From contig JAICSO010000033.1 of assembly GCA_025936825.1 (NCBI GenBank), positions 1 to 43,544 of the forward strand: a stretch of DNA of 43,544 bases, in the 5' to 3' direction. The DNA is from Terriglobales bacterium (lineage in GTDB: Bacteria > Acidobacteriota > Terriglobia > Terriglobales > Acidobacteriaceae). Position 1 is the stretch's first letter. Every line of letters starts with the position of its first letter. Below, one piece after another: positions 1 through 43,544 of the stretch. The position numbers and the translations under genes were made by a program. The notes beneath the pieces are model-generated. The model had not been told where the DNA came from and searched no databases. It saw only the letters and a list, made by a program, of their open reading frames with translations.

Positions 1-528
1 AATGAAGCTGCCGTTGCTGTAGCGCTTGAAGCTATGGCTCTTACCGTCGGTGCCGAAATATGTTCCGACAACGCTATTCCAGTTGTTGATTCCGCGAACA
101 ACTGTGCTGCCCGGTGATGCTTTAGGCGCGACGATGGGCGTGATAGTCGACCCTTTGAGGAGGAATGCATGGGGTTGACCTGAGGAGTCTGTAAACCATC
201 CGGCCGTGGAACCTTTGTTGTTGCGGGCGATGAACCCGCTGCCCACCGCCCCGGGCGGCAGCCAGTAGCTCTGGCCACTCCCGGAATAGTGAGCAAACGC
301 TTTCGTTGTCGTTCCGAAATCCCCGATGCCGACGACCGTTCCCCAGTCGTTCACGCCTTGCACATAACCCGTTGGATTGCTTGGATCAGCAGGGTTGAGC
401 AGGAAATAATTGAAAGTGCATACAGCTTGTTGGACTTGCGCTTGGGCCATCGGAATAGCTGCCAAGGTAATGCCAGCGATTAGGCAATCACAGACACGAT
501 TACGACGAGGAAGAGGTGAGAACCACAC
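1..528 (-). CDS. Secreted HAF-repeat protein, 3' part cut off by window edge
   Basis: The minus-strand frame stays open from a GTG at 526-528 to base 1, so the C-terminus is missing. The GTG follows AGGAG by 9 nt. The product starts with a basic segment, a hydrophobic stretch and an Ala-x-Ala-like site (IPMAQA), which reads as a signal peptide. Repeats of the HAF type follow: GYVQGVNDWGTVVGIGDF, then AGWFTDSSGQPHAFLLKG, then VVRGINNWNSVVGTYF. Each pairs a 'GxNxxGxxVG' turn with an aromatic strand, as in extracellular beta-propeller-like HAF proteins. The family is common in secreted proteins of Acidobacteriota and its function is not established. The partial length cannot be compared with the family. 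Confidence 0.72.
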   Translation of the reverse strand, partial: MWFSPLPRRNRVCDCLIAGITLAAIPMAQAQVQQAVCTFNYFLLNPADPSNPTGYVQGVNDWGTVVGIGDFGTTTKAFAHYSGSGQSYWLPPGAVGSGFIARNNKGSTAGWFTDSSGQPHAFLLKGSTITPIVAPKASPGSTVVRGINNWNSVVGTYFGTDGKSHSFKRYSNGSFI

Positions 529-1467
529 GGCAGTCAACTCCTGAATGCCAGAACGAGCGCTTGGGCCTAAGTCGTCGATATGATGTGGCTGAAATCGAGC
601 GGGGTTGCTGAACTAAGGTGGGCTACAGGATCGAGCGTAGCCCAACTCAGCAGATTGTAAGGCTTTCGTCCTGACCCGCTTAGCCCAGAGTCATTAATAG
701 CTGTTCTTCCGCTCACAAACCATCAACGCACGAAGCACTCTGCGCCTGGGCCACCGCACAAAACACCCACACTGGCAGGTCCAAGAGATGCAAGGCACGG
801 ATGTTTGAGATTGGTTCAGATATCCGAACGAGGAGGAGCACGACCGATTGCTGACCAGTTTCGACCAGCTTGGCTGTATGCCGGGTTGGAACAGACTTTG
901 AAAGCAGAGTAAACCACGTCGGGCACACGGGCGCCAATGCTTGCTAAAGCCTTGGAACCCTTTTGTTGAAGGTGTGCCGCGCGTGCGCGGCTACGAAAAG
1001 GTTGCGAAGAAAGCGACGACGGACGTTGAGGAGTTTGAACGGCAGAGGGCTGCGACTTTAGGAACTGTGACGCTTCATACTTCCAGGGTCCAACGCTATC
1101 CGCCGCCAAGCAAATTACAAGAACCAGACAGGCGTGTAGCGTCGCGCGAGTCCCGAACCATGATTGTGAAAGGTTTGCGATGCTCGCGATTATCTCCGCT
1201 GAACGCTCGCATGACTAATTCATTCTTCTTATTGAAGCCATACACAAGAATTATCTGGGGCCCCAGAACTACGACAGTGCGAGGCTAGAAGTCGAAACGC
1301 GTGACCATGCTGTGCCGGGCGCTATCGAACACGTCCCCGACCTGAACGCGCGATGATCCGGCCGCGAGACTGACCGGATGTCGTCGATCGGGAGAGTCGC
1401 CTATTCCGTTTGCTAGCGAGGGAGTGAATTGGGGCTAGCCTTCCGCGACCCAAGTCATTAGACGCAA
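529..1467. other. Gene-poor stretch of about 940 bp
   Basis: No frame here has a convincing start, ribosome-binding site and protein-like composition. Short open frames on both strands overlap one another and match no family I recognise. The only clear structure is the inverted repeat at 619-644. The stretch holds the upstream region of the HAF gene and the 3' flank of the transaldolase gene. Confidence 0.5.
619..644. repeat. Inverted repeat upstream of the HAF gene
   Basis: TGGGCTAC (619-626) and GTAGCCCA (637-644) form a perfect 8-bp stem around a 10-nt loop. Outer bases GCTGA and TCAGC could extend it with mismatches. It lies about 90 nt upstream of the HAF start. There is no T-run, so an operator or leader hairpin is as likely as a terminator. 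Confidence 0.45.
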
Positions 1468-2328
1468 TTAGGCAGTGGGAGATAGAGTCGCTCGATAGTC
1501 AGCAGCGAATTCCTCAACGCCTTTGCGCGTAAGCTCGTGCTGAATATCAAATCTTTCCCACGACTGTTCCAAATCAAGCTCTTCATAGGGGATCGGCTTG
1601 CCAGAAGCCTTGTACTGAAATTGCGCGTCGGGCATTGGGAACTGCTTGTTCGCCCACTGTTCTAAGGTTTTCGCAGGCACAGTCGCAAGGTCGGCGTTAA
1701 GCGCGAAGCAGTACAGAAGGTGCTCTAGGCTGCGGATGCTTGCGGCCAAAACAAGAACGTGACCGTCCCCCTTCGAGAACATCCGTTGAATGTTCTTCAC
1801 TACGTCCATTCCGTTCTGTCCTATGTCATCCAGGCGTCCGACGAAAGGCGAAACATAGGCGGGCTCCTTCGTGCCCTTGGTTGCTGAGTACACCGCCGCT
1901 GCCTGCTGTTGCGAGAAGCAAAGTGTCATGTTCACCCTGACTTGCTCCTTGACAGACATCTGTGCAGCACGCAGTCCTTCCTCCGTGCACGGATACTTGA
2001 TGTAGGCATTTGGAATCCACGAAAACATTTCTTTCCCTTGGCTCAACATCTCTTGTGCTGTGGTTTTCTCATCCGAGAACACCTCGATCGATACCCCGGC
2101 ATCCCCGACTAACGGCGATATCGTCTGAACGATCTTCTTGTACTCGTCCATTTCTTCTCGGCTAGAGAGTTTGTGCCCTGAAGCAATTAGCTGCCTTATA
2201 CGAGGGTTCTTGGCGATCAGCGAAGGGTTCGTCGTCTGTCCATCGACAAAACCCAGCAGTTCCTTTATCTGTCGAGTCTCCTCCGGGTCGCCGCCATCCA
2301 CCAATATTTTGGTCTTCGGTCGATGCAT
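1468..2328 (-). CDS. Transaldolase-family protein
   Basis: The 286-residue product has the transaldolase barrel pattern: a start strand ILVDGGDPEETRQIKELL, then DGQTTNPSLIAKNP around residues 29-42, the Schiff-base lysine in YIKYPCTEEG (Lys111), and VNMTLCFSQQQA followed by SPFVGRLDDIG. Transaldolases move a dihydroxyacetone unit between sugar phosphates in the non-oxidative pentose phosphate pathway. The short TalC/FSA-like members are similar in core but usually near 220 residues, so this one has a C-terminal extension. The start at 2328 follows AAAGGAAC; the open frame upstream lies inside the neighbouring Rieske gene and was not used. It sits 25 bp after that gene and is probably co-transcribed. 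Whether it is a true transaldolase or a sugar-phosphate aldolase cannot be told from the sequence. Confidence 0.85.
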   Translation of the reverse strand: MHRPKTKILVDGGDPEETRQIKELLGFVDGQTTNPSLIAKNPRIRQLIASGHKLSSREEMDEYKKIVQTISPLVGDAGVSIEVFSDEKTTAQEMLSQGKEMFSWIPNAYIKYPCTEEGLRAAQMSVKEQVRVNMTLCFSQQQAAAVYSATKGTKEPAYVSPFVGRLDDIGQNGMDVVKNIQRMFSKGDGHVLVLAASIRSLEHLLYCFALNADLATVPAKTLEQWANKQFPMPDAQFQYKASGKPIPYEELDLEQSWERFDIQHELTRKGVEEFAADYRATLSPTA

Positions 2329-2353
2329 TGAAGTGTTCCTTTCGGTTGCTAAG

Positions 2354-3286
2354 TTACCCAGCCGTTCCCGTGCGCGGGAGGGGCTCTGTCTCAATTGTAG
2401 GCATCGTGGCGACCCGGCAATTCGACTTGCGGACTTCAACCTGACCATTCTGGATGCGAGCCTCCAGACAGGGTTGAGCATGAACGGCGGGGCCGTCAAC
2501 GACATGACCGTCACGAATGGAGAAGCGAGAGCCGTGCCATGGACACTGGATAAAATCCCCGTCAAGCTTACCTTCCGACAATGGGCCGCCAAGATGCGAG
2601 CACGTTTCAGCAAGGGCAAATATCTGCGGGCCGCGACGAACTAAAAGTATCGGTGTTCCTTTGTGCTCAGCGCGTACCAGTTTCTCCTCGCCCAACCCCG
2701 ATTCCGACAGCACAGGCTCGAACTCGCTCGGAAGCCTTTCAGCTTCACTGTGGTCTACTCCAATTTTCTGCTCGTAAACCAGATTCCCGCCCAATTGAGC
2801 CGCCGCTACGGACAAGGCATAGCCAAGCGCTGCCAAGCCTCGACCCCGGCTGCGTTTGCCTTTTCGTCTCGCGAGAAGCGAACCGGCAAACAGGCCGGCG
2901 CTGGCAATATTTAGCAGTCCGTGTACCAGTCCAACCCGACGTGCAGGCGGATCTATGTCTTGCCAATCGGTCAATCCCGTCACCGCCGCTCCGGCTGCGC
3001 CAACCAGTCCAAGCGTGACCGCCGCGTCAGCGGCAAGCTTGTATTCTTTGCGTGCCCCCATCGAGTCCAGCGCGTCAAAAACAATAGCTGCAGTCCATGA
3101 GCCAATCGGTATATCCGTGAGAATCACATGCAGAGGGTGTCCAATCCACGTCCCATGAAGGAAATTCTTTACCTGCAGTCCGCCCTTTGATTGGAACGCT
3201 TTGTGGAGAGCGTTTTGTAGACCATCTTCGGTCGGCTTGAGCCATTCTTGTTGACTGATCTTGCCCACAACGCCGTCATCCATCAT
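2354..3286 (-). CDS. DUF2231 membrane domain fused to a Rieske [2Fe-2S] domain
   Basis: The 310-residue protein has two parts. The N-terminal half carries LHGTWIGHPLHVILTDIPIG and several hydrophobic helices typical of DUF2231 membrane proteins. The last 100 or so residues are a Rieske ferredoxin with both cluster-binding boxes, CSHLGGP and CPWHG, so all Cys and His ligands are present. It is probably a membrane-anchored electron-transfer protein; the partner is unknown. The ATG at 3286 follows GGAGGGAAGAA and is preferred over an in-frame start 30 bp upstream; a second ATG follows directly. The gene is first in a minus-strand unit with the transaldolase gene. Similar fusions are known in soil bacteria and are usually annotated only by domain. 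Confidence 0.85.
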   Translation of the reverse strand: MMDDGVVGKISQQEWLKPTEDGLQNALHKAFQSKGGLQVKNFLHGTWIGHPLHVILTDIPIGSWTAAIVFDALDSMGARKEYKLAADAAVTLGLVGAAGAAVTGLTDWQDIDPPARRVGLVHGLLNIASAGLFAGSLLARRKGKRSRGRGLAALGYALSVAAAQLGGNLVYEQKIGVDHSEAERLPSEFEPVLSESGLGEEKLVRAEHKGTPILLVRRGPQIFALAETCSHLGGPLSEGKLDGDFIQCPWHGSRFSIRDGHVVDGPAVHAQPCLEARIQNGQVEVRKSNCRVATMPTIETEPLPRTGTAG

Positions 3287-3514
3287 TTCTTCCCTCCGCA
3301 ATAAAACGCATGACACCAGGTTTGGGTTCGATGCAGGGCGGCGTCAGCGGGATGTCGTGCGATCTAATGATCGGATTCGCAAGCACGGAAATACGGGACC
3401 AGCTGCCAGGAGCGGGTCTGTATCGTATACGGCGACCTCCACGAGCCAGAACAACGGCTGAAAGTGCCTATCTTGCACCATCGCGTTGATTGGACCAAAG
3501 CAGTCGAGAAAGAC

Positions 3515-4648
3515 TTATTTTGCGATGCGCGCTAGCACAGGTCCGGCTACTGCCATCAGCAACACATAGCTGGCAGACAGTGGGCCGAGGCGCGGTTCCG
3601 CGACTACGCCCAAGCCGGCAATGACAATAGAGAACTCGCCACGTGCAACAAGTTCGGCACCCGCACGCAGACTGCCCCTTTTATCTATCTGTTGGTGGCG
3701 CCCCGCCCAATACCCTGTGAGCACTTTCGTGACAAGCGTAATCGCGCCAAGTCCGAGAGCGATTGGCAAGGCGGGGAGGATATTTGCGGGATCCACTTCC
3801 AGACCGAAAAAGAAAAAGAACAATGCGGCGAATAGGTCTCTGAGTGGACCCACGACCCGGCGAGATTTTTCCGCCACAGAGCCAGAAAGTGTAATGCCGA
3901 CTAAGAACGCTCCAATGGCTGCCGAAACTTCGAACCGCTGTGCTATCCCTGCAACCAAGAGAACCGCACCGAGAGTGGTTAGGAGGATAATCTCTTCGGA
4001 TTCGTGAACCAAGAGTCGGCTTATTCGCGGCCCCCAACCCAATGCTGCCGTAAGCGCCACAGCGACAACTGCAATAGCAACGCCAACCGAAAGAACAATT
4101 CTCGCTGCTCCACCCCCGCTGAGGAGCACCGCGACCACTGGAAGGTAGACAGCCATTGCTAGATCCTCCTGCACCAGTATGGACAGAACCAGGGGAGTCT
4201 CCGGTTCATTCATGCGTCTAAGTTCAGTAAGGACTTTTGCAATCACTCCTGAAGACGAAATATAGGTAATCCCGCCCAGCAATACCGAAGCTAATAGGCC
4301 CCAGCGTAGCAGCAGCCCTGCAACCAAACCCGGACTGAAGTTCAGACCAAAGTCGACAATCCCTGCGGACAGACCCATCCGCAAGCTCTTCTTCAGCTCG
4401 TCCCCGGTGTACTCCAGCCCCAACATGAACAGGAGCAGGAGCACGCCGATTTCCGCGCCAGTGCGAACAAAACTTCCGCTCAGCTTCAGTGGCGCGAGGC
4501 CGCCATTACCAAAAGCAAGGCCCGCTAAGAGATACAAAGGAATTGCCGAAAACCCCCAGCGACTGCCGACTCTGGCTAGAATCGCCAGGCCAATCAAAAT
4601 CAGGCCCAGTTCGATAAAGAGAGACGCTGAGCCGTGTGCTGGGTTCAT
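3515..4648 (-). CDS. KefB/CPA2-type cation:proton antiporter, membrane part only
   Basis: The 377-residue protein is almost entirely hydrophobic with about a dozen predicted membrane helices. It has the CPA2 pattern: LLLLFMLGLEYTGDELKK near residue 90, SSGVIAKVLTELRR, VLSILVQEDLAMAVYLPVV with the antiporter helix-5 Gln-Glu-Asp, and LVARGEFSIVIAGLG near the end. Members exchange K+ or Na+ for protons. There is no C-terminal TrkA-N/RCK domain, so control by nucleotide or glutathione adducts, as in KefB/KefC, is unlikely in the same chain. The start has no strong ribosome-binding site. The ion cannot be inferred. Confidence 0.85.
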   Translation of the reverse strand: MNPAHGSASLFIELGLILIGLAILARVGSRWGFSAIPLYLLAGLAFGNGGLAPLKLSGSFVRTGAEIGVLLLLFMLGLEYTGDELKKSLRMGLSAGIVDFGLNFSPGLVAGLLLRWGLLASVLLGGITYISSSGVIAKVLTELRRMNEPETPLVLSILVQEDLAMAVYLPVVAVLLSGGGAARIVLSVGVAIAVVAVALTAALGWGPRISRLLVHESEEIILLTTLGAVLLVAGIAQRFEVSAAIGAFLVGITLSGSVAEKSRRVVGPLRDLFAALFFFFFGLEVDPANILPALPIALGLGAITLVTKVLTGYWAGRHQQIDKRGSLRAGAELVARGEFSIVIAGLGVVAEPRLGPLSASYVLLMAVAGPVLARIAK

Positions 4649-4711
4649 AGCCAGTCAGCTTACCCTATCTTCATCAGTGCTACGTGATATCTGCGCAACG
4701 GCTCTAGAAGG

Positions 4712-4734
4712 CGCTTATCGTTATCGGATAAGCG
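4712..4734. repeat. Perfect 8-bp inverted repeat between antiporter and Nramp remnant
   Basis: CGCTTATC (4712-4719) and GATAAGCG (4727-4734) flank a 7-nt loop. It lies downstream of the minus-strand Nramp gene and upstream of the antiporter start. It could be a transcription end or an operator. No T-run follows on either strand. Confidence 0.45.
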
Positions 4735-4762
4735 ATCATTCTGATACCGCACGCACCCGTAG

Positions 4763-4954
4763 TTGGCGGTGCTGTCCCAGGTTCTGAATGGAATTCTGCT
4801 TCCATTTGTTCTTGTCTTCATGCTGCTATTGGTGAACAAACAAGAGCTAGTGAGTACGCTGACCCATTCTCGCATCCATGATCTGGTCGACTGTGGTTTG
4901 ACCGGAATCATTGTGCTCCTGGCCGCGATGCTCCTTCTCCGTTTCAGAAGCTGA
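4763..4954 (+). pseudogene. C-terminal remnant of a second Nramp-family transporter
   Basis: The plus-strand frame encodes about 63 residues beginning LAVLSQVLNGILLPFVLVF and continuing LLLVNKQELVSTLTHSR, then a hydrophobic tail. This is the pattern of the last two helices of Nramp transporters ('LSQVxNGxxLPxxLxFMLLLxNxxxLMGxxxNSR'). A TAG codon precedes the frame directly and no earlier Nramp segment is visible in any frame upstream. The TTG that opens it has no ribosome-binding site. It runs antiparallel to the intact Nramp gene at 5013-6356 and its sequence differs from that gene's C-terminus, so it comes from a separate family member. It is most likely a non-functional leftover of a deletion. 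Confidence 0.6.
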
Positions 4955-5012
4955 GCTACCCAATGTTCGTTAAACCTTCGCTGAGTTGGGCGCCGAACTC
5001 GGGAGGCGGAAC

Positions 5013-6356
5013 TCACAACCGCTTCAACCAAGTCGCGAGTAGGCCAAGGCTTGCGGAACAAATTGCGGCGGTAGTGAGCCATCCAAGCACGTTAAGAGGC
5101 CGAGTGTTCACCCAACGGCCCATAATTTGCCGATTGGTGGTGATGAACATAATCAGCAACATCAACAGGGGAGTGGAAAGCCCTTGCACGACAGAGGACC
5201 ATACCAGCGCCTTCATCGGATTGAAGCCTAGGAAGTTCAGGCACATTGCAACTGCCGTGCAGGCCGCAATCGTGAGATTGAACGTCTTCACCTCAGAAGG
5301 CGGATAATGCAGTCCGTGTTTCCACCCGAGTGCCTGGCATAAATCGTATGCAGCCCCGGTGATCATGATGGGCACGGCGATGAAGCCGACGCTGACCACG
5401 CCAATCGTAAACAGAAGCCCAGCAAGTTTTCCCGCGACTGGAACCAGCGCTTGTGCGGCTTGAGCGGCGGTGCTGATGTCGTTCTTTCCCGCTTTGAACA
5501 GAGTTGCCGCAGTGGAGAGCATGATGAAGTAGGTGATCAGATTCGCGAAAACCATCCCTGCGGCGATGTCTTTCGCGGAATGGTTCAGTTCTTTATGGGT
5601 TGTCCCCATACGGTCGGTCAGCCGGCGCCGGCCGAGCGTAATATCTTCTTCAACTTCCTGATTCGATTGCCAGCTATACAGATACGCAGATAACGTCGTG
5701 CCAATAATCGCAACCAGCATTGAAAGCGAGTGAGCGTCGAAATGGAGTTTCGGTATGAATGTGCCCTTGAGGACTGTTGCGACATCGGGCTTTGCCAGCA
5801 CTGCGGCGCCCACATAGGCCAATAGCACGAGCGCGAGCCACCGGAAAATGTCGCGGATCAGTGTGTACGAGCCCCAAATCTGAAGCGCTGCCGTTGTGAC
5901 ACTCACCGCAACAACTATGAGCCAAATAGGGATCGGAACTACAAGGTTTAGCGCTGCAGCAATGCCTCCAATGTCCGCACCGGCCTCAATGACATTCCCG
6001 ATCATGGCACAGATCAGAATCGGGAAAAGGATCCAGCGGGAGTAGTGCCGTCTGATAACCGCAAAGAGACCCTCGCCCGCCACTTGGCCCAGCTTTGAAC
6101 AGAGATAAACCACGGCGAACATCATTGGGAATAGAACTGGCACCGTCCAAAGGAAGGAGGGACCCAGAGAAGCCCCCACGGCGGCATAGGTACCGATTGC
6201 AGCCGGGTCATCGTCGGCTGCTCCGGTGATCAGTCCTAGTCCGATAGACCGAAAACGACCATGCGGAACTGGTTTGTTGAGACCATTGCGCAGACGGAAT
6301 TCGAGTTCCGGATCGTGCTTACGGCGGTCAACAGGCACGGGCGGTAGCGCGAACAT
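5013..6356 (-). CDS. Nramp-like divalent metal transporter, ADDDP clade
   Basis: The 447-residue membrane protein has about eleven helices. Helix 1 carries ITGAADDDPAAIGTY, replacing the Asp-Pro-Gly-Asn of classical MntH proteins, and helix 6 carries GTTLSAYLYSWQSNQEVEE in place of the Met-Pro-His box. Both belong to a common but poorly characterised bacterial Nramp branch; here the usual Pro in 'TISPY' is Ala. The ion specificity is therefore uncertain, and Mn2+ should not be assumed. The start at ATG 6356 gives a normal N-terminal length; the open frame reaches 6482, which would add 42 unlikely residues. No strong ribosome-binding site precedes the ATG, but a hairpin lies 20 nt upstream. 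The gene is monocistronic on the minus strand. Confidence 0.85.
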   Translation of the reverse strand: MFALPPVPVDRRKHDPELEFRLRNGLNKPVPHGRFRSIGLGLITGAADDDPAAIGTYAAVGASLGPSFLWTVPVLFPMMFAVVYLCSKLGQVAGEGLFAVIRRHYSRWILFPILICAMIGNVIEAGADIGGIAAALNLVVPIPIWLIVVAVSVTTAALQIWGSYTLIRDIFRWLALVLLAYVGAAVLAKPDVATVLKGTFIPKLHFDAHSLSMLVAIIGTTLSAYLYSWQSNQEVEEDITLGRRRLTDRMGTTHKELNHSAKDIAAGMVFANLITYFIMLSTAATLFKAGKNDISTAAQAAQALVPVAGKLAGLLFTIGVVSVGFIAVPIMITGAAYDLCQALGWKHGLHYPPSEVKTFNLTIAACTAVAMCLNFLGFNPMKALVWSSVVQGLSTPLLMLLIMFITTNRQIMGRWVNTRPLNVLGWLTTAAICSASLGLLATWLKRL

Positions 6357-6375
6357 GAACGAGTGGCGGACGCAA

Positions 6376-6394
6376 GAATCCTTCCTGAGGATTC
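6376..6394. promoter_or_regulatory. Leader hairpin just upstream of the Nramp start
   Basis: GAATCCT (6376-6382) and AGGATTC (6388-6394) form a perfect 7-bp stem with a 5-nt loop, 20 nt before the proposed ATG. In this position it could affect translation. I do not recognise a known metal riboswitch around it. Confidence 0.35.
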
Positions 6395-7082
6395 CCAGAG
6401 TTAGAGGCGGAGCAGCAAGGGCGCGTTGGTTCGAGCCGAGATTCCTCAGATGCCAGCCGGAATAACGTACGAAATCAGACAAAAATCAGTTTGATTCTCG
6501 ACCGCTAGTCAGTCCTGAATCTACAAAGCGCGGGTCCGAATCGAAGTCGAACCTGAAATCCACAGCTCACTTATCTGCATACAGCTTCACAGGTATAGAT
6601 ATTTTCAATTCTTAGAACCTAAGCTGATTTCGAAACGTCACTTGGCGCCGACTGTGACTTGGTCGATGAAATGCGCCGCGGACCTTTGGGGAGTGCGCGG
6701 CGATTTCTACCATTGGCTTCCTTCAACCTCTGGCTTCCTTCAACCTCGTGTACGAAGCCAGGCCGTTGCTCATTGCAGCGGGAGTGTCCCACCTTCGCGT
6801 TTTCTTCGCAGAGGGCGGGAATTTTCAGCTTTACAAGCTGTGACCTCCGTTTGAGAAAGACTCCCAACAGTGACGAGCGGAGACTTGTAACTCGCATTGA
6901 CCAGCAAACAGGGTGGATGCCCGTCTGTTCGCTTTTTCGCTGTCATGGCACTATCGCGATCGTTCAATGACTGACCCATTCAGTGACACCCAAGAAACGT
7001 TTCAATGATTCGCCCGGAATTTGACACGCCTGAAAGCGGGGACTATAAAGTCGTTTGTTTCCAAAATAAGTGGAGGGTCCCG
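6395..7082. other. Intergenic region between divergent Nramp and SnoaL-like genes
   Basis: About 690 bp with no credible gene. It should hold the promoters of two divergent genes. The only clear structure is the 17-bp tandem repeat at 6714-6747. Short open frames have no ribosome-binding site and biased, non-protein-like sequences. Confidence 0.45.
6714..6747. repeat. Two perfect tandem copies of a 17-bp unit
   Basis: TGGCTTCCTTCAACCTC occurs at 6714-6730 and again at 6731-6747 without a mismatch. It lies in a non-coding stretch. Simple replication slippage explains it; a repeated protein-binding site is possible. Confidence 0.75.
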
Positions 7083-7550
7083 ATGAATAGGATTTGGATT
7101 TGTTGTCTCATCTGTACGTTGTCTTTGGGCAGTGCCGCCTGGTCGCAGGAGAAGAAGGCTGGCGGCAGGACTGAGAAAGTTATCGCTGGGCTGGAACAGC
7201 AGGTACGGATGGCTGTCATCAAGGGGGACACCTCCGTCCTGGAGCGATATCTTGCTGATGATTATGTGGGCATTGGGCCTGACGGAAACGCAGCCGATAA
7301 GAGCAGGACCATCCAAGAGTTGAAGGATGGCACCTTGAAGTACAGCGCCATCAATGTAACCGAAGAGAACGTTCGTTTGTACGGGGATACGGGGATATAC
7401 AACGGGCGCGCCAATGTCAAATTGACGATTAATGGCCACACGCAAACGGCCGATGTCCGGGCCACAATTGTTTGGCTGAAGCGGAATGGGCAGTGGAAGC
7501 GCGTTTCCTTTCAAGTAACGCCGGTGCAACCCGCTCCCACAGGAACTTAA
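7083..7550 (+). CDS. Secreted SnoaL-like / DUF4440 protein
   Basis: The 155-residue product starts at an ATG 7 nt after GGAGGG; an in-frame ATG 78 bp upstream has no such signal. Residues 1-23 form a signal peptide (hydrophobic core, SAAWSQ cleavage region). The mature part has the cystatin-like NTF2 pattern of DUF4440: a first helix with IAGLEQQVRMAVIKGD, then LERYLADDYVGIGPDG, TIQELKDGTLKY and a final strand pair VWLKRNGQWKRVSFQV. Such proteins often have no proven activity; some are isomerase-like or ligand-binding. It stands alone, divergent from Nramp and convergent with the GGDEF-EAL gene. Confidence 0.85.
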   Translation: MNRIWICCLICTLSLGSAAWSQEKKAGGRTEKVIAGLEQQVRMAVIKGDTSVLERYLADDYVGIGPDGNAADKSRTIQELKDGTLKYSAINVTEENVRLYGDTGIYNGRANVKLTINGHTQTADVRATIVWLKRNGQWKRVSFQVTPVQPAPTGT

Positions 7551-7583
7551 CCATGCAGCGCGCAGTTCCCCCGGCGCAGCCCC

Positions 7584-7632
7584 GGAGTGAGTGACTCCTG
7601 CGGTCGGCCTCCCCCGGCTAGAGCGCAGCCGG
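7584..7632. repeat. Two small hairpins between convergent genes
   Basis: GGAGT/ACTCC (7584-7588, 7594-7598) and CCGGCT/AGCCGG (7614-7619, 7627-7632) are short perfect stems. They lie between the convergent ends at 7550 and 7779, where terminators are expected. Neither has a T-run, so they are weak terminator candidates. Confidence 0.35.
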
Positions 7633-7778
7633 AGCTGGGCGGGGTTGAGCGCTTTCCTGGCTCCTCACACGTCTGCCTGGGGCAGGACAAACCGACGCGT
7701 TCCAATTCTGCCAAACAGGCGTTATCGCACGCTTGCGCCTCTGTTCGCCACTCCTCGTGGTAAATACGGGGAATGGTG

Positions 7779-10700
7779 TCACGATAAACCAGCAGCCGTT
7801 TTGCGCGCAATCTCTGGATCCGACTCGGCGAATCCGTTCGCGAACGAAGCAATTACCGACAGTGGGTGCGCGGTGGGACGACCGAGAAGGTATCCCTGAA
7901 CTTGATTTCCGCCAAGAGCTTTGACCGCTGAGAGTTGTTCGGTGGTTTCAATACCCTCGACCACTACCTGCATACTCAGGTTGTGAGCCAGGGAGATAAG
8001 AGATTGAATGAGAGCCTTCGCCTCGGGACGTTCGTGCAACTCTCGCACAAAACTTCGATCGATCTTTAGCGTGTTAAACGGAAGCTGCGGTAGGTAGCCG
8101 AAGCACGAGTAGCCGGTGCCGAAGTCATCGATAGCAATGCCGATTCCGAAGGCTCGCAGCCGCTTCATAGCGCCAGCCGCACGCTGAGTTCCGTGCAGCA
8201 TCACAGTTTCTGTCAATTCAAGTTGCAGGAGTTCGGGTGCGAGGCCTTTCCGTTTGAGAACGTCTATCACCCTGTCCACAAACCCGTCCTGCATGAACTC
8301 GATGCTCGAGATATTCACCGCTACCTGAATGGGCCGGGGGCTGTGCTTTTGCCACTGCAGCGCATCTGAGCAGGCTCGTTCGAGCACGTAGGCCCCGAGC
8401 GGGATTATAAGCCCGCTCTCTTCGGCGACGGGCACAAACTTGGAAGGTGGGATGTTCCCCAGAGTTGGGTGTGTCCAGCGTGCAAGCGCCTCGAACCGAA
8501 TGAGCTTGTTTTCGTTGACTTCATATTCAGGTTGATAATGTACCTGGATTTCACCGCGATCCAGCGCTCCGCGAAGCTCGTTTTCCAGCGTGACTCGTTC
8601 CCGAACCACTAATCCCATTTCTGAGGTGAAGTTGAGCATGCGGCTCTTGCCGCTTCGCTTTGCGGCATACATGGCACTATCCGCCTGCTGAAGCAGTTCA
8701 TTGGCGTCTTTTCCGTTCTCGGGATACACGCTGATTCCTATACTCGCGCTGATTCTGATCTCGTGACCTGCAATCTCGAACTTCTGCGAAAGTTGCCCGA
8801 GAAGAGCCTCTGCGACTTTGTCGGAGTCTTCGCGTGAGTGAATACCGGTGAGCAGGACAGCGAATTCGTCACCCCCCAGCCGCGCCAGCGTGTCCGAGGT
8901 ACGAATGCGAGCCTTTAGACGCACGGCAACTTCGGCGAGAAGGACGTCACCGATCCTATGCCCCAAGCTGTCATTGACGAGTTTGAAGCCGTCGAGATCG
9001 AGATACAGAAGCCCGACGATCCGTTTCTCGCGTTTAGCTGATTCCAAAGTTTGGTTGAGACGATCGGAAAAAAGGCGGCGGTTCGGCAGCCCGGTTAACT
9101 CGTCGGTGAGTGCCTGCCTTTGAAGCACCTTCTGCGCTTCAAGTTTCTCCAGTTCACGAGAGTACAGCTCGGCGATCATTTTGTTGAACTCTGCGCCGAG
9201 GAGAGCAATGTCGTGCTCGCCGGAGACCTGGACCCGCGCGGAGTAGTCCTTTTCTTGTGTCACTACCTGCATAGCCGTGGCGAGATCACGAACGGCCTGC
9301 GTCTTTTCGTTTGCACGGAAGAGTTCCGCTTGTTGTTTCCGCATGCGGCGGCGCCTCTCGTTCAGCCATGCCAAGGTCGCAACGATGACCGTCAGCAATG
9401 TCCCGACAACGACAACTGTGTGCCGGAGGTTCCACCACGACGCCCGCTTCAATACCTGAATGTCCTGGGCCGAACGAATCAGAATCCGCACGCCCGGATC
9501 CGCATACGGGTCCAGCAGAGAGGACGATACCGTGTCGGCTTGTGAAGAACTGATGCCAGTCAGTCGAACGATACTGCCTTCTGCCAGTACAGGGACATTC
9601 TCGTCGCGGTGCCGGAGGTAGAGCTGGGCATCGAAGATGCGTCCGCCGGACTCTAGCGCCAGGGTTTTCTTCGCCGCCACGTTCATCACGCTCAGTACTC
9701 GGCCCTCCACTGTAACCAGGCGAGAATCAGAATTCGCGGTGGCATTCCAATCCAGTTTCATGGGCTTTACGTTTATCTCGCCTGGAGACGGGAGAATGTG
9801 CACTACCGCTTCCCGCAGTACAGGGGAATAAGCGCCCGGTGTCGGATATCCCGCAGCTTCCACTAACGCTCCTGCGCGAACATTGTTGCTATTACCTTCG
9901 ACCCTTAGCCCGCCGCTATCATCCTCCAGGTAGAAGAATCCTTCTCCAACCATCGTGACCGCTCCGGACACTTTGACGCGATGGTTTAGGCGGCCATTAG
10001 GTGTGTATTGAAGAAGCTGGTTGATCGGGGTAGCTCTCGCTGCGAAGGGATCGCCACTGGCTCCGATGACAGTTATGTCGCTAATGTTGGAAACCAGGAG
10101 TTGGTACCCAACTAACTGCCGGCGCGAGTTGAAAATTGTGCCGCAAATGCCCCGGATCCGCGCCGTAGCATCTTCGATCTTCTCTAACTGCTCTTGGGTA
10201 CCAAAGCTCGGCGATGTGATTACTCGAATCGTTCCGAAAGAGGAATAGAGGGAGAACGCGAGGTGAGTGGGGTCCTGTTTCGACGCCAAGGCGTGGACCA
10301 CTCCCTCTGCTTCGACAAAGACTGAGTCGAGCACTCCGGCAACCGCGTCTCGGGGCGTAATTGGAACTGGCCGGGGCAAGCTAACGCGGCCTTTACGAAT
10401 CACGTTCGCAGCCACAATTACCGGAGCGTAGTCACCCAGGTTCGACACGCCCGTAACCGTCACCCGGTCTCCGGGTTTGGGACTCATGCCTTTCGTGCTG
10501 TAAGACACATAAATCCCGCCAGTGGAATCCTGCACGAAAAGAGCTTTCCAACTGGAGTCGGCAAAGGTTACCACACCATCAATTATGACCGGCGTCGCGC
10601 CGCTTGCCTCGGGAGTCGTGAGATGGCGAACCGCGGCAACAGATCGCAACGCATTGCTTTGATAATCTGCACCTGGATACAGCTCCCGATCCGCGTCAAT

Positions 10701-11642
10701 AACGGTTGCGTGCTGGATTTGAAGCTGGAATCCAAAGAAGCGCGGGAAGCCCGTGATCTCCAACTCACGCCCAGCAGGAATACTCAAAGGTCTCTCCAAC
10801 TCGGCAGTGATCGCGCCCCAATCGTCCCCGATGTCCGCCGAGATCGGAGTGTTCTGACGAATAACGTGAGCGCGTAGGCGGATGCGGTGCCCGTCGCGAA
10901 CCGCGGGATCAGCAAACAAGGAACGAATCGTTTGAACTGGGGTTCCGGAGGGCGGCTGCGCAACTATGTGCAGATCGCCAGGCGCTGCAGCCCAGAGTCG
11001 TTGCGCCTTCAGGAAGCCATTTTCACCCGGGATTCCCTCGGCAACACCGCTGACTTCAACAGAGGTATTCAGCGGTGGCAGTTGCGAACCGCCGGGGAGA
11101 ACGGCCGATGCCTCGCTTGAACCGTCACCAAACGTAATTACCTCGGATCCGGAACTGTCTCGCGTCTTTGCGTGGAGCACGCCGGCTAGTTGTATACGCA
11201 AGCCTCCGAAATCCCTTTGAACAGACGCCTGTAAAGTTGCTGTGACTGCAACAGGCAGCGCTCGCCGCTCACCCGTTACGATGACACGGACGTCTGTGAG
11301 GCTGGCATCGAGAACTTCGTTCGCTGAACCCTGAGTTTTAGGCACCGCCCGAGCTTTTACCCGCACCAACTGGCCGGGTTCTAAAGTCTCCGAGCACGGG
11401 AGTTGCAGTGCTCCCGTTTCGTCCTGAATCCAAAATCGCTTCCTGGCCGCATCTGCATAGGTCACGACACCCTGAAACTGAACGGGTCCGCTGGCATCGC
11501 GTATTTCCGCAATCGTGGTGCGAGAGTGAAGAAAAGAGCCGACTGCAATAAGTCTGATTCCGACGAGCGCCGTTATGACGAGAAACAGGCCCAGCAGAGG
11601 AATCGAAACCCGACCCCGGGATGTATTTAGCACGGATCTCAC
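7779..11642 (-). CDS. Giant membrane GGDEF-EAL protein with repeat-rich periplasmic region
   Basis: The 1287-residue protein has an N-terminal membrane segment (about 15-36), a region of about 700 residues outside the membrane, a second helix near 740-760 followed by a basic linker, then a HAMP-like/coiled linker, GGDEF and EAL. The diguanylate cyclase site is intact (RLGGDEF, near residue 922) and preceded by the inhibitory-site RTSD five residues before it. The phosphodiesterase signature is also intact (RFEALARW near 1050, then IDDFGTGYSCF and VEGIET). Both making and breaking of c-di-GMP are therefore possible. The outer region repeats a beta-strand unit with 'G-V-V-T-F/Y-A-D' and 'F-V/I-Q-D-x-T/S-G' in at least two clear copies (near residues 57-83 and 350-375) and looser ones between and after, an OB-fold-like pattern. 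It starts at GTG 11642. Ligand unknown. Confidence 0.9.
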   Translation of the reverse strand: MRSVLNTSRGRVSIPLLGLFLVITALVGIRLIAVGSFLHSRTTIAEIRDASGPVQFQGVVTYADAARKRFWIQDETGALQLPCSETLEPGQLVRVKARAVPKTQGSANEVLDASLTDVRVIVTGERRALPVAVTATLQASVQRDFGGLRIQLAGVLHAKTRDSSGSEVITFGDGSSEASAVLPGGSQLPPLNTSVEVSGVAEGIPGENGFLKAQRLWAAAPGDLHIVAQPPSGTPVQTIRSLFADPAVRDGHRIRLRAHVIRQNTPISADIGDDWGAITAELERPLSIPAGRELEITGFPRFFGFQLQIQHATVIDADRELYPGADYQSNALRSVAAVRHLTTPEASGATPVIIDGVVTFADSSWKALFVQDSTGGIYVSYSTKGMSPKPGDRVTVTGVSNLGDYAPVIVAANVIRKGRVSLPRPVPITPRDAVAGVLDSVFVEAEGVVHALASKQDPTHLAFSLYSSFGTIRVITSPSFGTQEQLEKIEDATARIRGICGTIFNSRRQLVGYQLLVSNISDITVIGASGDPFAARATPINQLLQYTPNGRLNHRVKVSGAVTMVGEGFFYLEDDSGGLRVEGNSNNVRAGALVEAAGYPTPGAYSPVLREAVVHILPSPGEINVKPMKLDWNATANSDSRLVTVEGRVLSVMNVAAKKTLALESGGRIFDAQLYLRHRDENVPVLAEGSIVRLTGISSSQADTVSSSLLDPYADPGVRILIRSAQDIQVLKRASWWNLRHTVVVVGTLLTVIVATLAWLNERRRRMRKQQAELFRANEKTQAVRDLATAMQVVTQEKDYSARVQVSGEHDIALLGAEFNKMIAELYSRELEKLEAQKVLQRQALTDELTGLPNRRLFSDRLNQTLESAKREKRIVGLLYLDLDGFKLVNDSLGHRIGDVLLAEVAVRLKARIRTSDTLARLGGDEFAVLLTGIHSREDSDKVAEALLGQLSQKFEIAGHEIRISASIGISVYPENGKDANELLQQADSAMYAAKRSGKSRMLNFTSEMGLVVRERVTLENELRGALDRGEIQVHYQPEYEVNENKLIRFEALARWTHPTLGNIPPSKFVPVAEESGLIIPLGAYVLERACSDALQWQKHSPRPIQVAVNISSIEFMQDGFVDRVIDVLKRKGLAPELLQLELTETVMLHGTQRAAGAMKRLRAFGIGIAIDDFGTGYSCFGYLPQLPFNTLKIDRSFVRELHERPEAKALIQSLISLAHNLSMQVVVEGIETTEQLSAVKALGGNQVQGYLLGRPTAHPLSVIASFANGFAESDPEIARKTAAGLS

Positions 11643-11935
11643 CCAATTCCGGCTTGCGATCTTTAGAGCAAGAGGAATCTAAATGGTAGCAATCGGGATT
11701 GTGGACAGTAATGCAGGCGATGTAGTGGTGGTTACGTTCGAGCGCGACAAGTTCCATTTCGGGAAAGAGGCACATTAGGGAGCCGCTCTACGAAGCTGCC
11801 GATGATTTGCTTCAAAACGAAGGCGAGAGTAGGGACTCTATTTAGGTTAGATGGCGCACGCGGAAGAGCCGAGCCGCGACCCTATCGCTTCGAGCTTTGC
11901 AGCACGCGTGCTCTTCCGGCTAGAGGGAGTTCGTG
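11643..11935. other. Intergenic region upstream of the GGDEF-EAL gene
   Basis: Nearly 300 bp without a credible gene between the barrel gene's end and the GGDEF-EAL start. It contains an inverted repeat described separately at 11861-11918. Confidence 0.4.
11861..11918. repeat. 9-bp inverted repeat with 40-nt spacer
   Basis: CGGAAGAGC (11861-11869) is matched by GCTCTTCCG (11910-11918). It lies 18 nt beyond the end of the frameshifted barrel gene. It could close a terminator-like structure or bound an element; the long loop makes both weak. Confidence 0.35.
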
Positions 11936-12777
11936 TTAAAAGTTATAGCCCACTATCAACCGGAGCACCGGGGCAGGTCTCGACCATAAACTCGTCTTTG
12001 CTTCCACGAATGTGCCCCGCCGGGACTGCAAGCCAGCCAGAACATTGAAGCCGGTTTCGTAATCAAAGTTACCGAAGTCGATGTTCCTGCCCGCCTGAAA
12101 GTTCTGGTGAATAAAGGTCATGGCCGGGCCCGCGCCAATGTAAGGGGTCCAATCCCGTCGCTCTACTGACCTGGGAACCTGTAAACCGCCTCGAAGTTCA
12201 GCGCGATAAGATCAGTGACTTCTCCGAACGCAAACTCGGCGCTGGGACGGAAGAAAACTCGGGAGCTAAAAATCGGGCCCATCTGCGAGTGCACGCCGAA
12301 CATGAAAAGTTCAGGATCGAATGCTGCACCAGCCCGTACCCCGAGCCTCCAGCGCCGGGCTTCGCGCCGAATATCGCTTTCCACGTTTCTAACCGACTCT
12401 GGAACAGGGGCAGCCTCGGTGCCCGCAGCACGCTGCTGATCCTTCGGTGCTGCTTCTAATGTGGTGACTCTGATCGCAAGCCGAGTACCTGGATCCCCGC
12501 TGGGACGAGATTCGACCCGTATACGTGTGCCGACGGGGAGGGTCTGTGGTTTGTCGGTGTATCGGTTGAACGTAAACAGCTGGAACTGATTGTCTGCTGT
12601 TCTCACCACGAACGTTTGCCGGGTGGACGAAGCCACCGTCCCTTCGATTGTGCTCTTGTCGGAAGTTTGTGCCGACGTTGTGTTCTCTTGAGAAACGCAA
12701 GGAATTGATAACACGGAGAGGAAAACAAGTGCAATAACGAAGGAGCATCCATGAGACATTACTTCCCTAGTTGACAT
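11936..12777 (-). pseudogene. Outer-membrane beta-barrel protein, split by a frameshift
   Basis: The first frame (12777 to 12163) gives a signal peptide, a strand-rich domain (IEGTVASSTRQTFVVRT, then GTRIRVESRPSG), a linker and the first half of a barrel (RRWRLGVRAGAAFDPELF ... NFEAVYRFPGQ) before TAG. The frame one base away carries on at once with VERRDWTPYIGAGPAMTFIH and ends GYNF, the terminal Phe typical of outer-membrane proteins. One extra C in the CCC run at 12173-12175 would join them as YRFPRSVERRDWTPY. It is therefore either a recent pseudogene or a sequence error. The first domain resembles the small strand-rich domains often fused to such barrels. A start at ATG 12759 is also possible. 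Confidence 0.75.
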
Positions 12778-13311
12778 AACCTCACCTTGGTCAGAGTGGT
12801 GATTGGATGCGGAAATAAACAGGTGAGATCAGACGGAAGGCACGAATCGAAAGCTGGCCAGCGCTGGATCGTCGTATGCCGGGGGAGCCAGCAGCGGGAG
12901 CATCACTGACATCAGAGAACCAGAGAACGACGCACGTCGTCCAACTTCTACTCAGATCGTGACGCGCTGGCACCAGATATTACTCGGAATACGGTGTGCG
13001 GACCTGTGGTCGTAGTACAAGTTCAGAATTGCACTTCGAGATTTGATCAGGTTGCTGGGCCTGACGCTCAATCGCGCCAATTAGGTCATTCCCTGGTGTG
13101 TCCCTTTTACGACGAGAATAGGCCAATTGGTCATCGCCAGTCGCCTGCCGCCTATAGAGGCGGCGAAGAAGTTGTGCTCCTCGGAAGCAGAGACCTACAC
13201 CCGCGCAGATTCAACGCAGCGCCTTCGGCCAAATCGGTAGTGCGCACGTTTCTCACCTCTACCGGAACGAATTCCGTATCCAGACGCTGTCACATAGAGG
13301 AAGATGATCGA
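12778..13311. other. Intergenic region of about 530 bp
   Basis: No gene is supported here. The only long open frame runs into the desaturase gene on the opposite strand and is a shadow there. The stretch should hold the barrel gene promoter and the desaturase terminator, but I see no strong hairpin. Confidence 0.4.
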
Positions 13312-14172
13312 CTACGCCGCAGCTTCTTCCCTCATTACCTCTGGCAACTGGATGGCTTTGACCTGCTTCGCGAGGCCGAGCATTTTGAGAGCCCAGATTC
13401 CATACCAGTTCATGTCGACTTCGTACCACTTCAAGCCGTGACGGGACGAAGTGGGATGGGCATGATGATTGTTGTGCCAGCCTTCCCCGAAGGTCAGTAG
13501 GGCAACGAACCAATTATTGGTGGACATGTCACGGGTTGAGAAACGCCGTGAACCCCACATGTGCGTAGCCGAATTCACGAGCCAGGTTGCATGCAAGCCG
13601 AGCACCGTCCGGACGAAAATTCCCCACATCAGGAACGGCAGACCACCGACTGCAAGCAGTACGACTCCGAGCACGATGATCGGTAGGTAGTGGTACTTTG
13701 TCATCCAGACGTGGAACTTGTCTTTTGCCAGATCCGGCACATAGTGCGCGAGAGTCGTAGTGTCATGATGCATGGACTTTCCTGTCAGAATCCAGCCCAT
13801 GTGCGCCCACCACGTTCCATCTATCGGCGAGTGCGGATCACCTTGCTTGTCGGCGAACTGGTGATGGATGCGATGGGTCGCCACCCAAAAGATCGGGCCG
13901 CCCTCAAGCGTCAAAGTCGCGCATAACGTCAGAAAGTATTCCACCCATTTCGGGGTTTTGTAGCCGCGATGTGTCAGGAGGCGGTGATAGCCCATGCCAA
14001 TCCCCAAGCTTCCGGATATCCACCATAAAAGGGCCGCAACTAACAGTGCTTTCCAGGTAAAGAAGAACAAGGCCGCGATTGCGCCGATATGGAAAGCAGC
14101 CATAAAGAAAGCTGTGATCCAGTTGATTGGGTTGGCGTTTGAAGGCTTTTTGGCGATGGTCTCTATATTCAT
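13312..14172 (-). CDS. Acyl-CoA (delta-9 type) fatty acid desaturase
   Basis: The 286-residue membrane protein has all three di-iron histidine boxes: HRLLTH at 63-68, HRIHH at 100-104 and HNNHH at 233-237. Hydrophobic helices lie before the first box and between the second and third. GDPHSPIDGTWWAHMGW follows box two, as in stearoyl-CoA desaturase-like enzymes. The expected role is insertion of a double bond into saturated acyl chains to adjust membrane fluidity. The bacterial electron donor is usually not in the same operon, and none is seen here. The ATG follows AGGACATC. The gene stands alone on the minus strand. Confidence 0.92.
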   Translation of the reverse strand: MNIETIAKKPSNANPINWITAFFMAAFHIGAIAALFFFTWKALLVAALLWWISGSLGIGMGYHRLLTHRGYKTPKWVEYFLTLCATLTLEGGPIFWVATHRIHHQFADKQGDPHSPIDGTWWAHMGWILTGKSMHHDTTTLAHYVPDLAKDKFHVWMTKYHYLPIIVLGVVLLAVGGLPFLMWGIFVRTVLGLHATWLVNSATHMWGSRRFSTRDMSTNNWFVALLTFGEGWHNNHHAHPTSSRHGLKWYEVDMNWYGIWALKMLGLAKQVKAIQLPEVMREEAAA

Positions 14173-14569
14173 GATGTCCTACACTATTTGATTAGATTGT
14201 CGCGGCGATTGGGTGACGTGCGCTATGCGTAATAGTTCGGTAATCGCGGAGTGTGGTTGGAAGATTAGGGCGATCGCAATATCGCTCGCACGATTTTGTC
14301 GGGCATTGCCACCCGTATTTCTGAGCACCGGAACAGTGGTTTTCTTGCCGGGGGCCGGGTCTGAATCAATAGCCCGCAACTGTCACACATGTCAGTTTTG
14401 CCAGGCAGGAAGGCTTTTGTGCCGGGCTTTTGGCAAGCTGTGGTCGCGTCTGGCAGCCTCTTTTGAGCTGGTCCAAACCCCGTCCGATCCTTTTGCCAGA
14501 TCGGCGAATTTCCTACCCAGTTTGACCGAACTGCGATCAGAGTGCAGCTAGGTGCTTTTCCCGAGGGAC
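14173..14569. other. Upstream region of the desaturase gene
   Basis: About 400 bp with no supported gene; it should contain the desaturase promoter. Open frames on the plus strand have random-looking composition. Confidence 0.4.
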
Positions 14570-14713
14570 TCAGTTCTCAGGAACTGGTTTGCCCAATCGT
14601 ATCGCGTCCTGCACGTCTCGTAGCTCTTTGCAGCTTTTGCAGTTCGGATCAGAACAATATGGCGATGCGAGTGGTTCCTGCTTGTATTCGGAAGAGATTG
14701 GCTGAGTTGCCAT
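14570..14713 (-). CDS. Small Cys-containing protein of unknown function
   Basis: The 47-residue product starts at ATG 14713, preceded by CAGGAG with 5-nt spacing. An open frame reaches a GTG at 14752 that has no comparable signal. The centre reads YCSDPNCKSCKELRDVQDAI, three Cys in a C-x5-C-x2-C pattern, followed by RLGKPVPEN. The spacing could bind a metal or form a disulfide. I do not recognise a named family. It stands between the desaturase and the receiver-zinc-ribbon gene on the same strand. Confidence 0.55.
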   Translation of the reverse strand: MATQPISSEYKQEPLASPYCSDPNCKSCKELRDVQDAIRLGKPVPEN

Positions 14714-14791
14714 ATAGGCTCCTGCGTCGGATCTGAATTTATCGGTTTGCACAAGAGACCGTCGCCAAATCGGCGTCGGAAGAATGTGTAA

Positions 14792-14807
14792 AGGATTTCA
14801 AAATCCT
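14792..14807. repeat. 16-bp palindrome
   Basis: AGGATTT and AAATCCT (14792-14798, 14801-14807) are separated by only CA. The 2-nt centre suits a dimeric DNA-binding site better than an RNA hairpin. It lies upstream of the 47-residue gene and downstream of the receiver gene. Confidence 0.4.
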
Positions 14808-14957
14808 AGCAACCACAGCGCGGAATGTCTGATCAACATTGAACACATGCAAAGCATACCTTTCACAACGGCCTGCGATTCATCACCAAACAGAAGAGCT
14901 TCACGCAAATTGCCGAAAACCGAATCTCGCCAGCAGGGCGAAATAATTAGGACAGGA

Positions 14958-15614
14958 TTACGCTGCTTTGTCCTTGCGGCTAATTACAGGAGTGGGCTCG
15001 GCCTTTGCCGGAGAGAACACAGAAAGAGAAAAATCAATAATGTATTTGACGGTGCTTGAGCAAAACGGGCATGGGGTTTCGAGAACCTCCGGATTCTCTT
15101 CTGTTCTCACATTCAGAGGGAAAGAGCGCAGGCACTCCGTACAGGTAATCACGATATAAGGGATTCCGTTCGAGTCTTTTCCGTTCCGTGGAATCCAAAC
15201 CGGAGCTGAGGCGCTTTCATGCGCAGTTGCTTGCTCCGCAGAAGTCTCGATCAACGAAGCTACGCTGTTCAGCAGCGCTTCCGGATGATCTTCTCCCTTA
15301 GCATAGAAAGCGTCGGCCAGGACCCCGGTCGGTACAGCTCTGCTTCCATAAGCGCCGCTGCTGGCGATCACTGAAATCTTCGGGAAGCGGCGTCGTACCA
15401 CTGACAGCAATTCGAACCCAGACATTTCCGGCATGTTGAGATCAGAGATGATTACGTCCGGGATTACCACGCCTTTCAGCTTAAGAAGAGCGTCAAAACC
15501 GTTTTCCGCAGTAGCCACCTCGTAGCCTTTTTCCCGCAGCATCAGCGTAAAAACGTCACGAACGCCCTCATCGTCGTCCACCACAAGAATGCGGCGTTTT
15601 ACGAGAGCGGACAT
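14958..15614 (-). CDS. Receiver domain with C-terminal zinc ribbon
   Basis: The 218-residue protein starts at ATG 15614, 4 nt after GGAGGT; seven upstream in-frame codons are not needed. Residues 8-125 are a CheY-like receiver: the acidic pair in ILVVDDDEG, the phosphoryl Asp in DVIISDLNMPEMSG, and the Lys in FYAKGED. After a linker come APVWIPRNGKDSNG and then CTECLRSF and CPFC, two Cys pairs that should bind zinc, then YIIDFSLSVFSP. It has no DNA-binding helix-turn-helix, so output is probably by protein contact. A close paralogue lies at 39728-40378 and a receiver-only relative at 36138-36521. A 20-nt element upstream is shared with the latter. Confidence 0.85.
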   Translation of the reverse strand: MSALVKRRILVVDDDEGVRDVFTLMLREKGYEVATAENGFDALLKLKGVVIPDVIISDLNMPEMSGFELLSVVRRRFPKISVIASSGAYGSRAVPTGVLADAFYAKGEDHPEALLNSVASLIETSAEQATAHESASAPVWIPRNGKDSNGIPYIVITCTECLRSFPLNVRTEENPEVLETPCPFCSSTVKYIIDFSLSVFSPAKAEPTPVISRKDKAA

Positions 15615-15678
15615 TCGACCTCCTATTCCGCCCACGGCTCTTTGCTGGACCAGAAACTATCCCATTTCAGACCATATA

Positions 15679-15698
15679 AGTCTGGTCAGAATTGAACA
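15679..15698 (-). promoter_or_regulatory. 20-nt element shared by two receiver genes (copy 1)
   Basis: AGTCTGGTCAGAATTGAACA at 15679-15698 matches 19 of 20 bases at 36557-36576. Both copies lie upstream of minus-strand receiver genes in the same orientation, 65 and 36 nt before the starts. Here CAGAC (15668-15672) and GTCTG (15680-15684) also form an inverted repeat around the element's edge. A binding site or promoter part is the simplest reading. Confidence 0.5.
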
Positions 15699-15875
15699 CC
15701 GGTTCGTTGATGGAAAGCGTAGTCACGCTGGAGTGATCGGCCAACGCAGGTGTGCCGCCGCGCTGAGGAGGCAGCCCGATGAGTGCTGCCCAGTATAAAA
15801 TGCACAGCGAACTCTGGGCGCCATCGGCGTGCAATGCAGAACTCTTGGAGGCTATCGTGAGTTGACGCTTCGCTT

Positions 15876-17399
15876 CTAGCTTTTGCTTTTGCCTTTTGGC
15901 GTATGTGAGCGTTCTTCATGATTGCCGGATCTGTTCAAACGCTCAGGAACACCGGTGATAAGGCCTTGGTATTCCGTAAGGCGCTTGCCGATGATGACTA
16001 CCCCTTTGGACGTGATTTCATACTCGCGAATTTCTTTGCTATGGTTGCCGCCGCGCATCTTGATGACAACCATGATCTTGCGCAGTTCGCCGTCGATACA
16101 TACGTAGCGAAGCCGGATAATGTCATCGGTGAGAAAGGAAATCGAATAGGTACTAAACGGGAATTGTGTGAAAGACTCGTCCACCTCCACAGTGCTTAGA
16201 ATCGTCACGCCGACACCAGTTAAAGCAGTAATCATCCGATAAAGCGATTCGCGAAAGTCTGCGCGGAAGCCGGGAGCCAATGCCATTTCAAAGCCTGCCA
16301 GGGAATCAATCACCAGGCGTTTGGCGCCAATCTGTTGGACTGCGTCGAGAATCTCGTGCATGGTTTCATCCACTGAGAGGTCTAGCGGACGGAGGTAGAG
16401 GATTTCTAGTTTCTTCTCTTTTCGCGGCGTTCCTAAATCCAGACCAAAACTGCTGGCGCGCTCCGCGTATTCTTGAGGTCGTTCTTCAAAGACCACCACA
16501 ATTCCCGGCTGCCCTTGGCGTATGCCCTCAGCAATGAATTGGGTTGCCAAGACTGATTTCCCGGTTCCCGACGCCCCCGCCACCAGAACACTGTCCCCTT
16601 CGGGAATGCCGCCCCCGAGCATCTTGTCCAATTCCGCAATGCCGACGGAAAGGCGCCGTGCGCTGGGGATCTTTCTTGCTTGTCCGGCAAGCCCAAGAGT
16701 ACGCGAGAAGGCTTGCAGCCCAGCATTGGTAATACGAAAGGTGTGCAGTCCGGGCACGGACGCCTGGCCGCGCAGTTTCATGATTTGAAGCTTCCGAACT
16801 ATAGAACTTCGCTCCGACGTTTGGTATAGCCAAAAGAGGCCATCGGAGACCGTGAACACGGGATTGTCTCGGATTTCACCTTCGACATATTCTCCGACCA
16901 GAAAAGTTGTGGCTTGCCAACTGGTCAGGAGCAGCGCTAACCGTTGAATAAAAGCCTGCAGCTCTACTTCAGTTGTACCGCCGAGGGCTTTCCGCACCAC
17001 GGTGCGAAAGGAGTCCACGACCACGATACCGGGGTTTGCCTTCTCAACCTGTTTCGCAATCTCCTCCAGCACCGCGTCTAAGTCCTTCTCCAACACGACC
17101 TGGCTCAGGTTGATAAAGCGAACAGCAGTGCTTAACTTGGCTTGGTCGAAGAATGTGTATTGTTGCTGGTATCGCAGCATTTTGAGAGCGGGTTCGCCGA
17201 GGATGGTGAAGTAGAGCGCGGGACGTTCCGGAGTGGCGTTGGCGAACACAATTTGGTGCGCCAGTGTCGTCTTGCCGCTCCCTGGTGCGCCCGCGACGAT
17301 ATTGAAGGAAAACTCCGGGAGGCCGCCGCCCAGGATTTCATCCAGGCCCGGTACCCCGGTCGGCAGTTTTTTTATGATTACTCTATCGTGTGCGCTCAA
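15876..17399 (-). CDS. KaiC/RadA-like double ATPase (first copy)
   Basis: The 507-residue protein has two RecA-like domains of the KaiC superfamily. Domain 1 has Walker A GAPGSGKTT at 37-45 and Walker B IVVVDSF; domain 2 has Walker A GASGTGKSV near 274-282 and Walker B RLVIDSL. Domain 2 keeps the acidic pair after strand 2 (VVFEERPQEY). Domain 1 reads ALYFTILGEP there, so its catalytic Glu pair is changed and it may bind rather than hydrolyse ATP. No KaiA or KaiB gene is present. The TTG at 17399 follows AGAGGAAAGC and gives the usual KaiC N-terminus; an ATG at 17453 in frame would add 18 residues. The start overlaps the end of the upstream unknown gene, suggesting coupling. Confidence 0.85.
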   Translation of the reverse strand: MSAHDRVIIKKLPTGVPGLDEILGGGLPEFSFNIVAGAPGSGKTTLAHQIVFANATPERPALYFTILGEPALKMLRYQQQYTFFDQAKLSTAVRFINLSQVVLEKDLDAVLEEIAKQVEKANPGIVVVDSFRTVVRKALGGTTEVELQAFIQRLALLLTSWQATTFLVGEYVEGEIRDNPVFTVSDGLFWLYQTSERSSIVRKLQIMKLRGQASVPGLHTFRITNAGLQAFSRTLGLAGQARKIPSARRLSVGIAELDKMLGGGIPEGDSVLVAGASGTGKSVLATQFIAEGIRQGQPGIVVVFEERPQEYAERASSFGLDLGTPRKEKKLEILYLRPLDLSVDETMHEILDAVQQIGAKRLVIDSLAGFEMALAPGFRADFRESLYRMITALTGVGVTILSTVEVDESFTQFPFSTYSISFLTDDIIRLRYVCIDGELRKIMVVIKMRGGNHSKEIREYEITSKGVVIIGKRLTEYQGLITGVPERLNRSGNHEERSHTPKGKSKS

Positions 17400-17841
17400 G
17401 CTTTCCTCTCTTCTCGGAAACACGGCCGTCGAAGGCGGCCTCCGGCCATACATCCTGAACCAATCGGATCGTTAAACCCTCGCCAATGAAAGTCAGGAGC
17501 AGCCCAACCAACTGGGCAATGAGAATGGCCCCTCCGTCCCTGGCCTGTTCCTTGTCAGTCTGCGACACAAGCTCATCTAGACCCCTTAGCGAGCCATCCG
17601 CTGCTATTTGTACCGCGCTCAGATTGGGAACTTCTGCCCTGGCTAGCGTCAGAGCACGGGAAAGGAGCGAGCGAAAACCGGCAACTCCCGCGAGTGTAAT
17701 CAGAGGGCCGCGCAGCTTCGCACAAACACGAGAAGCGGCAGACTCCGACGGCGCGGAGTTCTCGTCCCCAACGGCTTCGTATGCAAGAAGGCGCTGGGCC
17801 AAATTTCGTGATTCCTGAAGACTCACGATTTCCTTTTCCAT
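17383..17841 (-). CDS. Unknown protein, shorter paralogue of a tandem pair
   Basis: The 152-residue product is mainly helical. Its centre, VCAKLRGPLITLAGVAGF followed by RSLLSRALTLA, is almost the same as in the next gene upstream (17874-18479), and both continue AADGSLxGLD and an I-L-I-x-Q-L-x-G-L-L hydrophobic stretch that could be one membrane-associated helix. It ends sooner and lacks the other copy's C-terminal third. I do not recognise a named domain. It overlaps the KaiC-like start by about 17 nt and is 32 nt after its paralogue, so the three genes are probably one transcript. A role with the ATPase is inference from this arrangement only. Confidence 0.7.
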   Translation of the reverse strand: MEKEIVSLQESRNLAQRLLAYEAVGDENSAPSESAASRVCAKLRGPLITLAGVAGFRSLLSRALTLARAEVPNLSAVQIAADGSLRGLDELVSQTDKEQARDGGAILIAQLVGLLLTFIGEGLTIRLVQDVWPEAAFDGRVSEKRGKLERTR

Positions 17842-17873
17842 GCGGGATAAATTCCAGACTCAGTTTTCTATAC

Positions 17874-18479
17874 TCAGTTCGGCTTGGGGCTTTTGATTGC
17901 CGCCACGACCGCCAAGACCGTCGCCGAGTTTAGGACGTTTCCAGAAATAGTCTTCAGTGCTTCTGTGACTGGGGGATATTGCTCCGCCAGTTCCTCAAGA
18001 CGCGCGCTGACGCCTTGGAGATCGTCCACTTCGTGTAGGATCGATTCAAAGCCCACAGGTACGCCGCTATTCGAGACGAACCTAAAGTCTGGAAGAATCT
18101 CAGATGTTACCAGCTGCAACGTAATTGCTTCGCCGACAACTCGGACAAGCAGCCCAAGCAACTGGGTAATGAGAATTATCCCTGCCTCCCGAGCTTCATC
18201 CGCATCGATTTGCGGCCGAAGCGCGTCTAGGCCGTGCAAGGAGCCATCCGCTGCTACCTGTACTGCGCTGAGACTCGGAGCGTCCGCCTTGGCCAGTGTC
18301 AGTGCACGCGAAAGCAGGGAGCGAAAACCGGCAACTCCCGCGAGTGTAACTAGAGGCCCGCGCAGTTTCGCACAAACACGAAAAGCGGCGAACTCCGCCG
18401 GCTCGGAGGCTTTGCCCGCAGCGCTTTCGTGAGCGAGAAGCCGTAAAGCCAATTCTCGCGTCCGTGGGGGAAGCATCAT
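17874..18479 (-). CDS. Unknown protein, longer paralogue of a tandem pair
   Basis: The 201-residue product shares with its neighbour the block FRVCAKLRGPLVTLAGVAGF and the following LLSRALTLAKADAP, AADGSLHGLD and QLLGLLVRVVGEAITL. It then adds about 60 residues with a helix ILHEVDDLQGVSARLEELAEQYP and an end rich in Ala and Val (LNSATVLAVVAAIKSP). No catalytic motif is visible. Start is uncertain: ATG 18479 is chosen, and TTG 18497 is possible; neither has a strong ribosome-binding site. It is the first gene of the run leading to the first KaiC-like ATPase. The pair clearly arose by tandem duplication. Confidence 0.7.
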   Translation of the reverse strand: MMLPPRTRELALRLLAHESAAGKASEPAEFAAFRVCAKLRGPLVTLAGVAGFRSLLSRALTLAKADAPSLSAVQVAADGSLHGLDALRPQIDADEAREAGIILITQLLGLLVRVVGEAITLQLVTSEILPDFRFVSNSGVPVGFESILHEVDDLQGVSARLEELAEQYPPVTEALKTISGNVLNSATVLAVVAAIKSPKPN

Positions 18480-18799
18480 TATCCGCTCGGTTGCCAAATG
18501 CCGCCGAAAGACTCAACGTGGAGCGTTCTCAGTCAGCGTACGCAGTCAATGTTACCCGCTTTGCGGCTGCTCGGATAGGGTGCGCACCTGCTGCGGTGGG
18601 TTCAACAATTTCGCTTACCCTGTCCAGGTTCTTGAGAGATGGTGAAAGGTGAGCAATAGCATCCCCAAAAGGCTTCCCGCGAATTGTGGCCAGGAATGCT
18701 CTTAGGCTTGTACACACTGTTTGCCCCACAACTACAGCTGTGGGGGCATTCCCGCTGGTTGGATTCCGAATCATAATGTCGCGGGGCCTCGCTAAACTT
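18480..18799. other. Divergent intergenic region
   Basis: About 320 bp between the start of the paralogue pair (minus strand) and a receiver gene (plus strand). No gene is supported. A hairpin at 18724-18745 lies upstream of the receiver gene. Confidence 0.4.
18724..18745. promoter_or_regulatory. Hairpin upstream of a receiver gene
   Basis: CCCCACA (18724-18730) and TGTGGGG (18739-18745) form a perfect 7-bp GC-rich stem with an 8-nt loop, 54 nt upstream of the receiver ATG. It may be an operator or leader hairpin. Confidence 0.4.
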
Positions 18800-19216
18800 A
18801 TGCCGCTTCGAATTCTGATCGCAGACGATAGCCGGGCTGTCAGGCATAGTCTGCATGGTTTGCTGGAGCAGCATCCTGGTTGGGAAGTGTGCGCAGAAGC
18901 AGTGGACGGGGCAGACGCCGTCGACAAGGCTCAGGAATGTGTGCCGGACATCATTCTTTTAGACTTCTTTATGCCTGGAATGACTGGGGTCGATGCCGCG
19001 CGGGTGCTTGGACGTGTTCTTCCGTCTGTTCCGATTCTCCTGGTCACGATTTACGTCACGTCTGAGCTGGTTAAGCAGGCCAAAGCTGCTGGAATCAAGG
19101 GAGCTGCTCCCAAGTCCGATACTCGGGGGATCTTGAATGGGATCGAGGCTCTAGTGAACAAAGAGACATTTTTCGAGATCAAACCAATTGAGCCTGCAAC
19201 AGATTCTTTGCTTTGA
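18800..19216 (+). CDS. Stand-alone NarL-type receiver
   Basis: The 138-residue product is a receiver of the NarL kind without the helix-turn-helix: LRILIADDSRAVRHSL, phosphoryl Asp in DIILLDFFMPGMTG, Thr in ILLVTIYVT and Lys in GAAPKSDT. The C-terminal helix is followed by a short acidic tail. The ATG at 18800 fits the domain start; ATG 18776 in frame is possible. Its TGA (19214-19216) directly abuts the TAA of the histidine kinase gene on the other strand (19217-19219). This closeness makes it a natural partner for that kinase, but partner choice is inference. Confidence 0.8.
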   Translation: MPLRILIADDSRAVRHSLHGLLEQHPGWEVCAEAVDGADAVDKAQECVPDIILLDFFMPGMTGVDAARVLGRVLPSVPILLVTIYVTSELVKQAKAAGIKGAAPKSDTRGILNGIEALVNKETFFEIKPIEPATDSLL

Positions 19217-21811
19217 TTAGGCTGCGGAGCTGCGGTCTACTGAACTTTCCATAGGCGGTGCTTTCCCCGATTCGGGCTTTGCGATCGGTAGTTTCACCTT
19301 CACGGAAGTGCCGGGGCTTTCGGAGACGACCTCTAACGAGCCGCCGAGCTCAACCACTCTCTCCCGCATGCCTGCTGTTCCGACTCCCAAACCGGAGCCG
19401 CTGTGAAGCGTTTCCAATTGCCCTGGCGGGAATCCACGGCCATAGTCTCTTACGAGCAAGACGGCGTGACCATTCTCCGCCTCTAGCCGAACGTCTACTT
19501 TCGAACTCCGAGAATGGCGATGCACATTAGTCAGGCTCTCCTGCAGTGCCCGGAACAAAACCATTTCAACGTCTGCCCGCAGCCGTTCGAGACGCGGGGA
19601 TATTTCCAAGTTCGCCTGAATGCCGCTCCGCTTGGCGAATCCTTCCACATACCACGCCGCAGCAGGAGCCAACCCGCTCTCGTCCAGCATCGGCGGATGC
19701 AACAAGTAAGAGATGGTGCGGATCTCCGCCAGGCATCTGTCCAGCAACTGGTTCGATTCTGCCAGCACCGCCTGCGCTTTCACGGGGTCAGGCTGGTTCA
19801 ACTGCGCGAGGTTCATCTTGAGTGCCACCAAATACTGCCCGGCACTGTCATGCAACTCGCGAGCAATCCTTCGCCGCTCGTCGTCCTGCACGTGCTGCAA
19901 ATGGCTCGATAGCCGACGTAAAGATTCGGTGCGCCGCTGCACCAGGAGTTCGAGTTGATCATGCGCTCGCTGGAGAGCTTCTTCGGCCTGTTTCCGCTGG
20001 CTGATGTCGTAAAAGCACTTGATTGCTCCCGCGATTTCTCCGAGCTGGTTTTTGAGCGGGCGGATGTTGACGACAACCGTGACCTGCGTACCGTCGGGCC
20101 GAGCGATCACGACTTCCGCGTCCCGCGCCTCAGGTATCTTGCCGCTCACGACCTCGCCCATAGGGCACTGATCGTGCGGCATGAAACTTCCGTCGGGACG
20201 AGATAACCTATACGACCCGCAGAACCGCTCGTCGGTATCTCCCGGAGCCGGCGCTCGGCCCCACAATTCCGCAGCGCGATCGTTGAATTCCTTGATCACA
20301 CCGGCGGCATCGCAGGAGTAGACGGCAACCGGACCTAGATCAAACAAGATGCGATAGTGCTCCTCACTCTCGCGAATCGCTTCCTGCACCTTCTTACGCT
20401 CCATCAGGTCTGCCGCCTGCCGAACCAGGAGGTCGAACATGCGCAAATCGCGCTCGGAAGGGTGGTGCGGCTCGCGCCAATGGGTCGAGATCATGCCCAC
20501 AATCTTCCCGCTTCGCGAAATCAGCGGCGTGGTCTGACAAGCCTGAATGCCGGTTTGAAGATACATTGCCCTCTCTTCGCTACTGGTCATGAAGTCGCAC
20601 TTTTCTATATCTGGGGCGATCACGCGCTTGCCGGTACGCAAGGCAGCCCCGCAGGTCGAATTTGAGGAGTCGATTCCCACCCATTCCCAGAATGCGGCCG
20701 CCTGTGGACTGAATCCGTGGAAAGCCAACAGGCGGAGCTCGCCTCCGCTCCCTCGCTCGGGATAAAGGATCTGCAGGCTGGCGAAATCCGATCGCATAAT
20801 GGAAACCGCCCCGTTGAGAATCCTTTGGTAGAGCGATTCGACATTCTCTTCGTCAATCAGCTGCGCGCTGATGCTATGTAGAAGCTTTGTGTCGTCGAGT
20901 TCCGCTTGCAGGTGCGCTTCGCTGACGCGCAGAGCTTCTTCCGAACGCTTGCGCTCGGTGATGTCGCGGGCGATTTTGGATGCCCCTACGATTCGCCCTT
21001 CACGATCTTTTATCGGGGAAATGGTCAAAGAGATGTCCAGCAACGAACCGTCTTTGTGCCGACGGACGGTTTCGTAATGGTCGATCGCTTGGCCGCGGCG
21101 AATACGATTTAGAATCATCGGCTCGTCCTCCGCGTGATCTGGAGGAATCAACATTGTGATGGGTTGCCCGATCGCTTCCTGTGCGGTGTAGCCGAATATC
21201 CGTTCCGCTCCATGATTCCAACTGACAATCACGCCATTGAGATCTTTACTGACGATGGCATCGTCGGAAGAGGCGACAATAGCGGCGGTCTCCGCATTTT
21301 GACGTGTGCGATAGTTTTCTCGAAGCAGGGCGTCGCCCAGAACCTGCAGCAGCTCGCCATTCACGATGAGCCGGCTCTGTGGCACCGGCTGCTGCTGGCG
21401 CGCAATTTCCCACAAACGTTCGAACTGGATACCGGCCTGGCGCGCCAGATGCTGAATTTCTGAGACCTGGGAGAAGTCGGCGAAGACGTATCCCCCCACC
21501 GCGGCCCCCACAACCATTCCCTCCAGTACGAGCGAGGTTCCCACGACTGACAACCCGTGAAATTGAGAAACGATGACCGCGGGTCGATCTGTGGTCTGCG
21601 CCAGGCAGCGGTGTGCACATTCAGCGAAGATGCCGGGGTCGTATCCACTCTGTTCGAATAACTGGAACAAAGGAGTGGGATGGATGGGACCAGAGGCCGG
21701 GCGCATCTCCCGGTCGAACAACTTGACGGTCAAGTGGACAGCTCTGGCATATTTCTCCAATGCCGTTCCCCAAAGGGTGGAGCTGAAAAGCACGTCGCTT
21801 GAGAGGCTCAT
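19217..21811 (-). CDS. PAS-GAF-PAS sensor histidine kinase, NarX/DegS class
   Basis: The 864-residue soluble kinase begins with a 150-residue sensor region containing two close Cys (FAECAHRC) and a Gly-rich strand (VVGAAVGGYVFADF), reminiscent of PocR-type sensor domains. Then come PAS 1 (about 165-290, ending GASKIARDITERKRSEEAL), GAF (about 310-480), PAS 2 (490-620), the HisKA_3 dimerisation helix with RRIARELHDSAGQY (phospho-His 654) and an HATPase with ESLTNVHRHS and VRDYGRGF. There is no membrane segment. Its ATG overlaps the TGA of the KaiC-like gene (ATGA), so the two are translationally coupled. Kinases of this class pair with NarL-type regulators; candidates are at 18800 and 40605. 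Confidence 0.88.
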   Translation of the reverse strand: MSLSSDVLFSSTLWGTALEKYARAVHLTVKLFDREMRPASGPIHPTPLFQLFEQSGYDPGIFAECAHRCLAQTTDRPAVIVSQFHGLSVVGTSLVLEGMVVGAAVGGYVFADFSQVSEIQHLARQAGIQFERLWEIARQQQPVPQSRLIVNGELLQVLGDALLRENYRTRQNAETAAIVASSDDAIVSKDLNGVIVSWNHGAERIFGYTAQEAIGQPITMLIPPDHAEDEPMILNRIRRGQAIDHYETVRRHKDGSLLDISLTISPIKDREGRIVGASKIARDITERKRSEEALRVSEAHLQAELDDTKLLHSISAQLIDEENVESLYQRILNGAVSIMRSDFASLQILYPERGSGGELRLLAFHGFSPQAAAFWEWVGIDSSNSTCGAALRTGKRVIAPDIEKCDFMTSSEERAMYLQTGIQACQTTPLISRSGKIVGMISTHWREPHHPSERDLRMFDLLVRQAADLMERKKVQEAIRESEEHYRILFDLGPVAVYSCDAAGVIKEFNDRAAELWGRAPAPGDTDERFCGSYRLSRPDGSFMPHDQCPMGEVVSGKIPEARDAEVVIARPDGTQVTVVVNIRPLKNQLGEIAGAIKCFYDISQRKQAEEALQRAHDQLELLVQRRTESLRRLSSHLQHVQDDERRRIARELHDSAGQYLVALKMNLAQLNQPDPVKAQAVLAESNQLLDRCLAEIRTISYLLHPPMLDESGLAPAAAWYVEGFAKRSGIQANLEISPRLERLRADVEMVLFRALQESLTNVHRHSRSSKVDVRLEAENGHAVLLVRDYGRGFPPGQLETLHSGSGLGVGTAGMRERVVELGGSLEVVSESPGTSVKVKLPIAKPESGKAPPMESSVDRSSAA

Positions 21812-23373
21812 AAGGAGGGCGCATCCTTTGACTGACTTTGCCGAGGCCGCCTGACGCTGCGACGCTCGGGGGCCCGAGAGACGAGTCCCCCGTAAGTGGA
21901 AAATGGAAGCTTAGGTGCCGGCAAGGCGCGCGGCAGCACGTGCATGCCCTTGCGATCCAGAATTTCGCATTCGTGCGTCACGCGGTCCACCGGATTCGCC
22001 CGCATCTTGCCGACAGTCAATCCCAGCCGGAAAGAATCGCCTAGTTCAATCCAGTTCATAAGGACGATGTTGTCCACCAGCGAGCTCATGGCGAAGTCGC
22101 CCATCATGGAATTCATTCCCAACATCTCGGGGTTCTCGTGGTTGTAAACCGCGACAATCTGGTGTTCCTTCATCAGGGCCACCAGAGCGTGAAAGAAGTC
22201 GCGAAAGATCCTGCCCCTTGTCCCAAGAGCGGAACCGTACGTGGAAAGGCTGTCAATCAGCACCCGCTTTGATTTGAATTCTTTGACCAATTCCTCGATG
22301 TGGTGGAAGTGCACATCCACTTCGATTTCCTGAGGCGGTTCATATTCCACGCGAACCAGGCCGCTTTTCACAAGTTCTGGGAGATCGATGCCGATGCTGG
22401 CGGCATTGCGCTCGATCTGTTCGACCTGCTCATCGAGCGAGAGCATCAAGCTGCGCTCGTCGCGCCTGGCTCCTTCGGCAATGAACTGGAGTCCCATGAC
22501 GCTTTTGCCGACCCCTGAGATTCCCGCCACGACCGTGGTGCTGCCCACAAAGTAGCCGCCGTTGATGACTTCGTCGAGACCAGGAATTCCCGACGGGAGC
22601 CGCGTATTGGGATCGAATGCAGCGGCTCGATCCCGACTAGGTCTTCGAGGCGCCTGAACGCGGCGATACACCTGGATGCCCGTGCCATCGATGATGCGGA
22701 ACGAGTGGCGCCCCATCTGAAAATCCTGGCCTCGCGATTTCACAATCTCGATGGAGCGGCTGACCGCGCGCTGCGCCTCCTCCATCCTGAGCCTGATCAC
22801 CGTGTCCGCAATAGATTCTTCTGGCAAAGATGCGGGCGCACTCCCGTCCAGCGATGAGGCTTCGACTGCCAGAAGGGCGGTGAGGTTTTCACGTTGCAAA
22901 CCCTCTGTAAGCACATGAAAGGCGGAACGCGACTCTGGGCCGCCATTGCTGCCGACCAAGCGCCCCACGCCGTCGATGAAGATGCGCCGAGCGCCGATCT
23001 TTGCTGCTTCTTCCAGGAGCACGCTATCCGCTTGTTGCAGTTCCTGCCGCAGCACCTCGCGAGTGGTGAACACGATCTTTAGTTTCCGGAGTTCTTCGAG
23101 CTTACGCAGATCCCAACCCAGACCCAGTGCGTCACGCATGATTTTGTCGGGTGAGACCTCGAAGACGACGATAATTCCGGGTTCGTCGAACTGGCTCGCC
23201 CCGCGGTAGACAAACTCCACACCGATCGTCGTCTTACCAGCACCGATGGCCCCTTCCACCAGGATGACATTGCCCCGCGGAATGCCGTTGGGCAGAATGT
23301 CGTCCAGTCCGGCGATGCCGGTCTTCACCAGATCGGGGTCAGGCATACGGTTCTCCGCTTCTTCTGGCTTCAC
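21808..23373 (-). CDS. KaiC-like double ATPase (second copy)
   Basis: The 521-residue protein has two KaiC-type domains: Walker A GAIGAGKTT at 41-49 with FIDGVGR as Walker B, and Walker A GISGVGKSV near 281 with VLIDSLS. The Glu pair after strand 2 is VVFEVSP in domain 1 and LSLDEQ in domain 2, so both differ from the canonical Glu-Glu. The Arg- and Ser-rich tail is not conserved with the first copy. The GTG at 23373 overlaps the winged-helix gene's TGA (GTGA), giving a 4-nt coupling; TTG 23379 and ATG 23346 are other in-frame choices. It is the middle gene of a three-gene operon. It is only distantly similar to the copy at 15876-17399, so the two probably have separate tasks. Confidence 0.85.
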   Translation of the reverse strand: MKPEEAENRMPDPDLVKTGIAGLDDILPNGIPRGNVILVEGAIGAGKTTIGVEFVYRGASQFDEPGIIVVFEVSPDKIMRDALGLGWDLRKLEELRKLKIVFTTREVLRQELQQADSVLLEEAAKIGARRIFIDGVGRLVGSNGGPESRSAFHVLTEGLQRENLTALLAVEASSLDGSAPASLPEESIADTVIRLRMEEAQRAVSRSIEIVKSRGQDFQMGRHSFRIIDGTGIQVYRRVQAPRRPSRDRAAAFDPNTRLPSGIPGLDEVINGGYFVGSTTVVAGISGVGKSVMGLQFIAEGARRDERSLMLSLDEQVEQIERNAASIGIDLPELVKSGLVRVEYEPPQEIEVDVHFHHIEELVKEFKSKRVLIDSLSTYGSALGTRGRIFRDFFHALVALMKEHQIVAVYNHENPEMLGMNSMMGDFAMSSLVDNIVLMNWIELGDSFRLGLTVGKMRANPVDRVTHECEILDRKGMHVLPRALPAPKLPFSTYGGLVSRAPERRSVRRPRQSQSKDAPSL

Positions 23374-23654
23374 GCGCAAACGCCCTTGACGAGCCGTAAG
23401 CCCTCAGTAAGCGGTTGATTACGGGAGTTCAGGAGTGCAAGGATTTCATGCCGTCCTTGTCTAGTGGAAGCCAATTCCAGCAGTCTGTCCAGACCTTTGC
23501 CCTCCGGGCCGTGGACCACAAGGAGGTACATGCGGGCCGCGTGAGTTGGATTGTGAAGACGCTCCATAAAGCCGGCGTCTATAAAACGATCCAGAGCTTC
23601 CGCGACTACCTTCATGTCGCGTCCTACAAAAGCAGCGATTTGCTCGCTGGTCAA
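23370..23654 (-). CDS. Winged-helix protein; true start probably further upstream
   Basis: From TTG 23654 the frame gives 94 residues: LTSEQIAAFVGRDMKVVAEA, a recognition-helix-like segment, AGFMERLHNPTHAARMYLL and a C-terminal helix bundle. This is a small winged-helix DNA-binding pattern. The frame continues upstream without a stop to 23823, encoding SSEIRRLLAATSL, then NGCDLDLLVFFYRHPRTL, which clearly completes the first helices of the domain. No ATG, GTG or TTG occurs in that extension; ATT codons at 23786 and 23783 are the only near-starts. The start may be non-standard or lost by mutation. The gene heads the KaiC/kinase operon through a GTGA overlap and may control it. Confidence 0.65.
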   Translation of the reverse strand: MTSEQIAAFVGRDMKVVAEALDRFIDAGFMERLHNPTHAARMYLLVVHGPEGKGLDRLLELASTRQGRHEILALLNSRNQPLTEGLRLVKGVCA

Positions 23655-23822
23655 GAGTGTCCGCGGATGCCGGTAAAAAAAGACCAGCAGATCGAGGTCA
23701 CAGCCGTTGCGGATCAGAGAAGTAGCGGCGAGCAGCCGCCTGATCTCCGACGAATCGGGCCGTTTGTGGGACGGTGTAGTAATAATTCGCTCTCGAGTAG
23801 CTCTCGTGCGCGGAATTGCTAT

Positions 23823-24177
23823 TCAGGCATAGGATTGCTGGTGTTTGACTCCGCGGTTGGATACGCCCTAGTGAGCCTATACCCGGTCGCGCGCCCATAT
23901 CTGTGCCCTTTTGACCATATCTGCAGGCCAGCCGAAAAATTCGCCTGGGTTGGCAGTACAGTGAAGCGTTCTTCCTCCTACAGCGGGCGGTGGATGGTGT
24001 TCGCAAGGCGCGTGCCCTATCGTTGAAGTCGACTTCCTTTTCCTTCCTCGTCGATAGGGATCGACACTGACGTCGGTTGGCGACCCGCAATTCTCCAATC
24101 CAACAAGTTAAGGGCAGGTGAATGCAGCCCAAGGCAACTCACAATCGCGCGGATTTCCGCGCAGAGGGATGTACGCA
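23823..24177. other. Divergent intergenic region before the stress island
   Basis: About 350 bp with no supported gene; open frames on either strand are antisense or random-looking. It should contain the promoters of the winged-helix operon and of the SYLF-BON gene. Confidence 0.4.
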
Positions 24178-25134
24178 ATGAGATTCAAGACAGGGATTTT
24201 CGCGATACTGACCGCTGCAGTTCTGGTCAGCACAATGGCGGTTGCCGCTGAGGAACCGTCGGAACAAGTCAAACGAATGGATGCAGCCGCAACCGTTTTA
24301 GACGAGATCATGGGAACTCCCGATAAGGGGATTCCGGAAGAACTGCTCGATTCCGCGAAGTGCCTCGCAGTCATACCGTCGATGGTCAAGATAGGTTTCG
24401 TCTTCGGCGGACGGCACGGAAGAGGAATCGCAACCTGCCGCACAACTTTTGGATGGAGCGCGCCTGCTCCTTTCACAGTGACCGGAGGCAGCTGGGGGTT
24501 GCAGATCGGTGGCGAAGCCGTCGACGTCGTCATGCTGGTAATGAATGACCAGGGCATGGAAAAGATGCTAGCCAGCAAGTTCAAGATTGGTGCTGACGCT
24601 TCTGCAGCGGCAGGCCCGGTTGGGCGCCACGTGGAAGGCACAACCGATTGGAAGATGCGCGCTGAAGTGCTCACCTATTCTCGCGCTCGCGGCGCGTTTG
24701 CAGGGCTCACGGTGAACGGCGCATCAATCACTCAAGACAAAGACGGCACGCGCATTCTGTACGGCCGGATGATCCCGTCCGCGCAAATTCTTAAGGGACA
24801 GGTAAAAGCCCCTGAGGGTTCGCATACCTTCCTGGCGGCGGTAAGGAAGTATGGAACTGAAGCACGCGTTGCCGAAGCATCAGACCGCGCCCAGAAAAGC
24901 GACACACGAACACGCGCCAACTCGACTGAAGCGAGGGGCGTGATCGAAGACAAGCTGAAGCGTGAGCCGGGCTTAGATAGCAAGGATATCCAAGTGACGT
25001 TGACTTCCGACGTGGTCACGCTGTCCGGATCTGTAATCAGCAGTGACGATCGCGACAAAGCTGTTCGGGTCGCGAAATTGTATGCCGGAGATCGAGCAGT
25101 CCAGGACCATTTATCGATCCAGAGGCCCGAGTAG
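24178..25134 (+). CDS. SYLF (Ysc84-like) lipid-binding domain fused to BON domain
   Basis: The 318-residue product has a signal peptide (MRFKTGIFAILTAAVLVSTM, cleavage near AVAAEE). Residues 30-230 follow the SYLF pattern: CLAVIPSMVKIGFVFGG, then GRGIATCRTTFGWSAPAPF, VDVVMLVMNDQGMEKML and SRARGAFAGLTVNGASI. The last 75 residues are a BON domain (VIEDKLKREPGLDSKDIQVT, LSGSVISSDDRDKAV). SYLF binds acidic membrane lipids and BON is found in envelope stress proteins such as OsmY. The pair suggests a periplasmic membrane-protecting protein. ATG 24178 follows GAGGG; ATG 24169 and 24118 also lie in frame. It is first in the stress island. Confidence 0.85.
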   Translation: MRFKTGIFAILTAAVLVSTMAVAAEEPSEQVKRMDAAATVLDEIMGTPDKGIPEELLDSAKCLAVIPSMVKIGFVFGGRHGRGIATCRTTFGWSAPAPFTVTGGSWGLQIGGEAVDVVMLVMNDQGMEKMLASKFKIGADASAAAGPVGRHVEGTTDWKMRAEVLTYSRARGAFAGLTVNGASITQDKDGTRILYGRMIPSAQILKGQVKAPEGSHTFLAAVRKYGTEARVAEASDRAQKSDTRTRANSTEARGVIEDKLKREPGLDSKDIQVTLTSDVVTLSGSVISSDDRDKAVRVAKLYAGDRAVQDHLSIQRPE

Positions 25135-25159
25135 TTTCCGCGCCTCTCAAGCGCATCGA

Positions 25160-25198
25160 GCGAAGGCCCGCCTCCCTATCGGCGGCGGGCCACTTCGC
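25160..25198 (+). terminator. Hairpin between SYLF-BON and BON genes
   Basis: GCGAA-GGCCCGCC (25160-25172) pairs with GGCGGGCC-TTCGC (25184-25191, 25194-25198), a 13-bp stem with a 2-nt bulge. It lies 26 nt after the SYLF-BON stop. No T-run follows, so it may stabilise the mRNA 3' end or act with Rho. Confidence 0.55.
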
Positions 25199-25221
25199 AC
25201 AAACCTACAACAGGAGAAAAC

Positions 25222-25635
25222 ATGACGAAGCTTAATTACACAAATATCGCTCGCACGCTGCTGTGCGGCGGTCTGCTACTCGGTGTGGGAGTAGTAGCGC
25301 GTGCCCAGGAACCAGCCAGTCAGCAGGCTTCGCCAGCTGCGGACAATACCAAGACGAACCAGCGAGATCGAAACGCGAACGAGCCCACGGCAGATCAGCA
25401 AAAGGAAAACCGTTCTGATCGCGAAATTACGCAACAGATACGACGAGCAATCGTGAAAGACCAGTCGCTCTCGACCTACGCCCACAACGTAAAGATCGTC
25501 ACTCAGAACGGGCAGGTCACATTGAAAGGTCCCGTGAGATCAGAGGACGAGAAGCGAGAAATCGAAAGCAAGGCTGCTGAAGTGGCGGGGCAGGACAAGG
25601 TCAGCAGCGAGCTTGACATCAAACCGCAGCAATAA
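25222..25635 (+). CDS. Secreted single BON-domain protein
   Basis: The 137-residue product has a signal peptide (LLCGGLLLGVGVVARA before QEPAS), a polar linker rich in Gln, Asn and Arg, and a C-terminal BON domain: ITQQIRRAIVKDQSLSTYA, then VKIVTQNGQVTLKGPVRSE and EIESKAAEVAGQDKV. BON proteins are thought to bind membrane lipids during osmotic or envelope stress. ATG 25222 follows CAGGAG. A single-BON relative of the second half of the preceding gene, it sits in the same-direction stress run. Its substrate or partner is unknown. Confidence 0.87.
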   Translation: MTKLNYTNIARTLLCGGLLLGVGVVARAQEPASQQASPAADNTKTNQRDRNANEPTADQQKENRSDREITQQIRRAIVKDQSLSTYAHNVKIVTQNGQVTLKGPVRSEDEKREIESKAAEVAGQDKVSSELDIKPQQ

Positions 25636-25676
25636 CGTTCGAAACCCATTTCGAACTTATCAAAGGAGAAGTACCC

Positions 25677-26237
25677 ATGGCAGGAAAAAACACAGCAGTA
25701 TTTGGCATTTATCCAACGCGCGTAAGTGTGGAAGGTGCGGTTGATGCCCTGAAGGCGGCAGGATTTCGTAACTCTGATATCTCCGTGCTGTTTCCCGAGA
25801 ACACGGGCACGAAAGATTTTGCCCATGAGAAAAACACCAAGGCACCGGAAGGCGCTGCAACGGGCGCAGGAACCGGAGCACTCCTGGGCGGCGGGCTGGG
25901 GTGGCTAGTGGGCATTGGGGCCCTCGCAATTCCAGGGCTAGGCCCGTTCATTGCCGCAGGGCCGATTGTGGCGGCGCTTGCCGGGGCGGGCGTCGGTGGA
26001 GCCATCGGCGGCCTCACAGGCGCATTGGTTGGCATGGGAATCCCCGAGTACGAAGCCAAACGTTATGAGGGCCGTGTCAAGGATGGCGGAATACTACTTT
26101 CCGTGCATTCGGATGATTCTCAGTGGACCAAGAAAGCGAAGGAAATCCTCGAGCACACCGGTGCCGAAGATGTCTCTTCCACCGGTGAAGCTACTGGTGA
26201 AAAGCGCGATTCCACCCAAATTCGCGAAGTAGCTTGA
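25677..26237 (+). CDS. Glycine-zipper general stress protein
   Basis: The 186-residue product starts with a small alpha/beta domain (TAVFGIYPTRVSVEGAVDAL, then GFRNSDISVLFPE), similar to the YflT/GSP17M stress-protein N-terminus. The centre is a long Gly/Ala region with glycine-zipper helices (GAATGAGTGALLGGGLGW, GAGVGGAIGGLTGALVGMG) that should insert into or span a membrane. The C-terminal part repeats the alpha/beta theme (GILLSVHSDDSQW). There is no signal peptide. ATG 25677 follows AAAGGAGAAG. Similar proteins are induced by desiccation, salt or cold in other bacteria; the exact role is unknown. Confidence 0.75.
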   Translation: MAGKNTAVFGIYPTRVSVEGAVDALKAAGFRNSDISVLFPENTGTKDFAHEKNTKAPEGAATGAGTGALLGGGLGWLVGIGALAIPGLGPFIAAGPIVAALAGAGVGGAIGGLTGALVGMGIPEYEAKRYEGRVKDGGILLSVHSDDSQWTKKAKEILEHTGAEDVSSTGEATGEKRDSTQIREVA

Positions 26238-26247
26238 CACAAGGAGT

Positions 26248-26278
26248 GCAGCGGACCTGGGTGAACCCGGTCCGCTGC
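26248..26278 (+). terminator. Strong hairpin after the glycine-zipper gene
   Basis: GCAGCGGACC (26248-26257) pairs with GGTCCGCTGC (26269-26278); inside, GGG and CCC close a TGAA tetraloop with one bulged T. The 13-bp stem lies 10 nt after the stop. It is followed by TTCTCATCTCC, only a weak T-rich tail. Terminator or mRNA end stabiliser. Confidence 0.62.
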
Positions 26279-26353
26279 TTCTCATCTCCCAATCGTCTGG
26301 TGTGCAGGTCGCACTCATGAATCATCGAACGACAACCGGTTCCCGGAGGAACA

Positions 26354-26905
26354 ATGCAAAACAAAACCTTGAACAAGCTATACGTAGCCGAATTGAAAGA
26401 CCTTTTTAGCGCCGAGAGTCAGTTGGTGAAAGCTCTTCCTAAAATGGCCAAAGCCGCATCCTCAGATGAACTTCGAGCCGGCTTCGAAAATCACTTGGAG
26501 CAAACTAAGGTTCACGTTCAACGTCTGGAAAAGATCTTCAAATCGCTGAACGAAAGCCCTACCGGCAAGAAATGTGTCGGTATGGAAGGCTTGGTGAAAG
26601 AAGGGTCCGAGTTGATGGAAGAGGGTTTTGAAGGAGCCGTTTTGGACGCAGGATTGATCGGTGCCGCTCGACGAGTGGAGCACTACGAGATTGCTGCGTA
26701 CGGGGTGGTCAACGAAATCGCCACGGCCCTTGGACAAACGCAGCACGCTTCCCTGCTGGAAGAGACCCTGGCCGAAGAGTCGGAAACCGACGAGAAACTG
26801 GCCGACCTCGCGGAAGAGATCAACTTCCAAGCCAAGGAAGAGGCTTCTGAAAGACCGCATGACGAATCCGAGCGAGAACGAAAACGGCCTACGCACGCTG
26901 CTTAG
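26354..26905 (+). CDS. YciE/YciF-like ferritin-fold protein (DUF892)
   Basis: The 183-residue product is a four-helix ferritin-like bundle of the DUF892 family: LNKLYVAELKDLFSAESQLV, then ENHLEQTKVHVQRLEKIF, VLDAGLIGAARRVEHYEIAA and EETLAEESETDEKLADLAE. The acidic and His residues at the usual di-metal positions (E in AELKD and AESQ, ExxxxH in ENHLEQTKVH, ExxH near VEHYE) are present. It is cytoplasmic. Relatives are induced in stationary phase and by osmotic stress, and a protective metal-handling role is proposed. A charged tail of about 20 residues (Glu/Arg-rich) follows the domain. ATG 26354 follows GGAGGAACA. Confidence 0.88.
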   Translation: MQNKTLNKLYVAELKDLFSAESQLVKALPKMAKAASSDELRAGFENHLEQTKVHVQRLEKIFKSLNESPTGKKCVGMEGLVKEGSELMEEGFEGAVLDAGLIGAARRVEHYEIAAYGVVNEIATALGQTQHASLLEETLAEESETDEKLADLAEEINFQAKEEASERPHDESERERKRPTHAA

Positions 26906-26960
26906 CCCAGAACACAATTTCTACGGAAACGAAAGACCAACATGACGAGGAGAAACAGGG

Positions 26961-27758
26961 ATGTACCACCACATAAAAAAACTCATGTACACGGTGAACG
27001 TCGGAAGTGCGGATCCGCGCTTTGGCAACATGCTGCTGGAGCAGTTCGGCGGCGCTAACGGCGAACTGGCGGCTGCGATGCAGTACTCGGTTCAAGGCCT
27101 CAATTGTGATGATCCAGAGCGAAAAGACATGCTGATGGATATCGGGACCGAAGAGTTGAGTCATCTGGAAATCGTAGGCACATTGGCGCGAATGCACCTC
27201 AAGCCTACGAAGAAGAGTCGAGATGCCGCCGAGGCTGATCCGCTCATAGCGATCGCCGGTGGAGGCGGAGTTGGCTTGTTCAATTCCATGGGCGACGCCT
27301 GGACCGCTGATTATCTGAAGATTACTGGGGAACTTGATGTTGACCTGCGAAGCAATATTGCCGCAGAAGCGCGCGCGAAAATCGTTTACGAGCGCTTGAT
27401 CAACTTCTGTGATGACGCGGGAACCAAAGACGCGCTCCAATTCCTGATGACTCGTGAGATCACTCACATGAAAGCATTCACTGCCGCGCTTGAAAGTCTG
27501 GGGAAAGACCGGTTTTCCATCGGGAACATACCTCCGACGCCTGGCTTGGTGGACGAGTATTTCAACGACTCCAGCGGGGTAGGCGATGAGGGCGAAACCG
27601 ACGCTCGCGGTCCGTGGAACGAGGGCGGCAACTGGAGAATCGTTGATTTCCCGGAACTCGAACAGGGCGTCGAGGGAGATCAGGCAAAGACGGCCGCCAA
27701 GAGCAACAAACGCGTCAATGATGACGGCGGAAAGACCAGAGTCAAGAAGTCGGCATAA
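26961..27758 (+). CDS. Manganese catalase
   Basis: The 265-residue product matches dimanganese catalases. The ligands are in place: Glu35 in GGANGELAAAMQY, Glu65 and His68 in GTEELSHLEIV, Glu in NIAAEARAKIVYERL and His in REITHMKAF. The Mn pair splits hydrogen peroxide to water and oxygen without heme. The C-terminal part holds NIPPTPGLVDEYFNDSSG and GPWNEGGNWRIVDFP, as in the family, then a Lys-rich tail. It follows the YciF-like gene by 55 bp and probably belongs to its transcript. ATG 26961 follows GAGGAGAAACAGGG. Function is assigned from these residues. Confidence 0.93.
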   Translation: MYHHIKKLMYTVNVGSADPRFGNMLLEQFGGANGELAAAMQYSVQGLNCDDPERKDMLMDIGTEELSHLEIVGTLARMHLKPTKKSRDAAEADPLIAIAGGGGVGLFNSMGDAWTADYLKITGELDVDLRSNIAAEARAKIVYERLINFCDDAGTKDALQFLMTREITHMKAFTAALESLGKDRFSIGNIPPTPGLVDEYFNDSSGVGDEGETDARGPWNEGGNWRIVDFPELEQGVEGDQAKTAAKSNKRVNDDGGKTRVKKSA

Positions 27759-27785
27759 AATAGCGGGTCAATAAAAGGAGCTCTT

Positions 27786-28043
27786 ATGCAAGACAAAGTT
27801 CGCAGCGGCGTTTTAGAAGATCGTTTCACAGGTGCCATTGAGTCGCAAACCTCCAAAGTCCCAAGTTCGGGCTATTTGGCGGCGGCATTCGGCGCCATTA
27901 CCGCTTCAGCCATTTTGAAGATCGTGGGTAAGGATGACTGGGCGCTGTTTGTAGGACAGTGGCCGGCGGCATTTCTGCTAATGGGCGTCTACAACAAGAT
28001 AGTGAAGCAGCACGGCTCAGATGCATACAGCAAGGCTGCTTAA
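27786..28043 (+). CDS. Small membrane protein of unknown function
   Basis: The 85-residue product starts at ATG 27786 after AAAGGAGCTCTT. It has a polar N-terminus and two hydrophobic stretches (YLAAAFGAITASAILKIVG and FVGQWPAAFLLMGVYNKIV), so it is probably a two-helix inner-membrane protein. I recognise no named family. It lies 27 bp after manganese catalase and before a GlsB-like gene, in a run of stress genes, which suggests co-expression. Confidence 0.7.
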   Translation: MQDKVRSGVLEDRFTGAIESQTSKVPSSGYLAAAFGAITASAILKIVGKDDWALFVGQWPAAFLLMGVYNKIVKQHGSDAYSKAA

Positions 28044-28054
28044 CAAGTCGGTTT

Positions 28055-28097
28055 GGACCCTCGATCTGTCCTCAAACCTGGAGCTTCTCGAGGGTCC
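28055..28097 (+). repeat. 10-bp inverted repeat after the small membrane gene
   Basis: GGACCCTCGA (28055-28064) is repeated inverted as TCGAGGGTCC (28088-28097) with a 23-nt spacer. It starts 11 nt after the stop codon. The stem is strong, but the loop is long and no T-run follows, so it may be an mRNA end or a processing structure. Confidence 0.5.
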
Positions 28098-28167
28098 GCG
28101 CTGACTTCTTAAGAGTCTCAATACAAACCCAACGAGCAACAATAACCAAGTTTAAAGGAGAAGGATT

Positions 28168-28428
28168 ATGTCGATTTTGGCCTGGATCGTGTTGGGTTTG
28201 ATTGCTGGGTTCATAGGCAGCAAGCTAGTGAACAAGAGTGGCGAAGGAGTGATTCTCGATATCGTGCTGGGAATCGTTGGCGCTGTCGTTGGGGGCTGGG
28301 TCTTCACCATGTTCGGAGCTCACGGCGTATCCGGCGTGAACCTGTATAGCCTGTTTGTCGCTGTGATTGGGGCGGTGCTCATCTTGGTTGTTTACCATGC
28401 CGTCAGAGGTGGAAGAACGCGCGCGTAA
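28168..28428 (+). CDS. GlsB/YeaQ/YmgE-family membrane protein
   Basis: The 86-residue product is three hydrophobic helices with the family pattern: SILAWIVLGLIAGFIGSKLV, then NKSGEGVILDIVLGIVGAVV, GGWVFTMFG and a third helix ending VVYHAVR. The family was called transglycosylase-associated but no enzyme activity is known; members rise in acid, salt and stationary-phase stress. ATG 28168 follows AAAGGAGAAGG. It is the last clear gene of the plus-strand stress run before the strand changes. Confidence 0.88.
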   Translation: MSILAWIVLGLIAGFIGSKLVNKSGEGVILDIVLGIVGAVVGGWVFTMFGAHGVSGVNLYSLFVAVIGAVLILVVYHAVRGGRTRA

Positions 28429-28617
28429 GCTGCTGCACCGTGGGGAATCTCGTCCTCACATCTATTGACCGTATACGGCTCGTGCGATCTTAGTAAAGGA
28501 GACTCAGCGCGCACGTTGGGGGAGTGACTTGCTGAGCGTGACTAATTTCGGAAACATAACTGTGCGGATTTCCTCGTTACTGCAGTTCGATCCATCAGAG
28601 GATGCATGCCGCACCTC

Positions 28618-28845
28618 TCAGGCGAGGGTTACTTTTCCCAACACATCGAGCCCTGCACTTCGCAGTAAGCCGGCAACCCCGGATTCCGATAGACGGGAGG
28701 AATCGTATTCGATTCGGAGCGTGCGCTCTTTTCCGTTTACAGTCATGCGCCAGATACCATAGACGTCACGCACGCGGGCCATCGCGCGCGTCTGAACTTC
28801 TGTTAGTTGGGTGCCATAGCGAAAAGCAACGTTAATTAAAGTCAT
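28618..28845 (-). CDS. Small HMA-like fold protein without metal Cys pair
   Basis: The 75-residue product has the beta-alpha-beta rhythm of heavy-metal-associated domains: LINVAFRYG, a helix with TEVQTRAMARVRDVYGIWRM, TLRIEYDSSRLSESGVAGLL, then AGLDVLGKV. The Cys-x2-Cys metal site of that fold is absent, so it should not be called a copper chaperone. Function unknown. ATG 28845 is chosen; ATG 28857 and a further in-frame start at 28872 are possible, and no strong ribosome-binding site separates them. It runs opposite to its stress-gene neighbours. Confidence 0.55.
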   Translation of the reverse strand: MTLINVAFRYGTQLTEVQTRAMARVRDVYGIWRMTVNGKERTLRIEYDSSRLSESGVAGLLRSAGLDVLGKVTLA

Positions 28846-29083
28846 TGTCCAACCCATCCTTGCGTACACCAACCAAGATACGATCAGTGCTCGCCCATCC
28901 TAGGCTTGCATTGCTGCAAGAGAATTACTGAGCAAGATAGCTCAATTCGGCATACGCCCAGCGTGTAATCAAAATAGAGTTGAAATTGCGAGAAAGATGT
29001 CGCCGTCTTGGTAAAGATGAAACCACCTCTGAAATCCGATTTCTAATCTTCTGCTGGAATGGATACCAACCGGGAGTTCACCA

Positions 29084-29236
29084 ATGCTCACGCACGCCAT
29101 ACGTGCCGCGGTGAGCTATCTTGCTCAGACAAGAAACTCTGCTCCTGCCATGATTGATTTGCCCGAGTGTGTGGATCGAATCGTGGCCGCTGATTCGCAG
29201 TTCCAATTTCTCGGTCGCTGCGACCGTTACTGGTGA
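29084..29236 (+). CDS. Possible 50-residue protein
   Basis: ATG 29084 follows GGGAG by 8 nt and opens a 50-codon frame, with sequence beginning MLTHAIRAAVSYLAQTRNS and ending FLGRCDRYW. Composition is protein-like but no family is recognised. It could be a chance frame in a 560-bp stretch between supported genes. Confidence 0.3.
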   Translation: MLTHAIRAAVSYLAQTRNSAPAMIDLPECVDRIVAADSQFQFLGRCDRYW

Positions 29237-29406
29237 CCTCACCCGAAAGCGACCACATCCAGAAGACCGGCATTCAAGCCGTGCGTTGTCGATCAATCCG
29301 GCGAACACGATCGATCCACAAGAGCTCCCTCCCGACAGCTGAACTTGCGCATCCGCGTTTCACGCGAGATGTGAGAGGTGTCCGCAGGAAGGAAACGTCA
29401 AAGACT

Positions 29407-29599
29407 ATGCCCTTACTTCAAGCAGTAGAGATTCTGGTGGTAGTAGGCGTCCTGCTATGGCTGGTGAACCGATTCATTCCTATGCAGTCGTCTATCAAGT
29501 CAATTCTGAACGCGGTGGGTAGTGATTGCGGTAGTTGTGTGGCCGCTCAACGCGTTGGGGCTCTTTCATTCGCTATCCCGCATGCGTATCGGATCGTGA
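29407..29599 (+). pseudogene. Thivi_2564-like small membrane protein, frameshifted
   Basis: The first frame reads MPLLQAVEILVVVGVLLWLV then NRFIPMQSSIKSILNAV, the hallmark first half of the small Thivi_2564-type membrane protein. It then turns to non-hydrophobic sequence. One base further on, the next frame carries VVIAVVVWPLNALGLFHS and a prompt TGA at 29597, the expected second half. Removing one G from the GGG at 29517-29519 would join them. This is either a new pseudogene or a sequence error. Function of the family is unknown; it often occurs near stress and OmpA genes, as here. No strong ribosome-binding site; GGAAGGAAA lies about 12 nt before the ATG. Confidence 0.72.
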
Positions 29600-29691
29600 T
29601 GGGTGAGTTTAGGGCAACCAGCCCGGACACGACATGCCAACCCAACATTCCAACAAGGTAACCCGGCAGACAACTGCCTGAAGGAGATCCT

Positions 29692-31443
29692 TTGAAAACC
29701 AAGCTTTTGCTAACAGCTGCCGTGCTTCTCAGCACCAGCGCTTTTGCCCAAACCACTTCTCAAACAGAACTCGTGGTCGAACCCATGAACCCGACTCCCG
29801 TTTTTCACGTGTCAGTGACCAGTCGTAACGTGCAGGCGATCAACTACAAGCACCGGGGAGGAACCACCAAGCTGGATTTTGCCGGGACAGACCTTATGCC
29901 TGCCGCAACCGGCCAGGCAAAAGTGGAGAGCAAGAAAGGTTATGTCGAAATCGAAGTTGAATTTGCCAATCTGCAAAAGCCCACGGTGTTCGGTGGCGAG
30001 TATCTGACGTACGTCCTTTGGGCAATTTCTCCAGAGGGCCGGGCGATCAATCTCGGCGAAATCCTGGTGGGCTATAACCACCGCAGCAAGGTCGACGTCA
30101 CCACTGACCTTCAGGCCTTTGCTTTGGTCGTCACTGCAGAACCTTATTATGCGGTACGGCAGCCCAGCAACGTGGTCGTGATCGAGAATGTGGTCCGCCC
30201 CGACACCAAAGGAACCACCGAGGCCCTGAACGCCAAGTATGAACTCATGGAGCGCGGCGGCTATATTCCGACCGGCTACAAATTCGATCCGGTCGTTCTG
30301 AATACTCGCCTGCCGTTGGAGTTCTTCGAAGCGCGCAATGCGGTACGTATCGCGCAATCCGAGGGCGCAGAGCAGTACGCCAGCGACAGCTACCAGCACG
30401 CTGTCCGCTTGATGGACAAAGTCGATCTATTCGCCACCAGCAAGCACACGGACAGAAAGGCAATGATCGCCGTCGCCCGCGAAGTCGTGCAGACAGCGGA
30501 AGACGCTCGCGCAATCACCGTCAAGAAAATCGATGAGCAACGTCAGGCCAACGAACGTCAAGCTGCCGCCAATGCGCAAGCACAAACCCAGGCCGAAGCA
30601 GACGACGCTACGCGGCAGAAGCAGCAGGCCCAGTCGGACCAGGCAAGAGCGGAGATCGCCAAAGCTCAGGCAGAATCAGACACCGCCAACGCGCAAGCGG
30701 CGACACGCGAGGCACAAGCCGCCACCGCAAATGCTGAAGCTGCAAAAACGCAAGCCGAACTTAACGCGGCGAATGCACAAGCCGACAAGCAACAAGCTGA
30801 CTCTGACGCCGCAACGGCCCGCGCCAATGCTGCCGATTCTCAGGCGGACTCAGACAAAGCGCGAGCCGATATGGCGGACAGCCAGGCTGCTTCAGCGACC
30901 GCAGTTTCCGCGGCCCAGGCTGATGCTGATCGATCCCGCGCGGCCGCCCAGCAAGCTCAATTGAAAACCGATCAGGCCGAAACCGACAAATTGGCAATGC
31001 GCGCCAAACTGTCCGAGCAGTTGAACGCAGTCCTTCAGACTCGCGACAGCGCTCGGGGTCTCATCGTCAGCATGTCCGATGTCTTGTTCGAAAGCGGAGA
31101 GTACTCGTTAAAGTCGGGCGCTCGAGAGAAGCTGGCGAAAGTGGCCGGTATTCTACTCGCCTACCCAGGACTGAATATCGCAGTCGGCGGCTACACGGAC
31201 AATGTGGGCGGCGATACGATGAATCAGAAACTCTCTGAGAATCGCGCGGGCTCGGTACGTGACTACCTGGTGCAAGAAGGGGTCTCGGCGAACTCGGTGA
31301 CAGCTCAGGGATATGGCAACAGTTCACCGGTTGCCACAAACAATAACGCCGCTGGCCGCCAGCAGAACCGAAGGGTTGAACTCGTGGTTTCCGGCGAGGC
31401 CATCGGCCACCCGGTAGATGCAACCACGGGGAGCTTGCGCTAA
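29692..31443 (+). CDS. OmpA-domain protein with long Ala-rich coiled coil
   Basis: The 583-residue product starts at TTG 29692, 7 nt after AAGGAG. It has a signal peptide (LLLTAAVLLSTSAFA). Residues 25-270 hold an unfamiliar globular domain; 275-445 are a long Ala/Gln/Asp-rich helix with repeats such as AAANAQAQTQAEADDATR, a likely coiled coil. Residues 455-570 are an OmpA/Pal peptidoglycan-binding domain (VLFESGEYSLKSGAREKL, GGYTDNVGGD, NQKLSENRAGSVRDYL, NRRVELVV). The domain should bind peptidoglycan and the coiled coil could span the periplasm, tethering the outer membrane. The nucleotide repeats of the coiled-coil part may mutate quickly. The first domain is the unknown part. Confidence 0.86.
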   Translation: MKTKLLLTAAVLLSTSAFAQTTSQTELVVEPMNPTPVFHVSVTSRNVQAINYKHRGGTTKLDFAGTDLMPAATGQAKVESKKGYVEIEVEFANLQKPTVFGGEYLTYVLWAISPEGRAINLGEILVGYNHRSKVDVTTDLQAFALVVTAEPYYAVRQPSNVVVIENVVRPDTKGTTEALNAKYELMERGGYIPTGYKFDPVVLNTRLPLEFFEARNAVRIAQSEGAEQYASDSYQHAVRLMDKVDLFATSKHTDRKAMIAVAREVVQTAEDARAITVKKIDEQRQANERQAAANAQAQTQAEADDATRQKQQAQSDQARAEIAKAQAESDTANAQAATREAQAATANAEAAKTQAELNAANAQADKQQADSDAATARANAADSQADSDKARADMADSQAASATAVSAAQADADRSRAAAQQAQLKTDQAETDKLAMRAKLSEQLNAVLQTRDSARGLIVSMSDVLFESGEYSLKSGAREKLAKVAGILLAYPGLNIAVGGYTDNVGGDTMNQKLSENRAGSVRDYLVQEGVSANSVTAQGYGNSSPVATNNNAAGRQQNRRVELVVSGEAIGHPVDATTGSLR

Positions 31444-31619
31444 AAGCGCCGGCGTCGAGTCGGGATTGCGACCTGAATCTCGATGGAATGGCGAGAGTTT
31501 CCTCGTGGTCTTCGTCGTTCCTGGTTTATTGGAGCGGACCGAACAAGGGATCGAAGGTCACGGGGGAAGTTCAACTCAGAAACTCCGAACGTTTTGCGAG
31601 ATCGAGAAAGGAGTGAAAT

Positions 31620-31775
31620 ATGCTTGGAATCATACTGATCGTGATTTTGCTTTTAGTGCTCTTTGGTGCGCTGCCCCGCTGGTCGCACAGTCGAAGCTGG
31701 GGCTATGCCCCGAGCGGCACGGTAGGCGTGATCCTTGTCGTTGTGGTGATTCTGCTGCTCCTCGGCAGGATCTAG
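31620..31775 (+). CDS. DUF3309-like small membrane protein
   Basis: This 51-residue product is too short for ordinary gene finders with a length limit. ATG 31620 follows AAAGGAG. The sequence is MLGIILIVILLLVLFGALP, then RWSHSRSWGYAPSG, then a second hydrophobic helix ending LLLLGRI. The Pro-x-Trp-x-His-Ser-Arg-Ser-Trp-Gly-Tyr centre is the hallmark of DUF3309. It is probably a two-helix inner-membrane hairpin. Role unknown; similar genes lie among stress genes. The next gene starts 3 nt after its stop. Confidence 0.85.
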   Translation: MLGIILIVILLLVLFGALPRWSHSRSWGYAPSGTVGVILVVVVILLLLGRI

Positions 31776-31778
31776 AGT

Positions 31779-33100
31779 ATGCGTGACATTCCGATATTGT
31801 CCGGGGCCGCAGCGAAGCGCCGGCTCCGGTTTTCTCCCCGCGCGTCAGCGCTTCTGCTTGTAATGCTTCTGTGCAGCGGTGGCTTGTCCGCGTACTCGGT
31901 TCTGACGCATGAAGAAATTGTGGACCTGCTATGGGCTGACCAGATCCGCCCTCTCCTGCTCAAGCGATTTCCCGGACTGACCGACGACCAGATCAAAGAG
32001 GCCCACGCCTATGCTTACGGGGGAGCCGTCATTCAGGATCTCGGCTACTACCCGTTCGGCAGCCGAGAATTCAGCGACCTGGTGCATTGCGTTCGCAGCG
32101 GAGACTTTGTTCGCGAGTTGATACTTGAGAGCCGGGATGTCAACGAGTACGCCTTCGCGTTGGGCGCGCTGTCGCACTACGCAGCGGATGTTGCGGGTCA
32201 CCCAGCGGTCAATCAGGCAGTCGCGATCGAGTATCCGAAGCTGCGGGCGAAGTATGGCAAGTCCGTACGGTATGCCCAGGACAAGACAGCGCATTTAAAA
32301 ACCGAATTCGGTTTCGACACCGTGCAGGTCGCGAAGAACCGCTACGCCTCCCCCAGTATCACGATTTTATCGGCTTCGAGGTTTCCAAGCCTTTGCTGGA
32401 GCGGGTATTCCCGGTCGTGTACGGAGTGGAGTTGAAAGATGTGTTGACGCACGAGGACTTAGCGGTAGGTTCGTACCGTTTCGCGATCAGCCGACTGATT
32501 CCGCAAATGACCAGGGCTGCGCTGCAAACCCACAAAAAAGAGTTGATGCGCGAGACGCCAAATTTCGCGAAACAGAAATTCCTGTACCGTCTTTCGCGCT
32601 CTGGATACGAGAAGAAATGGGGGAAGGATTACGTAAAGCCCGACGTGGGCACCCGCATCCTGTCAAGCCTGCTGCGATATATGCCGAAGGTTGGACCCTT
32701 TAAGGGACTGGCATTCAACACTCCAACCGCCAGGACCGAAGACCTGTACATCAAGAGCATCAATACGACTGTCGATCAGTACCGCGCTTTCCTCAGACAG
32801 GTGCCCACCAAAAAGTTTGCCCTGCCCAACCTGGATCTGGATAGCGGCCGGGCAACCAAGGCAACCGAATACTCGCTTTCAGACGATAGTTATGCAAAGT
32901 TGCTGGCCCGGCTTTCAGGCGGAAAGTTCGGCCTGACGACGCCCGAACTGCGCGATAACATTCTCGCTTTTTATTCCGATCCCGCCGCTCCCATTAATAC
33001 CAAGAAGAAACGCAGGGCCTGGCAAAATGTGCTGACTGAACTGGATCAACTGAAATCGACGATCCCGATCACCAGAGCTGCTGACGACGCACAGCAGTAA
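31779..33100 (+). pseudogene. Zinc-dependent phospholipase C-like protein, frameshifted
   Basis: Frame one from ATG 31779 gives a hydrophobic N-terminal signal region, SVLTHEEIVDLLW, YGGAVIQDLGYYPFGSREFS and YAFALGALSHYAADVAGHP, the His/Asp-rich zinc-site pattern of the phospholipase C/P1-nuclease-like fold, and stops making sense after NRYASP at 32354. The next frame carries on at once with QYHDFIGFEVSKPLLERVF to a stop at 33098-33100. One missing C in the CCCCC run at 32350-32354 would restore YASPQYHDF. About 440 residues in total. If intact it would be a secreted phospholipid hydrolase or unknown zinc protein; as written it is disrupted, or the sequence has an error. The start is 3 nt after DUF3309. 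Confidence 0.78.
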
Positions 33101-33166
33101 TTCAGCAAGTGTGGGCCCCAAGACCCCTGCTTCAGCAAGGCCGATCCCAAGTCTGGTCAATAACGA

Positions 33167-33430
33167 TCAACTGCCTGCCACAGCCGGATTTTTCGCCTTA
33201 CCCATAGTGGAATTTCGCGGGCGTGGTGCAAACATGGCTTCGCTCCGCTGAACGGACACACATACCAATTGATGTTCTTCCAAGTCGTTTCTCGCACGCT
33301 CCATATCGACGTTTCTATGGGCAGCAAGCTCGGTGCACACGCGATAATAGGGGGCGGAGCGAGCCTCAATATACTTGCCAAGCTTGGAGTCAAAAACCTG
33401 TCTTAGCTCTCGGCATTTCACGCAATTCAC
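33167..33430 (-). CDS. Small unknown protein with N-terminal Cys pair
   Basis: The 87-residue product starts at GTG 33430 after AAAAGGGG. It begins NCVKCRELRQVF (a Cys-x2-Cys), continues YIEARSAPYYRVCTELAAHR and ERARNDLEEHQLVC, a likely long helix with a possible second Cys, and ends in a basic tail. Its composition is clearly protein-like. I know the pattern only as an unnamed protein of soil bacteria. It is on the minus strand with the next small gene and Hsp20. Confidence 0.6.
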   Translation of the reverse strand: MNCVKCRELRQVFDSKLGKYIEARSAPYYRVCTELAAHRNVDMERARNDLEEHQLVCVSVQRSEAMFAPRPRNSTMGKAKNPAVAGS

Positions 33431-33458
33431 GTTAACCCCTTTTCTTCCGTCCTCACAG

Positions 33459-33671
33459 TCAACCTGCGCATGCCATGATCGGAACTACTTCCGGACTCTG
33501 CCGCTGAGTGCGAATGGACTTGGCTGCATCTTCAGCCGTAAACTTTCCCATGACCAGTGCCAGCTTACGATCGGTGGTCATCAGGATTGGACTTCGATCA
33601 ATCCGCCGCACGTATTGCGGTGCACGAATGTCGCCATAACTGACCTTCACAACAAACTTGGGCTTCTTCAT
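33459..33671 (-). CDS. Small unknown basic protein
   Basis: The 70-residue product starts at ATG 33671 after AAAGGAGAGACT. Sequence begins KKPKFVVKVSYGDIRAPQYV and continues RSPILMTTDRKLALVMGKFT, then EDAAKSI; a mixed alpha/beta pattern. An open frame reaches 33773 but has no signal for an earlier start. No family recognised. It follows Hsp20 by about 110 bp on the same strand. Confidence 0.6.
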   Translation of the reverse strand: MKKPKFVVKVSYGDIRAPQYVRRIDRSPILMTTDRKLALVMGKFTAEDAAKSIRTQRQSPEVVPIMACAG

Positions 33672-33779
33672 AGTCTCTCCTTTTGCGCAGGACCAACAAG
33701 CATTGGAGGTTGAACGAACAAAAGAAGAGGGGAGGCGATCTGAAGACCGGCTCCCATTCTTCGTCAGTCTCAATGGTAC

Positions 33780-34280
33780 CTAGGCCGCCTTGCCGTGGAC
33801 CTTGGCTTCGATGGCTTTCTGACCGCCTACATTGATCTTGATTTGCTTAGGCTTTGCTTCCGCTTTCTTGGCCAGATTCACCTTCAGCACGCCCTGCTCA
33901 TAATAAGCACTCACCTGGGTTGGATCCACAGAACTGGGCAGAGTAAACGAGCGTGTGAAGCTTCCGTACTGCCGTTCGATCCGACGATAGTTCTCTTCTT
34001 TCTCGTCCTTCTCTAACTTGCGCTCGCCTCGCACTGACAAGGTATTGCCGTCGATGCGGACATCGATATCTTTCTCATCAATTCCCGGCACCTCCATCTT
34101 CAGAGTGATGGCGTGCTCGTCTTCGTAGATGTCAACCGGCGGAGCGAAACTGGTAGTCATCAATGCCTCTTCCGAGGCCTCGGGGCTGTACGATTCGCGG
34201 AAGAGACGGTTCATTCGATTGAGGTGTTCGTGCAGTCCGGGAAGTTCACGGAATGGTTCCCATCGGGTCATTAGTGTCAT
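33780..34280 (-). CDS. Hsp20-family small heat-shock protein
   Basis: The 166-residue protein has the alpha-crystallin domain: APPVDIYEDEHAITLKMEVP, GIDEKDIDVRIDGNTLSVRG, a bridge EENYRRIERQYGSFTRSFTL and the closing A-x4-G-V-L signature in AYYEQGVLKVNL. The N-terminal arm begins WEPFRELPGLHEHLNRM. Such proteins form oligomers that hold unfolding proteins without ATP. ATG 34280 follows AAGGAG. A 39-nt element 38 nt upstream is also found in front of the LuxR-like gene at 35509-35799, so expression may be shared. Confidence 0.93.
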   Translation of the reverse strand: MTLMTRWEPFRELPGLHEHLNRMNRLFRESYSPEASEEALMTTSFAPPVDIYEDEHAITLKMEVPGIDEKDIDVRIDGNTLSVRGERKLEKDEKEENYRRIERQYGSFTRSFTLPSSVDPTQVSAYYEQGVLKVNLAKKAEAKPKQIKINVGGQKAIEAKVHGKAA

Positions 34281-34607
34281 AGCGTAGTTCTCCTTGGAGG
34301 CAATCTAAGAAAGGAAACTTCAGATGGGCTGACTTAGTTCAGAGGACCTGAAAGAGTAATCGGAAGTACTTGCTCACCTTCAAGCCTAGGCTTATGCGGT
34401 AGCACTGTCAAGTTTGCTGCGCGGACCCTCTGATGCTGGGTGGAAAGTCGCATCGGTAAAATCGCATTGCTAACAAGTGAACGGGCGGCCACTAAATGCT
34501 GACACTTCGTTGGCCGAGCGTTTTGCAAAAACTCAACTTGCCGCACTCTGGACCACCGTTTATGAATCAGGGTCCCTGATGTGCCCCGAAGGTCTGCTAC
34601 GGCATTT
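34281..34607. other. Upstream region of hsp20
   Basis: About 330 bp without a supported gene. It contains the shared element at 34318-34356, which lies 38-76 nt before the Hsp20 start on the minus strand. The rest has no clear structure. Confidence 0.4.
34318..34356 (-). promoter_or_regulatory. 39-nt element upstream of hsp20 (copy 1)
   Basis: Positions 34318-34356 match 35850-35888 at 35 of 39 bases, with the last 21 bases identical. The identical part holds the inverted repeat TTCAG-N5-CTGAA (34338-34352), typical in size of a dimeric regulator site. Both copies lie upstream of minus-strand genes in the same orientation. Confidence 0.6.
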
Positions 34608-35477
34608 TCACCGAGGCACGCCTGTCTTGAGTTGGATAGCATCAATTTCCGCTGCCGAGAGCCGGGAGCGGTCGCAATACCCTAAATCTGCAAGGCAGGC
34701 ATCATAGTTACGTTTGTGCTCAGCATTTGCCAGGGTCTTGGCCTCGGCGGCTGTAAGTGCGGAGTAGTTACAGCTCTCCTCGCTGGCCGTGCAAGCGAGA
34801 ATGTTGCGTCGGTGTTCGGAGACCGCAATTTGGGCCGTTTCGCGTGGAGTCAATCGTGAGTGGTCGCACTGCTCCCACCCGCTTTCACAATTCCACACAT
34901 TGCGCTGATGTTCTGCTAAGCCCACTTCACTCATTTGAGAAGGAGTGAGCTTGGAACGATCACAGGAACTTGTGCCGTCTTTGCAGTCCGACAAGTTTCG
35001 CTGGCGGACCGCAATACTCACTTGCCTGAGTTCAGGCGGAGTAAGCTGAGAGAGGTCGCATGCACCAAATCCATCACTGCAGTTCTCGAGGTTGCGCTGT
35101 TTCGCTGCCGTTGAGGACTCGCGCGCTTCCGATCCAGTCAGCCGTGAAGGATCGCAGGAGCTGATACCCATTGCGCAATTAGAAACGTTTTGCTTGTGGT
35201 CAGCTACGGCCAAGGCAATGGCTTCGGATTCGCTCAGCTTTGAACGGTCGCAGGAATTGTAGCCGTTCCTGCAGTTCGCAACGTCGCGTTGATGCTTCGA
35301 GAGAGCCACTTCAGCCAGCCCCGACTCGCTCAATCTTGAGCGATCACAGGTCTCGCGTCCGTTCTTGCAGTCTGCAAGGTTCTGAGCGAGATCGGAGGAT
35401 TGCGCACCCGCAGGAATGGGCAAGAGACTCAGGCATGCTATCTGCAGCCAAAAATATTGAGAAAAGTTAATCTTCAT
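34608..35477 (-). CDS. Secreted protein with eight 32-residue Cys repeats
   Basis: The 289-residue product has a signal peptide (LQIACLSLLPIPAGA, then QSSD). The rest is built from eight repeats of about 32 residues. Each has the pattern C-x6-C-[DN]-x-S-x-L-[ST]-x4-then a short helix ending in a basic pair before the next Asn. Examples: NCRNGYNSCDRSKLSESEA, DCKDGTSSCDRSKLTPSQM, NCESGWEQCDHSRLTPRET. The Cys pairs would form a disulfide in each repeat, giving a chain of small stable units. The last repeats diverge. I recognise no named family. ATG 35477 is preferred because it opens the signal peptide. It is 31 bp after the LuxR-like gene and may share its promoter. Confidence 0.8.
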   Translation of the reverse strand: MKINFSQYFWLQIACLSLLPIPAGAQSSDLAQNLADCKNGRETCDRSRLSESGLAEVALSKHQRDVANCRNGYNSCDRSKLSESEAIALAVADHKQNVSNCAMGISSCDPSRLTGSEARESSTAAKQRNLENCSDGFGACDLSQLTPPELRQVSIAVRQRNLSDCKDGTSSCDRSKLTPSQMSEVGLAEHQRNVWNCESGWEQCDHSRLTPRETAQIAVSEHRRNILACTASEESCNYSALTAAEAKTLANAEHKRNYDACLADLGYCDRSRLSAAEIDAIQLKTGVPR

Positions 35478-35508
35478 ACTTACCCGCCCTCTCTGCAGTG
35501 ATAGAACA

Positions 35509-35799
35509 TTACGTGCCACATGAAGTGTACAGAACCAGTTCTTGCCGCGTTTTCAGATGCAAGAAATGAACGATCCACGCCACGCAGTCTTGCACCTTAG
35601 ACTCGGTGAGATTCAATTTGCCAGCGATATCGCTATCGTCTAGACCTTGTCCAAGCAAACGATAAATCGGACCGAGAACCCCGGTTTGTTCCCAAAAGCA
35701 TCGCATTTCAGCCTCCATGGTTGACGACCAATAGTGCATTTGCTGCCCAAGTTTCAATCTCAAGGCGGCCAGAATGATGACTTGCTCCAGCCAGCACAA
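35509..35799 (-). CDS. LuxR/GerE-type helix-turn-helix mini-regulator
   Basis: The 96-residue product ends in a GerE-like domain: PIYRLLGQGLDDSDIAGKLN, LTESKVQDCVAWIVHFLHL, then ELVLYTS. The typical family positions (Leu-x3-Gly-x3-x-Ile-Ala, then Thr-Glu-x-Lys-Val) are kept. The N-terminal 45 residues form no receiver domain, so the protein is a free DNA-binding unit. The TTG at 35799 is a weak start; ATG 35739 and 35718 also lie in frame. It precedes the Cys-repeat gene on the same strand and has the 39-nt element upstream, which makes autoregulation plausible but unproven. Confidence 0.75.
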   Translation of the reverse strand: MCWLEQVIILAALRLKLGQQMHYWSSTMEAEMRCFWEQTGVLGPIYRLLGQGLDDSDIAGKLNLTESKVQDCVAWIVHFLHLKTRQELVLYTSCGT

Positions 35800-35846
35800 T
35801 TCTCGTTGCGCTTGCCAACCTTTCGCGCAGGAGAACTAAGAGGAGG

Positions 35847-36059
35847 GTGCTTCACATAGGCTTACTCAGTTCAGAGGACCTGAAAGAGAGAGTGGATGTG
35901 CTCGTCTCCACATTCATAGTGGCATGCTCCAACACGAATAGATGGTCTGAATTGCTCAAGGGAGTTTGCTGCGACGCGCTAGTGCAGCTTCTACTGACGA
36001 AAAACAGGCGTGAAGAGCTTCAAGAGGAGAATAGAGATAGCCTCGCCGCACTGCCCTAG
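35847..36059 (+). CDS. Doubtful 70-residue open frame
   Basis: A GTG at 35847 opens a 70-codon frame (LSSEDLKERVDVLVSTFIVA, then LLTKNRREELQEENRDSL). Composition is protein-like but the start lies inside AGGAGG and the 5' part coincides with the shared 39-nt regulatory element at 35850-35888. No homologue is recognised. It may be a chance frame opposite the LuxR-like gene promoter. Confidence 0.28.
   Translation: MLHIGLLSSEDLKERVDVLVSTFIVACSNTNRWSELLKGVCCDALVQLLLTKNRREELQEENRDSLAALP
35850..35888 (-). promoter_or_regulatory. 39-nt element upstream of the LuxR-like gene (copy 2)
   Basis: This is the partner of 34318-34356 (35 of 39 bases the same, last 21 identical). It lies 51-89 nt before the TTG start of the LuxR-like gene and contains the same TTCAG-N5-CTGAA repeat (35870-35884). 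The outer bases differ at four positions. Confidence 0.6.
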
Positions 36060-36137
36060 AAATAGCTATGCTCGGAGTAGTTGGATCCATGCCTTCTGCC
36101 GCCAGCGATTCCTAGTATTCCGGCGGTACTATAAACC

Positions 36138-36521
36138 TTAGACGCTCGGCGCTCGATTCCCCTCAAGGAGTAGGGCCAGGGTTGCCACGAGGTTGCTCGC
36201 TGGAGCGCCCTTTGCATAGAAGCCGTGCGCCCTCGCCTTGGGTGGTAACTCGTCAGCGTCTCGATACGCGCCGCTCATTGCGATGGTCACGATCTGCGGA
36301 AAGCGGCGCTGTACCTCCGAGAGAAGCTCGAAACCGGACATTCGCGGCATATTAAGGTCGGAGACAACTACATCGGGGATGCTTTGACTAATAAACACAA
36401 TAGCCTCAAGGCCATCCTCAGCTTCGGCAACCTTGTAACCCTCGGACTCCAGCAGCAGCGACATGGAAGTACGGATGGCTGGATCGTCATCCACAACAAG
36501 AACTTGAGCGAGGGACGCCAT
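36138..36521 (-). CDS. Stand-alone CheY-like receiver
   Basis: The 127-residue product is one receiver: QVLVVDDDPAIRTSMSLLL, phosphoryl Asp in DVVVSDLNMPRMSG, Ser in AMSGAY and Lys in FYAKGAP. The block SDLNMPxMSGFELLSxV and RRFP is nearly the same as in the two receiver-zinc-ribbon proteins, so this is a relative that lacks the zinc ribbon. It has no output domain. A 20-nt element 36 nt upstream of the ATG is shared with the zinc-ribbon gene at 14958-15614. CCGCC/GGCGG downstream is a weak terminator candidate. Confidence 0.85.
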   Translation of the reverse strand: MASLAQVLVVDDDPAIRTSMSLLLESEGYKVAEAEDGLEAIVFISQSIPDVVVSDLNMPRMSGFELLSEVQRRFPQIVTIAMSGAYRDADELPPKARAHGFYAKGAPASNLVATLALLLEGNRAPSV

Positions 36522-36556
36522 AGTACAACTAACACTGTTGCAAACGCCGTTGTCGG

Positions 36557-36576
36557 AGTCTGGTCAAAATTGAACA
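36557..36576 (-). promoter_or_regulatory. 20-nt element shared by two receiver genes (copy 2)
   Basis: AGTCTGGTCAAAATTGAACA at 36557-36576 matches 19 of 20 bases with 15679-15698. On the minus strand it contains TTGACC, which could be a -35 box, 36 nt or more before the receiver ATG. The matching -10 is not clear. Confidence 0.5.
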
Positions 36577-36700
36577 GTCCTCTTCGTTTAGCTTGCTAAT
36601 TCGTAGTGCGAAGTTGTCGGTATGTTTTCGGAAGCCGAGATGCTTTTCTTGACTGGATGGGCGCTACCGCAACTTGAATCGCTCTCGCTCGGCGCGAAAT

Positions 36701-37057
36701 TCACACCTGCCTCATGCTTAAGGCGAAGTGCACTGCTGCCCAAACGAAGTGAGGAGGATCAGACTTGGAAACGAGAATATCCGCCAGGTGCCGGTAACAT
36801 ACTATTTCCTCCGGTTCAGCCAACATAACAATTGGTATATTGGGCCGAACTTGTCTAATCTCGCAGGCGATTGCCGAGCCATCGAAGAGGCCTTGGTTGT
36901 AGTACTCAAGCACGATCGCATCGACAGGGCGTGTGTCTAACACTCCCAAAGCCTCCTGACCCGTTGCGGCAGTCAGCAATTCGTATCCATTTTCCTTCAG
37001 CACCCGCACCCGATCCGGGTCGCGATGAATACACAGCAGGACAGGATTTGCGGCCAT
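36701..37057 (-). CDS. Degenerate receiver-like protein
   Basis: The 118-residue product has the receiver fold pattern: VLLCIHRDPDRVRVLKENGY, LLTAATGQEALGVLDTRPVD and IPIVMLAEPEE with a Lys in ILVSKSDPP. The usual acidic pair after strand 1 is replaced (HRDPD), and the phospho-Asp position in AIVLEYYNQGLFDG reads Glu. It probably does not take a phosphoryl group in the normal way and may be locked in one state or bind a partner. The ATG at 37057 follows TGAGGC; an upstream GTG 37102 also lies in frame. It follows the Gln-rich gene region on the same strand. Confidence 0.7.
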   Translation of the reverse strand: MAANPVLLCIHRDPDRVRVLKENGYELLTAATGQEALGVLDTRPVDAIVLEYYNQGLFDGSAIACEIRQVRPNIPIVMLAEPEEIVCYRHLADILVSKSDPPHFVWAAVHFALSMRQV

Positions 37058-37207
37058 ATCGGCCTCAGGTGTACTACCGCTGGCTGCCTGGATTCTGTTC
37101 ACAATTGCACACCATCTCCAAGATGCCGAGCGGGCGAGGAGAGTCGCCGCTCGGCGGAGGATCTTCTGCGACGGAACGGGCAGCAGGTCTGGTTCGTTTG
37201 TAACTAC

Positions 37208-38272
37208 TTACCGTAGAGAGACAAAGCCAAGAATGTTCGAGAACTGAATGTCGAGCACGACGTACGAGTCTCCCTGGCGGCGGCCATATTCATACCGGCT
37301 GTTGTAGCCGTCCTCGTAGCCACGACGGAACCCCTCGCGGAAGTAGTAGTTGTAATCGGCCTGATCTACATAAAAGCCGTCGTAGCCGAAGTTTGCGTCC
37401 TGATAGGCGTACGAGTCCTGGTAATCGGAATGCCACCGGTCCTCGCGGTCGGCCTGTCCGGTTCGGAAGCCTTCGCCGTAGCCGTAGTTCACAGCCTGCC
37501 GCAGCACATCGGCGCCGTACTGATTGATCTCATAGTAGTTGCCGGCGCGCTGGTACCGGTAAATTGGGGCGGTGTAATAGTAGGGATCACGATCGTGGTC
37601 GCGATTGCGGTTGTTCTCAAAACGAAGCTGTTCTTGTCGTTCACGCTGTAAGTAGTCTTCTTGAAAACCGTACTGTGCCGTGCGTCGCTGCTGCTGCAAC
37701 TGTACCGTCCTCTGCTGTTCCAGGCGGCGCTGACGCTGTTGGTCTTGTTCTTGCCGGAACTGAGCCGTACGTCGCTGTTGCTCCGCAACCATTTGCTGCT
37801 GGCGGTGTTCGGAGAGACGTTCGCCTTGTTGGCGATACTGTTCTTGTTGCCGCGCCTGACGATTCTGATCTTGCTGCCTTTGCTGGTTTTGCTGCTGCTG
37901 AACCTGTTGTTGCTCTTGCCGGTTCTGATCCTGTCGCTTTTGATCGTTGGTGCGCTGTTGCTGTTGGTTTTGCTCTTGTTGCCGTCGCTCTTGCTCTTGT
38001 CTGTTTCGATCCTGCTGTTGCTGAACCTGCTCTTGCGTATCCTGATTGCCTTGGCGGGGCTCGGTCGCGGGCTGTGGCCGGTTCGCGTCCTGAGGCCTTT
38101 GCGCCTGCTGCGGCTCAGGCTTGTGTGGCTTTTGATCCCGCTGTTTCGCAGGTTTGTCTTTGTCGGACTTGTTCTGATTTTCGTCCTGCTGATCTTGCTG
38201 TGGGTAAGCAAGAGCAGCGGCCCCAAGAAGCACGAACAAAGCTGCCGTGCTGAGAACTGCAATACGTTTCAT
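37208..38272 (-). CDS. Secreted Gln-rich protein with Tyr-rich C-terminus
   Basis: The 354-residue product starts at ATG 38272 after GGAGGCAACATCTA. It has a signal peptide (MKRIAVLSTAALFVLLGAAA, LAYPQQD). Residues 25-205 are low-complexity Gln/Arg/Asn/Glu repeats, likely a long charged helix or disordered. The last 120 residues are different: RYQRAGNYYEINQYGADVLR, then GYGEGFRTGQADREDRW and FREGFRRGYEDGYNSRYEYG, with paired Tyr/Arg/Gly-Asp turns that recur. It ends in a strand-rich segment (SYVVLDIQF). The Gln tract is encoded by near-repeats that could expand or contract. I know of similar unnamed proteins in Acidobacteriota. It could be a cell-surface or matrix component. Confidence 0.75.
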   Translation of the reverse strand: MKRIAVLSTAALFVLLGAAALAYPQQDQQDENQNKSDKDKPAKQRDQKPHKPEPQQAQRPQDANRPQPATEPRQGNQDTQEQVQQQQDRNRQEQERRQQEQNQQQQRTNDQKRQDQNRQEQQQVQQQQNQQRQQDQNRQARQQEQYRQQGERLSEHRQQQMVAEQQRRTAQFRQEQDQQRQRRLEQQRTVQLQQQRRTAQYGFQEDYLQRERQEQLRFENNRNRDHDRDPYYYTAPIYRYQRAGNYYEINQYGADVLRQAVNYGYGEGFRTGQADREDRWHSDYQDSYAYQDANFGYDGFYVDQADYNYYFREGFRRGYEDGYNSRYEYGRRQGDSYVVLDIQFSNILGFVSLR

Positions 38273-38451
38273 TAGATGTTGCCTCCATTGCAGACTAGAC
38301 TTGGGAGCGTAAGGTTGCTGTGTCTTTTTGATCGGTTCAGCTTGGTCTAGCCCTACCTGCGTGTTCAACTCATCAGCTGGACTGGGTGTGCAGTATTGAT
38401 CAGCGGGGAACGTGGGCGCGCTGTAATGTGGCTTTAATTGAACGACCGAGG

Positions 38452-38472
38452 TTCTTACACCTCTTGTAAGAA
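38452..38472. repeat. 8-bp hairpin beside a terminator
   Basis: TTCTTACA (38452-38459) and TGTAAGAA (38465-38472) form a perfect stem with a 5-nt loop. It directly touches the terminator at 38471-38504. Confidence 0.55.
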
Positions 38473-38504
38473 AAGGTGCCCTCCTCTCCAGCAGGGCGCC
38501 TTTT
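38471..38504 (-). terminator. Intrinsic terminator of the Crp/Fnr gene
   Basis: AAAAGGTGCCCT (38471-38482) pairs with AGGGCGCCTTTT (38493-38504), a 12-bp stem with one G-T pair and a 10-nt loop. Read on the minus strand it ends in CCTTTTCTTAC, a T-rich tail. It lies 120 nt after the Crp/Fnr stop codon. The plus-strand version also ends in TTTT, so it may work both ways. Confidence 0.7.
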
Positions 38505-38626
38505 CATGTTCCGGCCGATTTGCCGCAGTTCAGGGGCTCCACAAACATCAGCGCCGGGTAATCACCAGGCCTCCCAGCGAGCCCCTGACTTGCTCATATA
38601 TTTGGAGATGGAGTTGATTCTGGGAA

Positions 38627-39295
38627 CTAGTCGTGAAGAACAACATTTAGAAGTGAACTGTGAACCTGCAGGCCGTTCGTGTCATAGTTTACGAATCCGA
38701 GTTTTCTGAACCGGTTCATGAAGAAGCTCACTCGCGAACGCGTTGTGCCGATCATCTCGGCGAGAGTCTCCTGGCTGATTTTTGGTATCACCGTGTCCGG
38801 GACGCCTTCCTTGCCGAAGTGCGCCAATAAGAGCAGAATCCGCGCGAGTCGCTTTTCGCTGGAGTTGAACAATTGGTCAACGAGATCTTCCTCGTAACGG
38901 ATGTTCCGGGCCAGCAGGTACGCAACGAACAGGTCGGAGAACGTGTGCTCGCGGTGAAGCGCGGCCATCATGGCTCGCCGTTCAATCCTCATTACCGTGC
39001 AATCCGTCATTGCTGTTGCGCTACCCATGCGCAACGCCTGACCTGCAAGCGAACCTTCGCCGAAAAAGTCTCCCTCGTTCAAGATGCCGATGGTTGCCTC
39101 TTTGCCCACCTTCGAGACCACGCTGAGTTGTACTTTGCCGTGCTGAAGATAGAAGACTGCGTCCGCGGGATCTCCTTGTGCAAAGATCGCCTGCTTCTTG
39201 GAAAACTGGACAACTCTCCTGCCCTCCCCGATCTTAGCCAGGAACTTCTTTGGATCGAAGTCGTACGGTTCGTTTGCGGCTACAACGGCTGACAT
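38627..39295 (-). CDS. Crp/Fnr-family transcription regulator
   Basis: The 222-residue product has a cyclic-nucleotide-binding-like domain (AIFAQGDPADAVFYLQHGKV, then ILNEGDFFGEGSLAG) and a C-terminal winged helix (KISQETLAEMIGTTRSRVSF, FMNRFRKLGFV). It has no Cys cluster as in Fnr, so a redox iron-sulfur sensor is unlikely. The effector is unknown; the nucleotide-binding Arg pattern is not fully clear. ATG 39295 follows CAGGAG. It has its own terminator and stands alone. A stress or metabolic signal to the nearby genes is possible but unsupported. Confidence 0.88.
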   Translation of the reverse strand: MSAVVAANEPYDFDPKKFLAKIGEGRRVVQFSKKQAIFAQGDPADAVFYLQHGKVQLSVVSKVGKEATIGILNEGDFFGEGSLAGQALRMGSATAMTDCTVMRIERRAMMAALHREHTFSDLFVAYLLARNIRYEEDLVDQLFNSSEKRLARILLLLAHFGKEGVPDTVIPKISQETLAEMIGTTRSRVSFFMNRFRKLGFVNYDTNGLQVHSSLLNVVLHD

Positions 39296-39487
39296 TGCGG
39301 ACTTCTCCTGGACGGCGGGGCTGGAGCTACACTCTTCTACAGAGTCTCACAGTGCCATCCACTAAAGATGTTTACTTTTGCTCACTTTACCCCAACAAAT
39401 TGCATGGCTTTTCTTACACTTCCTCACAGCTGATGACTTGAGCAATATTGAGCATTCTTTTGATGCGCAATCCTTCATGATGGCCGA

Positions 39488-39691
39488 GTGAAAAGCCGTG
39501 AACTCACCCCAAAGCAGGTCATGTTGGTTCCTTGTCCCACTTGTGGAGCTGCCATTCACGAACGCTGCGAACTGCACTCGGGAGCCCTCCGCAGCGGGCC
39601 GCACCGGGACCGGAAACTCTCGGCAGCTGATGCTGTGGAAAGAAAGTCCCATATTCGCGTGCGGAGTCGGACAGTTTCGCGGTATCTCTGA
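39488..39691 (+). CDS. Small zinc-ribbon-like protein
   Basis: The 67-residue product starts at GTG 39488. The centre reads VPCPTCGAAIHERCELHSGA then PHRDRKLSAADAVERKS. The Cys-x2-Cys-x8-Cys-x2-His arrangement should bind one zinc. I know it only as a common unnamed small protein in Acidobacteriota. It precedes the second receiver-zinc-ribbon gene on the same strand. Start is uncertain; ATG 39521 also lies in frame. Confidence 0.6.
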   Translation: MKSRELTPKQVMLVPCPTCGAAIHERCELHSGALRSGPHRDRKLSAADAVERKSHIRVRSRTVSRYL

Positions 39692-39727
39692 ACGTACGAA
39701 ATCATGCTGTTGACCCTTCCCTATTCG

Positions 39728-40378
39728 ATGGTGCCGAAGCACAAAAAGCGGATTCTGGTGGTCGAAGATGACGCTACTGTGCGTCTGACCATTTCAACCC
39801 TGCTTCGGGACCAGGGGTATGACGTCTCTGTAGCGATTGACGGCTTCGACGCGCTTTTGCAACTAGAGCATACAGTTCCAGACCTCATACTCTCCGACCT
39901 GAACATGCCCCAAATGTCGGGATTCGAGTTGCTGTCGGTGGTACGGCGCAGGTTCCCAGAGATTCTGGTTGTCGCTTCCAGCGGCGCTTATGTCGCCGGT
40001 GGCGTCCCGAATGGAGTCATAGCAGATGCCTTCTATGCGAAAGGCGACGAAAACGCATCTCAACTCCTGGAAATCATCGCTGGCTTGATCCGAAGAGGTC
40101 CTTCAGGGCACAAGGGAGAAAACGCGCCCGTCTGGATTCCTCGCAATGGTACCGACCACAGCGGCAAGCCCTTTGTTGTTCTCACTTGTACCCAATGCCT
40201 GAGGTCGTTTCCATTTGCGGTAAATCATGAGCCCAGCGGAGAAGTTTTAAGAACTCCGTGCATCTATTGTCCGCACGAAGTGACCTACATCATCGATTTT
40301 TCGCGCTCCGTGAACTCACCCGAGAAGCGGGCCGCGTGGAAAGCGGCGTTCCTCAAGTCGCAAAGTAAGTCGGCCTGA
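39728..40378 (+). CDS. Receiver domain with C-terminal zinc ribbon (second copy)
   Basis: The 216-residue product repeats the plan of 14958-15614: ILVVEDDATVRLTISTLL, phosphoryl Asp in DLILSDLNMPQMSG, SSGAYVAGG and FYAKGDE, then APVWIPRNGTDHSGKP, CTQCLRSFPF and CIYC, and YIIDFSRSVNSP. Both Cys pairs and the phospho-Asp are kept. The conserved PVWIPRNG lead-in and the FS-x-SV-x-SP end in both copies suggest a fixed contact surface. ATG 39728 is chosen; ATG 39704 lies in frame and neither has a strong ribosome-binding site. The NarL-type regulator downstream starts 227 bp later. Confidence 0.85.
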   Translation: MVPKHKKRILVVEDDATVRLTISTLLRDQGYDVSVAIDGFDALLQLEHTVPDLILSDLNMPQMSGFELLSVVRRRFPEILVVASSGAYVAGGVPNGVIADAFYAKGDENASQLLEIIAGLIRRGPSGHKGENAPVWIPRNGTDHSGKPFVVLTCTQCLRSFPFAVNHEPSGEVLRTPCIYCPHEVTYIIDFSRSVNSPEKRAAWKAAFLKSQSKSA

Positions 40379-40604
40379 AGCGCCCTTCCGGGTTAAGTTT
40401 CCCTCAACGTTCAACGGAACTCCTACAACAACACCTGCAGTTTCGCAATTGCGCATCCTGCGCCGGCGAGTGGTGTCCACCGGTCAGGCCGTACAGGCCA
40501 CTTGGTTCCATTGAGCAATTGTGAGCAGACGCAAGAAGGTTTTAGATGGCAGAATTCAGGAACTCGGAAGCAATTGTTCACGAATTCCTTGTGGAGGCTC
40601 GGGT

Positions 40605-41324
40605 ATGAGGACCTTTCGCATATTGCTAGCTGACGATCATCCGATATTTCGTCTTGGCCTGTGTTCTCTGCTTGGATCTCACTCCGGGTGGGAAATCTGC
40701 GGGCAGGCGGCGGATGGACGCGAAGCCGTAGAGAAGTGCAAGCAGCTGAAACCAGACCTTCTAATTTTCGACATTGGCATGCCGGAGCTCAACGGTGTGG
40801 ACGCGGCGCGGCGCATCTTGAGAGATAACCCTCGGCAAACCATCCTCGTCCTGACTGAGGTGGCTTCCGAACAAGCGATCCGGGACTGTTTGCAGGCAGG
40901 AGTTCGGGGCTGGGTTTACAAGTCCGACAACACGGTTGAACTGACAGCCGCGGTGGAGTCGCTGCAAAGACACCGGTCCACCTTCAGTTCGCGCGTCTGC
41001 GACCTCATTCTGGACGGCTACCTTCTAGGCCAACGGTTGGGTCCCGTCACGCTCATAGCACCGCGCTTGTCGTTGCGCGAGCGAGAAGTCGTGCAACTGG
41101 TGGGTGAAGGCAAAACCTCGAAGGAAATCGCGATCATCCTGGGCGTGTCCCTGAAGACGGCGGAAACCCATCGCAGCAACATCCTAATGAAGCTCAATCT
41201 GCATTCCACTGTTGAACTGGTGCTGTATGCGATTCAGAACGATATTGTCAGCGTCGCACATTTTCCAACGGTCGTTCCTTATGCGCCGCACAACGGAAAT
41301 AGCCGAGAACAAGTTGCGGTTTGA
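40605..41324 (+). CDS. NarL/LuxR-family response regulator
   Basis: The 239-residue product has a receiver (ILLADDHPIFRLGLCSLL, Asp in LLIFDIGMPELNG, Thr in ILVLTEVAS, Lys in GWVYKSDN) and a C-terminal GerE domain (LSLREREVVQLVGEGKTSKE, IAIILGVSLKTAETHRSNIL, MKLNLHSTVELVLYAI). ATG 40605 follows GGAGG with 9-nt spacing; an open frame upstream adds 28 residues of no clear value. It fits the NarX/DegS-class kinase at 19217-21811, though that gene is 19 kb away, so pairing is an inference. It is followed by three small genes on the same strand. Confidence 0.9.
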   Translation: MRTFRILLADDHPIFRLGLCSLLGSHSGWEICGQAADGREAVEKCKQLKPDLLIFDIGMPELNGVDAARRILRDNPRQTILVLTEVASEQAIRDCLQAGVRGWVYKSDNTVELTAAVESLQRHRSTFSSRVCDLILDGYLLGQRLGPVTLIAPRLSLREREVVQLVGEGKTSKEIAIILGVSLKTAETHRSNILMKLNLHSTVELVLYAIQNDIVSVAHFPTVVPYAPHNGNSREQVAV

Positions 41325-41361
41325 AGACACTCCGCGAAAATGTTCTAAAAGGAATATAGAT

Positions 41362-41619
41362 ATGTCAGGTGACCCCGAAGAGATCCTGCACCGGCGAACA
41401 GCCGACATAGTGCAGATTCCGAGTGAGACCCAACCGGCGTCGCCCGAAGATGACGCTGCCGACGCAAAGGGACTCGCCCCGGCAGGCAGCGAACTCGAGG
41501 ACAACTCTCGTATCCTGCAACTCGCCAGCATAGCTCAGTACCGCGCGAAGCGCCGGATCGCAACGGCAGAGAAAACTCGCGAGCAATTGGAACCAGCTTT
41601 CCCCGACAGAAAAAGCTAG
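41362..41619 (+). CDS. Unknown acidic protein
   Basis: The 85-residue product starts at ATG 41362 after AAAAGGAAT. The first half is acidic and Pro-rich (SGDPEEILHRRTADIVQIPS); the second half is helical and basic (RILQLASIAQYRAKRRIATA, then EKTREQLEPAF). It overlaps nothing and follows the response regulator by 37 bp, so it may share its transcript. An open frame reaches back into the regulator gene but is not a likely start. No family recognised. Confidence 0.55.
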   Translation: MSGDPEEILHRRTADIVQIPSETQPASPEDDAADAKGLAPAGSELEDNSRILQLASIAQYRAKRRIATAEKTREQLEPAFPDRKS

Positions 41620-41658
41620 CATGGGAACGAATTGCAGAATTGTTGTGAGGAAGAGATC

Positions 41659-41943
41659 ATGAAGAGCTACTACCTGCACCTGCGGGCGTTTTCCTGTGAC
41701 CAATGTCAAGGGGCGGTTGTAACTGGATCGACAGCCGTGCGGGAAAGTGACATCCAGAGAGAAACTGAGATCACACAAGTGGGAGCTATTTGCCTGTCAT
41801 GCGGCCACCGTCAGAACGAGGCCACTGACCCTGGCAAAACGCGCGACTTTCCACCCGTCTTGTGGGATCCTCCGAAAGAGCCCCTCACGGGGCATGCGGC
41901 GAGCGCATATCTCGAGATGCTCAATCGTGAGAACCGACACTGA
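41659..41943 (+). CDS. Unknown protein with two Cys pairs
   Basis: The 94-residue product starts at ATG 41659 after GAGGAAGAGATC. It begins KSYYLHLRAFSCDQCQGAVV and continues ETEITQVGAICLSCGHRQNE, so it has a zinc-ribbon-like arrangement of CxxC twice. The C-terminal half has FPPVLWDPPKEP and a short helix (HAASAYLEMLN). It is third in a same-strand run after the regulator. Function unknown. Confidence 0.65.
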   Translation: MKSYYLHLRAFSCDQCQGAVVTGSTAVRESDIQRETEITQVGAICLSCGHRQNEATDPGKTRDFPPVLWDPPKEPLTGHAASAYLEMLNRENRH

Positions 41944-42326
41944 CGAGCGAACTAACTGATTCCGTTGCCGGCAGCCTTCACCCGTAGCGGATTCACCGCA
42001 GCGCATTTTCTGACGGCGGTTCATTTATAAGCTGCCCCCGCCAACGCATGTTTCCACCATCTCCGCTAACGTGTTTGACACACCTTTAAGTCCAGCAGCC
42101 TTTCGAACCCTATTCACCTCGGTGCCCAAATAGTGAGCCATACCGCTCAGTATTTCTCGTTGAAGTGAGCGAAGATCAAAGATGACTCAGGAGTGAGGTC
42201 TTCCGCCAAACCAGACGGAACACCAAGCTCTTGGGCCAGTGTTGCCGGAGAGTGACTCGCGAGCTCGGTGTTGGTTGTCCGAATCTTGGAGTTGAGGCGC
42301 TGGCTCCAGTGATAAGGAGGGACAAC
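41944..42326. other. Intergenic stretch of about 380 bp
   Basis: No supported gene. A 61-codon frame on the minus strand (42147-42332) lacks a ribosome-binding site and covers the strong start region of the plus-strand peptide at 42327. Nothing else clear is seen. Confidence 0.4.
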
Positions 42327-42446
42327 ATGCATCCGAATGAGTTGATGAAACCTGACTTGCTGAGTGAGATCGTGCTACTGACCTTCGGCATGATCGTACT
42401 TTCATCGGTCGCGCTGGTTGTAGTGGCTGCGATCGCGCGTTCTTGA
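42327..42446 (+). CDS. 39-residue membrane peptide
   Basis: ATG 42327 follows GGAGGGACAAC, one of the best ribosome-binding sites in the window. The sequence is MHPNELMKPDLLSEIVLLTF then GMIVLSSVALVVVAAIARS: a short polar start, one hydrophobic helix and a basic end. A single-span membrane peptide. Too short for most gene finders. A second 39-residue membrane peptide lies at 42951-43070. Confidence 0.6.
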   Translation: MHPNELMKPDLLSEIVLLTFGMIVLSSVALVVVAAIARS

Positions 42447-42474
42447 CTGGCTCCACGAGTGACTTAGTTAACCG

Positions 42475-42906
42475 ATGACACCTACCGTACAAGTCGGATC
42501 GATTCTGATTGAAGAACGCCCCCGGATCATGCAATTCCTCGGACTGAAGAGTGAGATCTACTCCGGACAATGGAGCGTCGTTCAAGGCTTCGACGGCTTC
42601 GCCCTGGATCGCAAGATCCATGCAGCCGGCTGGAGCTTCTTCTTCATGGTAGGGGAAGTAAAAGTCATGTTCCTTGGAAGGCCTGGAGCCGCCAAGATGC
42701 GGAACGCGGTCCGACGAATTCTCGCGAAGCTGAGGCCCCAGAGCTTCAACTGCCTTGAAGTAACTGGAATCGTAGAGAAGCGTTTTTGGGGAGTGCGTTA
42801 TGCGACGGTTTCCGCGCATGCCCGTCACATCCAGCGGAGTTGCTATCTCGAAACAGCTCGTGTACGGCGGGCCTCCCAGTTGGATTCCGAATTGGCAAAT
42901 GGTTGA
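42475..42906 (+). CDS. Unknown protein
   Basis: The 143-residue product starts at ATG 42475, 28 bp after the membrane peptide. It has mixed alpha/beta text: SGQWSVVQGFDGFALDRKIH, AAGWSFFFMVGEVKVMFLGR, a helix KMRNAVRRILAKL and a strand end FWGVRYATVSAHARHIQRSC. No motif is recognised. It may share a transcript with the flanking 39-residue membrane peptides. Another frame in its 3' half is a shadow. Confidence 0.65.
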   Translation: MTPTVQVGSILIEERPRIMQFLGLKSEIYSGQWSVVQGFDGFALDRKIHAAGWSFFFMVGEVKVMFLGRPGAAKMRNAVRRILAKLRPQSFNCLEVTGIVEKRFWGVRYATVSAHARHIQRSCYLETARVRRASQLDSELANG

Positions 42907-42950
42907 GCGCCGGTAATGGCCCAAGCCGGGCGGATCGACATGGAGGCGCA

Positions 42951-43070
42951 TTGACACCAGAGCAGGACCTTTATCTCGCCGTCGCCGTTACAGTGATGTT
43001 CCTGACAGGCTGTGTTATTGCGATCGTGAATCGATATCGACGGTCTTGCGAGCGCAGACGGTGGGAATAG
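42951..43070 (+). CDS. Second 39-residue membrane peptide
   Basis: TTG 42951 follows GGAGGCGCA. The sequence is TPEQDLYLAVAVTVMFLTGC then VIAIVNRYRRSCERRRWE: a polar start, one hydrophobic helix and a strongly basic end that should sit in the cytoplasm. Same length and plan as the peptide at 42327-42446, but with no clear sequence match. Short and with a rare start, so the call depends on the ribosome-binding site. Confidence 0.5.
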   Translation: MTPEQDLYLAVAVTVMFLTGCVIAIVNRYRRSCERRRWE

Positions 43071-43133
43071 CGAGGCCATTTAACGCTGCCCCCAGGGTCG
43101 GACATCAACAACTCGCGTTCCGGAGAGTAGAAA

Positions 43134-43544
43134 ATGACAAACCTATCGACTGACCATGATCATTATTTCGATCAGATCCTCGAGTCCGCCATTGTTGCGA
43201 GTTGGGCAAGCCTGATGCGCGGCACCGCGTCCATTCATATCGAATACGACGTCACACCGAGCGGTGCATTGGATTATCTGCAAATCTGGTCATGCATAAC
43301 CCGAGGCCACTGGCTTCTGGTTTGCGAGTACCAAAGAGCAACTTTGGAGTCTCACGGCAGTCTGCGCTTTCACAATGGATACCAATCCGAGGATCTAGCG
43401 CGCATTCTAAAAGCGGTGATCGAACATCCGAAGGCGTTCATTCTTCCTCAGAAGCTGGACCGAGCAAGATTAGTGCAGATCGCAACGCCAACGAAGAAGG
43501 AGAGCACTGCAGCGGCAGCTACGGTGAGCGATGTGCTTGACCGC
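43134..43544 (+). CDS. Unknown protein, 3' end cut off by window edge
   Basis: ATG 43134 follows CGGAGAGTAGAAA, and the frame is open to the last base (137 codons). Text: NLSTDHDHYFDQILESAIVA, GTASIHIEYDVTPSGALDYL, then SEDLARILKAVIEHPKAFIL. It looks like a soluble alpha/beta protein with a strand pair in the centre. No motif is recognised and the C-terminus is missing. It follows the small-protein run on the same strand. Confidence 0.65.
   Translation, partial: MTNLSTDHDHYFDQILESAIVASWASLMRGTASIHIEYDVTPSGALDYLQIWSCITRGHWLLVCEYQRATLESHGSLRFHNGYQSEDLARILKAVIEHPKAFILPQKLDRARLVQIATPTKKESTAAAATVSDVLDR

Follow-up and report, generated by a model that had tools for sequence, protein, structure and literature searches.

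Two different KaiC-like gene modules without KaiB in an acidobacterial genome, as candidate signalling systems

In the cyanobacterial clock, SasA is the reader of KaiC, and the KaiABC/SasA pathway resembles the locus described here in that both pair a histidine kinase with a double-domain KaiC homologue. Our two modules differ from it in the absence of KaiB, the replacement of one glutamate in the N-terminal (CI) domain of KaiC and, in the proteins that we call class A, the lack of a T432 equivalent; unlike SasA, the kinase carries a PocR domain, and its Pfam matches do not include a KaiB domain. Further related systems are described in the available parts of several papers. The Rhodobacter KaiBC hourglass (PMC10076222; its proteins are called KaiC2/KaiB2 homologues in PMC11372060) and an operon on contig C58 of the present genome share with our modules the logic of a KaiC and kinase operon, whereas our modules have P proteins or a winged-helix protein in place of KaiB and KaiCs that score below the PRK09302 cut-off. 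A Ser-Ser phosphosite pair is present in KaiC2 homologues (PMC5520375, in the parts available), and both C58-type KaiC and our KaiC-B have it. Synechocystis KaiA3 is a partner of KaiC3, encoded in conserved synteny upstream of kaiB3-kaiC3 (PMC11372060), and module A likewise keeps a candidate partner gene upstream of a KaiC homologue. In Haloferax, KaiC-like CirA is paired with the Lrp/AsnC-like regulator CsmR (PMC13286277); this again links a KaiC-like protein genetically to a DNA-binding regulator, although in a different organism and, from the parts of that paper available, apparently with no histidine kinase in the CirA axis. Myxobacteria have one to seven KaiC homologues per genome, few of them with KaiB (PMC11832031), which matches the several paralogues and mostly missing KaiB seen here, but the available parts describe a dedicated non-Kai partner for none of them. 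Archaeal KaiC proteins have been treated as hubs (Makarova et al. 2017, as cited in PMC5847659); PMC5847659, of which the KaiC parts were considered, contains both words, PocR and KaiC. Among the matches listed, titles and abstracts mentioned no P-like partner and no PocR kinase with KaiC, and no paper found brought together KaiC, Acidobacteri-, histidine kinase and operon.

The window, which is the whole 43,544-nucleotide stretch of DNA analysed, carries two double-domain KaiC-like ATPases on its minus strand, spaced 4.4 kb. They belong to module A (P1-P2-KaiC-A, 18497-15876) and module B (winged helix-KaiC-B-kinase, 23822-19217), both on the minus strand, and the genes are as follows.

15876-17453, minus strand: KaiC-A, double-domain KaiC-like ATPase (PF06745 twice; possible start TTG 17402)
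17383-17841, minus strand: P2, core P domain, gene overlapping KaiC-A (AF2 model; no family match)
17874-18497, minus strand: P1, helical protein whose C-terminal helical hairpin is missing from P2 (AF2 model; no family match)
18806-19216, plus strand: receiver-only response regulator, transcribed towards the kinase (PF00072, 2.1e-18, scored on the longer ORF 18686-19216)
19217-21811, minus strand: sensor histidine kinase, PocR-PAS-GAF-PAS-HisKA_3-HATPase (Pfam domains)
21808-23373, minus strand: KaiC-B, double-domain KaiC-like ATPase (PF06745 twice)
23370-23822, minus strand: winged-helix protein (MarR-like), start uncertain (weak MarR match, 9.5e-4, below the cut-off)

Reading frames, strands, coordinates, ATPase spacing and neighbours agreed with the first-pass annotation when the sequence was re-checked. 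The overlaps that it had described in the winged-helix/KaiC/kinase operon were found as GTGA at 23373-23370 (winged helix/KaiC-B) and ATGA at 21811-21808 (KaiC-B/kinase), and its tandem paralogue pair ahead of KaiC-A was borne out by 55% identity between P1 and P2. Two features can be added to that description: P2 (17383-17841) overlaps KaiC-A (15876-17453), and the receiver-only gene (18806-19216, plus strand) converges with the kinase and diverges from P1. Upstream of TTG 23654, the winged-helix frame stays open as far as 23822. At some of the loci compared below, longest-frame ORF calling masked P1 or KaiC beneath antisense frames; locus counts were therefore taken from tblastn and six-frame searches instead of ORF calls.

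We consider it reasonably probable, from sequence comparison, that these are two different KaiB-free KaiC-like signalling modules, with P binding KaiC-A and KaiC-B setting the activity of the PocR kinase. The earlier suggestion that each ATPase has its own partners fits the conservation found: P accompanies KaiC-A, and the winged helix and PocR kinase accompany KaiC-B. The outcome that the first-pass annotation had named as refuting, a lack of neighbour conservation, was thus not seen for either set.

The description of the modules as twins did not survive. In the tree, class A lay on one side of a branch with support 100/100 and class B on one side of a branch with support 98/86, so KaiC-A and KaiC-B fall in separate clades and a recent-duplication origin is rejected; the root is a midpoint placed for drawing only, and long branches call for caution at L031 with class B and at the canonical and class A stems. 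Four KaiC classes occur in this genome, and their neighbours differ from class to class. Both window ATPases contain two PF06745 stretches (8.8e-76 for KaiC-A, 1.8e-89 for KaiC-B), as NCBIfam requires of a "circadian clock protein KaiC", but they lack the CI Glu-Glu pair and score below the equivalog cut-offs, with 264 and 286 bits, respectively, on PRK09302 (cut-off 408) and 174 and 212 bits on TIGR02655 (cut-off 546). The C58 KaiC, used as a control, passed the former (726) and failed the latter (356).

The glutamate pair had been reported as altered in one or both domains, and this holds: KaiC-A is changed in CI only (CI G-E, CII E-E) and KaiC-B in both domains (CI E-V, CII D-E). By class, the CI pair is EE in 6/6 canonical sequences, GE in 30/30 of class A, EV or ET in 9/10 of class B and SE in 4/4 of class C91. 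An automatic MAFFT alignment gave L-G for class A and was overruled in favour of G-E by L-INS-i and ungapped counting from Walker A. The motif table includes L116 and excludes L022-L025 (L023-L025 duplicate L056, L059 and L058) and the second copies of the genome's own C58 and C91 proteins; KaiC sequences shorter than 430 residues (L022, L034, L035, L043, L046, L047, L048, L055 and L061) were left out of both motif tables and tree. Loss of CI hydrolysis is uncertain because only one CI glutamate is changed, E78 being kept in class A and E77 in class B. In the available parts of PMC5007536, KaiC E77Q/E78Q retained 22% of ATPase activity and was still phosphorylated but did not bind KaiB; that variant alters both CI glutamates, whereas classes A and B alter one. 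The phosphosite pair is S-S in KaiC-B and S-F in KaiC-A. Class A has SF in 24/30 and AF in 6/30 sequences, and phosphorylation timing is doubtful there because the second site is Phe throughout (30/30) and the first is Ala in six.

When neighbours conserved near each ATPase were sought, as the first-pass annotation had proposed, module B kept a PocR-domain protein 3' of KaiC-B at 9/10 loci and a winged helix 5' at 8/10; the kinase is absent at L031 and the winged helix at L077. KaiC-B homologues (E<=1e-100) occur in 8 of 399 genomes of the organism's class, its own included, and all 7 other relatives from that class have a PocR (PF10114) kinase 3' of KaiC-B; in G031, a PocR-like start follows KaiC-B at the contig edge. 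Similar winged-helix frames lie 5' of KaiC-B at seven loci besides the window. The profile was seeded with the window, L030, L031 (chosen by eye) and L072, and the winged helices of L073, L075, L076 and L078 are profile finds, not seeds. Those of L075 and L076 score above the MarR_2 threshold; that of L072 matches nothing.

The kinase with its PocR sensing domain, KaiC-B and the winged helix would act as one operon, in which KaiC-B may set kinase activity through ATP turnover, phosphorylation of the CII Ser-Ser pair or both, in the way that KaiC acts on SasA. The kinase would then phosphorylate a receiver; the winged helix could regulate the operon or serve as a second output. A KaiC-to-kinase-to-receiver logic is plausible for module B, given that kinases carry a fused receiver at 3/10 module B loci. 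The HisKA_3/HATPase kinase (19217-21811) and the adjacent receiver (18806-19216) form a putative two-component pair, which makes this receiver a possible output of the kinase on sequence grounds. As a dedicated Kai output it is not supported, because its homologues (E<=1e-18) occur in 25/61 genomes, the own genome included, with many per genome, and it is thus not specific to Kai.

The alternative that survives best takes module B for an ordinary two-component operon driven by its winged helix and kinase, in which KaiC-B would sense ATP/ADP or act as a scaffold, with no timing by phosphorylation. The readily recognised HisKA_3, HATPase and PocR/PAS/GAF domains of the kinase are consistent with this, as is the CII pair D-E in 9/10 class B sequences. 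The Ser-Ser pair kept in 8/10 of them would be needless for a mere scaffold, however, and we regard a plain operon as rather unlikely, though worth serious weight.

KaiB was not found in the window by a six-frame search at E<=1e-4 with a model built from the two KaiB proteins of this genome, and no KaiA family was among the Pfam and NCBIfam matches listed for the eight window proteins scanned. The earlier statement that KaiB is missing thus stands for the window but not for the genome, which has KaiB on contig C58, in a KaiC-KaiB-KaiB-kinase operon whose KaiC passes the PRK09302 cut-off. KaiB encoded together with KaiC, as in KaiBC and KaiABC timers, was found at C58 only and in neither window module. 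Both window ATPases might then be ordinary KaiCs that use the C58 KaiB in trans, with P and the winged helix regulating only expression or stability. The two KaiB genes and the C58 KaiC show that the parts exist in this genome, and the Walker A lysines are kept in every aligned sequence except the truncated CI of L074. Across the loci examined, however, KaiB accompanies 6/6 canonical KaiCs and adjoins no class A, B or C91 KaiC except at L074, where a separate KaiB operon lies 6.4 kb from KaiC-B. One CI glutamate is replaced across these same three classes, and the in-frame fusion of P to KaiC-A in G655 suits a physical partner better than an expression regulator, so that use of KaiB in trans appears improbable.

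P1 and P2 matched nothing in Pfam, NCBIfam, PHROGs or PADLOC. Their AF2 models were of moderate confidence (P1, mean pLDDT 71 and pTM 0.56; P2, 77 and 0.67), and P2 was predicted to consist of long helices (8-25, 35-70 and 97-131) and a short beta hairpin. With these models, Foldseek gave no PDB match at E<=0.001, and neither did the viral structure library. KaiA was absent among the best 50 of 70 matches for P2 and, unlike Synechocystis KaiA3 as described in the available parts of PMC11372060, P has no receiver domain. A KaiA-like or KaiB-like identity for P found no support in the sequence-family and Foldseek results, and the renin receptor, the best PDB sequence match (E 0.049 and up), was judged to be a chance match.

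P sits immediately 5' of KaiC-A in 21/22 GTDB loci, the contig ending at the 22nd, and P1 and P2 are both present in 20/22, the remaining two being cut by contig ends. KaiC-A orthologues (at least 51% identity) were found in 15 of 396 sampled Acidobacteriota genomes, 14 of which have P directly upstream, with weak P matches in G492 (3.7e-4) and G756 (5.9e-4), and one of which (G655) has the fusion; P sampling covered almost only Acidobacteriota. Genomes with both, P alone, KaiC-A alone and neither numbered 15/1/0/380 (Fisher 3e-26, kinship of genomes uncorrected) when G480 was scored as lacking P. The most conservative scoring, with G480 and G712 both as P without KaiC-A and G655 as KaiC-A only, gave 14/2/1/379 (Fisher 8e-23, likewise uncorrected for kinship). 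The G480 match (E 2.7e-4) was judged to be chance because the long frame that contains it matches nothing in Pfam. In G712 (E 1.1e-8), a P domain with no KaiC near lies, as judged by eye, directly before a broken kinase.

At 14 retrieved loci (L057, which belongs to the named strain Silvibacterium bohemicum S15, L062, L102-L105, L107-L111, L113, L115 and L116), a histidine kinase frame comes immediately 3' of KaiC-A; ten of these loci seeded the kinase profile, and Pfam confirms six, plus HATPase in L116. No kinase follows KaiC-A in the window, and no same-strand kinase was found in 15 GTDB loci with at least 2.4 kb downstream, 11 of them close to the window (L042, L044, L045 and L047-L054) and four from another lineage (L056 and L058-L060). 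At L047, on the same contig as G013, a kinase-regulator pair lies just beyond KaiC-A on the opposite strand.

P could instead be a kinase-side adaptor that docks the downstream histidine kinase and is no direct partner of KaiC. The G712 arrangement is in keeping with this, and the kinases 3' of KaiC-A have, by eye, a similar segment ahead of the kinase core. Against it, P stays with KaiC-A at the 15 loci without a same-strand kinase, and the known fusion joins P to KaiC; the adaptor role is distinctly unlikely. Shared ancestry alone, with no functional link, is barely credible: many loci come from one family and near-copies inflate the counts, and a Crp-like gene also stays near P1, but in four further families of the phylum (f36, f37, f53 and f71) P still adjoins KaiC-A or is fused to it at 51-59% KaiC identity, and no other P locus has the receiver-zinc gene.

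The Crp-like gene, named by eye, keeps its place across a wide set of loci. The receiver-zinc gene, previously assigned to module A, was removed from it: six-frame searches found its zinc part at no other P locus examined, and its family has seven matches in the own genome and is also present in G001-G004, which have no P2 and show KaiC domains only as weak matches. An anti-phage defence role was also rejected, since PADLOC gave the ATPases short partial P-loop matches only and nothing for P1, P2, the kinase or the winged helix.

Returning to P as a direct partner of KaiC-A, P2 and its duplicate P1 would bind KaiC-A, most likely at the CI ring, and P would stand in for KaiB by reading or gating the ATP state of KaiC-A. 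The output in many other lineages would be the histidine kinase encoded directly downstream, and the window lineage would use a kinase in trans. More tentatively, P may be a non-homologous replacement for KaiB (or KaiA) on the CI ring, and so a new class of KaiC partner, that forms, with a histidine kinase in cis or in trans, a KaiC-based timer or energy switch whose origin was independent of KaiB; the winged-helix/PocR-kinase arrangement may be a second, separate rewiring.

These modules bear on how KaiC worked before KaiB and KaiA joined it and on the role of KaiC-like proteins in bacteria that lack KaiB. Four KaiC classes in one genome, one of them with P as its dedicated partner and fused to P in a relative, make a defined set for direct tests of partner replacement and of the need for the CI glutamates, with one locus in Silvibacterium bohemicum S15. 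If the replacement reading is true, KaiC in this phylum would be a general hub in which other proteins have taken over the partner position at least twice. The two conserved gene groups, with their neighbours other than KaiB, suggest that the ATPase of the clock is a signalling component of wider use that can be rewired.

The first-pass annotation described two KaiC-like gene groups, and these were confirmed, with order, strand and overlaps as in the window. Both lie on the minus strand; in transcription order, group B (winged helix-KaiC-B-kinase, joined by a GTGA overlap between winged helix and KaiC-B and an ATGA overlap between KaiC-B and kinase) comes first, then group A (P1-P2-KaiC-A). 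P1 and P2 are paralogues of a helical protein family, P, with no match in Pfam, NCBIfam, PADLOC or PHROGs.

Genes of the two groups and receiver genes in the window
23370 to about 23822, minus strand: winged helix, group B
21808-23373, minus strand: KaiC-B, two KaiC stretches (Pfam)
19217-21811, minus strand: kinase with PocR, PAS, GAF, PAS, HisKA_3 and HATPase (Pfam)
18806-19216, plus strand: receiver-only gene between groups B and A
17874-18497, minus strand: P1, group A
17383-17841, minus strand: P2, group A, overlapping KaiC-A
15876-17453, minus strand: KaiC-A, two KaiC stretches (Pfam), alternative start TTG at 17402
14958-15635, minus strand: receiver-zinc-ribbon
about 36162-36506, minus strand: receiver-zinc-ribbon family, receiver part only
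39704-40378, plus strand: receiver-zinc-ribbon

The two ATPases had been described as twins, which was not borne out. A PF06745 search of the window's own genome gave nine matches, which belong to four proteins with two domains each plus a short match on contig C14. Downstream of the KaiC on contig C58 come two KaiB genes (PF07689) and then a PAS kinase; this KaiC scored 726 bits against PRK09302 (NCBIfam cut-off 408) and 356 bits, under the cut-off of 546, against TIGR02655. KaiC-A (264 bits), KaiC-B (286) and the contig C91 protein (240) were under the PRK09302 cut-off. In a 49-row tree, class A (29 rows; support 100/100), class B (10; 98/86), the C91 class (4; 100/100) and the canonical class including the C58 protein (6; 100/100) each formed one side of a branch, with a long-branch warning from the tool and an unsure placement of L031 within class B. 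KaiC-A and KaiC-B fall in separate classes and are therefore separate paralogues.

P is a dedicated neighbor of KaiC-A. KaiC-A matches were found in 16 of 396 genomes (E<=1e-60), one of which (G453, 31% identity) falls outside the class. Orthologues of at least 51% identity occur in 15 genomes, and P lies directly upstream in 14. In the fifteenth (G655), P and KaiC-A share a single 671-residue frame, matching the P profile at 2.6e-19 and KaiC-A at 2e-157, and the locus contains no N. P itself gave matches in 16 of 396 genomes spread over the phylum (E<=0.001), weak ones in G492 (3.7e-4) and G756 (5.9e-4, partial). Two of the matches lack KaiC-A: one in G712, where a broken kinase follows, and a chance-like one in G480. 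A search of GTDB contigs with a P alignment and one peptide pattern turned up 22 loci; by their titles, 21 belong to Acidobacteriota and one to a betaproteobacterial MAG. At least four, judging by length, are the same contigs as in G013, G039, G047 and G049. In 21 of the 22, P2 is immediately followed by a KaiC-A coding sequence, and the contig of the other (L063) stops after P1.

The own genome has a second P1-P2 pair at a contig edge (C60 1-1130, L027), preceded by a Crp/Fnr-like gene (by eye), with a KaiC-A coding sequence starting at the edge. The betaproteobacterial-titled contig (L052) carries P1-P2-KaiC-A, with a P2 76% identical to that of the window and an HrcA-like protein (by eye) that shares 31-47% identity with its counterparts in relatives of the window (match in 23 of 26 genomes); either the genes moved into another lineage or the bin is mislabelled. 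The G712 P domain (L112, about 6657-7319, minus strand; by eye and P profile) lies, without KaiC, directly 5' of the broken kinase. The G453 KaiC (L117 4944-8763), flanked on one side by a receiver-only gene and on the other by a hybrid kinase, represents another partner arrangement.

In several genomes P1 is missing, lies at a distance or is divergently arranged, and P2 is therefore the constant part. AlphaFold2 modeled P2 as three long helices and a small beta hairpin (mean pLDDT 77, pTM 0.67) and P1 as a P2-like core (pLDDT 71, pTM 0.56) plus a C-terminal helical hairpin missing from P2. Foldseek against the PDB gave no match at E<=0.001 among the best 50 of 70 for P2 or the best 50 of 61 for P1; at the moderate confidence of these models, P may still have a remote known fold. 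P1 and P2 DNA is 77-81% identical over 296-378 bases in 4 of 7 loci compared (window, L042, L049 and L052), a likeness that may reflect gene conversion. A 182-residue open frame lies antisense to P1 (17884-18432, plus strand); in L022, L044, L047, L050 and L054, P1 likewise has long antisense frames over it, perhaps a codon-usage effect. Crp/Fnr-like genes (by eye) occur near P1 on the same strand in L042-L048, L054, L055 and L027 and on the opposite strand in L060, L061, L063 and L103, the last beside a P1 about 9 kb from P2-KaiC-A; none lies near P1 in the window. Such a gene might regulate P1 or be its partner.

A downstream kinase is a common further part of module A. The kinase-core profile found a kinase frame 3' of KaiC-A in 14 retrieved loci (L057, L062, L102-L105, L107-L111, L113, L115 and L116), ten of which seeded the profile (non-seeds: L062, L107, L111 and L113). 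Pfam identified HisKA or HisKA_3 plus HATPase in L057, L104, L105, L109, L110 and L115, and GGDEF plus HATPase in L116. No kinase lies downstream of KaiC-A in the window, and none was detected on the same strand within 3 kb in L106 or after KaiC-A in 15 GTDB loci with at least 2.4 kb downstream (window-like L042, L044, L045 and L047-L054; other-lineage L056 and L058-L060). L047 (the G013 contig) has a kinase and regulator on the opposite strand, just past KaiC-A. A segment resembling NE-L--a-vR-hELtE-A (by eye) precedes the kinase core in L057, L102-L105, L108-L110, L115 and L116 and could possibly be a docking helix.

KaiC-B is accompanied by a winged helix and a PocR kinase. At E<=1e-100, 8 of 399 genomes of the class, own included, have a homologue, and a PF10114 PocR kinase follows all seven others (44 to 81% identity), fused to a receiver in three (L075-L077). 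A winged helix lies 5' of KaiC-B in 8 of 10 loci (window, L030 and L031 counted in), with four of the eight positives being profile seeds (L031, picked by eye, among them) and L073, L075, L076 and L078 profile-found. In L030 (G031), winged helix and KaiC-B precede a PocR-like protein of which only the start lies before the contig edge; L031 (G043) has no kinase with KaiC-B, L077 no winged helix 5' of it, and L074 a transposase-like sequence in that position (by eye). The proposal that each ATPase has its own conserved partners was supported, and more firmly than the first-pass annotation could establish, with P at KaiC-A and PocR kinase plus winged helix at KaiC-B. Divergent from the window operon is a stress-type cluster (24118-27758, plus strand: Ysc84+BON, BON, YflT/ActD-like, DUF892 and manganese catalase), which is a candidate target.

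The receiver-zinc-ribbon gene, previously assigned to the KaiC-A module, falls away from it. The family has seven matches in the own genome (E<=1e-25), three inside the window, and also occurs in same-genus G001-G004; two copies flank a KaiC-KaiB operon in L038.

The glutamate pair of the N-terminal KaiC domain (CI) is EE in 6/6 canonical proteins, GE in 30/30 of class A, SE in 4/4 of C91, and EV or ET in 9/10 of class B, the tenth being truncated L074. In the C-terminal domain (CII), the pair is EE (24/30), EK (3/30) or EQ (3/30) in class A and DE in 9/10 of class B. At the phosphosites, 6/6 canonical proteins have SS, class A has SF (24/30) or AF (6/30), C91 has SY (4/4), and class B has SS (8/10), ST (1/10) or NS (1/10); two serines are described for KaiC2 homologues and a tyrosine second site for some KaiC3 (PMC5520375). 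KaiB is present at 6/6 canonical loci and, among the loci searched, was not found next to any KaiC of class A, B or C91, L074 aside, where a separate KaiB operon lies 6.4 kb away. A changed CI residue and KaiB absence therefore go together. Glu77 of KaiC is described as a catalytic glutamate (PMC6549140), and S. elongatus KaiC E77Q/E78Q had 22% of wild-type ATPase activity, kept KaiA-stimulated phosphorylation, remained in the ground state and formed no KaiB complex (PMC5007536). Here just one of the two glutamates is replaced, so a CI defect is something we infer.

The in-frame fusion to the KaiC-A N terminus and the constant adjacency argue that P is a physical partner of KaiC-A, and the fusion point would place it on the CI side. 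Given the altered CI residue and the lack of KaiB, P may play for KaiC-A the part that KaiB plays for KaiC: P would bind the KaiC-A ring and report its nucleotide state, with a kinase as reader. SasA is a precedent for a kinase reading KaiC. In module B, the operon logic would be that of a sensor kinase, KaiC-B and a winged helix; Haloferax CirA/CsmR offers a genetic precedent in which a KaiC-like protein is linked to a regulator of the Lrp/AsnC-like type (PMC13286277). The system in the window is a new variant of KaiC-like signaling with one unnamed protein family.
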